42,414 nucleotides of DNA from the IMG/VR virus record IMGVR_UViG_3300032156_000028, positions 1 to 42,414 of that record; one strand, 5' to 3'. The notes under the pieces were generated by a model. That model was given only the letters and a program-made list of their open reading frames with translations. It was not told where the DNA came from and searched no databases. This DNA is from a virus. How positions within the stretch are numbered: position 1 is the stretch's first letter; every line of letters begins with the position of its first letter. Of this stretch, positions 1 to 42,414 are shown one piece after another. A program made the position numbers and the translations under genes.

Positions 1-424
1 TTCCTCCAGCCCAATAAGCTGTAAACCATGCCTTATCAAATTGATCTAAGAAAGTAAACACAGTTAATATTTCTGAAATTTCAGCGGCTGCACCGCCAGC
101 ATAAGGCGTTGCCTTGTACTGATAACTATTATTACTTGTCATAATAGACAAAGGCGAACTAGTTCTAGGAATAGTTACATTTGTATAAATTACACACGCT
201 GTTATGACATACTTACCAGCAAAAGGAGCTATAAACTCTAATCTTCCACCTACACCAGGATTTACAGAAGTTCTATTATCGAAACTCTTTGTAAAGTCTG
301 CATCAAGAAAAGTATAAGGAGTTCCATCACCAGTAACAGTTGGTGTATTAATAGTCTTGTAATACTCAAATCCAACTGCTCCATTAGTACCCAATTTTCC
401 CGTGTCATCCACATACACAACTGA
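1..424. repeat. left copy of the 424-bp imperfect terminal repeat
   Basis: Bases 1-424 align without gaps to 41991-42414 with 19 mismatches, 11 of them within 191-230. Both copies encode the fibre tip in the same frame. The simplest reading is circular-contig overlap between two alleles in a mixed population. True terminal redundancy is possible but would normally be identical. Confidence 0.9.
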
Positions 425-3292
425 CGCCGTCGCTGCCACATCCTTATTGTATATTCCATACATATATGCAGCATTAGTACCAGATTGTACTAAAAAATTA
501 ACTGGATCTGGGTGAGTTTTATCTGGCCCAACAACTGTCCATACTTCTCGATATCCTATTCTCGTTGTGCAATTCTCTGCTGCTTCACCTGCTATAACTG
601 TTGTCGCATTTCCTAGTACAATATTGTGATTAGAAGTTGCATACACATTTCCCGCTTGATAACCAATTAAAATTTGGTCAGCACCAGTCGTTAAGGCCGA
701 CCCAGAGCCACTTCCAACACAAGTGCATCGAGCAGCCGAGGTAGCAGCAGTCATCGAATTTTTTCCAACGGCTACGTCATCAGTTGCATTAACTACCGCA
801 TCTAAAACGTTCATTCCGATACCGACCAGCGAAACACCGCCTACACCCGCTAATACACCAGATTGCCAGCCCAAAAACGTGTTCCCAGTGCCGTAATTGT
901 GCATAAATCGGTCATTAGAATGACTAACAGCTCCTAAAGCATAAATTCCATCAACAGCATTTGTTTTAGGTTGGAGAATAGATGTATCTAAGTTAACAGT
1001 TATGTCTCTACCAGCTAAAACAGCAACAGTATTTATATTTGCTCCGCCCTTAACGCTAAAGTTAGGTAAAGCAGCATTTACTACAAAATTGCCAACATCT
1101 CCATCTACAGCAATTTGAACTATTCCACCTCCTGGAACAGCCTGCGTTGAAAGCTTGCCATTAGAGCCACATGTGACCATTAATGGCGCGGGACCCACGA
1201 CTGAGCCGTAGATTCCAGCGATATAGCAATCTTCTTGGTCGTTTGCACCCACGCCCATGTTACCTATACGGATAACTCCACCATGTCCCCCTAGGGTTCC
1301 ATCAGCAACGTTACCTGCATTAGCTATACATATGTTATTGCTTTGTGCGCCATTGTAGTTCCAGCCCCCATGGTAGCCTATTGCTGTATTATAATTTCCA
1401 GTTTGTAATTGACCGAGAGAGGCGGCACCTAGCGCACAATTTTTTGCACCAGTTTGGTTATTCTTCAAGCAAAAATATCCAATGGCCGTGTTTCTATCTC
1501 CAGGACCAACGTTAGTTAAAGATTGTAATGTTTGAAAACCTAGCGCAGTATTGTATTGTGATTGGGCTGTGTTTATTGCAAAACTTCCAGAATCTTCGCC
1601 CACAAACACATTTGCTACCCCGTAATTATGGAAAAATCTTGATCCACCTAGTACTATTTGCCCACCTACTCCTGCACCATCTGTATCAGGTAAAATTAAT
1701 TTACCTATAGTTGCTATTAAATCTCCGCCAGTAGATTGAACTTCATCTGCTGCGTGTAAAAATCCTAATAAGGTAACATCATCTGTTACATTTACAGTGA
1801 CTTTATCTATCGTTGTATTCGTGTAAATATTTTTTCCGCCTTCAATCTGAACGGAAGCTGCTGTAGCTGGCACATCTACTGGGTCATCACCTGTTAACCT
1901 AGCAATACCTCCACCACCTCCACCAACTGCCGACATATCTATAGAAGTAGGATCAGTGGCAACATCGAATAATATAGTGCCATTCGTTGATTTAAGAGTT
2001 TTGTATGTACTTGCTGCACCTGCTCCATTACCTCCAATAACCTGTAAATTAGTAGCACTTCTATCTAGATTTACCGTTACAATATTTGCCACGGTTCCAT
2101 CTGTATTGATTAAATCTCCACCAAGAACAGATAATGCTCCAGCAAGAGGAACTACAGGCCCTCCAATATCAGTAGGGATATTAGTTACACCAGCTATACC
2201 TCCAGCATGTGCCGTAAGGATAATAGCTCCAGTGATAGGATCTATTGCCGTAGTAACTGTTGGCAAAACAGGGTCATCTGGCTGAAAAGCTAAGAATTGA
2301 GGAGCTGCTGCACCCATACCAGTAAGAACAGTACCTGGCGCACCTTGTACACCTATAGGATTTCCAGTTGCGTCAGTAAATATTACGCAATCTGGGGCTA
2401 TATCATCTACATAGCACTTACCATCTTCGTCAACTAAAACTAACCCAGTATCTTTTACAGGAACTTGAGCAATACCATTCCAGATACCAGCGGCAAAAAA
2501 TTTGTCTTGCTCTGCTGCTCCCACGCCCATGATACCCAAACGAATGGTGTGATTATCAAGATTTTCGCCTAATGATCCTACCAGAATGTTGTCCGACTCG
2601 TCGTTTACAAGGTTTAGGCCGCTATTAAATCCGATACTTATATTATCCGTACCATCCAATAAATTGGTCAACGCCTGACTGCCTAGGGCCGTGCATCCAG
2701 CAGATTCGTGAATTGAGTTAAGGGCATCTTTTCCCTGAGCCGTGTTATTTATAGCAGTAACTACGTCTAAGGTTCTATTTCCGCATGACATACCACAAAA
2801 AGTATTTGTATGGCCATAAGCATATAAAAAGTCTTCGCCACCTAGACTGTACATACCCTCAGAAGCCGTCTGATTTGACGCAGGTTGAAAGATACTACGA
2901 TTAAGGTTCACAGATAAGGTGTTAGCGTCTATCGTTCGCGTAGTGTTAATATTGATGTATGGTAGATTGCCTCCATAGACATTTATGTTATCAAGTCCAT
3001 CTGGTATAGCTATATTTCCATCATCAGCACGAAGGTTGCCACCTCCGCCACCTCCACCACCTTGTGGATACAGTTTTAACCATCTAGCTGCTTTAGGTGC
3101 AGTCCATCTAGCTAAATACCAAAGTTCATCTGGTATAGGATTAGCTATATCTCTTCTAACTTCCCAGAAATCTCCAAGTTTAACTCCTTGACTATCTCCA
3201 GTCGTTGGGGCTTTATCATGAATTTTCATATTAGGGGGTGAATCAGCCCATACACCCATATAAGTAAATGATCTTGTTATAGATTGAGGCAT
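1..3292 (-). CDS. large tail fibre, C-terminus cut by the window edge
   Basis: The frame is open for 1,097 codons from ATG at 3292 (good GGAG ribosome site) to base 2 and has no stop inside the window. Joining base 1 to the homologous base 41991 keeps the frame and gives a 1,121-residue protein ending at 41917. Residues 1-80 form an N-terminal attachment-like segment, followed by a run of eight glycines near residue 79. The body is low-complexity Gly/Ala/Thr/Asn sequence with many NTAIGY, NVFVG and SIGFNSG units, resembling the beta-roll repeats of YadA heads and phage fibres. The last 130 residues look like a C1q/TNF-type jelly-roll tip (GGRLEFIAPFAGKY). Role: host recognition at the virion surface. 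Tip identity rests on pattern only. Confidence 0.85.
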   Translation of the reverse strand, partial: MPQSITRSFTYMGVWADSPPNMKIHDKAPTTGDSQGVKLGDFWEVRRDIANPIPDELWYLARWTAPKAARWLKLYPQGGGGGGGGNLRADDGNIAIPDGLDNINVYGGNLPYININTTRTIDANTLSVNLNRSIFQPASNQTASEGMYSLGGEDFLYAYGHTNTFCGMSCGNRTLDVVTAINNTAQGKDALNSIHESAGCTALGSQALTNLLDGTDNISIGFNSGLNLVNDESDNILVGSLGENLDNHTIRLGIMGVGAAEQDKFFAAGIWNGIAQVPVKDTGLVLVDEDGKCYVDDIAPDCVIFTDATGNPIGVQGAPGTVLTGMGAAAPQFLAFQPDDPVLPTVTTAIDPITGAIILTAHAGGIAGVTNIPTDIGGPVVPLAGALSVLGGDLINTDGTVANIVTVNLDRSATNLQVIGGNGAGAASTYKTLKSTNGTILFDVATDPTSIDMSAVGGGGGGIARLTGDDPVDVPATAASVQIEGGKNIYTNTTIDKVTVNVTDDVTLLGFLHAADEVQSTGGDLIATIGKLILPDTDGAGVGGQIVLGGSRFFHNYGVANVFVGEDSGSFAINTAQSQYNTALGFQTLQSLTNVGPGDRNTAIGYFCLKNNQTGAKNCALGAASLGQLQTGNYNTAIGYHGGWNYNGAQSNNICIANAGNVADGTLGGHGGVIRIGNMGVGANDQEDCYIAGIYGSVVGPAPLMVTCGSNGKLSTQAVPGGGIVQIAVDGDVGNFVVNAALPNFSVKGGANINTVAVLAGRDITVNLDTSILQPKTNAVDGIYALGAVSHSNDRFMHNYGTGNTFLGWQSGVLAGVGGVSLVGIGMNVLDAVVNATDDVAVGKNSMTAATSAARCTCVGSGSGSALTTGADQILIGYQAGNVYATSNHNIVLGNATTVIAGEAAENCTTRIGYREVWTVVGPDKTHPDPVNFLVQSGTNAAYMYGIYNKDVAATASVVYVDDTGKLGTNGAVGFEYYKTINTPTVTGDGTPYTFLDADFTKSFDNRTSVNPGVGGRLEFIAPFAGKYVITACVIYTNVTIPRTSSPLSIMTSNNSYQYKATPYAGGAAAEISEILTVFTFLDQFDKAWFTAYWAGG

Positions 3293-3301
3293 GTTTTCTC
3301 C

Positions 3302-3739
3302 TTATGCTCCAAGTTTTATATCAGTGAAATAAGGCACATACACAACAGTAGTACCTAGGTACATTTTTAAATATCCACCAAAGACAGGAGGTGTTGATCC
3401 AGAATTAGGAGTTATTTCCCCAGCTCCAGTGCCACCACCTGTATAAGACACGTTCGTTAACATTGTCTTACCAGATAGGCCAGTCCCATGATCTGCTTGA
3501 GCAAATGGTGCTTTTGAGAAATCATCTATCGTCTCTAATGCGGATTGAACGTTTGCTTTGCTGGCTAAATACCACAAAGACCAGGTAGCCGGTGTAGTTC
3601 CATAATCCACGTACCAGAATTTACCAACATCATGCATGATGTAATCATTTTGTGTTGGTTCCCATGTCATGAAAACCGTATCCGGTGGATTTAACGCATT
3701 TACCCCAAGACTTCTTAAACCTGAATTATTAAAAGGCAT
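3302..3739 (-). CDS. fibre-associated virion protein
   Basis: 145 residues, ATG with GGGGAGATAAAATG spacing. The N-terminal half carries a motif (GKFWYVDYG...WSLWYLAS) that resembles the start of the neighbouring large fibre (GDFWEVRR...ELWYLARW), so both may share an anchoring fold. The second half is Gly/Thr-rich and ends in a short beta-rich segment. It lies 9 bp upstream of the large fibre gene in the same operon and is probably an adaptor or short fibre. No family is recognised with certainty. Confidence 0.6.
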   Translation of the reverse strand: MPFNNSGLRSLGVNALNPPDTVFMTWEPTQNDYIMHDVGKFWYVDYGTTPATWSLWYLASKANVQSALETIDDFSKAPFAQADHGTGLSGKTMLTNVSYTGGGTGAGEITPNSGSTPPVFGGYLKMYLGTTVVYVPYFTDIKLGA

Positions 3740-3757
3740 TTTATCTCCCCAATTTTA

Positions 3758-3774
3758 GGGGGGATTAGCCCCCC
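3758..3774 (-). other. G6/C6 intergenic hairpin
   Basis: A six-pair all-GC stem with a five-base loop lies between the 3785 stop and the ribosome site of the next gene. No U-tract follows on the minus strand, so it is more likely an RNA-stabilising or processing hairpin than an intrinsic terminator. Confidence 0.5.
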
Positions 3775-3784
3775 CATAATAAAA

Positions 3785-4375
3785 CTAAACAATAGTCCAG
3801 TTGCCTTCGCTTGAAATAACTTCCCATTCAGTATTAGCAACGATACAAAGAAGTTGCGCGCAATCATGTAGATTGGTTGCAGTCATTGTACCTCCAACAC
3901 CTATTGTTGTGCTTGAAGGGCCAAAATGAATCTGCTGCAAGGCATTTTGAGCTACCACTGTCAATCCTGCGCCTTTGCCTGCAATCTTTATTACAGTTCC
4001 AAAAGCGGCTGTTGCGGGCAATGTAGCTGTAATTGCAGTTGCATAGTTCATTACATAGCCTTCATTGGCTGCAAGAGCTTGTGTAGCTGCTGTAACTTCA
4101 TTCCAAGGTGTTAAATCAATAACTGCTTCAAGGTTTAATGTACCTGCGCCTGGAGTAAAAGTAATTGTGTTGCCTGAAGATGTAAGAGTCGCAAAAACCG
4201 GATCTGCTGCGCTACTGCCTAGAAGGACCTGACCATCAGTACCCACGGTTATTGCAGTAACTGCACTTGCACCACTACCGACTAATACGGAATGGTCTGT
4301 AGGACTAGCTACGCCAAGACCACCTTTAGTTACCTCTATGGGTAAACCGGAACCTATCGCATTTATAGTTGCCAT
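3785..4375 (-). CDS. short tail fibre / fibre tip paralogue
   Basis: 196 residues, ATG preceded by AAGG. The N-terminal part (TKGGLGVASPTDHSVLVGSG) repeats a motif found inside the 1000-residue fibre upstream (TEGGTGTSTNTDHGVLIGRG). The last 100 residues (TLPATAAFGTVIKIAGKGAG...IHFG) are clearly homologous to that fibre's C-terminus (TLPATATVGQKIAITGKGAG...IHFI). It is therefore a trimmed paralogue made of the same knob domain with a shorter shaft. Probable role: host adhesion or fibre capping. Confidence 0.7.
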   Translation of the reverse strand: MATINAIGSGLPIEVTKGGLGVASPTDHSVLVGSGASAVTAITVGTDGQVLLGSSAADPVFATLTSSGNTITFTPGAGTLNLEAVIDLTPWNEVTAATQALAANEGYVMNYATAITATLPATAAFGTVIKIAGKGAGLTVVAQNALQQIHFGPSSTTIGVGGTMTATNLHDCAQLLCIVANTEWEVISSEGNWTIV

Positions 4376-4393
4376 AGATTGCCTTTCGAATTA

Positions 4394-4426
4394 GGGACAC
4401 TTCGTGTCTTCGACATGTAATGTCCC
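4394..4426 (-). other. intergenic stem-loop before the short fibre gene
   Basis: GGGACA at 4394-4399 pairs with TGTCCC at 4421-4426, with alternative internal GACAC/GTGTC pairing. It sits between the stop of the 1000-residue fibre and the start of the short fibre gene and has no clear U-tract. Possibly an mRNA boundary element. Confidence 0.4.
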
Positions 4427-4449
4427 GATTAAACATATTATACGCCATG

Positions 4450-7400
4450 TTAAGCTATAGTTATGTTTCCACTTGATCTAATAACTACCCAGTCAGTATT
4501 GGCAGTTATGCACTGTACTTCTACGCAATCATATCTGACCGTAGCGGCAAGATAACCTGTTACCCCAGTAGTTGTGTCGGATCCAATAAAATGTATTGTC
4601 TGCCCTGCGTTTTGAGCAAGTTGCCATAGCCCCGCACCTTTACCAGTAATTGCTATTTTTTGACCTACCGTTGCTGTTGCAGGTAGTGTTACCGTGACTA
4701 AAGCTACATTGTTTGTGATATATCCGTTATCGACCGCAGCAACTTGAGTTGTCCCCGTTACTTCCGTCCATGTCATTGCACCGCCAAGAGATGGAGGAAG
4801 AGTTGCAACTGAGCCAAATTGGCCATTACTATCGACTAAAGCTATATTCTGAGTTCCGCCAGGTGTAACTCCGTAGATACCCATAATATATGAAGCAGTA
4901 TGAGTTCCAGATGTTCCTATATAAATTTGTCCACTTCTTAAAGTTGCATCTGTTCCTGTGCCAATTCTTATCACATTACTTTCAGTATCAGGCCCTGTAA
5001 CATCAAAACCTAAACATATATTTGAAGCAGTTCCGGTCACATAATTTTTCCCTGCATTGCAACCAATTAGAGTATTATAACTTACTCCACTTTGAGAAGG
5101 ATAACCAAGCCCTGACATTTGATATCCAGAATTAGTTCCAACAAATGTATTTCCTCCGTGATTGCCTCTTATAACATAACCTGCTTTGTACCCTATAAAT
5201 ACACCCCCGGAAGAATTTTGACCTAATTTCTGAAAGGCTAAACCACCAACTGCTGTATGTGTAGTTGCATTACCATTATCTGAACCAACTGATCCACACC
5301 CTGCCCCTATAAAAGTATTATAAATATCAAATCCTGTACCAGAATTATTATAGTTATTTCCTAATCCAGCCTGATATCCAATATATGTTGAATATCTGCC
5401 ATCATAACAATTCTTTCCTGCTTGATATCCTAAAAAAGTTGATCCTGCTGCAGCTTTTATAATTGCTCCGGATTCAGTACCTATTGCTACTGAATTTGCA
5501 GATGTTGCTGTAAAATTTCCTGCATTTGAACCTATAAATAAATTAGATCCATAGTTATGAAAATGCCTAACTGAGTTTATCTGTATCTGCCCAACCGTAC
5601 TTGTAGATGTTGGAAGTTTTAAATTTCCAGAAGTGGCTGTTATGTCGCCAGTATCTGCTGTCAATCCATTAGTACCATGCAAGACACCAGCAATATAAGC
5701 TAAGTTCTGCTGATTTTCACCGGAACCATAAGTTCCAATACGTATAACATGTTCTTCGGCTGCTCCAACGTTATTTATATAGACGTTATGAGAGTTGTTT
5801 TCTGAGCTAGACCCTGCATTATATCCAATACAGGTTGAAAATTTACCGCCAGTTCCTCCGGCTTGCGCTCCAAGGTATGTAGCATAACCAGAGTTAAAAG
5901 CGGCCGTATACCCAGCTCTATAACCAACACAAGTCATATAATCCATAGAAGCGGTTAATTGACCCATGGCTTGATAGCCTACGCCTGTTCCACATGAGCA
6001 AGCGGTTGAAGCTGCTCCTGCCCCTCCAACAAATATCGTTGTAGTAATGGCATCATTATTTCTAAGAACTATATTGCCGTTAATCTTTACGCTACCGGCT
6101 GTTGTGCTGTTCGTTGTGGGAAGCAATAAGTTTCCAGCAGTTATTGAAACATCGCCAGTAGTTGCTGTAATTCCTCCAGAAACTGATAATCCTGTTCCTG
6201 CGTCTGGAGCTGCTATGGTTGTTGCTCCTGTTGAAGCAATTGTCATTCGAAGAGTTGGCTCTGATGGTAAAGCAACTGCTGAGTCTGGATGGGTATAGAA
6301 TTTAAGATCGCCAGCCACTCTGGTAGCTGCAACAGTGCCTGAGTTAGTAGAAGTTATCTTTGCCCCTGTTATGTACTGTGTACCATCGTAGCCTGTGAAT
6401 CTAGCAAGCCCGAGTTCATCTCCTGATTGAATTGTAGCCGCCGCTCGTACCTTTTGGAATAACAAATCTGGCCCGGTCGCCGTATTCGTAGCATCTCTTG
6501 ATATTAAAGAACCACCTATTGAGACTATGTCTCCAGCAGTGCTTGAAATATCATTTGTAGCCGTTATAGAACCACCAAATTGAGGACTTGACGTCCAAGC
6601 ACAATCTGCGCCAGTAGATCCCATAATGGTTTCACCGTTAGCACCCACTGCAAGCCAATTAAGAGCTGCAGTATCGCTTGCTCCGATTGGCAAAGCGTGA
6701 ATAGTCTGTAACCCCAACTTTGCTTTAAGATTTGATGGAGCTACTGCTTTATTTGTAACTGTTCCAGCAATAGTTTCTGCATCTGATGCGTATGTAACAC
6801 CTGCTGGTAATACTTGAAATGTTGGTGCTGCTGCTGCATTTGCTGTAAGTACATAACCCGCATTCACAACATCATTAACCACTCCAATAACATTATTAGC
6901 AGAAGCAACTAGAACGTCGCCCTTTGCACAAGTGCTAGGGTAAGTACTTGTAGTCCAAGTAGGGTTTGATGCCGCTACTCCAGTTAATATAGTACCTGCT
7001 CCACCTGCTGCCGTAGCTTCTATTGCAGATGCGCCTCTACCAATAAGAACACCATGATCTGTATTCGTAGATGTTCCAGTTCCACCTTCTGTGGCTGCTA
7101 GATCTGTAGTAAGTTGTAATTCATTTATTACGATCTTACCTGTACCTTTTGCGGTAATATTAATGTTAATATTTGCATCAGTACCATCAGCCGACAATGT
7201 TGTCCCAGAGAGTGTTAAGCCCGCTGCTGCAACATTAGTATCAAATGTTGTTGAATATGTTGTTGTAAAAGTAGGAGTTAAAGAAACTGCTCCAGTAATC
7301 GCTGAACCAGCTCCAGAAAATATAAAATTGTTTCCATTTGTTAAAGTTAAAATATTTAATGCTGGTATTGCGTTTCCAGCAGTTGTAGTGAATGATTTAG

Positions 7401-7452
7401 GAACTGTAACAGGCAAAGTACCAGCTCCTCCACTAGATAGTATTTGAGACAT
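4450..7452 (-). CDS. large tail fibre with YadA-like repeats
   Basis: 1000 residues, ATG after AAGGGGGTACT. The first 450 residues are Thr/Ala/Gly-rich beta sequence. Residues about 480-830 contain many units of the form SVAIGTESG, STFLGYQAG, NTFVGTNSG and FIGAGCG, the repeat type of YadA head beta-rolls and many phage fibres. The last 110 residues are the knob domain shared with the 3785-4375 gene. It works at the virion tip in adsorption and sits in a contiguous fibre cluster. Enzymatic function is not visible. Confidence 0.8.
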   Translation of the reverse strand: MSQILSSGGAGTLPVTVPKSFTTTAGNAIPALNILTLTNGNNFIFSGAGSAITGAVSLTPTFTTTYSTTFDTNVAAAGLTLSGTTLSADGTDANININITAKGTGKIVINELQLTTDLAATEGGTGTSTNTDHGVLIGRGASAIEATAAGGAGTILTGVAASNPTWTTSTYPSTCAKGDVLVASANNVIGVVNDVVNAGYVLTANAAAAPTFQVLPAGVTYASDAETIAGTVTNKAVAPSNLKAKLGLQTIHALPIGASDTAALNWLAVGANGETIMGSTGADCAWTSSPQFGGSITATNDISSTAGDIVSIGGSLISRDATNTATGPDLLFQKVRAAATIQSGDELGLARFTGYDGTQYITGAKITSTNSGTVAATRVAGDLKFYTHPDSAVALPSEPTLRMTIASTGATTIAAPDAGTGLSVSGGITATTGDVSITAGNLLLPTTNSTTAGSVKINGNIVLRNNDAITTTIFVGGAGAASTACSCGTGVGYQAMGQLTASMDYMTCVGYRAGYTAAFNSGYATYLGAQAGGTGGKFSTCIGYNAGSSSENNSHNVYINNVGAAEEHVIRIGTYGSGENQQNLAYIAGVLHGTNGLTADTGDITATSGNLKLPTSTSTVGQIQINSVRHFHNYGSNLFIGSNAGNFTATSANSVAIGTESGAIIKAAAGSTFLGYQAGKNCYDGRYSTYIGYQAGLGNNYNNSGTGFDIYNTFIGAGCGSVGSDNGNATTHTAVGGLAFQKLGQNSSGGVFIGYKAGYVIRGNHGGNTFVGTNSGYQMSGLGYPSQSGVSYNTLIGCNAGKNYVTGTASNICLGFDVTGPDTESNVIRIGTGTDATLRSGQIYIGTSGTHTASYIMGIYGVTPGGTQNIALVDSNGQFGSVATLPPSLGGAMTWTEVTGTTQVAAVDNGYITNNVALVTVTLPATATVGQKIAITGKGAGLWQLAQNAGQTIHFIGSDTTTGVTGYLAATVRYDCVEVQCITANTDWVVIRSSGNITIA

Positions 7453-7461
7453 AGTACCCCC

Positions 7462-7803
7462 TTAATTTTCACCATAAAATACGGCTAAAATAAAATCACC
7501 AGTAGTAGGTACGCCTTTTTGTTTTATGTAGATAGTTTCATTAACAGCTCCAAAGAATCCTCTAGAGAAAGATTGATTAGATGCAATATCTAGAATCATG
7601 TCTGTCATAGGCAGGATTGAAAATTTGTTCTTAATTCCGTTATTTGAAACCCATAACTCAGCATCAGTATGATTTTGTAATAAAAGCATTCTTGCTGGAT
7701 GAATTAATGGTGCGCCTACGGCTGTATATGCAGCACCTATAGCACCGAACAGAAGAACTCTCGCTTCTTCTATATCTAAAATTGTCGCGACAGTAGAATT
7801 CAT
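7462..7803 (-). CDS. conserved phage structural protein of unknown role
   Basis: 113 residues, ATG after GGGGGAAAGTC. The pattern (AARV...HPARMLLLQNHTDAELWVS...FYGEN) resembles a family of small proteins in podovirus tail operons, probably a beta-sandwich. It lies 9 bp from the big fibre and may be a fibre chaperone or adaptor. The family resemblance is from memory and unnamed. Confidence 0.5.
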   Translation of the reverse strand: MNSTVATILDIEEARVLLFGAIGAAYTAVGAPLIHPARMLLLQNHTDAELWVSNNGIKNKFSILPMTDMILDIASNQSFSRGFFGAVNETIYIKQKGVPTTGDFILAVFYGEN

Positions 7804-7818
7804 GACTTTCCCCCTTTT

Positions 7819-7920
7819 TTAATTTTTTAAAGCATTTGGTTTTATAACCTTGAAAGTTCTAGTTAGACCTGTACTCTTAACGGTAGACAAGACTAACGAC
7901 TTAAAGATCTTAATTTGCAT
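7819..7920 (-). CDS. 33-residue basic peptide
   Basis: ATG at 7920 with GGGGA six bases upstream; stop at 7819-7821. The product is basic and short (starts MQIKIFKSLVLSTVKS, ends NALKN). It fills the gap between the 7999 and 7803 genes on the same strand. Ribosome-site quality and operon position support translation; function is unknown. Confidence 0.45.
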   Translation of the reverse strand: MQIKIFKSLVLSTVKSTGLTRTFKVIKPNALKN

Positions 7921-7949
7921 GTTTTCCCCTTATGATCCACACGAGTGGT

Positions 7950-7980
7950 AGGGAAGTTGAACGTGATTTTCAACTTCCCT
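7950..7980 (-). other. 12-bp intergenic hairpin
   Basis: AGGGAAGTTGAA (7950-7961) pairs perfectly with TTCAACTTCCCT (7969-7980) around a seven-base loop. It lies just after the 7999-8235 gene. No U-tract follows on the minus strand, while a short T5 follows on the plus strand. Either a weak bidirectional terminator or an mRNA-stabilising hairpin. Confidence 0.5.
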
Positions 7981-7998
7981 CAACTTTTTCAACTATTT

Positions 7999-8235
7999 CT
8001 AGTTGCTCTCTTTCTCAACGATTTCCGCCACGACCTCAGGGGACTTTTCCTCTGTGCCATTAGCTACCTTTAAAGCCTCTTCATCAGCTTTAGCTTTTAT
8101 CTCATAAGCCTTGCGCCAGAAAGCAAATGTAGCATCGTAGATTTCACCGTAGGGTGAACCTTCTGGAATACTAAATTGATACTTTCTATCACCTACACTC
8201 CACTCTAAGACAAAGCCCTTAGTAGTCGTTAACAT
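7999..8235 (-). CDS. small acidic virion-operon protein, unknown
   Basis: 78 residues, ATG after AGGAGAGATTC. It begins with a beta-like segment (KGFVLEWSVGDRKYQFSIPEG) followed by a helical, charged tail rich in Glu and Lys. It could be a chaperone of fibre assembly because of its place between fibre genes, but no family is recognised. Confidence 0.6.
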   Translation of the reverse strand: MLTTTKGFVLEWSVGDRKYQFSIPEGSPYGEIYDATFAFWRKAYEIKAKADEEALKVANGTEEKSPEVVAEIVEKESN

Positions 8236-8274
8236 GAATCTCTCCTATAAAAAATTAATTAATTAAACGCTAAA

Positions 8275-9192
8275 TTATGCTGAAACTACGGCTACCCAAG
8301 TTGTACCTGTACCAGCAGATGTATTTATATAAATCGTAGTTGCGGCAACTCCATCTGCCCTTAAAAACAATGAACCTTGGTGTGCAGAAACAGATCCATT
8401 AGGGTCACCTGTTCCACTAAGAATTTTTACTGTATTAGCAAATATGAAACCTTTAGCTGCTGTAGAAACTTTTACATCACCAGCAACGCAATCTATATCA
8501 CCAAGAGTTGACGAAATTCCTGTGCCAGCAGTAACTGTTGTACCCGCCGAAACAGTTGTACCAGCAGAAACGCTACCAGATGTGGCGACTATATTTCCTG
8601 CAACTGCTGTAATGTTGCCAGCTGTGGCACTAACTCCGCCTGTGGTTGCTGTGAACCCAGTACCAGCGGTAATTGTAGTAGCAGCACCCATTGAACCTGC
8701 GGTAGCTGTAATATTTCCTGCAACCGCAACTATATTGCCCGCTGTGGCACTAAATCCACCTGTAGTGGCTGTAAACCCAGTACCAGCAGTTATTGTTGTA
8801 CCAGCAGATAAACTTCCTGCTGTGGCTTGAATGTTACCAGCAACTGCCGTAATGTTTCCCGCAGAAGCTGTAACTCCACCAGTGGTTGCTCGAAGTCCTG
8901 TAGATCCTGTTACTAAAGCACCCGCTGTAATACTGCCAGCCGTAGCTATAATATCGCCAAGTGCTGCCGTAATATTGCCTGGAGTGACTGTTACAGAACT
9001 AAAGGACGAAGCTCCACCCCCACAACCTACCCAAATATGATTATTATTTTTTATACTTGTTATTACATAGACATCATCTAAGACTTTATCTATCCATAGA
9101 TTACCTATAGGTGCATTATCTCTGCTTGTAGGCGCACGTTCAGCTACCTTTGGATCTAGACCCCTATCTCTATACATAGGACTTGTTGCCAT
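8275..9192 (-). CDS. repeat-containing tail fibre protein
   Basis: 305 residues, ATG after AGGAGATAAC. Residues 1-55 form an N-terminal domain (RAPTSRDNAPIGNLWID...NNHIWVG). Then come three tandem 40-residue copies with the core TAGTGFTATTGG followed by NITAVAGNI-type units, plus partial copies on each side, and a C-terminal beta segment (GSLFLRADGVAATTIYI). The repeat array is also visible as 120-bp DNA repeats and is a natural site for length change by recombination. It is the first gene of the fibre block, downstream of the Arc-like gene's divergent control region. Confidence 0.75.
   Translation of the reverse strand: MATSPMYRDRGLDPKVAERAPTSRDNAPIGNLWIDKVLDDVYVITSIKNNNHIWVGCGGGASSFSSVTVTPGNITAALGDIIATAGSITAGALVTGSTGLRATTGGVTASAGNITAVAGNIQATAGSLSAGTTITAGTGFTATTGGFSATAGNIVAVAGNITATAGSMGAATTITAGTGFTATTGGVSATAGNITAVAGNIVATSGSVSAGTTVSAGTTVTAGTGISSTLGDIDCVAGDVKVSTAAKGFIFANTVKILSGTGDPNGSVSAHQGSLFLRADGVAATTIYINTSAGTGTTWVAVVSA
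8515..8900 (-). repeat. tandem 120-bp repeats inside the fibre gene
   Basis: Three in-frame copies of about 120 bp encode a 40-residue beta-rich unit. Copies differ mainly at third positions and a few conservative residues, implying old duplications that are still alignable. Boundaries are approximate. Confidence 0.65.
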
Positions 9193-9216
9193 GTTATCTC
9201 CTATTACCCGAAAATC

Positions 9217-9338
9217 GCACTCGTGATTAGTGCAAAAATTAAAGATTTATATACGAGCCACACGCTCATTCAGGGATAACTTCGCAAATATTCTTGCTGC
9301 GCATCAATTCAACATGATAATTTGGTATATCTAGATAT
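9217..9338 (+). promoter_or_regulatory. divergent control region with palindromic operator
   Basis: The intergenic stretch separates the Arc-like gene (plus) from the fibre gene (minus). A plus promoter can be proposed as TTGCTG (9294-9299), 16 bp, GATAAT (9316-9321). The 12-bp perfect palindrome ATATCTAGATAT (9327-9338) lies where transcription should start and is a candidate autoregulatory operator. A 5-bp hairpin (GCACT/AGTGC, 9217-9233) and a minus-strand TATATAAAT box (9245-9253) lie on the fibre side. Confidence 0.5.
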
Positions 9339-9345
9339 CACTTAG

Positions 9346-9372
9346 GGAAGGCGTAGGGAAGCGGTACGGAAG
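9346..9372 (+). repeat. three GGAAG repeats at 11-bp spacing
   Basis: GGAAG occurs at 9346, 9357 and 9368, each embedded in a GTA-containing 11-mer. The series lies in the leader of the Arc-like gene, just before its AAGGA ribosome site. One-turn spacing on the same helix face suits cooperative binding by ribbon-helix-helix dimers, or the repeats may act in the mRNA as ribosome-site decoys. Confidence 0.4.
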
Positions 9373-9382
9373 AAAGGAAAAA

Positions 9383-9556
9383 ATGAACGAAGAAAAAAAC
9401 ATAGATCTAGAAGGAACTATGCGTTTTATATTTAATATAAGAAAAGACATACGGCACGAGGTTAGAATTCGCGCCGCACATAAGAATATTTCGATGAGTC
9501 AGTGGGTAAATAGAGCTATCTACCACTATATGAAGACAGAAGATGCCTGCAAGTAA
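9383..9556 (+). CDS. Arc-like ribbon-helix-helix DNA-binding protein
   Basis: 57 residues from ATG at 9383 with AAGGA six bases upstream. The core MRFIFNIRKDIRHEVRIRA followed by NISMSQWVNRAIYHYM matches the Arc/CopG plan: one beta strand that reads DNA, helix A, a turn, then helix B with the SMSQWVNRAI signature. The protein would be a small dimeric repressor. It is the only plus-strand gene in the virion half of the genome. Its stop (9556) abuts the stop of the minus-strand injection gene (9557). The palindrome and repeats in its leader suggest autoregulation and possibly control of the divergent fibre operon. Confidence 0.75.
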   Translation: MNEEKNIDLEGTMRFIFNIRKDIRHEVRIRAAHKNISMSQWVNRAIYHYMKTEDACK

Positions 9557-10849
9557 TTAATCTGCAAATCCAAGTAGTTCGCCCTCATCTTCATGTTTAT
9601 CTATCTCTCTATCTAACTGTTTAGTTAGTTTCAGAAATTCAGGAGTATTATTTTTTACTGCCGCTGAAAAAGCTCTACCATAAAGCTCTCTCGCCTTAGG
9701 TGAGTTCTTTATGAAAGCATTTATCTTACTTGCCCTAGTAGCTATTTTAGACGCTCCTGCACCTACTCCAGCTCCTAAAGTTCCACCTATAGCAGCTCCA
9801 GGAATACCGCCCAATTTATAACCAGCTCCACCAAACAATAAAGCTCCAGCAGTTGCTCCACTAAGATATTTCTTAGCCAATGGATTATTAGCTAAATTTT
9901 GTTCTGCTTCAATTGCAGCATTCTCTGCCCTATGAATACCTTGCGCAGTATAGTAAGGTTGCCCTGCAAGAGGATTTTTTGATGTGTATGGCTCAATCAC
10001 CGTTGAACTAATAATATTGTTAAGGTGGTCAACCTCTTTCGTTTCTCCAGGAACTACTTTAAATCTTAATGCACCCTTTTGAACTTCATTGGCTCCTTTT
10101 TTAATCGATCTGTGCCAATCATTCAAAGTTTTATTCTGTTCCCAGGCGTCTCTTAGGTTAATCATAGGTTTGCCATCTTTGCCCTTAACTACTAATTTTG
10201 TAATATCTCCAATGTTGTTTAATGTAAAATCGCTTGTTGGGCCAGGGTGACGTTTTGCATAAGCAGCCTTTTTAGATAATTCTGTCAAAAGAGTATCAGC
10301 TTCTACCATTACTGGATCAAAAACCTGTTCAACTTCTTTGTACAATTCTGGTTTTATTTTTTCTAATTTCTCTGGAATCTTTAAAAGAGAAGTTCCAGTA
10401 TATGTTCCTAGTTTAGCTAATTCCTGAACCCAATTAGGCGCACCAATATATTTTAAACCATGCTTAGCGGCATTAGCCAAAGATGATAGTTTTCCAGCAG
10501 AGTAAAGACCCTTCATTAACCCTACTCCAGCTCCAGCAGCAGCTCCCATAGGGCCAAACAGAGAACCAGCCATAGCCATTGCACCCATAGAGCCTACATC
10601 ATAGGCTATTTCTTGGGTCATATCCTCTATAGCAGATTTTGGTTGGGTTTCATCAACTTCACCAAATGGATTAGCACGTTTTATTCCTGGCATTGGTTGT
10701 AAAGCATTACCGAAATCTAATCCACCCTGCATAAATTTAGAAGCATGCTGTTGACCTATTCTTAAAGCCTTATCAGTAAAACTTTCTTCTGGCTTTATAG
10801 GAATCTTAGTCTCTTCTGGCTCAGCATAGCCCAATATCTCATCTTCCAT
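9557..10849 (-). CDS. internal virion / DNA injection protein
   Basis: 430 residues, ATG after AGGGGATAAC. Two long Gly/Ala-rich hydrophobic segments (about 87-115, AMAMAGSLFGPMGAAAGAG; and about 330-368, GALLFGGAGYKLGG) look like glycine-zipper membrane segments, as in podovirus ejection proteins that form a channel across the cell envelope. The middle is charged and helical. It follows two other injection-type genes. Function is inferred from composition and context, not from a named motif. Confidence 0.6.
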   Translation of the reverse strand: MEDEILGYAEPEETKIPIKPEESFTDKALRIGQQHASKFMQGGLDFGNALQPMPGIKRANPFGEVDETQPKSAIEDMTQEIAYDVGSMGAMAMAGSLFGPMGAAAGAGVGLMKGLYSAGKLSSLANAAKHGLKYIGAPNWVQELAKLGTYTGTSLLKIPEKLEKIKPELYKEVEQVFDPVMVEADTLLTELSKKAAYAKRHPGPTSDFTLNNIGDITKLVVKGKDGKPMINLRDAWEQNKTLNDWHRSIKKGANEVQKGALRFKVVPGETKEVDHLNNIISSTVIEPYTSKNPLAGQPYYTAQGIHRAENAAIEAEQNLANNPLAKKYLSGATAGALLFGGAGYKLGGIPGAAIGGTLGAGVGAGASKIATRASKINAFIKNSPKARELYGRAFSAAVKNNTPEFLKLTKQLDREIDKHEDEGELLGFAD

Positions 10850-10857
10850 GTTATCCC

Positions 10858-12012
10858 CTAAGCATTCACAAATTTGCCATTATCTAGTTTTTTGCCTTTA
10901 ACCCATTTACCATTTCTGTAAATAACTATCTGCCCATTTTTGCGACGAACTTCGCCGTCCCTATGACTTCTCTCTTTGGAATACGATTTCGTTGGTTCTC
11001 CGCCAAATGTGTTGGCCGTTTGATATAGTTGTTCTAAGTTCTTAGCTTGTGCTTTGTATGGGGCAAGTCTTTCTTTGACCTTTCCCTCTAAGTCAGAAGG
11101 TTCGAAACCATTATTTTCTGCAATTATTTGATCTTTGATTTCGTATTCTTTTTGCTTGAGATTTAAAACATCTTCATAACCAGCGATAACTAAAGCTCTA
11201 CCCTGAGGATTAGACATCAACCCAGGTAACATCTTTTCGATAATCTCTAACTCTTTACCAGTAGTTGTACCCTTAAATATTCCAATACCTTCTGAGATCA
11301 AACTTTTTAATTCAGATTCATAAAGTACAGTGTCTGGTGTCCTGAATTGACCGAATACATCTCTACCACCAAATAAAGCATTTCCCATTCCTATTGCAGA
11401 CATAGCAGTTGGAGAATTAAGTTTTCCAGAACGATCTATATCTTTTAATACTTTTAAAGCCTGAACAGCCTTTTCAAGTCCAGGACGTGCTTTAGATAGA
11501 GGTACTGTATATTTTGCATTGGCTTTTTGTATCTTATCTCTCTCTAGAACAACATCTTTTTCTATCTTACGTGCTTGTTCTACGTTTTTAAGTCCAGTAT
11601 CGATACCGAGTTTCTTTTCTCGATATCCCCTAGTGGATTCATCATTAGCTAATTTGCGAAGATATTCTTTTTCCTGTAGTTCTAGTCTCCTAGCCTTATC
11701 ATCTCCCCCTAGGGAAGATAATTTAGTAGCTGCAACTAAAGGATTTACATTCTCTCCACCTTCACCATTCTTCATTAATTCAGTGGCCCCTAGTATACGC
11801 ATCATCAATGGTTGCTCTTTACCACCAGTTCTGGCTAGCAAAGATAAATACTCTTCTGGTACTCCAGCTTGTTTAAAAGCATCTTCCATGCCTCTGCGCT
11901 GTCTGTTTTCATGTAATTGTTTGACTAATCCCATAGCTAGAGATTGCAAACCAGGCCCTAGGGCAGGTAATCCCCCGCCTTCGCCTTCTAGTCTCTTGTC
12001 ATAAAAATTCAT
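10858..12012 (-). CDS. internal virion protein, helical
   Basis: 384 residues, ATG after AGGAGAATGAA. The product is largely helical with strong coiled-coil-like stretches (residues about 105-180 and 275-330) and a basic C-terminus (GEVRRKNGQIVIYRNGKWVK) that could bind DNA. Position between two glycine-rich virion proteins suggests an ejected or core protein. No named family recognised. Confidence 0.55.
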   Translation of the reverse strand: MNFYDKRLEGEGGGLPALGPGLQSLAMGLVKQLHENRQRRGMEDAFKQAGVPEEYLSLLARTGGKEQPLMMRILGATELMKNGEGGENVNPLVAATKLSSLGGDDKARRLELQEKEYLRKLANDESTRGYREKKLGIDTGLKNVEQARKIEKDVVLERDKIQKANAKYTVPLSKARPGLEKAVQALKVLKDIDRSGKLNSPTAMSAIGMGNALFGGRDVFGQFRTPDTVLYESELKSLISEGIGIFKGTTTGKELEIIEKMLPGLMSNPQGRALVIAGYEDVLNLKQKEYEIKDQIIAENNGFEPSDLEGKVKERLAPYKAQAKNLEQLYQTANTFGGEPTKSYSKERSHRDGEVRRKNGQIVIYRNGKWVKGKKLDNGKFVNA

Positions 12013-12022
12013 TTCATTCTCC

Positions 12023-12625
12023 TTATAGGAATGCCAGTAAAGGTAATAATTGCATTACAGCATTCATTCCGCCTTGTAAAGCACCCTGCTTAGCTGGCAT
12101 CATGGTATTTTCAAATTGTGGAGTTAAACCCATTCCTAATAGATTTTGCAAAAATCCTTGCTGTTGCATATTATATTGAGATTTCATAGCTGCTAATTGT
12201 TGCTCTAATCCAATTTCAGCACTTCCTAATGCACCTTTTAAAGCAGATGAACCCTTTTCATCGCCCATAGCTGTAAATCTTTCAACGATACTAGGTAGCG
12301 TCTTACTTTTAAAATTGCTTCGAGCTAAATCTTCTATAGGTTGAAAATCAAATTCATTACTATTTAATCTATTTCCAGAAGTTTGAAGAATCTGATTTAA
12401 CATTTGCTGTTGTTGTGGAGAAAATCTCTGTGTCTGTTGAACACTAGGTCCTTTACCCATCATGCCACCTCCACCAAATAAGCCACTAAGTCCACCAAGA
12501 GCAGCAGCACCACCAGCCATACCAGGAATTGCTCCAATCCAATTATCTTTATTTCCCCATGGATTAGATTCTATTTGTTTACCTAACCATGATTGATTTT
12601 CATTTTTAAATGGCATTATAGACAT
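12023..12625 (-). CDS. glycine-rich internal virion protein
   Basis: 200 residues, ATG after AGGAGATTGAT. A hydrophobic Gly-rich segment (about 30-58, AIPGMAGGAAALGGLSGLFG) is followed by Gln-rich helices (FSPQQQQMLNQIL) and a pattern seen in many podovirus tail operons (FQPIEDLARSNF...LPSIVERF...GLEQQLAAMKSQY). Likely a tail-core or ejection component. This is the first of three consecutive injection-type genes. Confidence 0.6.
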   Translation of the reverse strand: MSIMPFKNENQSWLGKQIESNPWGNKDNWIGAIPGMAGGAAALGGLSGLFGGGGMMGKGPSVQQTQRFSPQQQQMLNQILQTSGNRLNSNEFDFQPIEDLARSNFKSKTLPSIVERFTAMGDEKGSSALKGALGSAEIGLEQQLAAMKSQYNMQQQGFLQNLLGMGLTPQFENTMMPAKQGALQGGMNAVMQLLPLLAFL

Positions 12626-12634
12626 ATCAATCTC

Positions 12635-13180
12635 CTAAGTTTTTAAATATTCGAATATTACATAAGTTATTGTATACATAGACCTATCAGTACCAAAAGC
12701 ATTAATAAATATATGCGTAGCATTTGCATATACTGCTATATTATTACCTGCATTTGAAACACAAGGTAAAGCAATATACAAATGATTTACTGGATCAGTT
12801 GAAGCTCCATAAATTCTAACTACACTATTTATTTTATCTGCTTCTATTCCATGTGGTACACTTAAAGAACCCTCTGCCGCTGTCGGTAATCTTCCAAAAT
12901 TAATAACTTTGCGAAATACTGGCCTTTGAGTAGCCGTTTGTGATGTTGACGATGAATATAATGGATTTGAGAAAAACGTTTGTCCTGTAACGAATTCAAG
13001 CGTGTTATATATACCACTATCCTTCATGTTGATTGCTAATGACATTTTGTTTAATTCTTCGTACAATCGTACAAATAATTCCTTAACATCATTCGACATA
13101 CCTTTTTTATCATAAAGATCAGATACGTCCCAAACTTGCGATGTAGGTATAAATAGGCCATTTGTCTCTTGTTGCGCCAT
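12635..13180 (-). CDS. tail-associated protein of a conserved podovirus type
   Basis: 181 residues, starting at a TAATG overlap with the upstream gp10-like gene, which implies translational coupling. The C-terminal half (KVINFGRLPTAAEGSLSVPHGI...TDRSMYTITYVIFEYLK) matches a recurrent small tail-protein pattern that usually forms a beta-rich head-fibre or tail-knob domain. The N-terminal third is helical. Exact role unknown. Confidence 0.55.
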   Translation of the reverse strand: MAQQETNGLFIPTSQVWDVSDLYDKKGMSNDVKELFVRLYEELNKMSLAINMKDSGIYNTLEFVTGQTFFSNPLYSSSTSQTATQRPVFRKVINFGRLPTAAEGSLSVPHGIEADKINSVVRIYGASTDPVNHLYIALPCVSNAGNNIAVYANATHIFINAFGTDRSMYTITYVIFEYLKT

Positions 13181-15516
13181 TAGATCATACCTCCAATCGA
13201 CATTCTAGTTGGAGACGCATAAATCATGATTCCATGAAGTTCAAAATCAGCAAATACGGTATTTGCTACTGTCATCTGTTCATCAGTAAAATAAATATGC
13301 AATTGTAAAAATTCACCTTCACCTTGCAAGAAAACTGAATGCCATAATCTTTTCTGAGTATCCTCTAAGGGAATATTATTGAATGGTGCAGTTTCTAAAA
13401 TATTAGTCCCTAATGCTGAATTAGAGTTAATACCTTCTTGCAATAATCCCAAACTTGATGAATTAGTTGTGTAATCTATAGTGATCTCACCTCTATATTC
13501 TCCATCTGCTCGTTTTGGAGTTTTTGTTACTAAAAAATCTACTCTAGGGATTAAAGCTGTTCTTCCAGAGTTAATATAAAAATTCCATTCTTTAGATTTA
13601 ATATCTATCTTAGACACTCTAGATACTGAACCACCACCCTTATACATTCCAGGAACCCAACTACCTATCCAAGCAACTATCTCTATAGTGTCCTTTGTCG
13701 GAGTAGTATCAACTCTAAATATTTGATCGCCATTACCTACGATTACAACTCCAGTAGGGTTATAAATCTTTATAAAATCACCAACTAATAAATTATGATC
13801 TTTAATTGTCAAAGTTACCGTAGCCGCCGCATAAGTAATTTCTGTTATATCTAGAACTCTAGCATTAGATGTAATAGTAGAATTTACTAAAAATACGTAT
13901 CCATGCTGATTGCCAGCTATCACACGTTTTTCATTAGCTTCAAGAACATAACTATTCCAACTAAAGTTAGCTTCTACCCATGGCATTGTTAGATCTGCCC
14001 ATGTTTTGTCTGTGGTTTGCTCGAAGTATCCCCAGCAAGTTATACAGTCATCATTTTCAGCCCATGAATCGTTTTTATAGTTATAAACTAGAATAGTATT
14101 AGGATAGTCAGAAGCGGTATGCTTATTATGATTAGGATAAGACCAATAAACCATCTCTGTCTTATAGTCTCTTATTCCATGCACTCTACAAATAGAGTCA
14201 GTCAAAGAGTTAAATCCATAGACATAATCTGGAATTTTTTTGTCGATTCGCTCGACATTCGACCCATTGCAAGCGCAAATTCCGTTCACGCCAACAGCTA
14301 GAACAACTTTATCAAATGGAACAACTGAATTAGTAGATCTGCTTCCGAGCTCAGTATTAAGTTTCTGCCATATGAAAGGTTTAACATCATTGCCTGTATA
14401 TGCTATTTCCCAAGTGCTACTCTCAAAGAAAACTATTAATCTATCTTTAACAAACTCTGCACCTATAATTTCTTCTTCTGTAGATGCATCTATATATCCA
14501 CCACCTCCATAACCAGGTTCATTTTCTTCTAACCATGCCCCAACTCCTAAAGGTGAACCATTCATTGAAAATCTACACCTAGAAGGATAAAAAGTATTAT
14601 GTGGATTTGGTACTGCAACATCTCTTTCTATAGGAGCAAGTACTAATAATCTATTTTTAAAGTAAAAAAGCATCTTTCCATTAAGAATATAACTACCAGC
14701 ATTAGGACCAGCAGATAAAAAAACCCATTTATTTATTAAATTTGATGTCCATACAGTTCCATTATAAAACCATATTGGATCATCTGTTGCATCTGATACG
14801 CCAGCTTTATTTACTACATAAAAATTAGTTACATAAAGTACAGTGTCATATTTGTATAAACCAGTAGCATTGTATGCCCAGAAAAAATCTTTATTAGTAC
14901 CATGAAAGTAAGCAGGGAATAGAGGGCCATCTTTCAACCACCTATTACCAGCAAATTTATATATAAACTGGGTATCGAATGCAAAAGCAGGTTCATCGTT
15001 TATTGGGCCTTTTTCATATTGAGTTAGACCCATGACAGGATTTGAGGGATAGAAATAACATGGTAAACCAGCGCCTGCTAGATAAGTTATTGAATATGTT
15101 CCGTCTACTGTACTGAATGTTGCACTGTCGCCAGGAACTGGAATAACTGGATTATCTGTAGTAAGCATTGCCACACCAGCACCAGCAGTTTTTACAGTAA
15201 ATATAGTATTACCTATACTAAACTGCGCTCCAGTATGAAATTTTGTAACATCTCCAGGAATAGCATTCAATACAGATGATATAAAACCAACACCAGAGGT
15301 ATTTCCTAAATTAATAGCCAACTTAGAACGCATATTCTGCATCATAGACGTAGCTGCGCCTGTGCCAGTTAATTCAGTACCAAATCTTTTTTTGACTCTT
15401 CCCCTAAAGATGTAGGCATTTCTTAAACGCGCGAAGGCATCATCTGGTAATAACCATGGTTTGGCGTCTAATTCCAGACCTGTTTCGAACGGAGCTATTA
15501 GGAATCTATCTGCCAT
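13180..15516 (-). CDS. P22 gp10-like tail stabilisation protein
   Basis: 778 residues, ATG after AGGGAATTAAC. The opening (ETGLELDAKPWLLPDDAFARLRNAYIFRGRVKKRFGTE) and the repeated beta-blade pattern (LLVLAPIE...DRLIVFFESSTWEIAYTG...VFDKVVLAVGVNGI) fit the gp10-type tail accessory factors that plug the portal and carry the tail needle or fibres in short-tailed phages. Residues about 570-640 (ITEITYAAATVTLTIKDHN) resemble the FCCH-like module also seen in two other structural proteins here. The gene sits between head-tail connector and injection genes, as expected. Confidence 0.7.
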   Translation of the reverse strand: MADRFLIAPFETGLELDAKPWLLPDDAFARLRNAYIFRGRVKKRFGTELTGTGAATSMMQNMRSKLAINLGNTSGVGFISSVLNAIPGDVTKFHTGAQFSIGNTIFTVKTAGAGVAMLTTDNPVIPVPGDSATFSTVDGTYSITYLAGAGLPCYFYPSNPVMGLTQYEKGPINDEPAFAFDTQFIYKFAGNRWLKDGPLFPAYFHGTNKDFFWAYNATGLYKYDTVLYVTNFYVVNKAGVSDATDDPIWFYNGTVWTSNLINKWVFLSAGPNAGSYILNGKMLFYFKNRLLVLAPIERDVAVPNPHNTFYPSRCRFSMNGSPLGVGAWLEENEPGYGGGGYIDASTEEEIIGAEFVKDRLIVFFESSTWEIAYTGNDVKPFIWQKLNTELGSRSTNSVVPFDKVVLAVGVNGICACNGSNVERIDKKIPDYVYGFNSLTDSICRVHGIRDYKTEMVYWSYPNHNKHTASDYPNTILVYNYKNDSWAENDDCITCWGYFEQTTDKTWADLTMPWVEANFSWNSYVLEANEKRVIAGNQHGYVFLVNSTITSNARVLDITEITYAAATVTLTIKDHNLLVGDFIKIYNPTGVVIVGNGDQIFRVDTTPTKDTIEIVAWIGSWVPGMYKGGGSVSRVSKIDIKSKEWNFYINSGRTALIPRVDFLVTKTPKRADGEYRGEITIDYTTNSSSLGLLQEGINSNSALGTNILETAPFNNIPLEDTQKRLWHSVFLQGEGEFLQLHIYFTDEQMTVANTVFADFELHGIMIYASPTRMSIGGMI

Positions 15517-15517
15517 G

Positions 15518-16111
15518 TTAATTCCCTATAGCTATGAAATTCCAGAAAAAAGGTGCGTCTTTATAAAGAGAATCTCTCCATGCCGTAACATGGGTTGCAA
15601 CGCATAAATTACCAAAAATATAATCTCTACTATCATAGTGAGGATTATTAGCTGGGTTTATTTCAGGTGCGCCGTGCATACTCAACCATGCAAAAAAAGC
15701 TTTATTTGGAAATGGATCAGCAAACATGAAATTCACTTGATCGTCTCCACCAGCAAAACTTCCTTGCCCTAATTTAACTATTATTCCACCTGGTAAAGTA
15801 AAGCTATATTCATCTGGTAATATTCCTCCATGAGGAGTAACAACCACATTGGTAAATGATAGAGCAACTTCTGCGCCACTATTCTTAGGGCGATAATACA
15901 AAGCAGGATCGCCAGCACCATCATTTTTACAATAAAGCGATACTTGAGTCGCCCCAGTAGCTGGAGCAGCAGCAGCGACGAATTTTAACGCATTTAGACC
16001 ACCATTAGCAGGTGAGAGCAACAGCCCTAGTTGAGTAAAGTTTTCTTGTAAATCAGCCTGGCTAACAGATATTATGTCATTTGCCTCAGGTTTATTAGCT
16101 TGATAAGCCAT
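15518..16111 (-). CDS. tail fibre-like or needle-like protein
   Basis: 197 residues with a TAATG start overlapping the stop of a tiny membrane peptide gene. The N-terminus is helical (NDIISVSQADLQENFTQLGLLL). The rest is beta-rich with an aromatic C-terminus (DAPFFWNFIAIGN) like gp53-type tail-fibre ends. It lies immediately upstream of the gp10-like gene. Probable tail component, specific role unclear. Confidence 0.5.
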   Translation of the reverse strand: MAYQANKPEANDIISVSQADLQENFTQLGLLLSPANGGLNALKFVAAAAPATGATQVSLYCKNDGAGDPALYYRPKNSGAEVALSFTNVVVTPHGGILPDEYSFTLPGGIIVKLGQGSFAGGDDQVNFMFADPFPNKAFFAWLSMHGAPEINPANNPHYDSRDYIFGNLCVATHVTAWRDSLYKDAPFFWNFIAIGN

Positions 16112-16191
16112 TATTTATCTCCCGATATTAAACAGACAATGAGAACAAAAACTATGAAGACAATAAGAACCATGATTGCTGTAATCTCCAT
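16111..16191 (-). CDS. 26-residue membrane peptide
   Basis: The start ATG at 16191 overlaps the upstream gene's stop as ATGA, and its own TAA overlaps the downstream start as TAATG. The product MEITAIMVLIVFIVFVLIVC plus LISGDK is a single hydrophobic transmembrane helix with a charged end. Double coupling within a virion operon strongly favours real translation. It could be a holin-like or pinholin-like peptide, a virion membrane peptide, or an injection aid. Confidence 0.6.
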   Translation of the reverse strand: MEITAIMVLIVFIVFVLIVCLISGDK

Positions 16192-17183
16192 CAATACCCC
16201 TCCCAAGAGTTATTTGTTCCACCACCAAAAGTAGTCATTTCTGTGAAGATCGTAGCGACTCTCTGATTAGCATTCTTTTTGATCTTTCTACGCATCGCCA
16301 ATCGCTCTAATTCTGAGTACCTAGGCATTATTACTTGTAATGAATCTGGATCTGTTCTTCTCTCGAAAATCTTTTTAGCTGCACCATAGGCTATGAATTC
16401 AGACCATTGGGATAATTCTGGAAGATCATCGTTAACATCTAATAGTTCAGATGGACGCATGTAAACTTCCATATTTATTGCATAACTCTGATCTGGTATT
16501 GGACGAACGATAAATTCATCTGCAAACCAGCAAATGGCTACAGGTTGAGAAGGTATGTAAGGGTTTGATTGGCAGGTTATATTTGCGTCTACTGCTGGAA
16601 CAAAGTTCCAAGTAATATTATAAACTCCAGTAACATAATCAATGTTGCTACCAGCGCAATCCCCAAGAAGTGTTCCATTGCCATCGTCATAAGCTTTCAT
16701 GGTATCGCCGTTAATATCTTGAGTATTAAACAGCACACTTTTTCTAACTACTGGCACTTGTTGTAATGTACCATTAGTAATATTGTTTATACCATCACCA
16801 GTGCCTACTGATATTAAATAGTTAGTTTGATTAAATATTCCAAATAACTGCTCTCTGCTCTCTGTAAAAAAAGCTTTCTTCCCAGCTATGTAAATTGGGC
16901 TGTGAACAGAGGTATATTTATTCTTAAAATTATATAATGGATTATTAACATCTACAGTATTCGTAGTATAAACATCTATGTATTTGTCTGTATAAAATGT
17001 AAAAGTCTTCTTGAGAGAAAAAGTCTGTATTAATTCTGGAAAATCATACAACAAAAACTGATTAACAAGTTTTATAATTTGTGCTTCGCTTAACTGCGTC
17101 TCAGAGGGAGTTCTTGTTAATTGTCTTACTATCTCTATAATGCTGCTTAAATTTGAATAACCATCATCTGGCGTTAAAGGCAT
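16191..17183 (-). CDS. head-tail connector / adaptor protein
   Basis: 330 residues, ATG after GGAGAAAG. The start (SNLSSIIEIVRQLTRTPSETQLSEAQIIKLVNQFLLYDFPE) is a helical bundle typical of gp4-type head-completion adaptors. The end (PELSQWSEFIAYGAAKKIFERR...RYSELERLAMRRK) resembles the helical tail found in the same group. Placed between capsid and tail genes. The assignment rests on pattern and order. Confidence 0.6.
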   Translation of the reverse strand: MPLTPDDGYSNLSSIIEIVRQLTRTPSETQLSEAQIIKLVNQFLLYDFPELIQTFSLKKTFTFYTDKYIDVYTTNTVDVNNPLYNFKNKYTSVHSPIYIAGKKAFFTESREQLFGIFNQTNYLISVGTGDGINNITNGTLQQVPVVRKSVLFNTQDINGDTMKAYDDGNGTLLGDCAGSNIDYVTGVYNITWNFVPAVDANITCQSNPYIPSQPVAICWFADEFIVRPIPDQSYAINMEVYMRPSELLDVNDDLPELSQWSEFIAYGAAKKIFERRTDPDSLQVIMPRYSELERLAMRRKIKKNANQRVATIFTEMTTFGGGTNNSWEGY

Positions 17184-17200
17184 TTCTTTCTCCTATTTTT

Positions 17201-17578
17201 TTACAGCACATTCCTTTCTGCTGCTGTTAACATATTTGAGTTCTCTCCTACAGGTACTACCATTGCGCACGTGTTATAATGTCTAGAAACTCCGCCTGGA
17301 ACATGGAATTCATCTGCTGGAACAGCAAAAGGATCAAAACTAGTTGCATTTACATTTACTGTGAATGTTGTAGGGCCTGTTACTGTAATCTCTCCAGAAA
17401 AACCATCTATCTGCTCCATGCCACAAATTTGCGGTATATAAAGTCTTACTACTGTCCCAGTTAAATACTCATGATTAAGAGTTGTAGTTATTTGTGCTGG
17501 ATTTGCATTCGTAATAGCACTAATTAATTTAGAAGCAGGTTTGAATTTTGGATTTGGATCACAATAACAGGTCGACAT
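17201..17578 (-). CDS. FCCH-module virion protein
   Basis: 125 residues starting at ATG 17578. The segment KLISAITNANPAQITTTLNH...TFTVNVNATSFDPFAV aligns by eye with a module in the 342-residue protein at 18084-19112 (ISAITQAANAQVTTTVAHGL...FTINVDTTAMTAFAF), a fold often annotated as ubiquitin-activating-enzyme FCCH-like in phages. It may decorate the capsid or tail. Confidence 0.55.
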   Translation of the reverse strand: MSTCYCDPNPKFKPASKLISAITNANPAQITTTLNHEYLTGTVVRLYIPQICGMEQIDGFSGEITVTGPTTFTVNVNATSFDPFAVPADEFHVPGGVSRHYNTCAMVVPVGENSNMLTAAERNVL

Positions 17579-17579
17579 G

Positions 17580-18023
17580 TTATAACCCTACGTTTTCAGC
17601 GATTTGAATCTTAGAGTTATCTGGTGTCAGTTCCTCTAAATCCATAAATTCTAGGGATTCAAAAGAACATCTCCTGATCTTGCGACCAACCCTAGCGACG
17701 ACTTTTCCACTTTCGTCCATGACGTTTTCATTCTCTGGATACCAAACATCTTGTGTAAGGTGCTTAGCTACTCCTAGGGGAAGTGTATAAACTTCTCCAT
17801 CTACGAGTTCATATCTCTGTAGAGGTTCTTTTTCATATTTTTTGTAAACAAACATTAATCTTCCGCCTGGAACTTCGTGGAATCTGAAAACACCTTTTAC
17901 GGGTTTTTTATCACGTTCTCTTTGCTGTTGTAATGTTAGTTTTCCCTTAACAAATACAGGTGATTGTTCGGTTTCGACTAATCCTGTATTGATACCTTTT
18001 ACGGGTTTTAATTTCTCAGCCAT
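17580..18023 (-). CDS. conserved head-region protein, unknown
   Basis: 147 residues, ATG after AGGAGAGAAA. A recognisable but unnamed phage pattern is present: GGRLMFVYKKYEKEPLQRYE, then DGEVYTLPLGVAKHL, then IRRCSFESLEFMD. It sits between capsid-associated and connector genes, so a structural or assembly role is likely. Confidence 0.55.
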   Translation of the reverse strand: MAEKLKPVKGINTGLVETEQSPVFVKGKLTLQQQRERDKKPVKGVFRFHEVPGGRLMFVYKKYEKEPLQRYELVDGEVYTLPLGVAKHLTQDVWYPENENVMDESGKVVARVGRKIRRCSFESLEFMDLEELTPDNSKIQIAENVGL

Positions 18024-18048
18024 TTTCTCTCCTACTATCTTTTATGTA

Positions 18049-18070
18049 GGGTGGGAAGTTACGCCCACCC
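18049..18070 (-). other. GC-rich intergenic hairpin
   Basis: GGGTGGG (18049-18055) pairs with CCCACCC (18064-18070) around eight bases. It follows the 18084-19112 gene and precedes the ribosome site of the next gene. No U-tract is present; possibly an expression step-down or RNA stability element after highly expressed capsid genes. Confidence 0.45.
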
Positions 18071-18083
18071 ATCAACTTAATTC

Positions 18084-19112
18084 TTATAAGTTCTCTGATT
18101 TACCAGCTACCCAGTAAATAACGTCAGCAGTAATACCAGCAGGGCAGTAATTGACACCACCAGCGGTATTAGCACCAAGCAACATACCGATATAACCTTG
18201 GTTGACTGTTGCATCAGCAAGGTAATCTACGTTAGCTGCCAAAGCTGTATTCATATCAATTCCGAATGGAATGATTTGAGGGAATGACATACCTGGCCCG
18301 ACATCTGCTGTTAGTGCAAATGCAAAGGCTGTCATAGCGGTTGTATCTACGTTAATTGTGAAGTTATACGCATCTACAACAGTTGCGACGATAGCGTTAG
18401 TTCTATCTAGTTCGATCATTCCGAAGGCCAGAGCTGTTATCTCAGGAATACTAAATCTCACTTCTTGCCCTACGGTCAGACCATGAGCGACAGTAGTTGT
18501 AACTTGAGCATTAGCAGCTTGAGTAATAGCTGAAATTGTTCTGTTACGAGGATAATAAAGTGGATTGTAATAAACCTTACGATATGCAGAAGGCGCACCA
18601 GCACCAGCAAGAACAATGGGAGACATACCAGGTAATCTAAAAGTACCAGCACCAATATTAAGAGTGTCGATTGAGAAATCAACTCCACCTAACTGTTGGC
18701 CTCCAGTAATATTATAAAGACGAACTATGTTTCCATTTGTGAGGGTTGCCACGTTAGCAGCAGTTACTACAGGGGGTACACCACCAGCGGCAATACCGTT
18801 AACCTGTACAGATGCTCCAAGTGTTTGAGCAGAAGAATCTAAACGAGTAAATCCTTCTGAATAAACTCCCAGACCACGTTGAGTAGCGCAAGAAGATGTT
18901 ACTAATGCACCACCTATATATGCACTGAATAAACCATCTCTAGCAGCCATACCTCTGAACCATGTATGTTCGATTGCAGTTGTAGCAGCGACACCAGCAG
19001 CCATAGTTGTATAGTTATAAGTCTTCATCCAGTCGACATCAGATCGAAGTTGAAGAACTTTGTCTACGCCAGTTGCCCCAACAAAAGAACCACTTTGAAT
19101 AATTGTAGCCAT
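18084..19112 (-). CDS. capsid-associated structural protein with FCCH-like module
   Basis: 342 residues, ATG after AGGTAAGAAA. The sequence is beta-rich and low in charge, with an FCCH-like module at about residues 190-265. Directly downstream of the major capsid gene, it is a good candidate for a head decoration or minor capsid protein. The first 50 residues (SGSFVGATGVDKVLQLRSDVDWM) show no recognised motif. Confidence 0.6.
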   Translation of the reverse strand: MATIIQSGSFVGATGVDKVLQLRSDVDWMKTYNYTTMAAGVAATTAIEHTWFRGMAARDGLFSAYIGGALVTSSCATQRGLGVYSEGFTRLDSSAQTLGASVQVNGIAAGGVPPVVTAANVATLTNGNIVRLYNITGGQQLGGVDFSIDTLNIGAGTFRLPGMSPIVLAGAGAPSAYRKVYYNPLYYPRNRTISAITQAANAQVTTTVAHGLTVGQEVRFSIPEITALAFGMIELDRTNAIVATVVDAYNFTINVDTTAMTAFAFALTADVGPGMSFPQIIPFGIDMNTALAANVDYLADATVNQGYIGMLLGANTAGGVNYCPAGITADVIYWVAGKSENL

Positions 19113-19131
19113 TTTCTTACCTTTCTATCGA

Positions 19132-20040
19132 TTAAGAGTGAGTTGCGCGTAAAGAAATGAGCCAAAGATCGTTTGTGATTCTTGGAACTTCTGCGAATTT
19201 ATAGCCAACTGTACAATTCATCGCTAAAGGTCCTGAATAAATTGGCGGTCTGTAAATAAATTGTGCAGAATAGTTATCTTGCTTGATACAAGAATAAGCT
19301 TCCATACCTACGCAAAAGATGTTGTAGACCTTGTTTCCCTGATTGGACCCATTTTGATTAACGCTACCCAAGGACGAAACCATGAATCTCATATTATTCA
19401 AAGTTCCCCATTCGCTTGGCATTACGTTTTGTTGACTTGGATATGCGGAATTGTGGATAAAGTTTGGCAAGTTCGCTAAGTCATCTGTCAAATCTGTATG
19501 ACACATTGCTAGAAAAGTATTTCTAACAGGTGCAGTACCGATCTTCATTTCTCCAGGCATATTATCGAGAATTGTTCTCGCATCATTTCCTAGAAGCGTT
19601 GTGGTAACGAGGTTAATCGAAGCTTCAGTGACGTCACTTGGATTATCGCCGTTTCCTCCGCCTGAGCAATTTATGAAACTCGCTGTGGAAGCCAACATAT
19701 CGCGTGTCAGTTCGTCTTCGGTCTGCCTGAGAGCATGTCCTAGACGTATGACGGCTTGATTTAATACTGGATCCTGTGCTTGCAGAGTTACTTGCTCATT
19801 TATCTCGATGTATTGGCCATAGAATGACATACGTGCATCGATATCTACGGCTGTGAGCTGTGTTGCTGGGGGCGTTATTCCTGTATTACCAAGAGGTACT
19901 TTACTCGATGGTAGTCGGTTATAACGTCTCATCCTGATATTAGGCCCACCATGTGCTGGAAATGGCACTAACATTGCAGGAATTTTGTGAATCATATTTT
20001 GATAAGGCACACTTAACAGCTTATTTGCAAACGTGTGTTG
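19132..20040 (-). CDS. major capsid protein, exon 2 (N4-gp56 type)
   Basis: This exon encodes 302 residues of a 315-residue capsid protein once joined to exon 1. The N4-gp56 signature is clear: NMIHKIPAMLVPFPAHGG, then RMRRYNRLPSSKVPLGNTGI, DARMSFYGQYIEINEQVTLQ, QTEDELTRDMLASTASFINC, and a C-terminal FIYRPPIYSGP. The protein builds the HK97-fold head shell. In-frame coding runs upstream of the possible internal GTG at 20010, through NKLLSVPYQN, and stops only at the intron. The GTG has no ribosome site, so it is not taken as the true start. Confidence 0.85.
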   Translation of the reverse strand, partial: QHTFANKLLSVPYQNMIHKIPAMLVPFPAHGGPNIRMRRYNRLPSSKVPLGNTGITPPATQLTAVDIDARMSFYGQYIEINEQVTLQAQDPVLNQAVIRLGHALRQTEDELTRDMLASTASFINCSGGGNGDNPSDVTEASINLVTTTLLGNDARTILDNMPGEMKIGTAPVRNTFLAMCHTDLTDDLANLPNFIHNSAYPSQQNVMPSEWGTLNNMRFMVSSLGSVNQNGSNQGNKVYNIFCVGMEAYSCIKQDNYSAQFIYRPPIYSGPLAMNCTVGYKFAEVPRITNDLWLISLRATHS

Positions 20041-20801
20041 CCATTTCTATTACTTCAGAGTAGCTATTAAACTCTTACTGACCTCTATCACAATCGAGGC
20101 GGGGAGACCTCTTCGGATCTCCCTCTCTTAGTTTCCTAGGAGGTTAGACTATCACTTATGCTCTCGCATTTCGGAGGGTTAGTCGTTGCGGCTGCCTTTT
20201 TACCATTGAACTCTCGCATCTTTTGATATGAGTCTTCTCGGTAAATTAACTCTTCCTTACTTAAACCAAAATATCTTGTACCTCTATTTCTATGATATTC
20301 AGCAGATTTGCAATAGTTTAATAAAAACTTTGCTCTATCTTTCTTAACTCTTAAAAATGGAATTACTTCTTCCAAAAAAGGTACAATCTTATTTCTATCT
20401 CTAATACCCCATTGATATATAGGTTTAGAGTTTGGTCTATTGGGTCGAGTGCCATTGAGTGATATAGTTCCAAAATTCATTTCATTAAAAATAAAATTAA
20501 TCGCTTCAGGTTCAATCATGCAGATTTTTACACTAGCCATATATGTCCATGACCAACTATCTACCTTATGTGGATAGTCTTTTCGTTGCGTCTTTCTCTT
20601 ATGTCTAGTTATCATAAAACATCCGTCTGCATCCATTATTCCTGCTATATACGCCCAATGCGCTTGCCTCTGGTTATCTTGCATAAATATATCCCATCTG
20701 GTTAAGTTTGTTGTACTTAACGCAGTGTAGCATGGGTTATAATTTATGTTTAGACTTTCCAAGTTATTTACTCCAAATTTTATTCCGGCTCAACTTTTAT
20801 C
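20041..20801 (-). ncRNA. group I intron in the capsid gene
   Basis: A 761-nt insertion splits the capsid frame. P1 can be drawn between exon 1 (CCGGTTAAT) and the intron guide GTTGAGCCGG with a U.G pair at the splice site and one bulged G. P5 is GUUAAGU/ACUUAAC (20701-20721). P7 is GACUA...UAGUC, enclosing P8 (AUGC-GAGA-GCAU), with the conserved-looking GCAACGACUAAC and GAUAGUCUAACC contexts. Two P9-type hairpins follow (GGGAGAUC/GGUCUCCC; CCUC/GAGG). The intron ends in G, as required. An alternative splice (exon 1 ending AAAAGT, exon 2 starting TTTGCA) is also in frame and gives the same product length. Confidence 0.85.
20136..20684 (-). CDS. LAGLIDADG homing endonuclease (intron-encoded)
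   Basis: 182 residues from the ATG at 20684; an in-frame TTG at 20762 would extend it through the intron core and is less likely. A single LAGLIDADG motif (AYIAGIMDADGCFMI) near the N-terminus indicates a homodimeric enzyme of the I-CreI type. The middle (ICMIEPEAINFIFNEMNFG, then PIYQWGIRDRNKIVPFLEEV) fits the family's alternating beta and helix elements. The last 15 codons overlap intron elements P7 and P8. The enzyme would cut intronless capsid alleles and spread the intron. LAGLIDADG enzymes are less common in phage introns than HNH or GIY-YIG. Confidence 0.85.
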   Translation of the reverse strand: MQDNQRQAHWAYIAGIMDADGCFMITRHKRKTQRKDYPHKVDSWSWTYMASVKICMIEPEAINFIFNEMNFGTISLNGTRPNRPNSKPIYQWGIRDRNKIVPFLEEVIPFLRVKKDRAKFLLNYCKSAEYHRNRGTRYFGLSKEELIYREDSYQKMREFNGKKAAATTNPPKCESISDSLTS

Positions 20802-20840
20802 ATTAACCGGAGCTGGTAATGTACTTGTAGTTGTAATCAT
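20802..20840 (-). CDS. major capsid protein, exon 1
   Basis: Thirteen codons (MITTTSTLPAPVN) start at ATG 20840 with AGGA seven bases upstream. Read without splicing, the frame hits TGA three codons later. TLPAPV near the start is the usual opening of this capsid family. Joined to exon 2 it gives ...LPAPVNQHTFANKLLSVP, continuous with family expectation. Confidence 0.75.
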
Positions 20841-21076
20841 TAGAATTCCTTAAACAATAAGTTCGAGCTTTCGCCCAAATACGTTACGGTTTAAGCCAGA
20901 CGATGAGACATGAACGAGTCTCAGCTTAGAATACGTCCTAGGCTAGCGAGGCCTTAATTACGCTAAGAAGTGGGTAGGTGAGTCCCATACACCTGATTGA
21001 GAATAGAATTTGCGCTAATTCGCATCTCAGAAAGATATTAATAGTTTTTAAATAGGCGGAGCAAATTTGAAGACAT
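20841..21076 (-). promoter_or_regulatory. structured leader upstream of the capsid gene
   Basis: Over 200 bp without a gene between the scaffold terminator and capsid exon 1. It holds several short inverted repeats: AGGTG/CACCT near 20980, nested AAGC/GCTT with GAGAC/GTCTC near 20885-20925, and GGGC-GAAA-GCTC near 20865. A transcription start in this interval is required if the upstream terminator works, but I find no clear -35/-10 pair. Probably a capsid mRNA leader. Confidence 0.4.
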
Positions 21077-21106
21077 AAAAAAACCCTACAGGGATTAGCT
21101 GTAGGG
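21077..21106 (-). terminator. intrinsic terminator after the scaffold gene
   Basis: On the minus strand, CCCTACAG pairs with CTGTAGGG (8 bp, seven-base loop) followed by seven T residues. It separates scaffold from capsid transcription and may let the capsid gene be driven from its own start. Confidence 0.8.
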
Positions 21107-21154
21107 CAAAAAGGAGAAAGCCTAGGTCATTTAGGAGGCCTAGTAGTAATGAAT

Positions 21155-21949
21155 TTATCTACTTTGTGCGCATCTTAACGTTTCTTCGTGTATTTTCTGT
21201 CGTGCTTCGTCTGTTAAAGCTCCTCCAGAGAATTCATTTGCTCTAGAAAGAGGTGTTGCGCCTTGCTGGGGTGAAATACTTGCAGATGGTCTTGGTTTAT
21301 TCGAATTTCTTTGTGCCATTTCTTTATCGGGTAAGTAATTGTCTTCTGTATATATACCATATTTTTTTATTTGGTTATAGGCAGTTTTTGCTTTGGCATA
21401 TAAGTTGGGACTATTTTGAATAACTTCATACATTTCTGGATCTAATTCAGCAAGGATATTCATATTTTCTTTAGTAACTACCTTGTCAAAATCAGGGTTT
21501 CCAGCTTTAAGTTTAGTCTCTATACTCATATTTTTAGACTGAATTAATGCTTCCTTTGCCTCTCTTAACTCTCGTCTAATATTCTTAAATTCTTGAGCAA
21601 CTTTTCCGAAATGTTTACCTTCAACAAGTTCATCATCCCTAACCCCTAAATCAAAATCTTCATCAGGAGACTCAACTTTTTGTTCATTTTGCCTAGGCAT
21701 AGATCTTCTGAGTTCATCATTCTCACGTTCTAGACGTTCTGCTCTTTCTCGTAAGATACGAAGATTACGCTCTTTTGAAGATTCAACTGGGGCGGTCTGT
21801 GGCTCTACAGCAGCCGCCCTAGGCGTCTCAGCATTTTCAGAAAAAGACTCAGATTCTTGTACCTGACTTGTTTCTTGAACTTGTTCTTGAGTTACTGAGG
21901 CATTTTGGGGTTGAGCCTCTAAAACATTTTCTAATTCTTTGTCATTCAT
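21155..21949 (-). CDS. capsid scaffolding-type protein
   Basis: 264 residues. The N-terminal third is acidic, Gln/Glu-rich and disordered. A strong coiled coil follows (RILRERAERLERENDELRR and EFKNIRRELREAKEALIQSK). Then comes a segment common next to podovirus capsid genes (GNPDFDKVVTKENMNILAEL), ending in a charged helical tail. High charge, coiled coil and position between portal and capsid support a scaffold. The start overlaps the upstream stop (ATGA). Confidence 0.7.
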   Translation of the reverse strand: MNDKELENVLEAQPQNASVTQEQVQETSQVQESESFSENAETPRAAAVEPQTAPVESSKERNLRILRERAERLERENDELRRSMPRQNEQKVESPDEDFDLGVRDDELVEGKHFGKVAQEFKNIRRELREAKEALIQSKNMSIETKLKAGNPDFDKVVTKENMNILAELDPEMYEVIQNSPNLYAKAKTAYNQIKKYGIYTEDNYLPDKEMAQRNSNKPRPSASISPQQGATPLSRANEFSGGALTDEARQKIHEETLRCAQSR

Positions 21950-22470
21950 GATTCAAACTCTCCGTTCAACTTTTTACATTTATTCAATAGAGTCCCGTCA
22001 GCGAACTGTTGTATAAAAGACAACAATTCATACTCTGCTGGATCTACCTTGTCCTTATTAGTCATATATACTTTGCAAGTCTCTCTAGAAGGGATTACCC
22101 ATAAGAACTCAAGGCGGTCTTCACCTCTGTGATATTTCCAAACAGTGTTATCGTAATTAGGCGTAGGACATGATTTCCTACCTATGAAATAATTACGTAT
22201 TACATTAGCTAGGATCACTTCTCGTTTGGTTTCGATAACCACATAGAAATCTTCTGGGAATACTTTCTTATTAGCGTCTACACATTCAATGAGATTTTTT
22301 ATCCAGTCTTTCTGCATCTCTTGTTGCATTTCAACTACATCAACCTCTTCTGGGTTTTTTTGCATTAGATCTAGATAATGTTCTCCAGCAGTTTTTCGTT
22401 TCTCCTGCTTGAACGTAGACTCGTCAGGAATGTATAAATGATTTACCTCATTACTCTCTTCTACTACCAT
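21946..22470 (-). CDS. conserved head-module protein, unknown
   Basis: 174 residues from ATG 22470 with GAGAGAAG upstream; an in-frame TTG four codons earlier lies inside the terminator T-run and is disfavoured. The mixed alpha/beta sequence (FPEDFYVVIETKREVILANVIRNYFIGRKSCPTPNYD) is recognisable as a recurrent phage gene next to the scaffold, but unnamed. It ends in an ATGA overlap with the scaffold gene. Confidence 0.55.
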   Translation of the reverse strand: MVVEESNEVNHLYIPDESTFKQEKRKTAGEHYLDLMQKNPEEVDVVEMQQEMQKDWIKNLIECVDANKKVFPEDFYVVIETKREVILANVIRNYFIGRKSCPTPNYDNTVWKYHRGEDRLEFLWVIPSRETCKVYMTNKDKVDPAEYELLSFIQQFADGTLLNKCKKLNGEFES

Positions 22471-22480
22471 CTCTTCTCTC

Positions 22481-22510
22481 AAAAAATTTGCGGGGGTTCT
22501 TCACTCCCCC
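22481..22510 (-). terminator. probable intrinsic terminator
   Basis: GGGGG/CCCCC stem (22492-22496 with 22506-22510), nine-base loop, then GCAAATTTTTT on the minus strand. It lies after the DUF6496-like gene. The stem is short but entirely GC. Confidence 0.55.
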
Positions 22511-22560
22511 AAGTACCACTCTCTCAACTTCGTGTATATTAAATATATAATCGCCGCCAT

Positions 22561-22746
22561 CTATCCCTTTTTCTTCTTCTTTTTCTTAGACAATCCAGCT
22601 TCTGAAAGCGCGATTGCTAACATTTGTTTTTCATTAGTTACTATTGGGCCTTGTTTACTTCCACTGTGAAGTTTTCCCGATTTGCCATCGTGCATAACCT
22701 TTTCTACTTTTTTGTTACCACGAAGTCTTTTTCTAGTTTTTGCCAT
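22561..22746 (-). CDS. DUF6496-like small basic protein
   Basis: 61 residues with the family-like core KVEKVMHDGKSGKLHSGSKQ followed by GPIVTNEKQMLAIALSEAG and a poly-lysine tail. Such proteins occur in phage head modules and in bacteria; their function is not established. The basic tail suggests nucleic-acid contact. Confidence 0.7.
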   Translation of the reverse strand: MAKTRKRLRGNKKVEKVMHDGKSGKLHSGSKQGPIVTNEKQMLAIALSEAGLSKKKKKKKG

Positions 22747-22757
22747 TTATTTCCTAA

Positions 22758-22782
22758 AAAGAGGCCTCCATAGGCCCCCAAT
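22758..22782 (-). terminator. weak terminator-like hairpin
   Basis: GGCCT/AGGCC stem around a short loop, followed on the minus strand by TCTTTTTA, just after the 53-residue gene. Short stem, so activity is uncertain. Confidence 0.4.
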
Positions 22783-22797
22783 TCAATGAGTTCTAGC

Positions 22798-22959
22798 CTA
22801 ACTTGTATAGCCCTTATGTCTCATTACTGAGTCTCTCAAGAGCCTATTATCCAGATCTTTCATTATCTTAGACTCCTTGGATTTGATGTTGGCTGGTTTG
22901 CCAAGTATCTTCCAAGCAATCTTTTTAGCTTTACCGTTTACCCTAGGCATTGCAGGCAT
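22798..22959 (-). CDS. 53-residue basic protein
   Basis: ATG at 22959, two bases after the upstream stop, with AAGG eight bases before; TAG at 22798-22800. The product (MPAMPRVNGKAKKIAWKILG, then helical and charged to HKGYTS) is Lys/Arg-rich. Same strand and spacing as its neighbours. Function unknown; possibly a DNA-binding head component. Confidence 0.6.
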   Translation of the reverse strand: MPAMPRVNGKAKKIAWKILGKPANIKSKESKIMKDLDNRLLRDSVMRHKGYTS

Positions 22960-22961
22960 AA

Positions 22962-23201
22962 TTACGCCTTTCTAGGTTTAATACCTTTCCCAAACTCAGA
23001 ACCGTCATGCTCCATTTGCTTATTAATAGCGGTTAAAGTATCGGAAATGTCTGCATACATGTGACCTACACCAACATTAGAGTAGTTTTTCATAACTACA
23101 TTCTGTGGAAGACAAGCCTGTGCTGACTCGTCGTTATGAATCATTCCACCATCTGACGCATTGGCTGAATTGCCTTCGGAACTGTAATATCGCTTTGCCA
23201 T
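22962..23201 (-). CDS. conserved small protein next to the portal
   Basis: 79 residues from ATG 23201 (AAGG six bases upstream). The start MAKRYYSSEG, the segment GGMIHND and the closing helical region (YADISDTLTAINKQM) look like a conserved phage gene near portals. No function known. Confidence 0.55.
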   Translation of the reverse strand: MAKRYYSSEGNSANASDGGMIHNDESAQACLPQNVVMKNYSNVGVGHMYADISDTLTAINKQMEHDGSEFGKGIKPRKA

Positions 23202-23263
23202 GATTGGCCTTTCGTAAAAACTGAGTCCGTGAGGATTAGTCACGACCTCAAGGTTAATGACCT

Positions 23264-23362
23264 CTATTTACTACACTTAGAGGGTTTCTTTTTCTTTAAT
23301 GCTTTTATCATTGCTTTATCATGTCTTTTCTCTTCTTTCTCGTATTTCTTTGGAAGTTTCAT
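23264..23362 (-). CDS. 32-residue very basic peptide
   Basis: ATG at 23362 after AAGGATTTTT; TAG at 23264-23266. About half the residues are Lys or Arg (MKLPKKYEKEEKRHDK, ending KKKKPSKCSK). It belongs to a set of three tiny basic proteins between portal and scaffold, probably acting together with DNA or capsid. Confidence 0.55.
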   Translation of the reverse strand: MKLPKKYEKEEKRHDKAMIKALKKKKPSKCSK

Positions 23363-23370
23363 AAAAATCC

Positions 23371-23688
23371 TTATTTTTTTAATGCGTCTTCAAATTCATC
23401 AAATAACGTTCTACCATTCGACATAACAACAAAAATTCTCTGTGAAGTATCCGAAGAGGAACTATCTGTAGTTACTGTCATATCGGACATTTCTGTTGTT
23501 CTATATGTTTCTCCGAAAGTACACTTATACCCTTGCGAGTAGATGTACTCAATTAGATGAGCAATATTCAAAGTGAACTGCTCCTGTCTAGGCAGGAGGG
23601 GAACTTCGTAAAGAAGTTCCCCTCCTGAACAAGACAGATTGGAAAGGATTAGTATATGAATGCTAAGATAAATTAACCTTAGGAACAT
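23371..23688 (-). CDS. M15-peptidase-like fragment, catalytic part missing
   Basis: 105 residues. The start overlaps the portal stop (TAATG). Residues about 34-66 (RQEQFTLNIAHLIEYIYSQG followed by CTFGETYRT) match the N-terminal part of phage D-Ala-D-Ala carboxypeptidase/M15 endolysins. The zinc-binding His/Asp motifs that should follow are absent; instead there is a Ser/Thr-rich stretch and a short helix. Either a degenerate endolysin or a reused fold. The first 32 residues are hydrophobic and overlap a perfect DNA hairpin, so the true start may be internal. Confidence 0.5.
   Translation of the reverse strand: MFLRLIYLSIHILILSNLSCSGGELLYEVPLLPRQEQFTLNIAHLIEYIYSQGYKCTFGETYRTTEMSDMTVTTDSSSSDTSQRIFVVMSNGRTLFDEFEDALKK
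23593..23627 (-). other. perfect 15-bp hairpin
   Basis: CAGGAGGGGAACTTC (23593-23607) pairs exactly with GAAGTTCCCCTCCTG (23613-23627) around five bases, the strongest hairpin I find in the window. It contains AGGAGG on the minus strand, which would be masked in RNA. No U-tract follows. It lies inside the predicted start of the M15-like frame. Confidence 0.7.
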
Positions 23689-25796
23689 TACTTAGCCCCT
23701 TGAGGTTTTGAAGGTTTCTTTTTCTCTGGTACTTTTACACTTCTTACTTTGCTAGTAAGAGAGTCGGGAGAGAGTTTCGTAGACTTTGTACCTGTAGTTT
23801 CTGCTTGTGTATCTCGTTCTGATTCTTTAATAGTATTCATAATGAGAACTAAACGTTCTAACTGTGCTAAATCAATACTCTCTAACTCTTTCATGGCCTT
23901 AACTTTATTCAATGCGGCCAGTTCTTCCTCTTTAACAGATTCAGCAAGTTGTTTTTTGGCCATCATTCTATTTTCTTGGATTCTAGATACACGCTCCATA
24001 CCTAAACCAGTATCGGCAGCGGCTCTAGCATGTGATAGTTCTGCTCTGGCTTGTAACTCCTGCATTTGAACATTAAGTTGCATCTCTTGTTGTTTCTGTT
24101 GTTGTTCAGATGCACGTTGCATACTCTCGAGAACTTTAGATTTATTTTGTAAGGTAATAGCTTCAATGAAAACATCGTCTGGTAGGTTGATTCCAGCTTC
24201 TTTCAAATAAAGCATTTGCGCTAACTGCATTTGACGTTGGCTTGAACTGTTAATACCATCTTCCACGACTGCATCGTAAATCCCGAAGGCTTTATTATAA
24301 AATTGTGGAGTAGGTTCTTCTTCTATGATTCTTTTTATTTTGCCTGGGGTGAAATTTGACTGAATGATGTTAATCATTAATCTACCCAAAAGCTTTTGCG
24401 CTCTGTCTAGATTATCGAATATACCCTGTAACCCCATGACTCCAGCACGTTGACGAATCATCGCTAAGATACCAGCCTTATCATCAACCGCAGTACCTAG
24501 ATTTTCGTCTGACACGCCAACGATTTCTTGCATCTCCTTACCTAGCAACTCAGAAAGTTGAATAGTTGTAGGTGCTATAGCTCCAGGAATAATTTGTTCG
24601 ACATCAGACATACTAGCAGTAGCTTTAAGAGCAAGACCCTTACCCTGTCCAACTTGATTATAGACATCATCTGGATCTACTAGGGCATCTTCTTTATATT
24701 TCCAACCAGAGTTAATCTGACTTTCTAAAATATCTAATTCTATAGCTTTACGACGATTGTAAAGGAACTGTGAATCTCGTAATCCACGCACTAACCCTTG
24801 TAATCTCCAATTAAATTCAGGCATTTGTGGAGCGTAGTACGTAAACACTGGAATGAATGGGTATTGGTCTATGCCCAAGGGGTTCGGCCCGTTGTAGTAC
24901 GTCTTTCCCTGAACAGATATAGCCAACTTGGTGGTTGGGACGTCGCTTTCAATAAGTGTGATTTGTGGATACATGGCTAGGAATTGTTTTAAACCATCCT
25001 CATTGTCATGTTTCCACTCTAGAGTTTCCCCTGTCTGACTATCAACTAATAATTTTTGTGTTCGATAAGCTTTATAATAATACTCATCGTAGATAACTAG
25101 ATCATTTCTCTGACCGATATTGTAATTTTCTGGCATGAATAAGAACTTACCATCTTTGTTATCCCATACTGGCAATTCTCTAATATCATCTGCATGATCT
25201 GGTAATAACGAAGCACATTCTTGTCTGGTTACAAATGATCTTTTCCAAAGTGCGTTACAATCGGATAGGTCGGACTTGCGAAAGAACGGATCTATTAGAA
25301 ACCCGTTGTAGCTGCAATTATCGATCTTTATGTTTCCATTAATAGGATCTGATCGATAGTCTACCCATACCTGTAAAAGATTCATACCTGTTACAAGTGA
25401 ACCTTCAAATGCCTCTGAAATTGTTTCTAAAACATCTTCCTGCTGATTAATCCACATTAAAACTTTTGTGAATTGGTCAGCAGTTTTCATATCCCCATTT
25501 TCTCTAGGGGTTACGATGGTGGACTTTCTATTTGTTCTCTGATGCCCAGAAATCATGTTCTTTAGGCGTCGTATACGATTAAAATTAAACTGCCTGCGAC
25601 GATTTGCAGGAAGACTACCATAATAGTCATTCCATAAAGTTGCATCGCCTGCCTCAAATCTGGTGTCAGTCTGCGCTTCGGCCCAAAAAGCCATGTTTAC
25701 TTGAATAGCATCAGAATAGAAAGATTCCATACGGGAGCGAATGTCTCTGGATTGCTCATCAAGATACATCTCCCCTAGTTCTGGGAATAATGGCAT
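23688..25796 (-). CDS. portal protein (P22 type)
   Basis: 702 residues, ATG after GGGTGAGGAT. The opening (LDEQSRDIRSRMESFYSDAIQ), NRRRQFNFNRIRRLKNMISG followed by HQRTNRKSTIV, and the wing/crown pattern SGWKYKEDALVDPDD are typical of P22-like portals. The C-terminal 150 residues are a long coiled coil (barrel-like), then a basic tail. It forms the twelve-subunit DNA entry channel. First gene of the virion operon after a terminator and a proposed promoter. Confidence 0.85.
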   Translation of the reverse strand: MPLFPELGEMYLDEQSRDIRSRMESFYSDAIQVNMAFWAEAQTDTRFEAGDATLWNDYYGSLPANRRRQFNFNRIRRLKNMISGHQRTNRKSTIVTPRENGDMKTADQFTKVLMWINQQEDVLETISEAFEGSLVTGMNLLQVWVDYRSDPINGNIKIDNCSYNGFLIDPFFRKSDLSDCNALWKRSFVTRQECASLLPDHADDIRELPVWDNKDGKFLFMPENYNIGQRNDLVIYDEYYYKAYRTQKLLVDSQTGETLEWKHDNEDGLKQFLAMYPQITLIESDVPTTKLAISVQGKTYYNGPNPLGIDQYPFIPVFTYYAPQMPEFNWRLQGLVRGLRDSQFLYNRRKAIELDILESQINSGWKYKEDALVDPDDVYNQVGQGKGLALKATASMSDVEQIIPGAIAPTTIQLSELLGKEMQEIVGVSDENLGTAVDDKAGILAMIRQRAGVMGLQGIFDNLDRAQKLLGRLMINIIQSNFTPGKIKRIIEEEPTPQFYNKAFGIYDAVVEDGINSSSQRQMQLAQMLYLKEAGINLPDDVFIEAITLQNKSKVLESMQRASEQQQKQQEMQLNVQMQELQARAELSHARAAADTGLGMERVSRIQENRMMAKKQLAESVKEEELAALNKVKAMKELESIDLAQLERLVLIMNTIKESERDTQAETTGTKSTKLSPDSLTSKVRSVKVPEKKKPSKPQGAK

Positions 25797-25899
25797 ATCC
25801 TCACCCTTTTTTTTACTATCTCAATTCTCTTTTACTCATGCGTCCTTTACGCGCATAAGCAATCACCTTGTAGGTGCTTCATCTCTCTACTCTGATGAG

Positions 25900-25929
25900 A
25901 TTGTAGTAAATGGTTGTGAGGCGTAGCAA
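25900..25929 (-). promoter_or_regulatory. candidate promoter of the portal operon
   Basis: Minus strand TTGCTA (25924-25929), 18 bp, TACAAT (25900-25905). It lies right after the terminator at 25942-25980, leaving a leader of about 100 nt before the portal start. Match to sigma70 is moderate. Confidence 0.45.
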
Positions 25930-25941
25930 ATTTTGAACATG

Positions 25942-25980
25942 AAAAAACCCCCATGCTGTATATCATTTCAAGCATGGGGG
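25942..25980 (-). terminator. strong intrinsic terminator
   Basis: CCCCCATGCT (25948-25957) pairs with AGCATGGGGG (25971-25980), a 10-bp stem followed on the minus strand by six T residues. It isolates the portal operon from the region upstream. Confidence 0.85.
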
Positions 25981-26026
25981 CATTAACGAATCGGATAGAC
26001 CGAAACGGTTTTAGGTCTAAGTAAGT

Positions 26027-26218
26027 TTAAGCGTCTTCTGAATCAACATGTAACCAGGTTAATACTTGTGTTCTCTGTCGTTCAACCTCTAAGGATAGTT
26101 CAACGATTTGTAAAATTAAATTAGTGTCAACTCCTGGGACTGTCAATTCTGCTTTTAAAATTCTATGTAATTCATCTAATCTATCTAATGTATTCTCTAA
26201 ACTTTTATTGGTGTCCAC
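26027..26218 (-). CDS. small helical protein, unknown
   Basis: 63 residues, GTG start with GGAG seven bases upstream. Entirely helical and probably a coiled-coil dimer (TLDRLDELHRILKAEL...LSLEVERQRTQVLTWL). It stands alone between a repeat-rich control region and a strong terminator, which suggests its own promoter and a regulatory role. Confidence 0.6.
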   Translation of the reverse strand: MDTNKSLENTLDRLDELHRILKAELTVPGVDTNLILQIVELSLEVERQRTQVLTWLHVDSEDA

Positions 26219-26318
26219 TGCGGTACTCCGTTAGTTGTTGAGGTTAAAACCCACGCCTCACCTTTACACATACGTAAACTGCCTACGGGAAACGATTCTA
26301 CACCCTTCCTGTCATAAG

Positions 26319-26385
26319 AGGTGCTACCATAGCTTTGGGGAGGTGCTACCATAGCTTTGGGGAGGTGCTACCACAGCTTTTTTTT
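26319..26385. repeat. three 22-bp tandem repeats with a central dyad
   Basis: Units start at 26319, 26341 and 26363. Each carries the dyad GCTACCATAGC (GCTACCACAGC in the third) and is separated by a G-run. A degenerate fourth copy may lie near 26391. Two-helical-turn spacing puts the dyads on one face, as for a repressor, activator or Rep protein. Confidence 0.75.
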
Positions 26386-26423
26386 AAAATGGCGCTACAA
26401 CAACATTTTTTCATTTTCAAAGC

Positions 26424-26474
26424 TAACGGTAACGGTAACGGTAGAGTACGTTACTTACCGTAACGTCTGTTACC
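26424..26474. promoter_or_regulatory. TAACGG repeat and inverted-repeat cluster
   Basis: Three TAACGG hexamers in tandem (26424-26441) face inverted copies to the right (ACGGTA 26438-26443 with TACCGT 26456-26461, then GTTACC near 26469-26474). Together with the 22-bp repeats this forms a 150-bp protein-binding-like region: an origin or late-gene control site. Confidence 0.55.
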
Positions 26475-26625
26475 TTAGGTCTCGCCATCTCCATTTTTGG
26501 ATGGAGACGCTCGCCCACAAAAAACCAAAAAGGGGGAAACCCTCTCTTTTTTTGGATACCATTATTAGATCTTGTAAATATATGGCTTCTACTATCTGCT
26601 GCACACCATTTTGTATAATATCCAT
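26470..26625 (-). CDS. small protein after the RNA ligase, start uncertain
   Basis: 51 residues from ATG 26625, chosen for AGGAGT six bases upstream. In-frame ATGs at 26655 (GGGAGA upstream) and 26721 (no ribosome site, adds a CTLC motif) would lengthen it to 61 or 83 residues. It begins MDIIQNGVQQIVEAIY and ends basic and aromatic (SIQKWRWRDLR). The 3' end forms hairpins at DNA level. Unknown function. Confidence 0.4.
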   Translation of the reverse strand: MDIIQNGVQQIVEAIYLQDLIMVSKKREGFPLFGFLWASVSIQKWRWRDLR

Positions 26626-26729
26626 TGAGCTACTCCTGTTAAAAAAATTAAACATGTTTCTCCCTGCTATATAACTAGACTTACATAACGTACAAAAAAT
26701 ATGACCACTATGTAAATCCATTTACATAA

Positions 26730-27362
26730 CTAGTCTTTAAAGTCTCGCGCTTTAAGTTTAAACATCACAGGATTGGCATTCATGGTGTTGAATCTTACGA
26801 GTGGTTCTGATCTAGCGATGACACCTTCCATCTCGTAGGACATTCTATTATACCTACCAATTGGTTTGCTTTTAACAAATTCGATAATTTCATTGACTGT
26901 AAGCATCCCAAAATCATGAGGAGAAAGCAAATTTAGCCGTATAGCAAAATTATCTACCTCTTCTCGAGTACTCCATCGACCATTTACGTAAACATCGAAC
27001 AAAATAAACGATTCCGTAGGGGAATATCTACCACCAGACTGGATTTTGCCTCCAAAACCCTCACCAAACATGATGATTGGAGTTTTAACCCAGGTAAATA
27101 ATCCAGAATTACTTAAATTTCTAGCTATATCTAACATTGAAATGAAATTTAATAGATACGGAGGTATCGAGGCTTGATCTGTCCTACCTTTTACCTCAAC
27201 TTTTCCATCTTGTGAGATATAAATACGAATATTCATACCATCTATCTTCTCTTGTACTCGCCATTTCTTATGTGAGGCGAATTCAGGACAGGCATAATCG
27301 CCTTCTATGATATTATGACCATCGTCTCTCTTCCATAGAGTATTAATCTTTGGATACTCCAT
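26730..27362 (-). CDS. RNA ligase (nucleotidyltransferase superfamily)
   Basis: 210 residues, ATG after GGAAAGTAGC. Motif I is EKIDGMN with the adenylated Lys39, followed by a FGEGFGGKI block, motif III-like FILFDVYV (119-126), motif IV EGVIAR (179-184) and motif V MFKLKAR (Lys202, Lys204). This order is that of ATP-dependent RNA ligases. It would seal 3'-OH/5'-P RNA ends. In phages, such enzymes repair tRNAs cut by host defence nucleases. No kinase/phosphatase partner gene is visible, and the C-terminal domain of Rnl2 is absent. Confidence 0.8.
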   Translation of the reverse strand: MEYPKINTLWKRDDGHNIIEGDYACPEFASHKKWRVQEKIDGMNIRIYISQDGKVEVKGRTDQASIPPYLLNFISMLDIARNLSNSGLFTWVKTPIIMFGEGFGGKIQSGGRYSPTESFILFDVYVNGRWSTREEVDNFAIRLNLLSPHDFGMLTVNEIIEFVKSKPIGRYNRMSYEMEGVIARSEPLVRFNTMNANPVMFKLKARDFKD

Positions 27363-27363
27363 G

Positions 27364-27714
27364 CTACTTTCCTTTCCTAACTACTTTACCATTCCAGTGC
27401 GGCTTTTTTATACTAACAATTCTCCAATAATCTTCATCCGAGTAATCCCAAAAGACATGGCTATAATCACCAGCTTCAGGGGATACATTATATTCACTAT
27501 GCCAATTCACAGAACCAATAAGTCCCATATTCTCATAATCTAAAAAAGGTTTACCTAAAATCGGATAATAAATATTTTTTCTGTTCTTTTCTGCTCTAAT
27601 TTTTTGTTTTAAAAGTCTATCTCTTTCAATTCTAGCTTCAAGTATCCTTTTTTCATATTTATCCCACTGCTTTTGTAAGTAACTTTTTTTCTTTTTCCGT
27701 GAATAACGCTTCAT
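27364..27714 (-). CDS. basic coiled-coil protein, unknown
   Basis: 116 residues from ATG 27714; a longer frame upstream would cross the terminator at 27724-27752 and is rejected. The first 50 residues are highly basic and helical (MKRYSRKKKKSYLQKQWDKY). The second half is beta-like and aromatic (GSVNWHSEYNVSPEAGDYSH). Its stop lies just before the RNA ligase start, so both may be co-transcribed. Confidence 0.5.
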   Translation of the reverse strand: MKRYSRKKKKSYLQKQWDKYEKRILEARIERDRLLKQKIRAEKNRKNIYYPILGKPFLDYENMGLIGSVNWHSEYNVSPEAGDYSHVFWDYSDEDYWRIVSIKKPHWNGKVVRKGK

Positions 27715-27723
27715 TTTATCCCA

Positions 27724-27752
27724 TAAAAAAAGAGGGTTAGTAGTCCCTAACC
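27724..27752 (-). terminator. intrinsic terminator
   Basis: On the minus strand GGGTTAG pairs with CTAACCC around GGACTA, followed by TCTTTTTTT. It ends the transcript carrying the primase-like fragment and lies just upstream of the 27714 gene. Confidence 0.8.
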
Positions 27753-27788
27753 CCCCGTAGTAAATGAATAATACCTGCGAAAGTATTA

Positions 27789-27962
27789 TCAATAAAATAT
27801 CAATCTGCTGTCAATATCATACATGGGAACCACTGCCACTTTCCCATATTTATTATTTCTAAATCGAATTCCATAATAACCAACTTTCTTACTATCGAGA
27901 TAATCAGAAGTTCCTGTAGCGTTCGAGTGCATCCAAAACCCATAAGCTTTTTTAGCTGCCAC
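27789..27962 (-). pseudogene. primase N-terminal-like fragment
   Basis: 57 residues, GTG at 27962 with AAGGA upstream. The pattern AKKAYGFWMHSNATGTSDYL, then SKKVGYYGIRF, KVAVVPMYDIDSRL resembles the region just before and into the Toprim core of phage or plasmid primase-helicases (SG..YL..K.V..YG.RF...VPM.D.DG.L). It stops where the catalytic part should begin. Either a relic or a small protein reusing this fold. The comparison is from memory of family pattern. Confidence 0.45.
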
Positions 27963-27978
27963 TTCGTCCTTTTAAAGA

Positions 27979-28020
27979 TTTAGGGTTTGGTGTTACACAA
28001 TTTAGGGTTTCGTGTTACAC
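27979..28020. repeat. two 20-bp direct repeats at 22-bp spacing
   Basis: Copies at 27979-27998 and 28001-28020 differ at one base. Each ends in the dyad GTGTTACAC. They lie between two divergent genes and probably form the shared operator or a small iteron set. Confidence 0.8.
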
Positions 28021-28081
28021 CTTGCTTAAAAAAACATCGAGAAATAAAGCCTTCTTTACATGGTACAATATTTTTGGCGAA

Positions 28082-28339
28082 ATGGAAATGAAAGTGAGTG
28101 ATTTGATCAATCCACAAAGTAGTATTGACCAAAAAGAAGAGGACAGAGAAAGTATTTTTCAGGCATTACGCTTAATTGCTGGCAATTCAAAATCTGCGGA
28201 AATCAATGCGCGAACACTTGGAAATAAATTAAAGTCTTACAAAGACAGGCGGGAACTTGGCTATGTATTGACAATTGCTCGTAAGAATCAAGCTTCTGTT
28301 TGGTGGAAGGTAGTAAAAACTTCAAAAATTTCTGAATAA
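28082..28339 (+). CDS. primase/helicase C-terminal-like small protein
   Basis: 85 residues from ATG 28082; a TTG at 28022 would add 20 codons. No good ribosome site is seen for either. The block SAEINARTLGNKLKSYKDRR and closing VWWKVVKT resemble the winged-helix tail at the C-terminus of many phage primase/helicase ATPases, where an R.LG..L...R segment is followed by a short W-containing strand. It may act now as a DNA-binding regulator of the adjacent repeats, or be a fragment. A -10-like TACAAT lies at 28064-28069. Confidence 0.45.
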   Translation: MEMKVSDLINPQSSIDQKEEDRESIFQALRLIAGNSKSAEINARTLGNKLKSYKDRRELGYVLTIARKNQASVWWKVVKTSKISE

Positions 28340-28353
28340 AATTGCAATGTAGT

Positions 28354-28381
28354 GGGTTGGTCTATGTGTTTTGACCAACCC
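28354..28381. terminator. hairpin between convergent genes
   Basis: GGGTTGGTC (28354-28362) pairs perfectly with GACCAACCC (28373-28381), loop 10. It separates the plus gene ending at 28339 from the minus gene ending at 28475. No U-tract on either side, so a bidirectional terminator is probable but not certain. Confidence 0.5.
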
Positions 28382-28474
28382 CCCTGTTAGTGTATCCAAT
28401 ATAGCGCCTCAATCTGGGCTTACGATAAAATTGATTTTATACGCATTGGTCACATTGGTCTATTCCTATAACAC

Positions 28475-28636
28475 TTACGTAAATATGTCACATTGAGTAT
28501 TTTGTATCTTCTGCCATTTTTTCCGCGTTAGATATAAAAGAGACCAAGGCGACCAACCCCTGATGATTCCTTTGAATTTAAATTCATCCAAGTCCTCTTT
28601 CCATTCTCTCCATGCTTCGGATTCAAAAAATTTCAT
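28475..28636 (-). CDS. 53-residue protein, unknown
   Basis: ATG at 28636 overlaps the upstream stop as ATGA; TAA at 28475-28477. Trp-rich helical product (MKFFESEAWREWKEDLDEFK, then IIRGWSPWSLLYL). Translational coupling to a CxxC-protein gene supports expression. Function unknown. Confidence 0.55.
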   Translation of the reverse strand: MKFFESEAWREWKEDLDEFKFKGIIRGWSPWSLLYLTRKKWQKIQNTQCDIFT

Positions 28637-28863
28637 TTAACCCCTAAGAATTCTAGTAATAATGGTTTGCAATCATTACACACATGAAAAGTAGCAGAAT
28701 AATAAATAAAGTATGAGCAAATTTCCTCTGGCCTAGGAGGAGCTTTATCAAAATCTATCCTATAAGGTCTAATAGTAGTTTTAGGCCATAAAGTATCTTG
28801 ATCTTTTGGCAGTTCGCTTTTTATCTCTTTCTGGCAATGATCGCATTTATAAATTTGGCTCAT
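28633..28863 (-). CDS. small CxxC zinc-binding-like protein
   Basis: 76 residues, TAATG-coupled to its upstream gene. Two knuckles, CDHC (7-10) and CNDC near residue 62, could bind one zinc. The middle is basic and proline-containing. One of at least seven small CxxC proteins in this half of the genome; target unknown. Confidence 0.6.
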   Translation of the reverse strand: MSQIYKCDHCQKEIKSELPKDQDTLWPKTTIRPYRIDFDKAPPRPEEICSYFIYYSATFHVCNDCKPLLLEFLGVK

Positions 28864-29111
28864 TATTCCACCGTATTTTTTGACTTATACCCACAGTAAG
28901 GACAATAGTTAATTTCATCCTCATACTCTTCCATATAAAAAAACAAGTGGCCTAAATACTCATAGCAACATCCACACTCATGGGTTACTAAAGCTTTATC
29001 AAACCCATCTCTAAATCTAACTGGATTCCAACTATCATCTCTATAGATAATTTCTTCCCTAGGGTCTTCTAACTTGCTTATATCTTTTGAGTAGGTGTAA
29101 AGCCTGTTCAT
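28863..29111 (-). CDS. small CxxC zinc-binding-like protein
   Basis: 82 residues; ATG directly overlaps the end of the SPFH gene (ATAGATG). Knuckles ECGCC near residue 47 and CPYCG near residue 70 suggest a zinc ribbon. The N-terminus is acidic and the segment between knuckles aromatic (GHLFFYMEEYEDE). Coupled in both directions. Confidence 0.6.
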   Translation of the reverse strand: MNRLYTYSKDISKLEDPREEIIYRDDSWNPVRFRDGFDKALVTHECGCCYEYLGHLFFYMEEYEDEINYCPYCGYKSKNTVE

Positions 29112-29908
29112 CTATCTAACACATTCATTAAAGGCATAGACGCCCCGAAGTATGTTGGTAGTTTGCCATCCCATTTCTCTATTTTCTTTAACTGTATAAT
29201 CTCGGGAGAGGTACAATTCTTTTTAATATTCAAGGCGTAGGCTTCTGCATCTGCACGCATTTTAGTTTGTAATGCTTGCTCTCTGACTTGCTCTGTGAGG
29301 TTGTGAGCTGTCTTTGAGGTTTGCTCTGCTATCTGCTTCTCCTCAACTGCATGAATAAACTGAGGGGTAAAGTCTAGATGTACAAAGTTAAAATCTACAA
29401 GGAGAATAAAGATAGGGTCTAGACGTTCTTTCAACTCTTTGAATACTTCATCTTTTGCCTCGTTTCTTATCCTGATGAGATCTTCTGCTGTAAATCGAGC
29501 AACAATGGCTTTAATACTTTCCTGGCTATAAGGATCAAGAATAATGTTCTCAAAATCCGTACCAACTGCACGATAAATCTTAATGGCATCAGTTATCCTA
29601 TAGTTGATAGCCACCTCAGCAGAGACGGATTGCAAGTCCTTAGATAGAGCTGTAGTCGTTATTAACTTCTTGCAAATCCTATTGTTGATGTAAATGACAT
29701 TGTCCCAGAATGGAATCTTAAAATACATTCCTGATTCTGTGTGTGATCGTACTATCTTACCCATTCTCATGTGCAGTGCTGTATATCCTGGCTGTATCAC
29801 GTAATATGATTTAAAGCCTAAAATAACAAATACAATACAAAAAATTATAAAGAAAACCATCTTCTTAAGCGGGCCAAAAGCCTCTTTAACATTGTCGAAA
29901 TCTTCCAT
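29108..29908 (-). CDS. SPFH/prohibitin-like membrane protein
   Basis: 266 residues, ATG after AGGAGAGCA. One N-terminal membrane helix (MVFFIIFCIVFVILG, about 18-35) is followed by the SPFH domain: YVIQPGYTALHMRMGKI, SGMYFKIPFWDNV, KDLQSVSAEVAINYRIT and AVEEKQIAEQ. A coiled-coil tail then runs to the end. Cellular members (prohibitin, HflK/HflC) form large membrane rings and regulate the FtsH protease. A phage copy could modify FtsH, microdomains or the infection membrane. Its place after the large terminase is not the usual site for host-takeover genes. Confidence 0.85.
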   Translation of the reverse strand: MEDFDNVKEAFGPLKKMVFFIIFCIVFVILGFKSYYVIQPGYTALHMRMGKIVRSHTESGMYFKIPFWDNVIYINNRICKKLITTTALSKDLQSVSAEVAINYRITDAIKIYRAVGTDFENIILDPYSQESIKAIVARFTAEDLIRIRNEAKDEVFKELKERLDPIFILLVDFNFVHLDFTPQFIHAVEEKQIAEQTSKTAHNLTEQVREQALQTKMRADAEAYALNIKKNCTSPEIIQLKKIEKWDGKLPTYFGASMPLMNVLDR

Positions 29909-29928
29909 TGCTCTCCTATATGTTTAAA

Positions 29929-31323
29929 TTAATACCTATTATCATCCCTAAAGAAGTCAGGTAAGTTTGATTTATTACCAGACAAAGCTTTTTGGTATCT
30001 CTGTTTTAATTCATCTGCACTTAATCCGTCACGAGTCTTGCTTAAAGATAAAACCATGTACCTAGCGGCATCTGCACCGTGACTAAAATTATTGTGTAAA
30101 GGTTTATCGTGATAAATCTTAAGTTTTACATCGTATTCCCTCCTGTAATTCTCCAAACACTTGAGTAGATCGGCGCATCGCTCTTCATCTATCCACATAC
30201 GACTAAATGCGCTCCTAACTGCTTCGATTCCGTCCTCGAGAGTTAGGTTAGGTAAAACACTTTTCATTCGTCCTAGGTCATCCTTACGCGTCTCAAAGAT
30301 AAGTCCTAGTTCCCTTGCCTTCTCTATTCTGGTCATACCTGTACCAAATTCATGGACAGCCACGTCGTGCGGAGCGAAATGTTTATTATGTACGTATCCA
30401 AGATCTCTTTCTTTCTCTCGTATTATTTTTATGTAATGTTCTAACCCTTGTAGTTGATTACTGTAATAGTCTATCACACGAACGCATAAACCTTGAACCT
30501 GAAACCATACTATGCAGCAGGCGTCATTATAACCCAAATCCCATGCGGTATTAACTCCTATGCCCGACTCGTACGGCACTTTCGTAATCCTACCCTCCAA
30601 ACGCATCTTGTCTAGGTACTTAGTGTAAAAAGCTCCTTCCTGACCTAACCATGAGCAATAATACTCTTGGTCTATCAAATCATCTGACATTATACCCTCA
30701 GCTCGTTCTCTAGCGATTTCGTGCATAGGTATATGCTGGGTCTCCTCAACTGTCATCTTATAACTGAACCATAATGGATTTTTCTGTGCTATGTTCCACA
30801 GCTCCCAGAAGTGGTTTTTGCCACGTGGGGTGCTGATAAAGATCATTGTACCCTTGTTTGCAACAGTTATAGGACGCATATAGTGATAGGCTCGTGGGTC
30901 TTGAAGCGCGTACTCTGAATATATAATCAGGGAGGCGTTTGTACCTACCAGGGCATCTATATTGTCGCTCCCACAGAGCTGTAACAAGCTATCGTTAGTA
31001 AAACGTATCTTCATGTCTGAGGAGTTAATACTCGCTACTAACTCAGAGGGGACAAAATCTAAAAACCTAGTCCCATCATTCATCATCGAATCCCAAATTA
31101 CTCGACGGGCCATGGCAAAAGTGGGCAATATGTAATAGCAAATAATTTGCTTCTCCAGACATGCTCTTATTGCCAAATTGAAACAACAAACATCTTTGCC
31201 TGCTCTTCGTGGCAATAACGCCATTATTCTCTTGTACTTCTTATTGAAATATGCGTCCAATAAGGGTAGTTGATAAGGTCTGGGTTTAAATTTGTCCAGA
31301 CTTATCTTGTTCTCTTCCTTCAT
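29929..31323 (-). CDS. large terminase subunit
   Basis: 464 residues from ATG 31323; a TTG ten codons earlier lacks a ribosome site. Walker A is ALLPRRAGKD (about 36-45). The Walker B strand reads ASLIIYSEYAL, with Ser in place of the usual Asp before the catalytic Glu, a variant seen in related podovirus terminases. The motor motif is FISTPRGKNH. The nuclease domain begins AWDLGYNDACCIVWFQ and includes HDVAVHEFGTG with further acidic residues. It packages DNA into the prohead through the portal. Confidence 0.85.
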   Translation of the reverse strand: MKEENKISLDKFKPRPYQLPLLDAYFNKKYKRIMALLPRRAGKDVCCFNLAIRACLEKQIICYYILPTFAMARRVIWDSMMNDGTRFLDFVPSELVASINSSDMKIRFTNDSLLQLCGSDNIDALVGTNASLIIYSEYALQDPRAYHYMRPITVANKGTMIFISTPRGKNHFWELWNIAQKNPLWFSYKMTVEETQHIPMHEIARERAEGIMSDDLIDQEYYCSWLGQEGAFYTKYLDKMRLEGRITKVPYESGIGVNTAWDLGYNDACCIVWFQVQGLCVRVIDYYSNQLQGLEHYIKIIREKERDLGYVHNKHFAPHDVAVHEFGTGMTRIEKARELGLIFETRKDDLGRMKSVLPNLTLEDGIEAVRSAFSRMWIDEERCADLLKCLENYRREYDVKLKIYHDKPLHNNFSHGADAARYMVLSLSKTRDGLSADELKQRYQKALSGNKSNLPDFFRDDNRY

Positions 31324-31369
31324 TATTACTCTCGATTCTCCACTTGCCGACAAATAGTCGACAAGTTAC

Positions 31370-31407
31370 TTATTCAAGTTTTGGGTCTCTCCCTACCCAA
31401 TGAATAA
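31370..31407 (-). other. hairpin between small gene and terminase
   Basis: Outer stem TTATTCA/TGAATAA (31370-31376 with 31401-31407) and inner stem TTGGGT/ACCCAA (31381-31386 with 31395-31400), with a four-base bulge. No U-tract. It could set a processing point upstream of the terminase gene. Confidence 0.4.
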
Positions 31408-31413
31408 AATTAG

Positions 31414-31722
31414 TTAAACAGTCATTACATAAACGCCATTCATTTTAGGAAACTCGTAAACATCTTCTAGATATAAAACATTAGAGTGATACTCGAATAT
31501 ATTCTCACACTTATTGCACTTAAAAGAGTTAAGTCTAATTGAACTATACCAACCCATAGCCTTTTCCAACTTGCCTAATCTCTCCTCCATAGACATAAAA
31601 AGGTCTAGTCTTCGCATAATCTCATCTAGGTCATAACTATTAGGCCCAATGTATATCTTTTCACTTCGTGGGTGATGTGGGCCAACGTACACGCCATCAT
31701 CGTCCTTATCACTTAGGGGCAT
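31414..31722 (-). CDS. small protein with single CxxC, unknown
   Basis: 102 residues, ATG after AGAGGAAAAACGTA. Acidic start (MPLSDKDDDGVYVGPHHPRS), a coiled helix (DEIMRRLDLFMSMEERLGKL), then CNKC and a beta end. It overlaps the upstream gene slightly. Position directly before the terminase might suggest a packaging role, but nothing in the sequence shows it. Confidence 0.5.
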   Translation of the reverse strand: MPLSDKDDDGVYVGPHHPRSEKIYIGPNSYDLDEIMRRLDLFMSMEERLGKLEKAMGWYSSIRLNSFKCNKCENIFEYHSNVLYLEDVYEFPKMNGVYVMTV

Positions 31723-31990
31723 TACGTTTTTCCTCTAACTTTAAACAATATTCTGTACAGGAGGGCAAAGCCTGTAAATAACAAGCATGACAACTATAAT
31801 ATTTGCACATCTTTTCATGATCGTCAGAGACTGATTTTATCTCTTTACTGCTAGGGCCTTTAATACTTATCTCCCAGCAGAATCGCTTTTCAGTTGGCAT
31901 TAAACAAAACTCACAGAGTACTTTATTTTTACTCTCTTCTCGTTTGTTCTTCATCGAAGCCCGTATTTTATCTTTAGCTTTAGGAGTCAT
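31709..31990 (-). CDS. small Cys-rich protein
   Basis: 93 residues, ATG after GGAGCTATAG. Basic N-terminus, then CEFC, a lone Cys, CKYYSCHAC and a C-terminal Cys pair (SCTEYC): enough for one or two zinc sites. Follows the XRE-like gene with no gap. Unknown target. Confidence 0.55.
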   Translation of the reverse strand: MTPKAKDKIRASMKNKREESKNKVLCEFCLMPTEKRFCWEISIKGPSSKEIKSVSDDHEKMCKYYSCHACYLQALPSCTEYCLKLEEKRNAPK

Positions 31991-32551
31991 CTATAGCTCC
32001 TCAATGTTAACGATGTTATCTTGAAGGACTTTCTTAATAATATCGTTGGTACATTCAGGGCAGATAAAACATTCAATGAGAGTATTAGAATTAATAATAG
32101 AATTCTTAGGAGAGGGAATAACAATCATCTTGAAATAGTTATCACAATCTGGGTGGCCCCAAGTAGATTTTTCTGTACTTGGTATCTCTATACCACATAA
32201 AGCACAATGAAAATGGGGTTTGATAGCTATAGAACTATCTACACCCATAACAGTAATCTTGTCGGGTATGCCTTCTTGCAAAACCTGGTCTTTCTGAAAG
32301 TTCTGTGATTGCTTCAATCTCATTTTCTCATATCTTTGCTTGCAATCTTCCTTGTAGGCTGCACCTGCTTCAACTGGGTCAAGCTTCAACCCGTTTATAA
32401 TCTTATCGCAAACAGTGTCTCTTACGCCTGTAGTGCCATGAACTACTTGACTAATATGACTAGGAGAAGTACCACAGAGTTTTGCCACTGTAGTAAATTT
32501 TGTTATACCCAACTCTGCCATTTTCTTTAAAATTAGTTCTCTAAATTCCAT
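31991..32551 (-). CDS. helix-turn-helix regulator with CxxC tail
   Basis: 186 residues from ATG 32551 (GGAAAGAT upstream); a longer frame overlaps the gene before it and is rejected. Residues 1-60 (MEFRELILKKMAELGITKFT, then TVAKLCGTSPSHISQVVHG) form an XRE/Cro-type HTH. The C-terminal half has CALC, a His/Cys pair near CD and CPEC, like a zinc ribbon. A phage repressor or activator fused to a zinc domain. It could control this operon of small genes. Confidence 0.7.
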   Translation of the reverse strand: MEFRELILKKMAELGITKFTTVAKLCGTSPSHISQVVHGTTGVRDTVCDKIINGLKLDPVEAGAAYKEDCKQRYEKMRLKQSQNFQKDQVLQEGIPDKITVMGVDSSIAIKPHFHCALCGIEIPSTEKSTWGHPDCDNYFKMIVIPSPKNSIINSNTLIECFICPECTNDIIKKVLQDNIVNIEEL

Positions 32552-32573
32552 ATCTTTCCTTTCCAATCCTAAG

Positions 32574-32774
32574 TTATCGCTCTTGCATTTCAGCAAACAA
32601 TCCAGTGCGCCAGCAATGATCGCAGCACCAGAAATCACGTATTTCATGGTCTGTGTTTGGTTCCAACTCGACAAGGTAATGACCGTCTGAGACTTCGAAG
32701 AACGTTCTGCAAGCATCGCAACGCCTTTTATCGCAATTCTTTTGGGTTTTGGGTCTCGTGAACTTTCTTAGCAT
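32574..32774 (-). CDS. small zinc-ribbon-like protein
   Basis: 66 residues from ATG 32774 with GAGGGA upstream; the TTG four codons earlier is ignored. Knuckles RRCDACR and WCCDHCW are separated by about 32 residues, a typical ribbon spacing. Basic N-terminus (MLRKFTRPKTQKNCDKRRCD). Confidence 0.6.
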   Translation of the reverse strand: MLRKFTRPKTQKNCDKRRCDACRTFFEVSDGHYLVELEPNTDHEIRDFWCCDHCWRTGLFAEMQER

Positions 32775-32919
32775 TACTTCCCTCAATTAAGTCATCTACT
32801 AAAGAAATACTTACACAGGTCTCACAGAAGTGTTTAACATTCTTGTCTTGCTTGACTGTTAGCATGTTCTTTTCAATGACAATGCCGCAAGCATCACAGT
32901 TATAAGTTATCGTTTTCAT
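32728..32919 (-). CDS. small zinc-ribbon-like protein
   Basis: 63 residues from ATG 32919 (AGAGGA upstream). Knuckles CDACG and CETC about 22 residues apart give a compact zinc finger; the tail is acidic then basic. It overlaps the following gene by 47 bp in another frame, which suggests tight packing. Confidence 0.6.
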   Translation of the reverse strand: MKTITYNCDACGIVIEKNMLTVKQDKNVKHFCETCVSISLVDDLIEGSNAKKVHETQNPKELR

Positions 32920-32924
32920 TTCTT

Positions 32925-33128
32925 TTATTCCTCTACATCTACCGTATAAATTATTAATGCTCCATGCCATATATTTGATTCATCTACAGAAGTTGAATAT
33001 TTAATATCTATCAAGTGTTCGCAGTCAATACCTTCTTCCTCTAAGAAATCATTAATTTCTCCAGAAAGTGTTTGATATTTATAACTACAAAAACACTGTA
33101 CTAAAGGTTCTCTGTTAACATTTTTCAT
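32925..33128 (-). CDS. Cse60-like small protein (tentative)
   Basis: 67 residues from ATG 33128 after GAGGGTTAGAA. The pattern EINDFLEEEGIDCEHLIDIK followed by YSTS...ALIIYTVD resembles the Cse60 sporulation-family fold, a small ferredoxin-like domain also common in phages. Function in phages is unknown; the naming is by resemblance. Confidence 0.5.
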   Translation of the reverse strand: MKNVNREPLVQCFCSYKYQTLSGEINDFLEEEGIDCEHLIDIKYSTSVDESNIWHGALIIYTVDVEE

Positions 33129-33138
33129 TTCTAACCCT

Positions 33139-33498
33139 CTACGATTCTTTAAAATACAAAGTCTTATTACCAACCGAACGAAACTTGTCTATATAGGCCC
33201 AACGTTTGATAGTCATTGGCATAGTGGTATAGTCTAAATACCAATTACCATCACCCCTACAATGAACGATAAATAATTCGCCTGTTGGGGCTTCGCCTAG
33301 TACTCTTTTGCCAACCTCCGCAAATCTTTGGTCATTCCATTCAAAAAATACCTCTCCTTTCATTTCGCATCGTCGTTTCTCACATAATTCACAATTACAG
33401 CCCTCTACAGGTTCATAAAGGGCTAACACTTTTTGCTCTGTTACCTTTTTGCATTGATGACATACCCAAGTTATGCCAGCATTACAATACATACACAT
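33139..33498 (-). CDS. CxxC-rich protein with C-terminal alpha/beta domain
   Basis: 119 residues, ATG after AAGGAAGC. The first 45 residues have CMYC, CHQC, CNCELC motifs for at least one and perhaps two zinc ions. The rest (FEWNDQRFAEVGKRVLGEAP... WYLDYTTMPMTIKRW) is a small alpha/beta domain. Unknown function. Confidence 0.55.
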   Translation of the reverse strand: MCMYCNAGITWVCHQCKKVTEQKVLALYEPVEGCNCELCEKRRCEMKGEVFFEWNDQRFAEVGKRVLGEAPTGELFIVHCRGDGNWYLDYTTMPMTIKRWAYIDKFRSVGNKTLYFKES

Positions 33499-33709
33499 TT
33501 GTTAGCTTCCTTGTCTTCTTGACTTCGCAAAAACATTTCATACAAAGATTTATATCTACATGCTTAAATTTCCTAGGCGGAGAAAATAAACTAAATTCTG
33601 GCTTCAAGGGTACAATATCATCATCATTTACATATTGCCTTACTCTGTACCCATTACCATTGTGTTTATTTCCACAAAGTTCGCAGAGTTTATAAGTCTT
33701 CTTTATCAT
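33482..33709 (-). CDS. small zinc-ribbon-like protein
   Basis: 75 residues, ATG after GAGGTAGTAA, nested in the end of its upstream neighbour. Knuckles CELCG (9-13) and CMKC near residue 56. Part of the same packed cluster. Confidence 0.55.
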   Translation of the reverse strand: MIKKTYKLCELCGNKHNGNGYRVRQYVNDDDIVPLKPEFSLFSPPRKFKHVDINLCMKCFCEVKKTRKLTNVYVL

Positions 33710-33890
33710 TTACTACCTCATCTGGTGGGTTGTAGATAAATTTGGTTTCATAATCTGGCTTATCGAAAGTCCATGCAAAATCATTCATACCTTGCACCCA
33801 ACCCGTTGCACCCTCAGGGGGTATTATCTCGTTGTTATCTTTGTCATATATTTTGACCGCAGGGGTTTTAGATATCGTCATCTTTTCCAT
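33690..33890 (-). CDS. small protein, unknown
   Basis: 66 residues, ATG after AAGGACACTA. Beta-rich (AVKIYDKDNNEIIPPEGATG) with an acidic C-terminus. It overlaps genes on both sides by about 20 bp. No motif recognised. Confidence 0.5.
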   Translation of the reverse strand: MEKMTISKTPAVKIYDKDNNEIIPPEGATGWVQGMNDFAWTFDKPDYETKFIYNPPDEVVNDKEDL

Positions 33891-34515
33891 TAGTGTCCTT
33901 AGGTAACTCTTTAACTATTTCTGTCTCTGGAATAGGAGGCATAAATATGTATTTGGTTCTATTATCTCTCTCATGCTCCTGCTCTGCCTGTATTCTCAAC
34001 AAGGCCCGTTCTAGTTCCATCTCCCTAATAGCTTGGTCATAAATAGGCAGAGTATATTTAACTATCCCCTCTGATAGTTCCCGTTTGATTACACCTAGCT
34101 CTCGTCTATCTCCTATAGCCTGCATAGATATTTCATAAGCAGCATTAAAAGAAGGCGAACGTTTACGTATATCCTTAACAACGCTCCAAGTTAAACCCCT
34201 ATCATTAAAGAACAGGGTAATTTTAAGAGCTTCTGGGTCATTTAAGGCCCATTTAACTAACTTCTCAGCTAGTAAAGCTATCTCTTTTTCAGTTAAGTAA
34301 ATTTTCTGTTGGTGAATAGGGTTATAATAGATATAGCCCCCGTCTTGAATTGCGACGCCTTCGGACTTAGACGTATTGTTAATGATTTCTGAATCGAGTT
34401 CATCCTGGTTTTTGCCATCTTTGTTTTTCTTAGCACGCTCTGCTTGCACGTATTTGACTGCTGGAGAAATTACGGCATTCTTGGTCTCCAGATTATATTT
34501 ATGTTTACCACCCAC
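33868..34515 (-). CDS. possible small terminase subunit
   Basis: 215 residues, GTG start with GGGAG seven bases upstream. The central part (LTWSVVKDIRKRSPSFNAAYEISMQ, taken as a helical HTH) followed by a long helix and a short beta end (NRTKYIFMPPIP) fits the layout of podovirus small terminases: DNA-binding domain, oligomerisation helices and a C-terminal strand. The tail is acidic. It lies near RusA and 2.5 kb upstream of the large subunit rather than adjacent, so the call is tentative. Confidence 0.45.
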   Translation of the reverse strand: MGGKHKYNLETKNAVISPAVKYVQAERAKKNKDGKNQDELDSEIINNTSKSEGVAIQDGGYIYYNPIHQQKIYLTEKEIALLAEKLVKWALNDPEALKITLFFNDRGLTWSVVKDIRKRSPSFNAAYEISMQAIGDRRELGVIKRELSEGIVKYTLPIYDQAIREMELERALLRIQAEQEHERDNRTKYIFMPPIPETEIVKELPKDTNGKDDDI

Positions 34516-34528
34516 CTTTTATCTCCCA

Positions 34529-34969
34529 TTATTCTAAAATCTCCCATACTGCGAGAATGGTCTGAGCTGTTTGTTTAGAATCGGCCCAAACTTTTCTAGC
34601 ATGTACATCTATGATCTGGCCATCATCGTCCCAGGTGATAGCATTGCATGAGTCTAGAATGAGTTTTTGCAGATTATCAATATCTTTCTTAAAAATGGGG
34701 TATTTAGTTCTTTTATTAATACTTTTGGGTGAATATATGCAAAATATTAATTCTACCAACAAGGGGAACTTGGAAGGTTTCTTGCCTATCATTTCCTTTT
34801 TGACTTGCCAGGCTATTTGTCTTTTGATGTCTTTCTGGGTGTCATATCTTCTAAAAGTTCCTGCGGGTCTAGCCCAGGTTATTGGATCACCTTCTATTCT
34901 GCATAAGCATAAATGCCTTAGTTTTTCATAGTAAGAGGGCATAAATCTAAGTTGTTCTTTTACTTTCAT
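34529..34969 (-). CDS. rusA: RusA-like Holliday junction resolvase
   Basis: 146 residues, ATG after GGAGTAATGA. Typical RusA features: N-terminal CRIEGDPITWARP, the central KKDIDNLQKLILDSCN with catalytic Asp pair, then WDDDGQIIDVHARKVWAD. It resolves branched DNA before packaging. Works with the ERF annealing protein of the rightward operon. Confidence 0.85.
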   Translation of the reverse strand: MKVKEQLRFMPSYYEKLRHLCLCRIEGDPITWARPAGTFRRYDTQKDIKRQIAWQVKKEMIGKKPSKFPLLVELIFCIYSPKSINKRTKYPIFKKDIDNLQKLILDSCNAITWDDDGQIIDVHARKVWADSKQTAQTILAVWEILE

Positions 34970-35175
34970 TCATTACTCCAGAAATGATTAAGTTCATTAA
35001 ACTTCATCTGGTATTTTGAAATCTCCCATAACTCTATTGCTAGGGGTAGAATAAAGTCAGGTACAAGAAACTTAGGCCCTCGCTCAGCGATAACATTAAT
35101 TTCCCAAAAAAGGGAAGTAACACGCGAAGCTCTTTGCTCCTTAGATGGAGGCACTCGAAAGTCTACTCTCAACAT
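34966..35175 (-). CDS. small protein upstream of rusA
   Basis: 69 residues, ATG after AGGAGAA; its end overlaps the rusA start. Basic N-terminus (MLRVDFRVPPSKEQRASRV) and hydrophobic middle (PKFLVPDFILPLAIELW). No motif recognised. Confidence 0.5.
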   Translation of the reverse strand: MLRVDFRVPPSKEQRASRVTSLFWEINVIAERGPKFLVPDFILPLAIELWEISKYQMKFNELNHFWSNE

Positions 35176-35180
35176 TTCTC

Positions 35181-35384
35181 CTAGATATTAAGCCATGGAT
35201 ATTTTTCTAAACTTTTTCTATATTGTTCTTCATGTTCTAATTTTTCTTTTTCTGAATATTGTTTAGGAGGTACAGATTTGTAAGACTCTTGATTAAACAG
35301 AGGTGATCTACCCACATAACTCTGCTCATATGGAACAGATTTGCGTTTTATGTCATATAATTCTTGTTCCGAAGGTAATGACAT
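35181..35384 (-). CDS. small charged protein, unknown
   Basis: 67 residues, ATG after GGAGAGTGCC. Proline- and tyrosine-rich, likely disordered with a charged helix near the end (YSEKEKLEHEEQYRKSLEK). Nothing else visible. Confidence 0.5.
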   Translation of the reverse strand: MSLPSEQELYDIKRKSVPYEQSYVGRSPLFNQESYKSVPPKQYSEKEKLEHEEQYRKSLEKYPWLNI

Positions 35385-35413
35385 GGCACTCTCCTTTCTC
35401 GTTCTACCTAGGT

Positions 35414-35935
35414 CTATTTATTGAATATTTGTTTTGCCTTACAATTACATCTGTCAGGAAATCTTAAATCTGTTCCTTTATTATTTAATGCGGCACATTC
35501 TGCGCTATGAGATTGAGGTAAAAAATATAGACTAGGGAATTTTCCGAACATAGCTAAAAAAAGCATATCTGCATTGATATCGTCAATATATTTTTCTGAA
35601 TTACAGGTTAGAGTAATGAATTCTTTTGTTTCTGAATTTAAAATAGTTGATTCTTGTTTTCCGATACTTATTATTTCAAGTGTTTCTATTGGTTTACATC
35701 CTACTTTATAAAAATCTGCTATATATTCTAAGGGTTCGCCGCTTTGTAAGGTCTTAGAAATAATTGAATCTATTAAAGCCACTAAATCATCTATTTTGTC
35801 ACTTGTTTTGACAGTGAAAGTCCATTCTCTAGAAGATTTTATAAACCCACGTTCAGCCCATAAATCGTGCAGAAAGTGCATCCATTCTATTTTTTCTTTT
35901 ACAGACATTGGTAATGAAATTTCTCTTTTTTGCAT
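35414..35935 (-). CDS. hypothetical protein with C-terminal Cys cluster
   Basis: 173 residues, ATG after AGGAACAAA. The first 80 residues are helical (VKEKIEWMHFLHDLWAERGF), the C-terminus has a Cys cluster (AECAALNNKGTDLRFPDRCNC) that may bind metal. No family recognised. Confidence 0.5.
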   Translation of the reverse strand: MQKREISLPMSVKEKIEWMHFLHDLWAERGFIKSSREWTFTVKTSDKIDDLVALIDSIISKTLQSGEPLEYIADFYKVGCKPIETLEIISIGKQESTILNSETKEFITLTCNSEKYIDDINADMLFLAMFGKFPSLYFLPQSHSAECAALNNKGTDLRFPDRCNCKAKQIFNK

Positions 35936-35981
35936 TTTGTTCCTAACTTTAAGGGGGGTTTTCGCAACTAGGGGGATTTAA

Positions 35982-36593
35982 TTAAATCATACCTAATTGT
36001 TTTTTTAATTCTTCTCTAAAGGCAAAACGTTCTTCTTCTGATATTGGAGTGTTCCAATACTCTATACATTGTACTTTTGCTTTTTCTGGACACAATATAG
36101 GTATTGAATTTCTAAGGGTTTGTGACATAAAAGGGGTATTGTCTTGTAGATTTTCCTGGATATTCCCTTTTTGGGTATTATCTTCTGTATGGGATATCCA
36201 AAATCTAGTTTCTTTAAGATCTATATATATATTTATATTATCAGTTAAATCTAATAGAGAGGCACTTGACAATAGGAAATTAACGCTATAGCCAAAAAAG
36301 TATGAAAGCACGTCTAGAAACTCTGTTTCATAAATATTAGGTTTTTTAAATTGTCTGCCTATTTGAAATAATCCAGCTTCTTCTAATCGAATATTAGCAG
36401 ATGATACGGTGTCAATATGACACTTACCAAAGATAGATAAAGATTTTCTATCAATTCTTTTTTTACGTCTTATTACTAAATTCCAAACTATACCCTTAAC
36501 GATTTTATATATATCGCCTTTAGCATTATTTAAGAAGAATGTTGAGACTTGATACAAGAGATTTTGTTTGACTTCAGCGTTAAATGTGTTAAT
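35982..36593 (-). CDS. winged-helix protein, possible replication initiator
   Basis: No ATG is available at the 5' end. I prefer ATT at 36593, because AGGA lies six bases upstream and the added residues (INTFNAEVKQNLL) look like coding sequence; the fallback is TTG at 36557, which lacks a ribosome site. Length is 203 or 191 residues. A wing-helix pattern is present (SLSIFGKCHIDTVSSANIRL followed by EEAGLF). The C-terminus is charged and helical. Next to AT-rich GTTAAAA repeats, it could be the origin-binding protein, like lambda O, but no signature proves this. Confidence 0.5.
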   Translation of the reverse strand: MNTFNAEVKQNLLYQVSTFFLNNAKGDIYKIVKGIVWNLVIRRKKRIDRKSLSIFGKCHIDTVSSANIRLEEAGLFQIGRQFKKPNIYETEFLDVLSYFFGYSVNFLLSSASLLDLTDNINIYIDLKETRFWISHTEDNTQKGNIQENLQDNTPFMSQTLRNSIPILCPEKAKVQCIEYWNTPISEEERFAFREELKKQLGMI

Positions 36594-36616
36594 CTGTGTT
36601 CCTATATTAAGGTTAG

Positions 36617-36679
36617 GTTTTTAACGAGACGCCTGCGAAGTGAATGGTTAAAAACTTGGTTAAAATATTTCAGTTAAAA
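36617..36679. repeat. GTTAAAA iteron-like repeats and inverted repeat
   Basis: GTTTTTAAC (36617-36625) and GTTAAAAAC (36647-36655) form a perfect 9-bp inverted repeat around 21 bp. GTTAAAA recurs at 36659 and 36673, and related GTTAAAT/GTTAATC copies lie near 36579-36594. Region to the right is very AT-rich. Candidate origin or operator next to the winged-helix gene. Confidence 0.5.
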
Positions 36680-36763
36680 GTAAACTTTAAATTATATTTA
36701 TAAATTTGTCCAGGAGGCATGCACATTTGATATCAACAGTAAATCTGCAAGATAAGAATTAAG

Positions 36764-36787
36764 GCTCGTACTAGACGAGCTTTTTTT
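36764..36787 (+). terminator. plus-strand intrinsic terminator
   Basis: GCTCGT (36764-36769) pairs with ACGAGC (36775-36780), loop five, followed by seven T residues on the plus strand. The minus strand lacks a U-tract here, so it serves a rightward transcript. Confidence 0.75.
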
Positions 36788-36793
36788 CTGCAT

Positions 36794-37180
36794 TTAATTC
36801 TTACTCACGTCTATTTGGGTTTCATCTGTTGTAAACTTAGTTGTTATTAGGGTAGACATTATAAGTTTATATCTCACACCTAATTCTTTATCATTGAATA
36901 TTTCTTCAATATCTTGTGGGGTCATGATTCCATTAAGCATAATGGCTACGTTTTTTAATATTGTAATATATCCATTCATAAACCCTATGATTCTATCTTC
37001 TTTTTTTGTTACTTTAGCTAATTGCTCAGGCAAGTTAATATATTCTTTAAAAAGATCATCAATCAAATCAAATAACTTTAATACTACAGCCATTTGTTTT
37101 TCAGTAAGGAGTAATCTTCTTTCAACAACTTCTTTTGTTATTTGGCTTCCGTGTATATCTCGTAAATCAACTGTCTTCAT
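36794..37180 (-). CDS. hypothetical helical protein
   Basis: 128 residues, ATG after GAGGAATAA. Helical throughout (LLLTEKQMAVVLKLFDLIDDLF). Ends 7 bp from the plus-strand terminator, so it is the last gene of the 38.3-36.8 kb leftward operon. Function unknown. Confidence 0.55.
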   Translation of the reverse strand: MKTVDLRDIHGSQITKEVVERRLLLTEKQMAVVLKLFDLIDDLFKEYINLPEQLAKVTKKEDRIIGFMNGYITILKNVAIMLNGIMTPQDIEEIFNDKELGVRYKLIMSTLITTKFTTDETQIDVSKN

Positions 37181-37372
37181 TTATTCCTCATTACATAAAG
37201 TATTGATTAACTTCTCTAGATTTTCTTTAGAATCTTTTATCGTATCTATTGCGTACTTAGTTTCTTCCCCTCTGTCCCTAGCGGCTCTTGCTTCTGCTAG
37301 ACAGTCAGTTAATAATAACTCAGCTTGCATTAATTTTTTAAGTAAACTTACTTTTCGTTTTATATTTTTCAT
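37181..37372 (-). CDS. small helical protein
   Basis: 63 residues, ATG after AAGGAAATA. Basic start then a coiled-coil-like helix (LLTDCLAEARAARDRGEETK). Abuts the next gene's start. Unknown. Confidence 0.5.
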   Translation of the reverse strand: MKNIKRKVSLLKKLMQAELLLTDCLAEARAARDRGEETKYAIDTIKDSKENLEKLINTLCNEE

Positions 37373-37380
37373 TATTTCCT

Positions 37381-37701
37381 TTAGTTAGCTTCGTTTGTTG
37401 GTATACGCTTAGTTATGTCGTATTGTATTAACTCACCTGATGCAATTCTTTTATTTATTTCTTCTTCAACAGCTATAAAGAATTGATAACGTTCTTTAGT
37501 TACCACTATTCTTTTTATATCTTCATCTGTGAAACTTTTTCTAAAAGATAATACCAGTTCACATATTGAACTTCTTATCCCCTCACAGAAAGAATGATAA
37601 TAACCTGCATTCTCTTTGTCTTCTTCCGCTCTGCGGCATGCGTCATTACTTAGGACAACTTCTGCAACTATTAAATTAAATATTGCTCTAGCGAACTTCA
37701 T
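37381..37701 (-). CDS. hypothetical protein
   Basis: 106 residues, ATG after AAGGCAAGT. Helical, with CEGIRSSICELVLSFRKS in the middle. Overlaps the upstream gene by 14 bp. Early leftward operon; function unknown. Confidence 0.5.
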   Translation of the reverse strand: MKFARAIFNLIVAEVVLSNDACRRAEEDKENAGYYHSFCEGIRSSICELVLSFRKSFTDEDIKRIVVTKERYQFFIAVEEEINKRIASGELIQYDITKRIPTNEAN

Positions 37702-37984
37702 ACTTGCCTTTGTCTATCTGCTCTAATTGGACAATAATTCTATTTAAACAATGCGGGATTAACTTTTTAAGAAGCAACCTATCCAGTTCTTTCAAGCAAA
37801 CTGGGTCATAGGTCTCTTTATAAACTCTACAGTTTCTTACTATTTCATCTCTAATTGCGCTTAACTCTGGATACTCCTTGTAACATTTATTGAAATACTC
37901 TTTCTCTATCTTATTAACCCAAGCTAAATCTTTAGCATGCTTTAACCTCAACTTATAACTTCTCCACCAATACCAAAGGTTCAT
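37688..37984 (-). CDS. hypothetical basic protein
   Basis: 98 residues, ATG after GAAAGGATAGT, overlapping the upstream stop (ATGA). Aromatic and basic start (MNLWYWWRSYKLRLKHAKD), then helices. No family recognised. Confidence 0.5.
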   Translation of the reverse strand: MNLWYWWRSYKLRLKHAKDLAWVNKIEKEYFNKCYKEYPELSAIRDEIVRNCRVYKETYDPVCLKELDRLLLKKLIPHCLNRIIVQLEQIDKGKYEVR

Positions 37985-38313
37985 ACTATCCTTTCAAATA
38001 CCTTGTACTTACTATTTCTTATCAATACTGCCTTGTAAGAGTACTTATCTATCTTCTCTTTAATCTGTAAATTAAGATCAACTGTGTATTTATTAGTTGT
38101 ACACTTTCCCCGAGCTACTTCTATGGCTTTCATCCTCTCTAACTTTTTAATACATTTTAATATTGTAAAAAGGTTCATCTTAGTAGAAATACATATATCC
38201 ATATAAGAAATTTCTACGGGGTTAAATATATTTGCATACTCAACCAAGAATTTCCAAACCTTCTCATCTGACTTATTTAATCTATTCTGCGCCTGATAAT
38301 CTCTTTGTTTCAT
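37981..38313 (-). CDS. winged-helix regulator
   Basis: 110 residues. The pattern EISYMDICISTKMNLFTILK followed by CIKKLERMKAIEVARGKCTT is a winged helix (recognition helix, then wing strands). First gene of the leftward early operon, divergent from the rightward early operon, so a Cro-like switch role between the two promoters is plausible. Confidence 0.6.
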   Translation of the reverse strand: MKQRDYQAQNRLNKSDEKVWKFLVEYANIFNPVEISYMDICISTKMNLFTILKCIKKLERMKAIEVARGKCTTNKYTVDLNLQIKEKIDKYSYKAVLIRNSKYKVFERIV

Positions 38314-38348
38314 AATTAACTTTCTTATTATATTGGTTATGTAATCTA

Positions 38349-38377
38349 ATAGTACACGATATAAGAATTAAAGTAAA
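38349..38377 (-). promoter_or_regulatory. candidate leftward early promoter
   Basis: Minus strand TTTACT (38372-38377), 17 bp, TACTAT (38349-38354), upstream of the winged-helix gene. Moderate match (4/6 and 4/6). Confidence 0.45.
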
Positions 38378-38409
38378 GAAGAGTATTTTAAAAAACTATT
38401 GTATTTTAT

Positions 38410-38438
38410 TTGACAACACTAAAACATTAGTATAAGAT
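38410..38438 (+). promoter_or_regulatory. rightward early promoter
   Basis: Perfect TTGACA (38410-38415), 17 bp, TAAGAT (38433-38438); TATAAG at 15-bp spacing overlaps it. Drives the 38482-41255 operon. Back-to-back with the leftward promoter in a 168-bp AT-rich intergenic region. Confidence 0.7.
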
Positions 38439-38481
38439 ATGAACATGATAGTAAATGTTTAAATATGCGAAGGATATAAAG

Positions 38482-38820
38482 ATGAAATTCGAAACAGAAG
38501 TTTTAGAGATGTACGCAACAGTAGTTAAACAACAATCGCAAATGCTCGATGAAGCAATGCAAGTACATGGTATAAAAGGACTTTGTGAGATACGGGGAGT
38601 TGTCTACAATCTAGTTAGAACTTTGCACCAGGGTTACAGAGATGGCAAATTGTTCGCCTCTTATTTTCAGAACTTAATTTCAGCCAGAGACTGGGTCAAG
38701 ATACACATTATCCTTACTCGCAAGATAGAAACAACATCAGACGTACACGAGATGCTAGATCATGTTTATAGTGTGAAAATTACAGAATATAGCGATTCTT
38801 TAAGACCAGAAGGATACTAA
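38482..38820 (+). CDS. first gene of the rightward operon, unknown
   Basis: 112 residues from ATG 38482, chosen for AAGGAT seven bases upstream; nine codons of upstream open frame are ignored. Helical (MKFETEVLEMYATVVKQQSQ) with a basic middle. No domain recognised. Confidence 0.6.
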   Translation: MKFETEVLEMYATVVKQQSQMLDEAMQVHGIKGLCEIRGVVYNLVRTLHQGYRDGKLFASYFQNLISARDWVKIHIILTRKIETTSDVHEMLDHVYSVKITEYSDSLRPEGY

Positions 38821-38821
38821 T

Positions 38822-38986
38822 ATGAAAACAAAAGAGTTCTTTGATAATGACCCAAGACAAGTTTACGAAGAAGAGTTAGAAGAATTAACTCACTTAATTA
38901 AAGTAACACAGGGCAAAGAGTTAAAACCCCTATTAAAAAGAAAAGCAACAGTCGAGGCAATACTTTCAGGAATAAAGGGCAACTAA
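38822..38986 (+). CDS. 54-residue protein, unknown
   Basis: ATG one base after the previous stop with AGAAGGA upstream; TAA at 38984-38986. Acidic first half (MKTKEFFDNDPRQVYEEELE), basic second half (LLKRKATVEAILSGIKGN). It fills the gap between two operon genes and is probably real. Confidence 0.6.
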   Translation: MKTKEFFDNDPRQVYEEELEELTHLIKVTQGKELKPLLKRKATVEAILSGIKGN

Positions 38987-38987
38987 C

Positions 38988-39407
38988 ATGAACAAGCATA
39001 TCAAATTAAAAATACAAAAGATTGAAGAGCAGAGTAAATGGTTAAAAGGCAAGGTTTATTTCTTGCCTGAGTTCCAAGAAGATGCAAAGTTGCAAAATAT
39101 TATAACTGCTGCAAGAACTATGTGGAATGACAGAGTTTATAAGTACATGGATAAGTTAGGACATTTTGGCAGATGTGATAAAGCGCAATGTTGCACTTGC
39201 CCTACTGGCTCATGTGTCTTAGGGGCGGGTATAGAAATATACGTTCTAAGATCATCAAGGCATAGGAATGTAGAACATATAAACATCATAAATGCGCCAG
39301 GATATAACCAAGGAAGTTTGCAATGGGAGGAAAGCGAAAAAGATATAGTAGCTTTTCTTAAAAATAATGGCATAGAATGCAGGTATAATTGCGGACGAAT
39401 GGATTAA
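38988..39407 (+). CDS. Cys-rich protein of the early operon
   Basis: 139 residues. Helical N-terminus (KIQKIEEQSKWLKGKVYFLP). The central RCDKAQCCTCPTGSCVLGAG has five Cys residues and the end CRYNCG two more, suggesting metal binding. Not a named fold I recognise. Confidence 0.5.
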   Translation: MNKHIKLKIQKIEEQSKWLKGKVYFLPEFQEDAKLQNIITAARTMWNDRVYKYMDKLGHFGRCDKAQCCTCPTGSCVLGAGIEIYVLRSSRHRNVEHINIINAPGYNQGSLQWEESEKDIVAFLKNNGIECRYNCGRMD

Positions 39408-39450
39408 AAAGTCAAGCGTTTGGAAACTGTTTGGAAAATGAAAGGAAATT

Positions 39451-39765
39451 ATGGACATTAATAATATAAACGTAGCAACGGGTTATAGAGTACATGCAAA
39501 TTCTAGTCTTCTCAAAGTTAAAGAGGACATGGAAGCCGCTTTAAAAATCCTACAAGATAAACTACCCTCAGAAGAGTTTTACCACGCCAAACAATGCCCT
39601 CAACGATGCGTCCCAGGAGTAGACTTCGACGATTCTGTTGAATGTAACTGCAAGGGTGATTCTAAGTACATGAAAAACTCAGCCTTTCAAGCCTGGGAGA
39701 GTATTGGCAATGCTTTATTAGCCATTAATAAAATGTTAAAGAACACTAGTGTTGAGGATAAGTAA
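39451..39765 (+). CDS. early operon protein with Cys motif
   Basis: 104 residues, ATG after AAAGGAAATT. A central HAKQCPQRCVPGVDFDDSVE plus CNC may bind metal; the rest is helical. Same operon, unknown role. Confidence 0.5.
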   Translation: MDINNINVATGYRVHANSSLLKVKEDMEAALKILQDKLPSEEFYHAKQCPQRCVPGVDFDDSVECNCKGDSKYMKNSAFQAWESIGNALLAINKMLKNTSVEDK

Positions 39766-40014
39766 ATGAGTACTCTAAAAGAAGATGCACAATTTATTTC
39801 TGGTAGATATATGTATATGACCTACCTTCAAGTTGAAGACACAGACAAGATAATAAGATTTGAAGAGTTTGAAAAAGTAATTGAAATCTTACGAGGTAAC
39901 AAAGAATTTGAGGCAGAAGCTAGAAAGTTTATTTCAATGCCTAAAACCGAGGAAGAAGACGCAAGAAATTTTTTCAGGTACATGATTGATTTTGCTAGAA
40001 GGATAACAAAATAA
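39766..40014 (+). CDS. small early protein upstream of ERF
   Basis: 82 residues; ATG follows the upstream TAA directly and its own stop overlaps the ERF start (TAATG). Helical and acidic (FEEFEKVIEILRGNKEFEAE). Coupling suggests a partner of the annealing protein, but there is no motif. Confidence 0.5.
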   Translation: MSTLKEDAQFISGRYMYMTYLQVEDTDKIIRFEEFEKVIEILRGNKEFEAEARKFISMPKTEEEDARNFFRYMIDFARRITK

Positions 40015-40592
40015 TGGAAACCAACAAAAACGAACAGAGTTCAGTTATAGACGTCGATTTTGAATCAGCCAGTACAGAGGTCGGAAAATTAAAAAAAGAT
40101 CAACCTATCGAGGCTAGGGTAGACAAAATGTCCACTCTTTTCTTGGCCATGAAAAAACAAATCAAAGATCTAGAATTTGAAGTATATAACAACCGAGGTA
40201 ATTTTTTACCCGTGCAGTCAGAAAAGCAAAACGAAATCCGTAAAGCCTTAGCAAAAGCTACTTCCGAGTGTCTTATTCCTCGCAAAGGAATGGACAACGC
40301 ACATTTAAAATATAGTTATGCAAGCATTGATAATTTAATAGACGCAACTTATGAAGCCCTATCAGCCAATAAAATAGGCATAACCTATACTCAAATTAAA
40401 GGGCCAGAGGGTGAACCCATGATGTTTGTTGAAGTAACCCACTGGGAGTCAGGCGAATACAGAAATTCAACTCATCCAGTTTATCCAACAAAAGATGCAG
40501 ATAGAAGCAAAGCCCTAATGGGTGGCTTCACATCAGCAAAAAGGCTGTTTTTATCTAATCTTTTAGGACTAGGAGGCATAGATTCTAAATAA
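40014..40592 (+). CDS. erf: ERF-family single-strand annealing protein
   Basis: 192 residues. The ERF signature is present: NAHLKYSYASIDNLIDATYE, then a beta region with THWESGEYRNSTHPVYP, then KALMGGFTSAKRLFLSNLLG. The first 55 residues are disordered or helical. It anneals complementary single strands in phage recombination, probably circularising or repairing replicating DNA, with RusA resolving products. No exonuclease or SSB gene recognised nearby. Confidence 0.85.
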   Translation: METNKNEQSSVIDVDFESASTEVGKLKKDQPIEARVDKMSTLFLAMKKQIKDLEFEVYNNRGNFLPVQSEKQNEIRKALAKATSECLIPRKGMDNAHLKYSYASIDNLIDATYEALSANKIGITYTQIKGPEGEPMMFVEVTHWESGEYRNSTHPVYPTKDADRSKALMGGFTSAKRLFLSNLLGLGGIDSK

Positions 40593-40659
40593 AAACCTTT
40601 CGGTAAATGAAATCCATTTAAAATATCAAAACTAATTGCAAAAAATAGGAAAAGTAAAA

Positions 40660-40935
40660 ATGAACTTAGTAGAAAAAATCGTTATGTATACACCCCCATC
40701 AAAATATACTCTAGAACCCTTTGGAAGAAGAGCAATTGTTACACTAGATGACGGTAGATTCCGTCAGTATGTACAAGTTGCAGAATCTGGCTCTGAATAT
40801 GCTGAATGGATAGATCTTGGAGAATTTTCCTTAGTGGTTAATCAAGACGCTATGGAAGACGTAAATCTTTTTAATACAATGCTAGAAGTTTATAAGAAAA
40901 ATAAGAAAGCGAATATTAAAGATGAAGTTATATAA
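40660..40935 (+). CDS. small protein downstream of ERF
   Basis: 91 residues from ATG 40660 after AGGAAAAGTAAAA; a TTG eight codons earlier is ignored. Beta-rich (PFGRRAIVTLDDGRFRQYVQ) then helical, basic end. Unknown. Confidence 0.5.
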   Translation: MNLVEKIVMYTPPSKYTLEPFGRRAIVTLDDGRFRQYVQVAESGSEYAEWIDLGEFSLVVNQDAMEDVNLFNTMLEVYKKNKKANIKDEVI

Positions 40936-41011
40936 CGATCAATATGCTATATTTATTTTACTTCTTTTTTTTTGTACTACTATAGTTGCTACTAATATTA
41001 TAATTAGTTAG
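40922..41011 (+). CDS. 29-residue membrane peptide
   Basis: ATG at 40922 inside the end of the previous gene; TAG at 41009-41011. MKLYNDQYAIFILLLFFCTT and IVATNIIIS form one membrane helix. It precedes the lipoprotein gene by 7 bp, so the two may act as a pair at the envelope. Confidence 0.4.
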   Translation: MKLYNDQYAIFILLLFFCTTIVATNIIIS

Positions 41012-41018
41012 GAGAAAC

Positions 41019-41255
41019 GTGAGAAAAGTAATGCTGTTTTCATCTATGCTAATAATATTTTCTCTTATTTTCGTTTTTACTGGTTGTCAAAAACAAGAAA
41101 CTGTCCAGGAGCTACCCAGTAATAACTATCTACCATCTCAAGATTCCACCTACGAAGACTTTGGAGATCCAGTTGATATAGAGGATTCCCCAGAATCTAA
41201 TCGATCTAGTCATGAATTAGATATTTATCGTATTCATCACTATCATATAATTTAA
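41019..41255 (+). CDS. small lipoprotein
   Basis: 78 residues, GTG with AGGAGAAAC just upstream. A classic lipoprotein signal: basic start, hydrophobic core LFSSMLIIFSLIFVF, lipobox FTGC with Cys at 23. The mature 56-residue part is acidic, Ser/Pro-rich and disordered, with a His-rich end. Early phage lipoproteins of this size (such as T5 Llp) block receptors against superinfection; an outer spanin is another option, though no inner spanin is seen. Function is inference. Confidence 0.65.
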   Translation: MRKVMLFSSMLIIFSLIFVFTGCQKQETVQELPSNNYLPSQDSTYEDFGDPVDIEDSPESNRSSHELDIYRIHHYHII

Positions 41256-41276
41256 CTTCCTTACTTCCACGATTAA

Positions 41277-41302
41277 GCCCCAACCTAGAAATAAGTTGGG
41301 GC
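41277..41302. terminator. hairpin between convergent operons
   Basis: GCCCCAAC (41277-41284) pairs with GTTGGGGC (41295-41302), loop ten. It lies between the lipoprotein stop (41255) and the minus gene stop (41329). No strong U-tract; likely a bidirectional terminator. Confidence 0.6.
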
Positions 41303-41319
41303 CATAAAAGGAGAGTAGT

Positions 41320-41337
41320 ATGAAGTTTTTAAAGTAG
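41320..41337 (+). other. five-codon minigene with strong ribosome site
   Basis: AAAGGAGAGTAGT precedes ATG AAG TTT TTA AAG TAG (MKFLK). It overlaps the end of the convergent gene. Either a relic of a gene start or a true minigene. Confidence 0.3.
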
Positions 41338-41631
41338 TTCTTGCTCTTTTTGCTTCTCTGTTTTGTAATCTGATCGGGCAATAACCATTTCTACAAAGGA
41401 TTGATTAGCAACAGGTACAGATGTTACTTCTGGATCTGCTTGTAACCTAGTTATCCATTCTGTTTTAAATTGAGCTGCATTAGCATTACACTTATCCCTG
41501 ACTAAACACATCACCCAATCATTAATCGTTTGACTCAAGTAATCCTCATTGATGTATGACTTAAGCAGGATCAATTCTAGATCAGATATGTTATAAACTA
41601 CTGTTTCACCAACTTTAATATCTATGGACAT
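41329..41631 (-). CDS. small protein downstream of the fibre, paralogue 2
   Basis: 100 residues. Shares with the next entry the pattern of a beta start, helical centre (DWVMCLVRDKC), F..EW, then EMVIARSDYKTEKQKEQ. It ends the wrapped virion operon. Possibly a fibre assembly helper. Confidence 0.5.
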   Translation of the reverse strand: MSIDIKVGETVVYNISDLELILLKSYINEDYLSQTINDWVMCLVRDKCNANAAQFKTEWITRLQADPEVTSVPVANQSFVEMVIARSDYKTEKQKEQELL

Positions 41632-41915
41632 TGTTTTTCCCTTTCAGTTCTTCCTTTATAATCTGGCTGACTAAAAACCAGCTCAGCATATTTTTCACTA
41701 TTCATAGGTATCATCTCTATACCTCTTTTTACTAATTTTGGATCCCATTCTGCTTTTAACCTCTCAAAGCATGCTCCATACTTGTGCATCACACTGCATC
41801 GTATAACGTGAATTATGTGATCTTTGAGATCATGTTCTTGAATATCATTGCATATTACTTTTTGCATAGTATCCGAGATGTCCAAAATTAACATGTCATT
41901 GAATTTTATTTTCAT
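41622..41915 (-). CDS. small protein downstream of the fibre, paralogue 1
   Basis: 97 residues from ATG 41915; AGGATGCAATAAC lies in the fibre's last codons. Similar to the 41329-41631 product (RLKAEWDPKLV, ELVFSQPDYKGRTEREKQ). Overlaps it by 10 bp. Duplication of a small gene next to a variable fibre tip suggests a chaperone or accessory role; unproven. Confidence 0.5.
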   Translation of the reverse strand: MKIKFNDMLILDISDTMQKVICNDIQEHDLKDHIIHVIRCSVMHKYGACFERLKAEWDPKLVKRGIEMIPMNSEKYAELVFSQPDYKGRTEREKQCP

Positions 41916-41916
41916 G

Positions 41917-42414
41917 TTATTGCATCCTATAACCACTTACATAAGTTCTTATTAAACCACCTGATACACCACCTATACCAACTGTCTTAGTTCCTCCAGC
42001 CCAATAAGCTGTAAACCATGCCTTATCAAATTGATCTAAGAAAGTAAACACAGTTAATATTTCTGAAATTTCAGCGGCTGCACCGCCAGCATAAGGCGTT
42101 GCCTTGTACTGATAACTTTTATTACTTGTCATAATAGACAAAGGCGAACTAGTTCTAGGAATAGTTACATTTGTATAAATTACAACCGCAGTAAATACAT
42201 ATTTACCAGTTATTGGAGCTATAAACTCTAATCTTCCACCTACACCAGATTTTACAGAAGTTCTATTATCGAAACTCTTTGTAAAATCTGCTTCAAGAAA
42301 AGTATAAGGAGTACCATTACCAGTAGCAGTTGGTGTATTAATAGTCTTGTAATACTCAAATCCAACTGCTCCATTAGTACCCAATTTTCCCGTGTCATCC
42401 ACATACACAACTGA
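41917..42414 (-). CDS. tail fibre C-terminal part, second allele
   Basis: The frame is open to the right edge and is the homologue and continuation of the fibre at 1-3292. It ends at 41917 with a 24-residue tail (GTKTVGIGGVSGGLIRTYVS) absent from the left copy because that copy is cut. An internal GTG at 42408 is not a real start. Tip residues differ from the left copy at about ten positions, among them FA/IT, I/F, C/V and N/K. Confidence 0.85.
   Translation of the reverse strand, partial: SVVYVDDTGKLGTNGAVGFEYYKTINTPTATGNGTPYTFLEADFTKSFDNRTSVKSGVGGRLEFIAPITGKYVFTAVVIYTNVTIPRTSSPLSIMTSNKSYQYKATPYAGGAAAEISEILTVFTFLDQFDKAWFTAYWAGGTKTVGIGGVSGGLIRTYVSGYRMQ
41991..42414. repeat. right copy of the 424-bp imperfect terminal repeat
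   Basis: Homologous to 1-424; see that entry for the alignment. It joins the two window ends into a circle. Confidence 0.9.

Follow-up and report, generated by a model that had tools for sequence, protein, structure and literature searches.

The question raised by this locus is where a virus obtained a gene for an SPFH membrane protein, placed directly after its large terminase gene, and what that protein would do during infection. The window, the whole 42,414-nucleotide viral record that was analyzed, contains only one such gene. Lists of phage SPFH genes appeared in 2006 (PMC1524935) and 2011 (PMC3220722), and a 2021 paper took up the connection of phage SPFH proteins to HflKC, FtsH, and lysogeny, noting that obligately lytic phages carry SPFH genes too (PMC8540360). 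Phage SPFH genes as such and the idea of an FtsH connection are thus already published and not new. Among 50,697 deposited phage records searched by tblastn, homologs were found in 541, none of them at least 60% identical to the window copy, and the closest deposited phage copy, in an unannotated fecal clone, was 35% identical. What is new is the Dependentiae origin of the window gene, which is ordinary in kind and unusual in its origin and its cap.

The SPFH gene and its protein family

The SPFH reading frame runs from 29908 to 29108 on the minus strand, is intact, and begins with an ATG that has GGAGAG closely upstream. It starts 20 nucleotides beyond the stop codon of terL, and at its far end the stop codon overlaps the next start codon (ATGA, 29108 to 29111). 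The position given in the preliminary description, between the large terminase gene and genes for CxxC proteins, is therefore correct, as the features of the locus show:

29929..31353, minus strand: large terminase subunit terL, directly upstream of the SPFH gene and in the same direction (Terminase_6N, 2.6e-5; terminase PHROGs)
29912..29918, minus strand: sequence resembling a ribosome-binding site (AGGAGAG region) ahead of the SPFH start, read directly
29108..29908, minus strand: SPFH/Band 7 protein of the prohibitin type, 266 amino acids (Pfam Band_7, PDB prohibitins, AlphaFold model, structural match)
29810..29902, minus strand: predicted N-terminal membrane-anchor helix, residues 3 to 33, hydrophobic core at about 17 to 32 (AlphaFold model)
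29213..29365, minus strand: predicted C-terminal coiled-coil helix CC1, residues 182 to 232 (AlphaFold model; also 51 residues in the Dependentiae model)
29177..29206, minus strand: predicted shortened CC2/cap helix, residues 235 to 244, the site of the missing heptad right before IEKWDG (phage and host models)
28863..29111, minus strand: zinc-ribbon-like CxxC protein of 82 amino acids (weak Zn_Ribbon_1 match)
28633..28863, minus strand: CxxC protein of 76 amino acids (zinc-finger matches all below threshold)

The two ends of the record (1 to 424 and 41991 to 42414) are 95.5% identical over 424 bases, within a tail-fibre-like frame. Because the ends match, the record suggests a near-complete virus genome of about 42 kb, circular or permuted, assembled across strain variation.

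Profile searches place the protein firmly within the SPFH family. Pfam Band_7 matched residues 37 to 206 (E value of 2.4e-30, 106.3 bits against a cutoff of 23.6), confirming both the full SPFH domain reported earlier and a gene assignment much beyond chance. The phage family PHROG_200 matched residues 15 to 263 (E value of 2.6e-34); this family and the annotated phage prohibitins (T4-like, Vi01-like, KPP10-like, and others) represent the same domain in a phage genome. A TRADD_N match was judged to be noise, as a scaffold-like protein matched it too, and the PADLOC models of antiphage defense gave no match to the SPFH protein at an E value of 0.1.

An AlphaFold monomer model built from 57 window and locus sequences (mean pLDDT of 82.6) contained a helix at residues 3 to 33, the SPFH1 and SPFH2 folds, a 51-residue helix at 182 to 232, and a short helix at 235 to 244, so that the membrane anchor and the coiled coil of the preliminary description are both present in the model. 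Structure comparison ranked human prohibitin first (Z score of 19.8 over 215 residues, rmsd of 6.2), followed by erlin (Z score of 16.7) and the best HflK/C entry (Z score of 16.3), with matches spanning residues 9 to 224 and beyond. Sequence matches in the PDB were likewise best to prohibitins (1e-24), with HflC at 3e-6. Membership in HflK or HflC was rejected, with only 55.9 of the 134.4 bits required for HflC and 35.3 of the 159.4 required for HflK (NCBIfam equivalogs) and separate positions in the tree. Since prohibitins are best by both sequence and structure, and HflC and HflK fall far under their cutoffs, the window protein is a prohibitin-type (SPFH4) protein and not an HflK or HflC.

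Bacterial and mitochondrial prohibitins (SPFH4, PHB1-PHB2) have a transmembrane helix, SPFH1 and SPFH2, and a long coiled coil in common with the phage protein, and the bacterial ones share its C-terminal I-E-K-W-D-G motif. Unlike these, the window copy is phage encoded and a single gene. HflK and HflC of Escherichia coli, which modulate FtsH, are alike in SPFH fold and N-terminal anchor (HflC model match of 2.9e-15), but they are two paralogous genes side by side, whereas the window has no paired gene. QmcA-type stomatin-like proteins, common in Dependentiae, share the fold and belong to another clade of the tree. No NfeD-like partner was recognized by Pfam beside the phage gene, where the neighbors are terL and the CxxC gene.

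Relationship to Dependentiae prohibitins and host of the phage group

In a scan of cellular genomes with one genome per species, the best matches were chromosomal genes of “Candidatus Dependentiae” (TM6, Babeliales; L116 to L124), 48 to 62% identical to the window copy. Two of these (L116 and L117) are labeled “uncultured bacterium,” and their genomes (G030 and G031) belong to the same phylum as Dependentiae genome G033. Another, L119, lies amid ordinary cellular genes in a complete 1.22-Mb Dependentiae genome, and no conserved gene neighborhood was seen around the Dependentiae prohibitin genes. The next-best cellular homologs were from Elusimicrobia (about 40%) and then cyanobacteria (about 34%).

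A maximum-likelihood tree of 57 sequences (IQ-TREE), among them 12 further phage SPFH proteins and the HflK, HflC, and QmcA of E. coli, placed six phage copies (the window, L002, L004, L005, L006, and L196) and 13 Dependentiae copies in one group with 99/100 support. These six distinct copies represent five carriers in the phage group, the window, and L196, with L002 and L003 being near duplicates. The window copy grouped with L002 and L004, and the sister of these three was a Dependentiae gene, L204 (100/92). HflK, HflC, and QmcA of E. coli fell outside the Dependentiae group, so that the phylogeny proposed as a check in the preliminary description sets the window copy among Dependentiae prohibitins and apart from HflK and HflC. 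The other sampled phage SPFH proteins also group apart from it, and descent from a general phage SPFH lineage was rejected, as the Dependentiae clade that holds the window copy (99/100) contains none of the 12 other phage rows. We regard the SPFH identity and the Dependentiae origin of the phage gene as nearly certain.

Within this group, the six phage copies did not form one clade in the best tree, and a single clade was rejected by the AU test (p-AU of 0.015). Judged by the tree, phages probably captured a host prohibitin more than once. A single origin of all phage copies is disfavored by the same test, with long branches and the shared absence of a heptad leaving some room for it.

Dependentiae are intracellular parasites of protists. 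By portal protein, the closest deposited relative of the phage group is at most 25% identical, and the SPFH gene, backed by two further shared sequences, indicates a likely host for this so far unplaced group. The first is a relic of terL. When Dependentiae genomes were searched with TerL, the only matches were a pair of short relics in G041 and a pair of weak, distant ones in G105. The G041 relics are two N-terminal terL fragments on a contig that also holds a tRNA synthetase gene, mraY, and other chromosomal-type genes, and their nearest TerL within the phage group is that of L196 (50% over 58 residues). Because a 46-residue part is also 52% identical to a sequence of a Fusobacterium phage, this line is weak by itself and not exclusive to the phage group.

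The second shared sequence is a family of glycine-rich proteins with signal peptides, which adjoins the terL relics in the G041 contig and lies just downstream of the SPFH gene in sister phages L005 and L006 (genomes G004 and G005). The family has members in 30 of 101 Dependentiae genomes and in none of 48 genomes of Elusimicrobia, Goldiibacteriota, and cyanobacteria, and the one phage member searched had no match in deposited phage records. The nesting of the SPFH gene, the terL relics, and this shared family together make Dependentiae the likely host of the phage group. Members of the glycine-rich family (for example, L240, 8237 to 8971; L244, 436 to 933; and L245, 14143 to 14754) have a VRGxGGGP-like motif, number as many as seven in a single Dependentiae genome, and have no Pfam match.

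Two other results count against this host assignment. A portal search for a prophage of the group in the 101 Dependentiae genomes, run with no positive control, was empty, and tetranucleotide usage was uninformative, as it did not favor Dependentiae over Elusimicrobia or cyanobacteria. No paper on Dependentiae phages was found in the open literature searched, and such papers may exist elsewhere.

Distribution, cap helix, and possible roles

Band_7 was detected in 5 of 29 group records searched, all five having been fetched by the SPFH query itself, and in none of the stretches seen of 24 relatives fetched by terL or portal, most of which are partial. Its absence from those stretches means that the SPFH gene is dispensable in the phage group. 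The preliminary description had considered a recent random acquisition, with the gene lacking from all close relatives; relatives do carry it, patchily. Carriers are scattered on the portal tree (5 changes), and the gene varies in position: right after terL in the window and L004, between terL and portal with other genes in L005, between scaffold and capsid in L002 and L003, about 10 kb upstream of terL in L006, and downstream of an ERF-like gene in the L196 record. Between the window copy and L002 or L004, dN was about 0.20 and pS was saturated at about 0.79 to 0.87, indicating from codon comparison that the gene is under purifying selection. Patchy distribution and constraint fit a gene that is optional but selected.

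The most distinctive feature of the phage copies is near their C terminus. The spacing from VEEKQIAEQ to IEKWDG was 55 residues in all six phage copies and 62 in 12 of 13 Dependentiae copies; it was also 62 in all 12 Elusimicrobia and Goldiibacteriota rows and 55 in cyanobacteria and the one remaining Dependentiae copy. The phage CC2/cap helix is thus one heptad shorter than in nearly all Dependentiae and all sampled Elusimicrobia prohibitins. The last helix had 10 residues in the phage model and 18 in the L119 model, with CC1 at 51 in both, which would place the loss in the cap helix, a region of low model confidence. According to published comparisons, variation among these proteins is greatest in the C-terminal parts, which make up the cap, and the number of subunits varies with the length of the long helix (PMC12624060). 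It is therefore a fair inference from single-chain models that the phage cap is altered and the ring size unchanged. On the best tree, four changes in the heptad trait are needed across the phage, Dependentiae, and Elusimicrobia rows; losses among the phages number up to three, or one if the phages form a clade despite the AU test. Independent pairs are too few for a sign test of phage label against heptad loss. With SPFH genes in hundreds of phages, close phage and host copies that differ by one cap heptad offer a concrete test of function.

Our proposal, a tentative one that we rate at somewhat less than an even chance, is that the phage took a prohibitin from a host that was most likely a member of the Dependentiae and uses it to build a cage that changes FtsH-linked turnover of membrane proteins. 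HflK/C bind FtsH and form cages that modulate it, prohibitins regulate mitochondrial m-AAA degradation of membrane proteins, and bacterial prohibitins are presumed to act in a similar way (PMC2636767, PMC12624060, PMC12048511). An FtsH association of the phage prohibitin is plausible, since FtsH is encoded in 96 of 101 Dependentiae genomes, and the protein may form a ring or cage. The SPFH protein would be made during infection along with the packaging and head genes, would insert into the inner membrane through its N-terminal helix, and would form a ring alone or, where a host prohibitin is present, mixed with it. By enclosing or shielding FtsH or other membrane proteins, the phage ring would alter which membrane proteins are degraded during virion assembly. 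Of the HflK, HflC, and lambda cII framing in the preliminary description, the FtsH link stays plausible, and the HflK/HflC part is weakened by the prohibitin-type assignment and the missed HflC and HflK cutoffs. A lambda-style lysogeny reading is disfavored, as no integrase or CI/CII-type switch was recognized among the window proteins scanned, a part of the full set.

The main rival to the FtsH cage is a membrane scaffold that works without FtsH, in which the ring would fence an inner-membrane patch and gather phage membrane or virion proteins or stabilize the stressed membrane late in infection. This is somewhat unlikely. SPFH proteins generally organize membrane domains (PMC12344292, PMC12624060), and the secreted glycine-rich protein encoded after the SPFH gene in G004 and G005 is a possible client; however, that family has no copy in the window, and no partner gene is conserved across the six phage copies, whose neighbors differ in each case.

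Two further readings turn on the cap. It is unlikely that Dependentiae phages captured a host prohibitin two or three times and lost the same heptad each time, giving a cage subunit able to redirect FtsH-linked proteolysis or to invade host rings. Direct poisoning of the host ring, by a short-cap phage subunit that enters mixed rings and changes or breaks their cap, is quite unlikely. The window copy is up to 62 to 64% identical to host copies, the short form is common to all six phage copies, CC1 is equal in length and CC2 eight residues shorter than the host's in the models, and paralogs in solved hetero-rings differ in C-terminal arrangement (PMC12624060). Against poisoning, few Dependentiae genomes (13 of 101) have a close prohibitin, and 55 residues is the normal spacing in cyanobacterial homologs and in one Dependentiae copy, so that a short cap is compatible with an ordinary ring.

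A part in superinfection exclusion or lysis timing, also raised in the preliminary description, is very unlikely: the predicted inner-membrane location fits either, but positive evidence is lacking, with no tie to a recognized lysis cassette or immunity region, a relative's M15-type endolysin-like gene located elsewhere, after portal, and no match to defense-system models. Equally improbable is host-derived cargo of little benefit, gained and lost at random, which accords with the patchy presence and varied positions but is already disfavored by the strong amino acid constraint between phage copies whose synonymous sites are saturated and by the intact frame, start, and ribosome site of the window copy.

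Other features of the window and its relatives

The major capsid gene of the window is apparently interrupted near its start (20010 to 20860, minus strand), where the main capsid frame is preceded by a short first exon, ITTTSTLPAPVNDKS, and by a LAGLIDADG open reading frame (20136 to 20762). An Rfam search over 18000 to 34000 found no group I intron and returned two chance-like miRNA matches only. L005 has a related LAGLIDADG frame at the same place, and the capsid breaks of other relatives lie near residues 69 to 82. In L004, L077, L079, L080, and L103, terL is one long frame of 623 to 1,090 amino acids with an insertion at the P-loop (about residue 50), and some of the long frames have a further insertion near residues 400 to 427. 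These insertions are as expected for inteins.

An RNA ligase gene (26730 to 27362, minus strand; Pfam, 8.6e-12) lies between terL and portal in the window and was unmatched in the four sister phage contigs compared. A relative of an M15 peptidase (endolysin-like) gene at 23371 to 23688 (minus strand) is without the catalytic half and so may be truncated; the gene is intact in L002 (5530 to 5883). The same sister phage encodes a Fic-like protein (5886 to 6548) with a HPFIDGNGRMARL motif, and L122 has a Dependentiae homolog of that protein (31% identical) within 1 kb of its SPFH gene.
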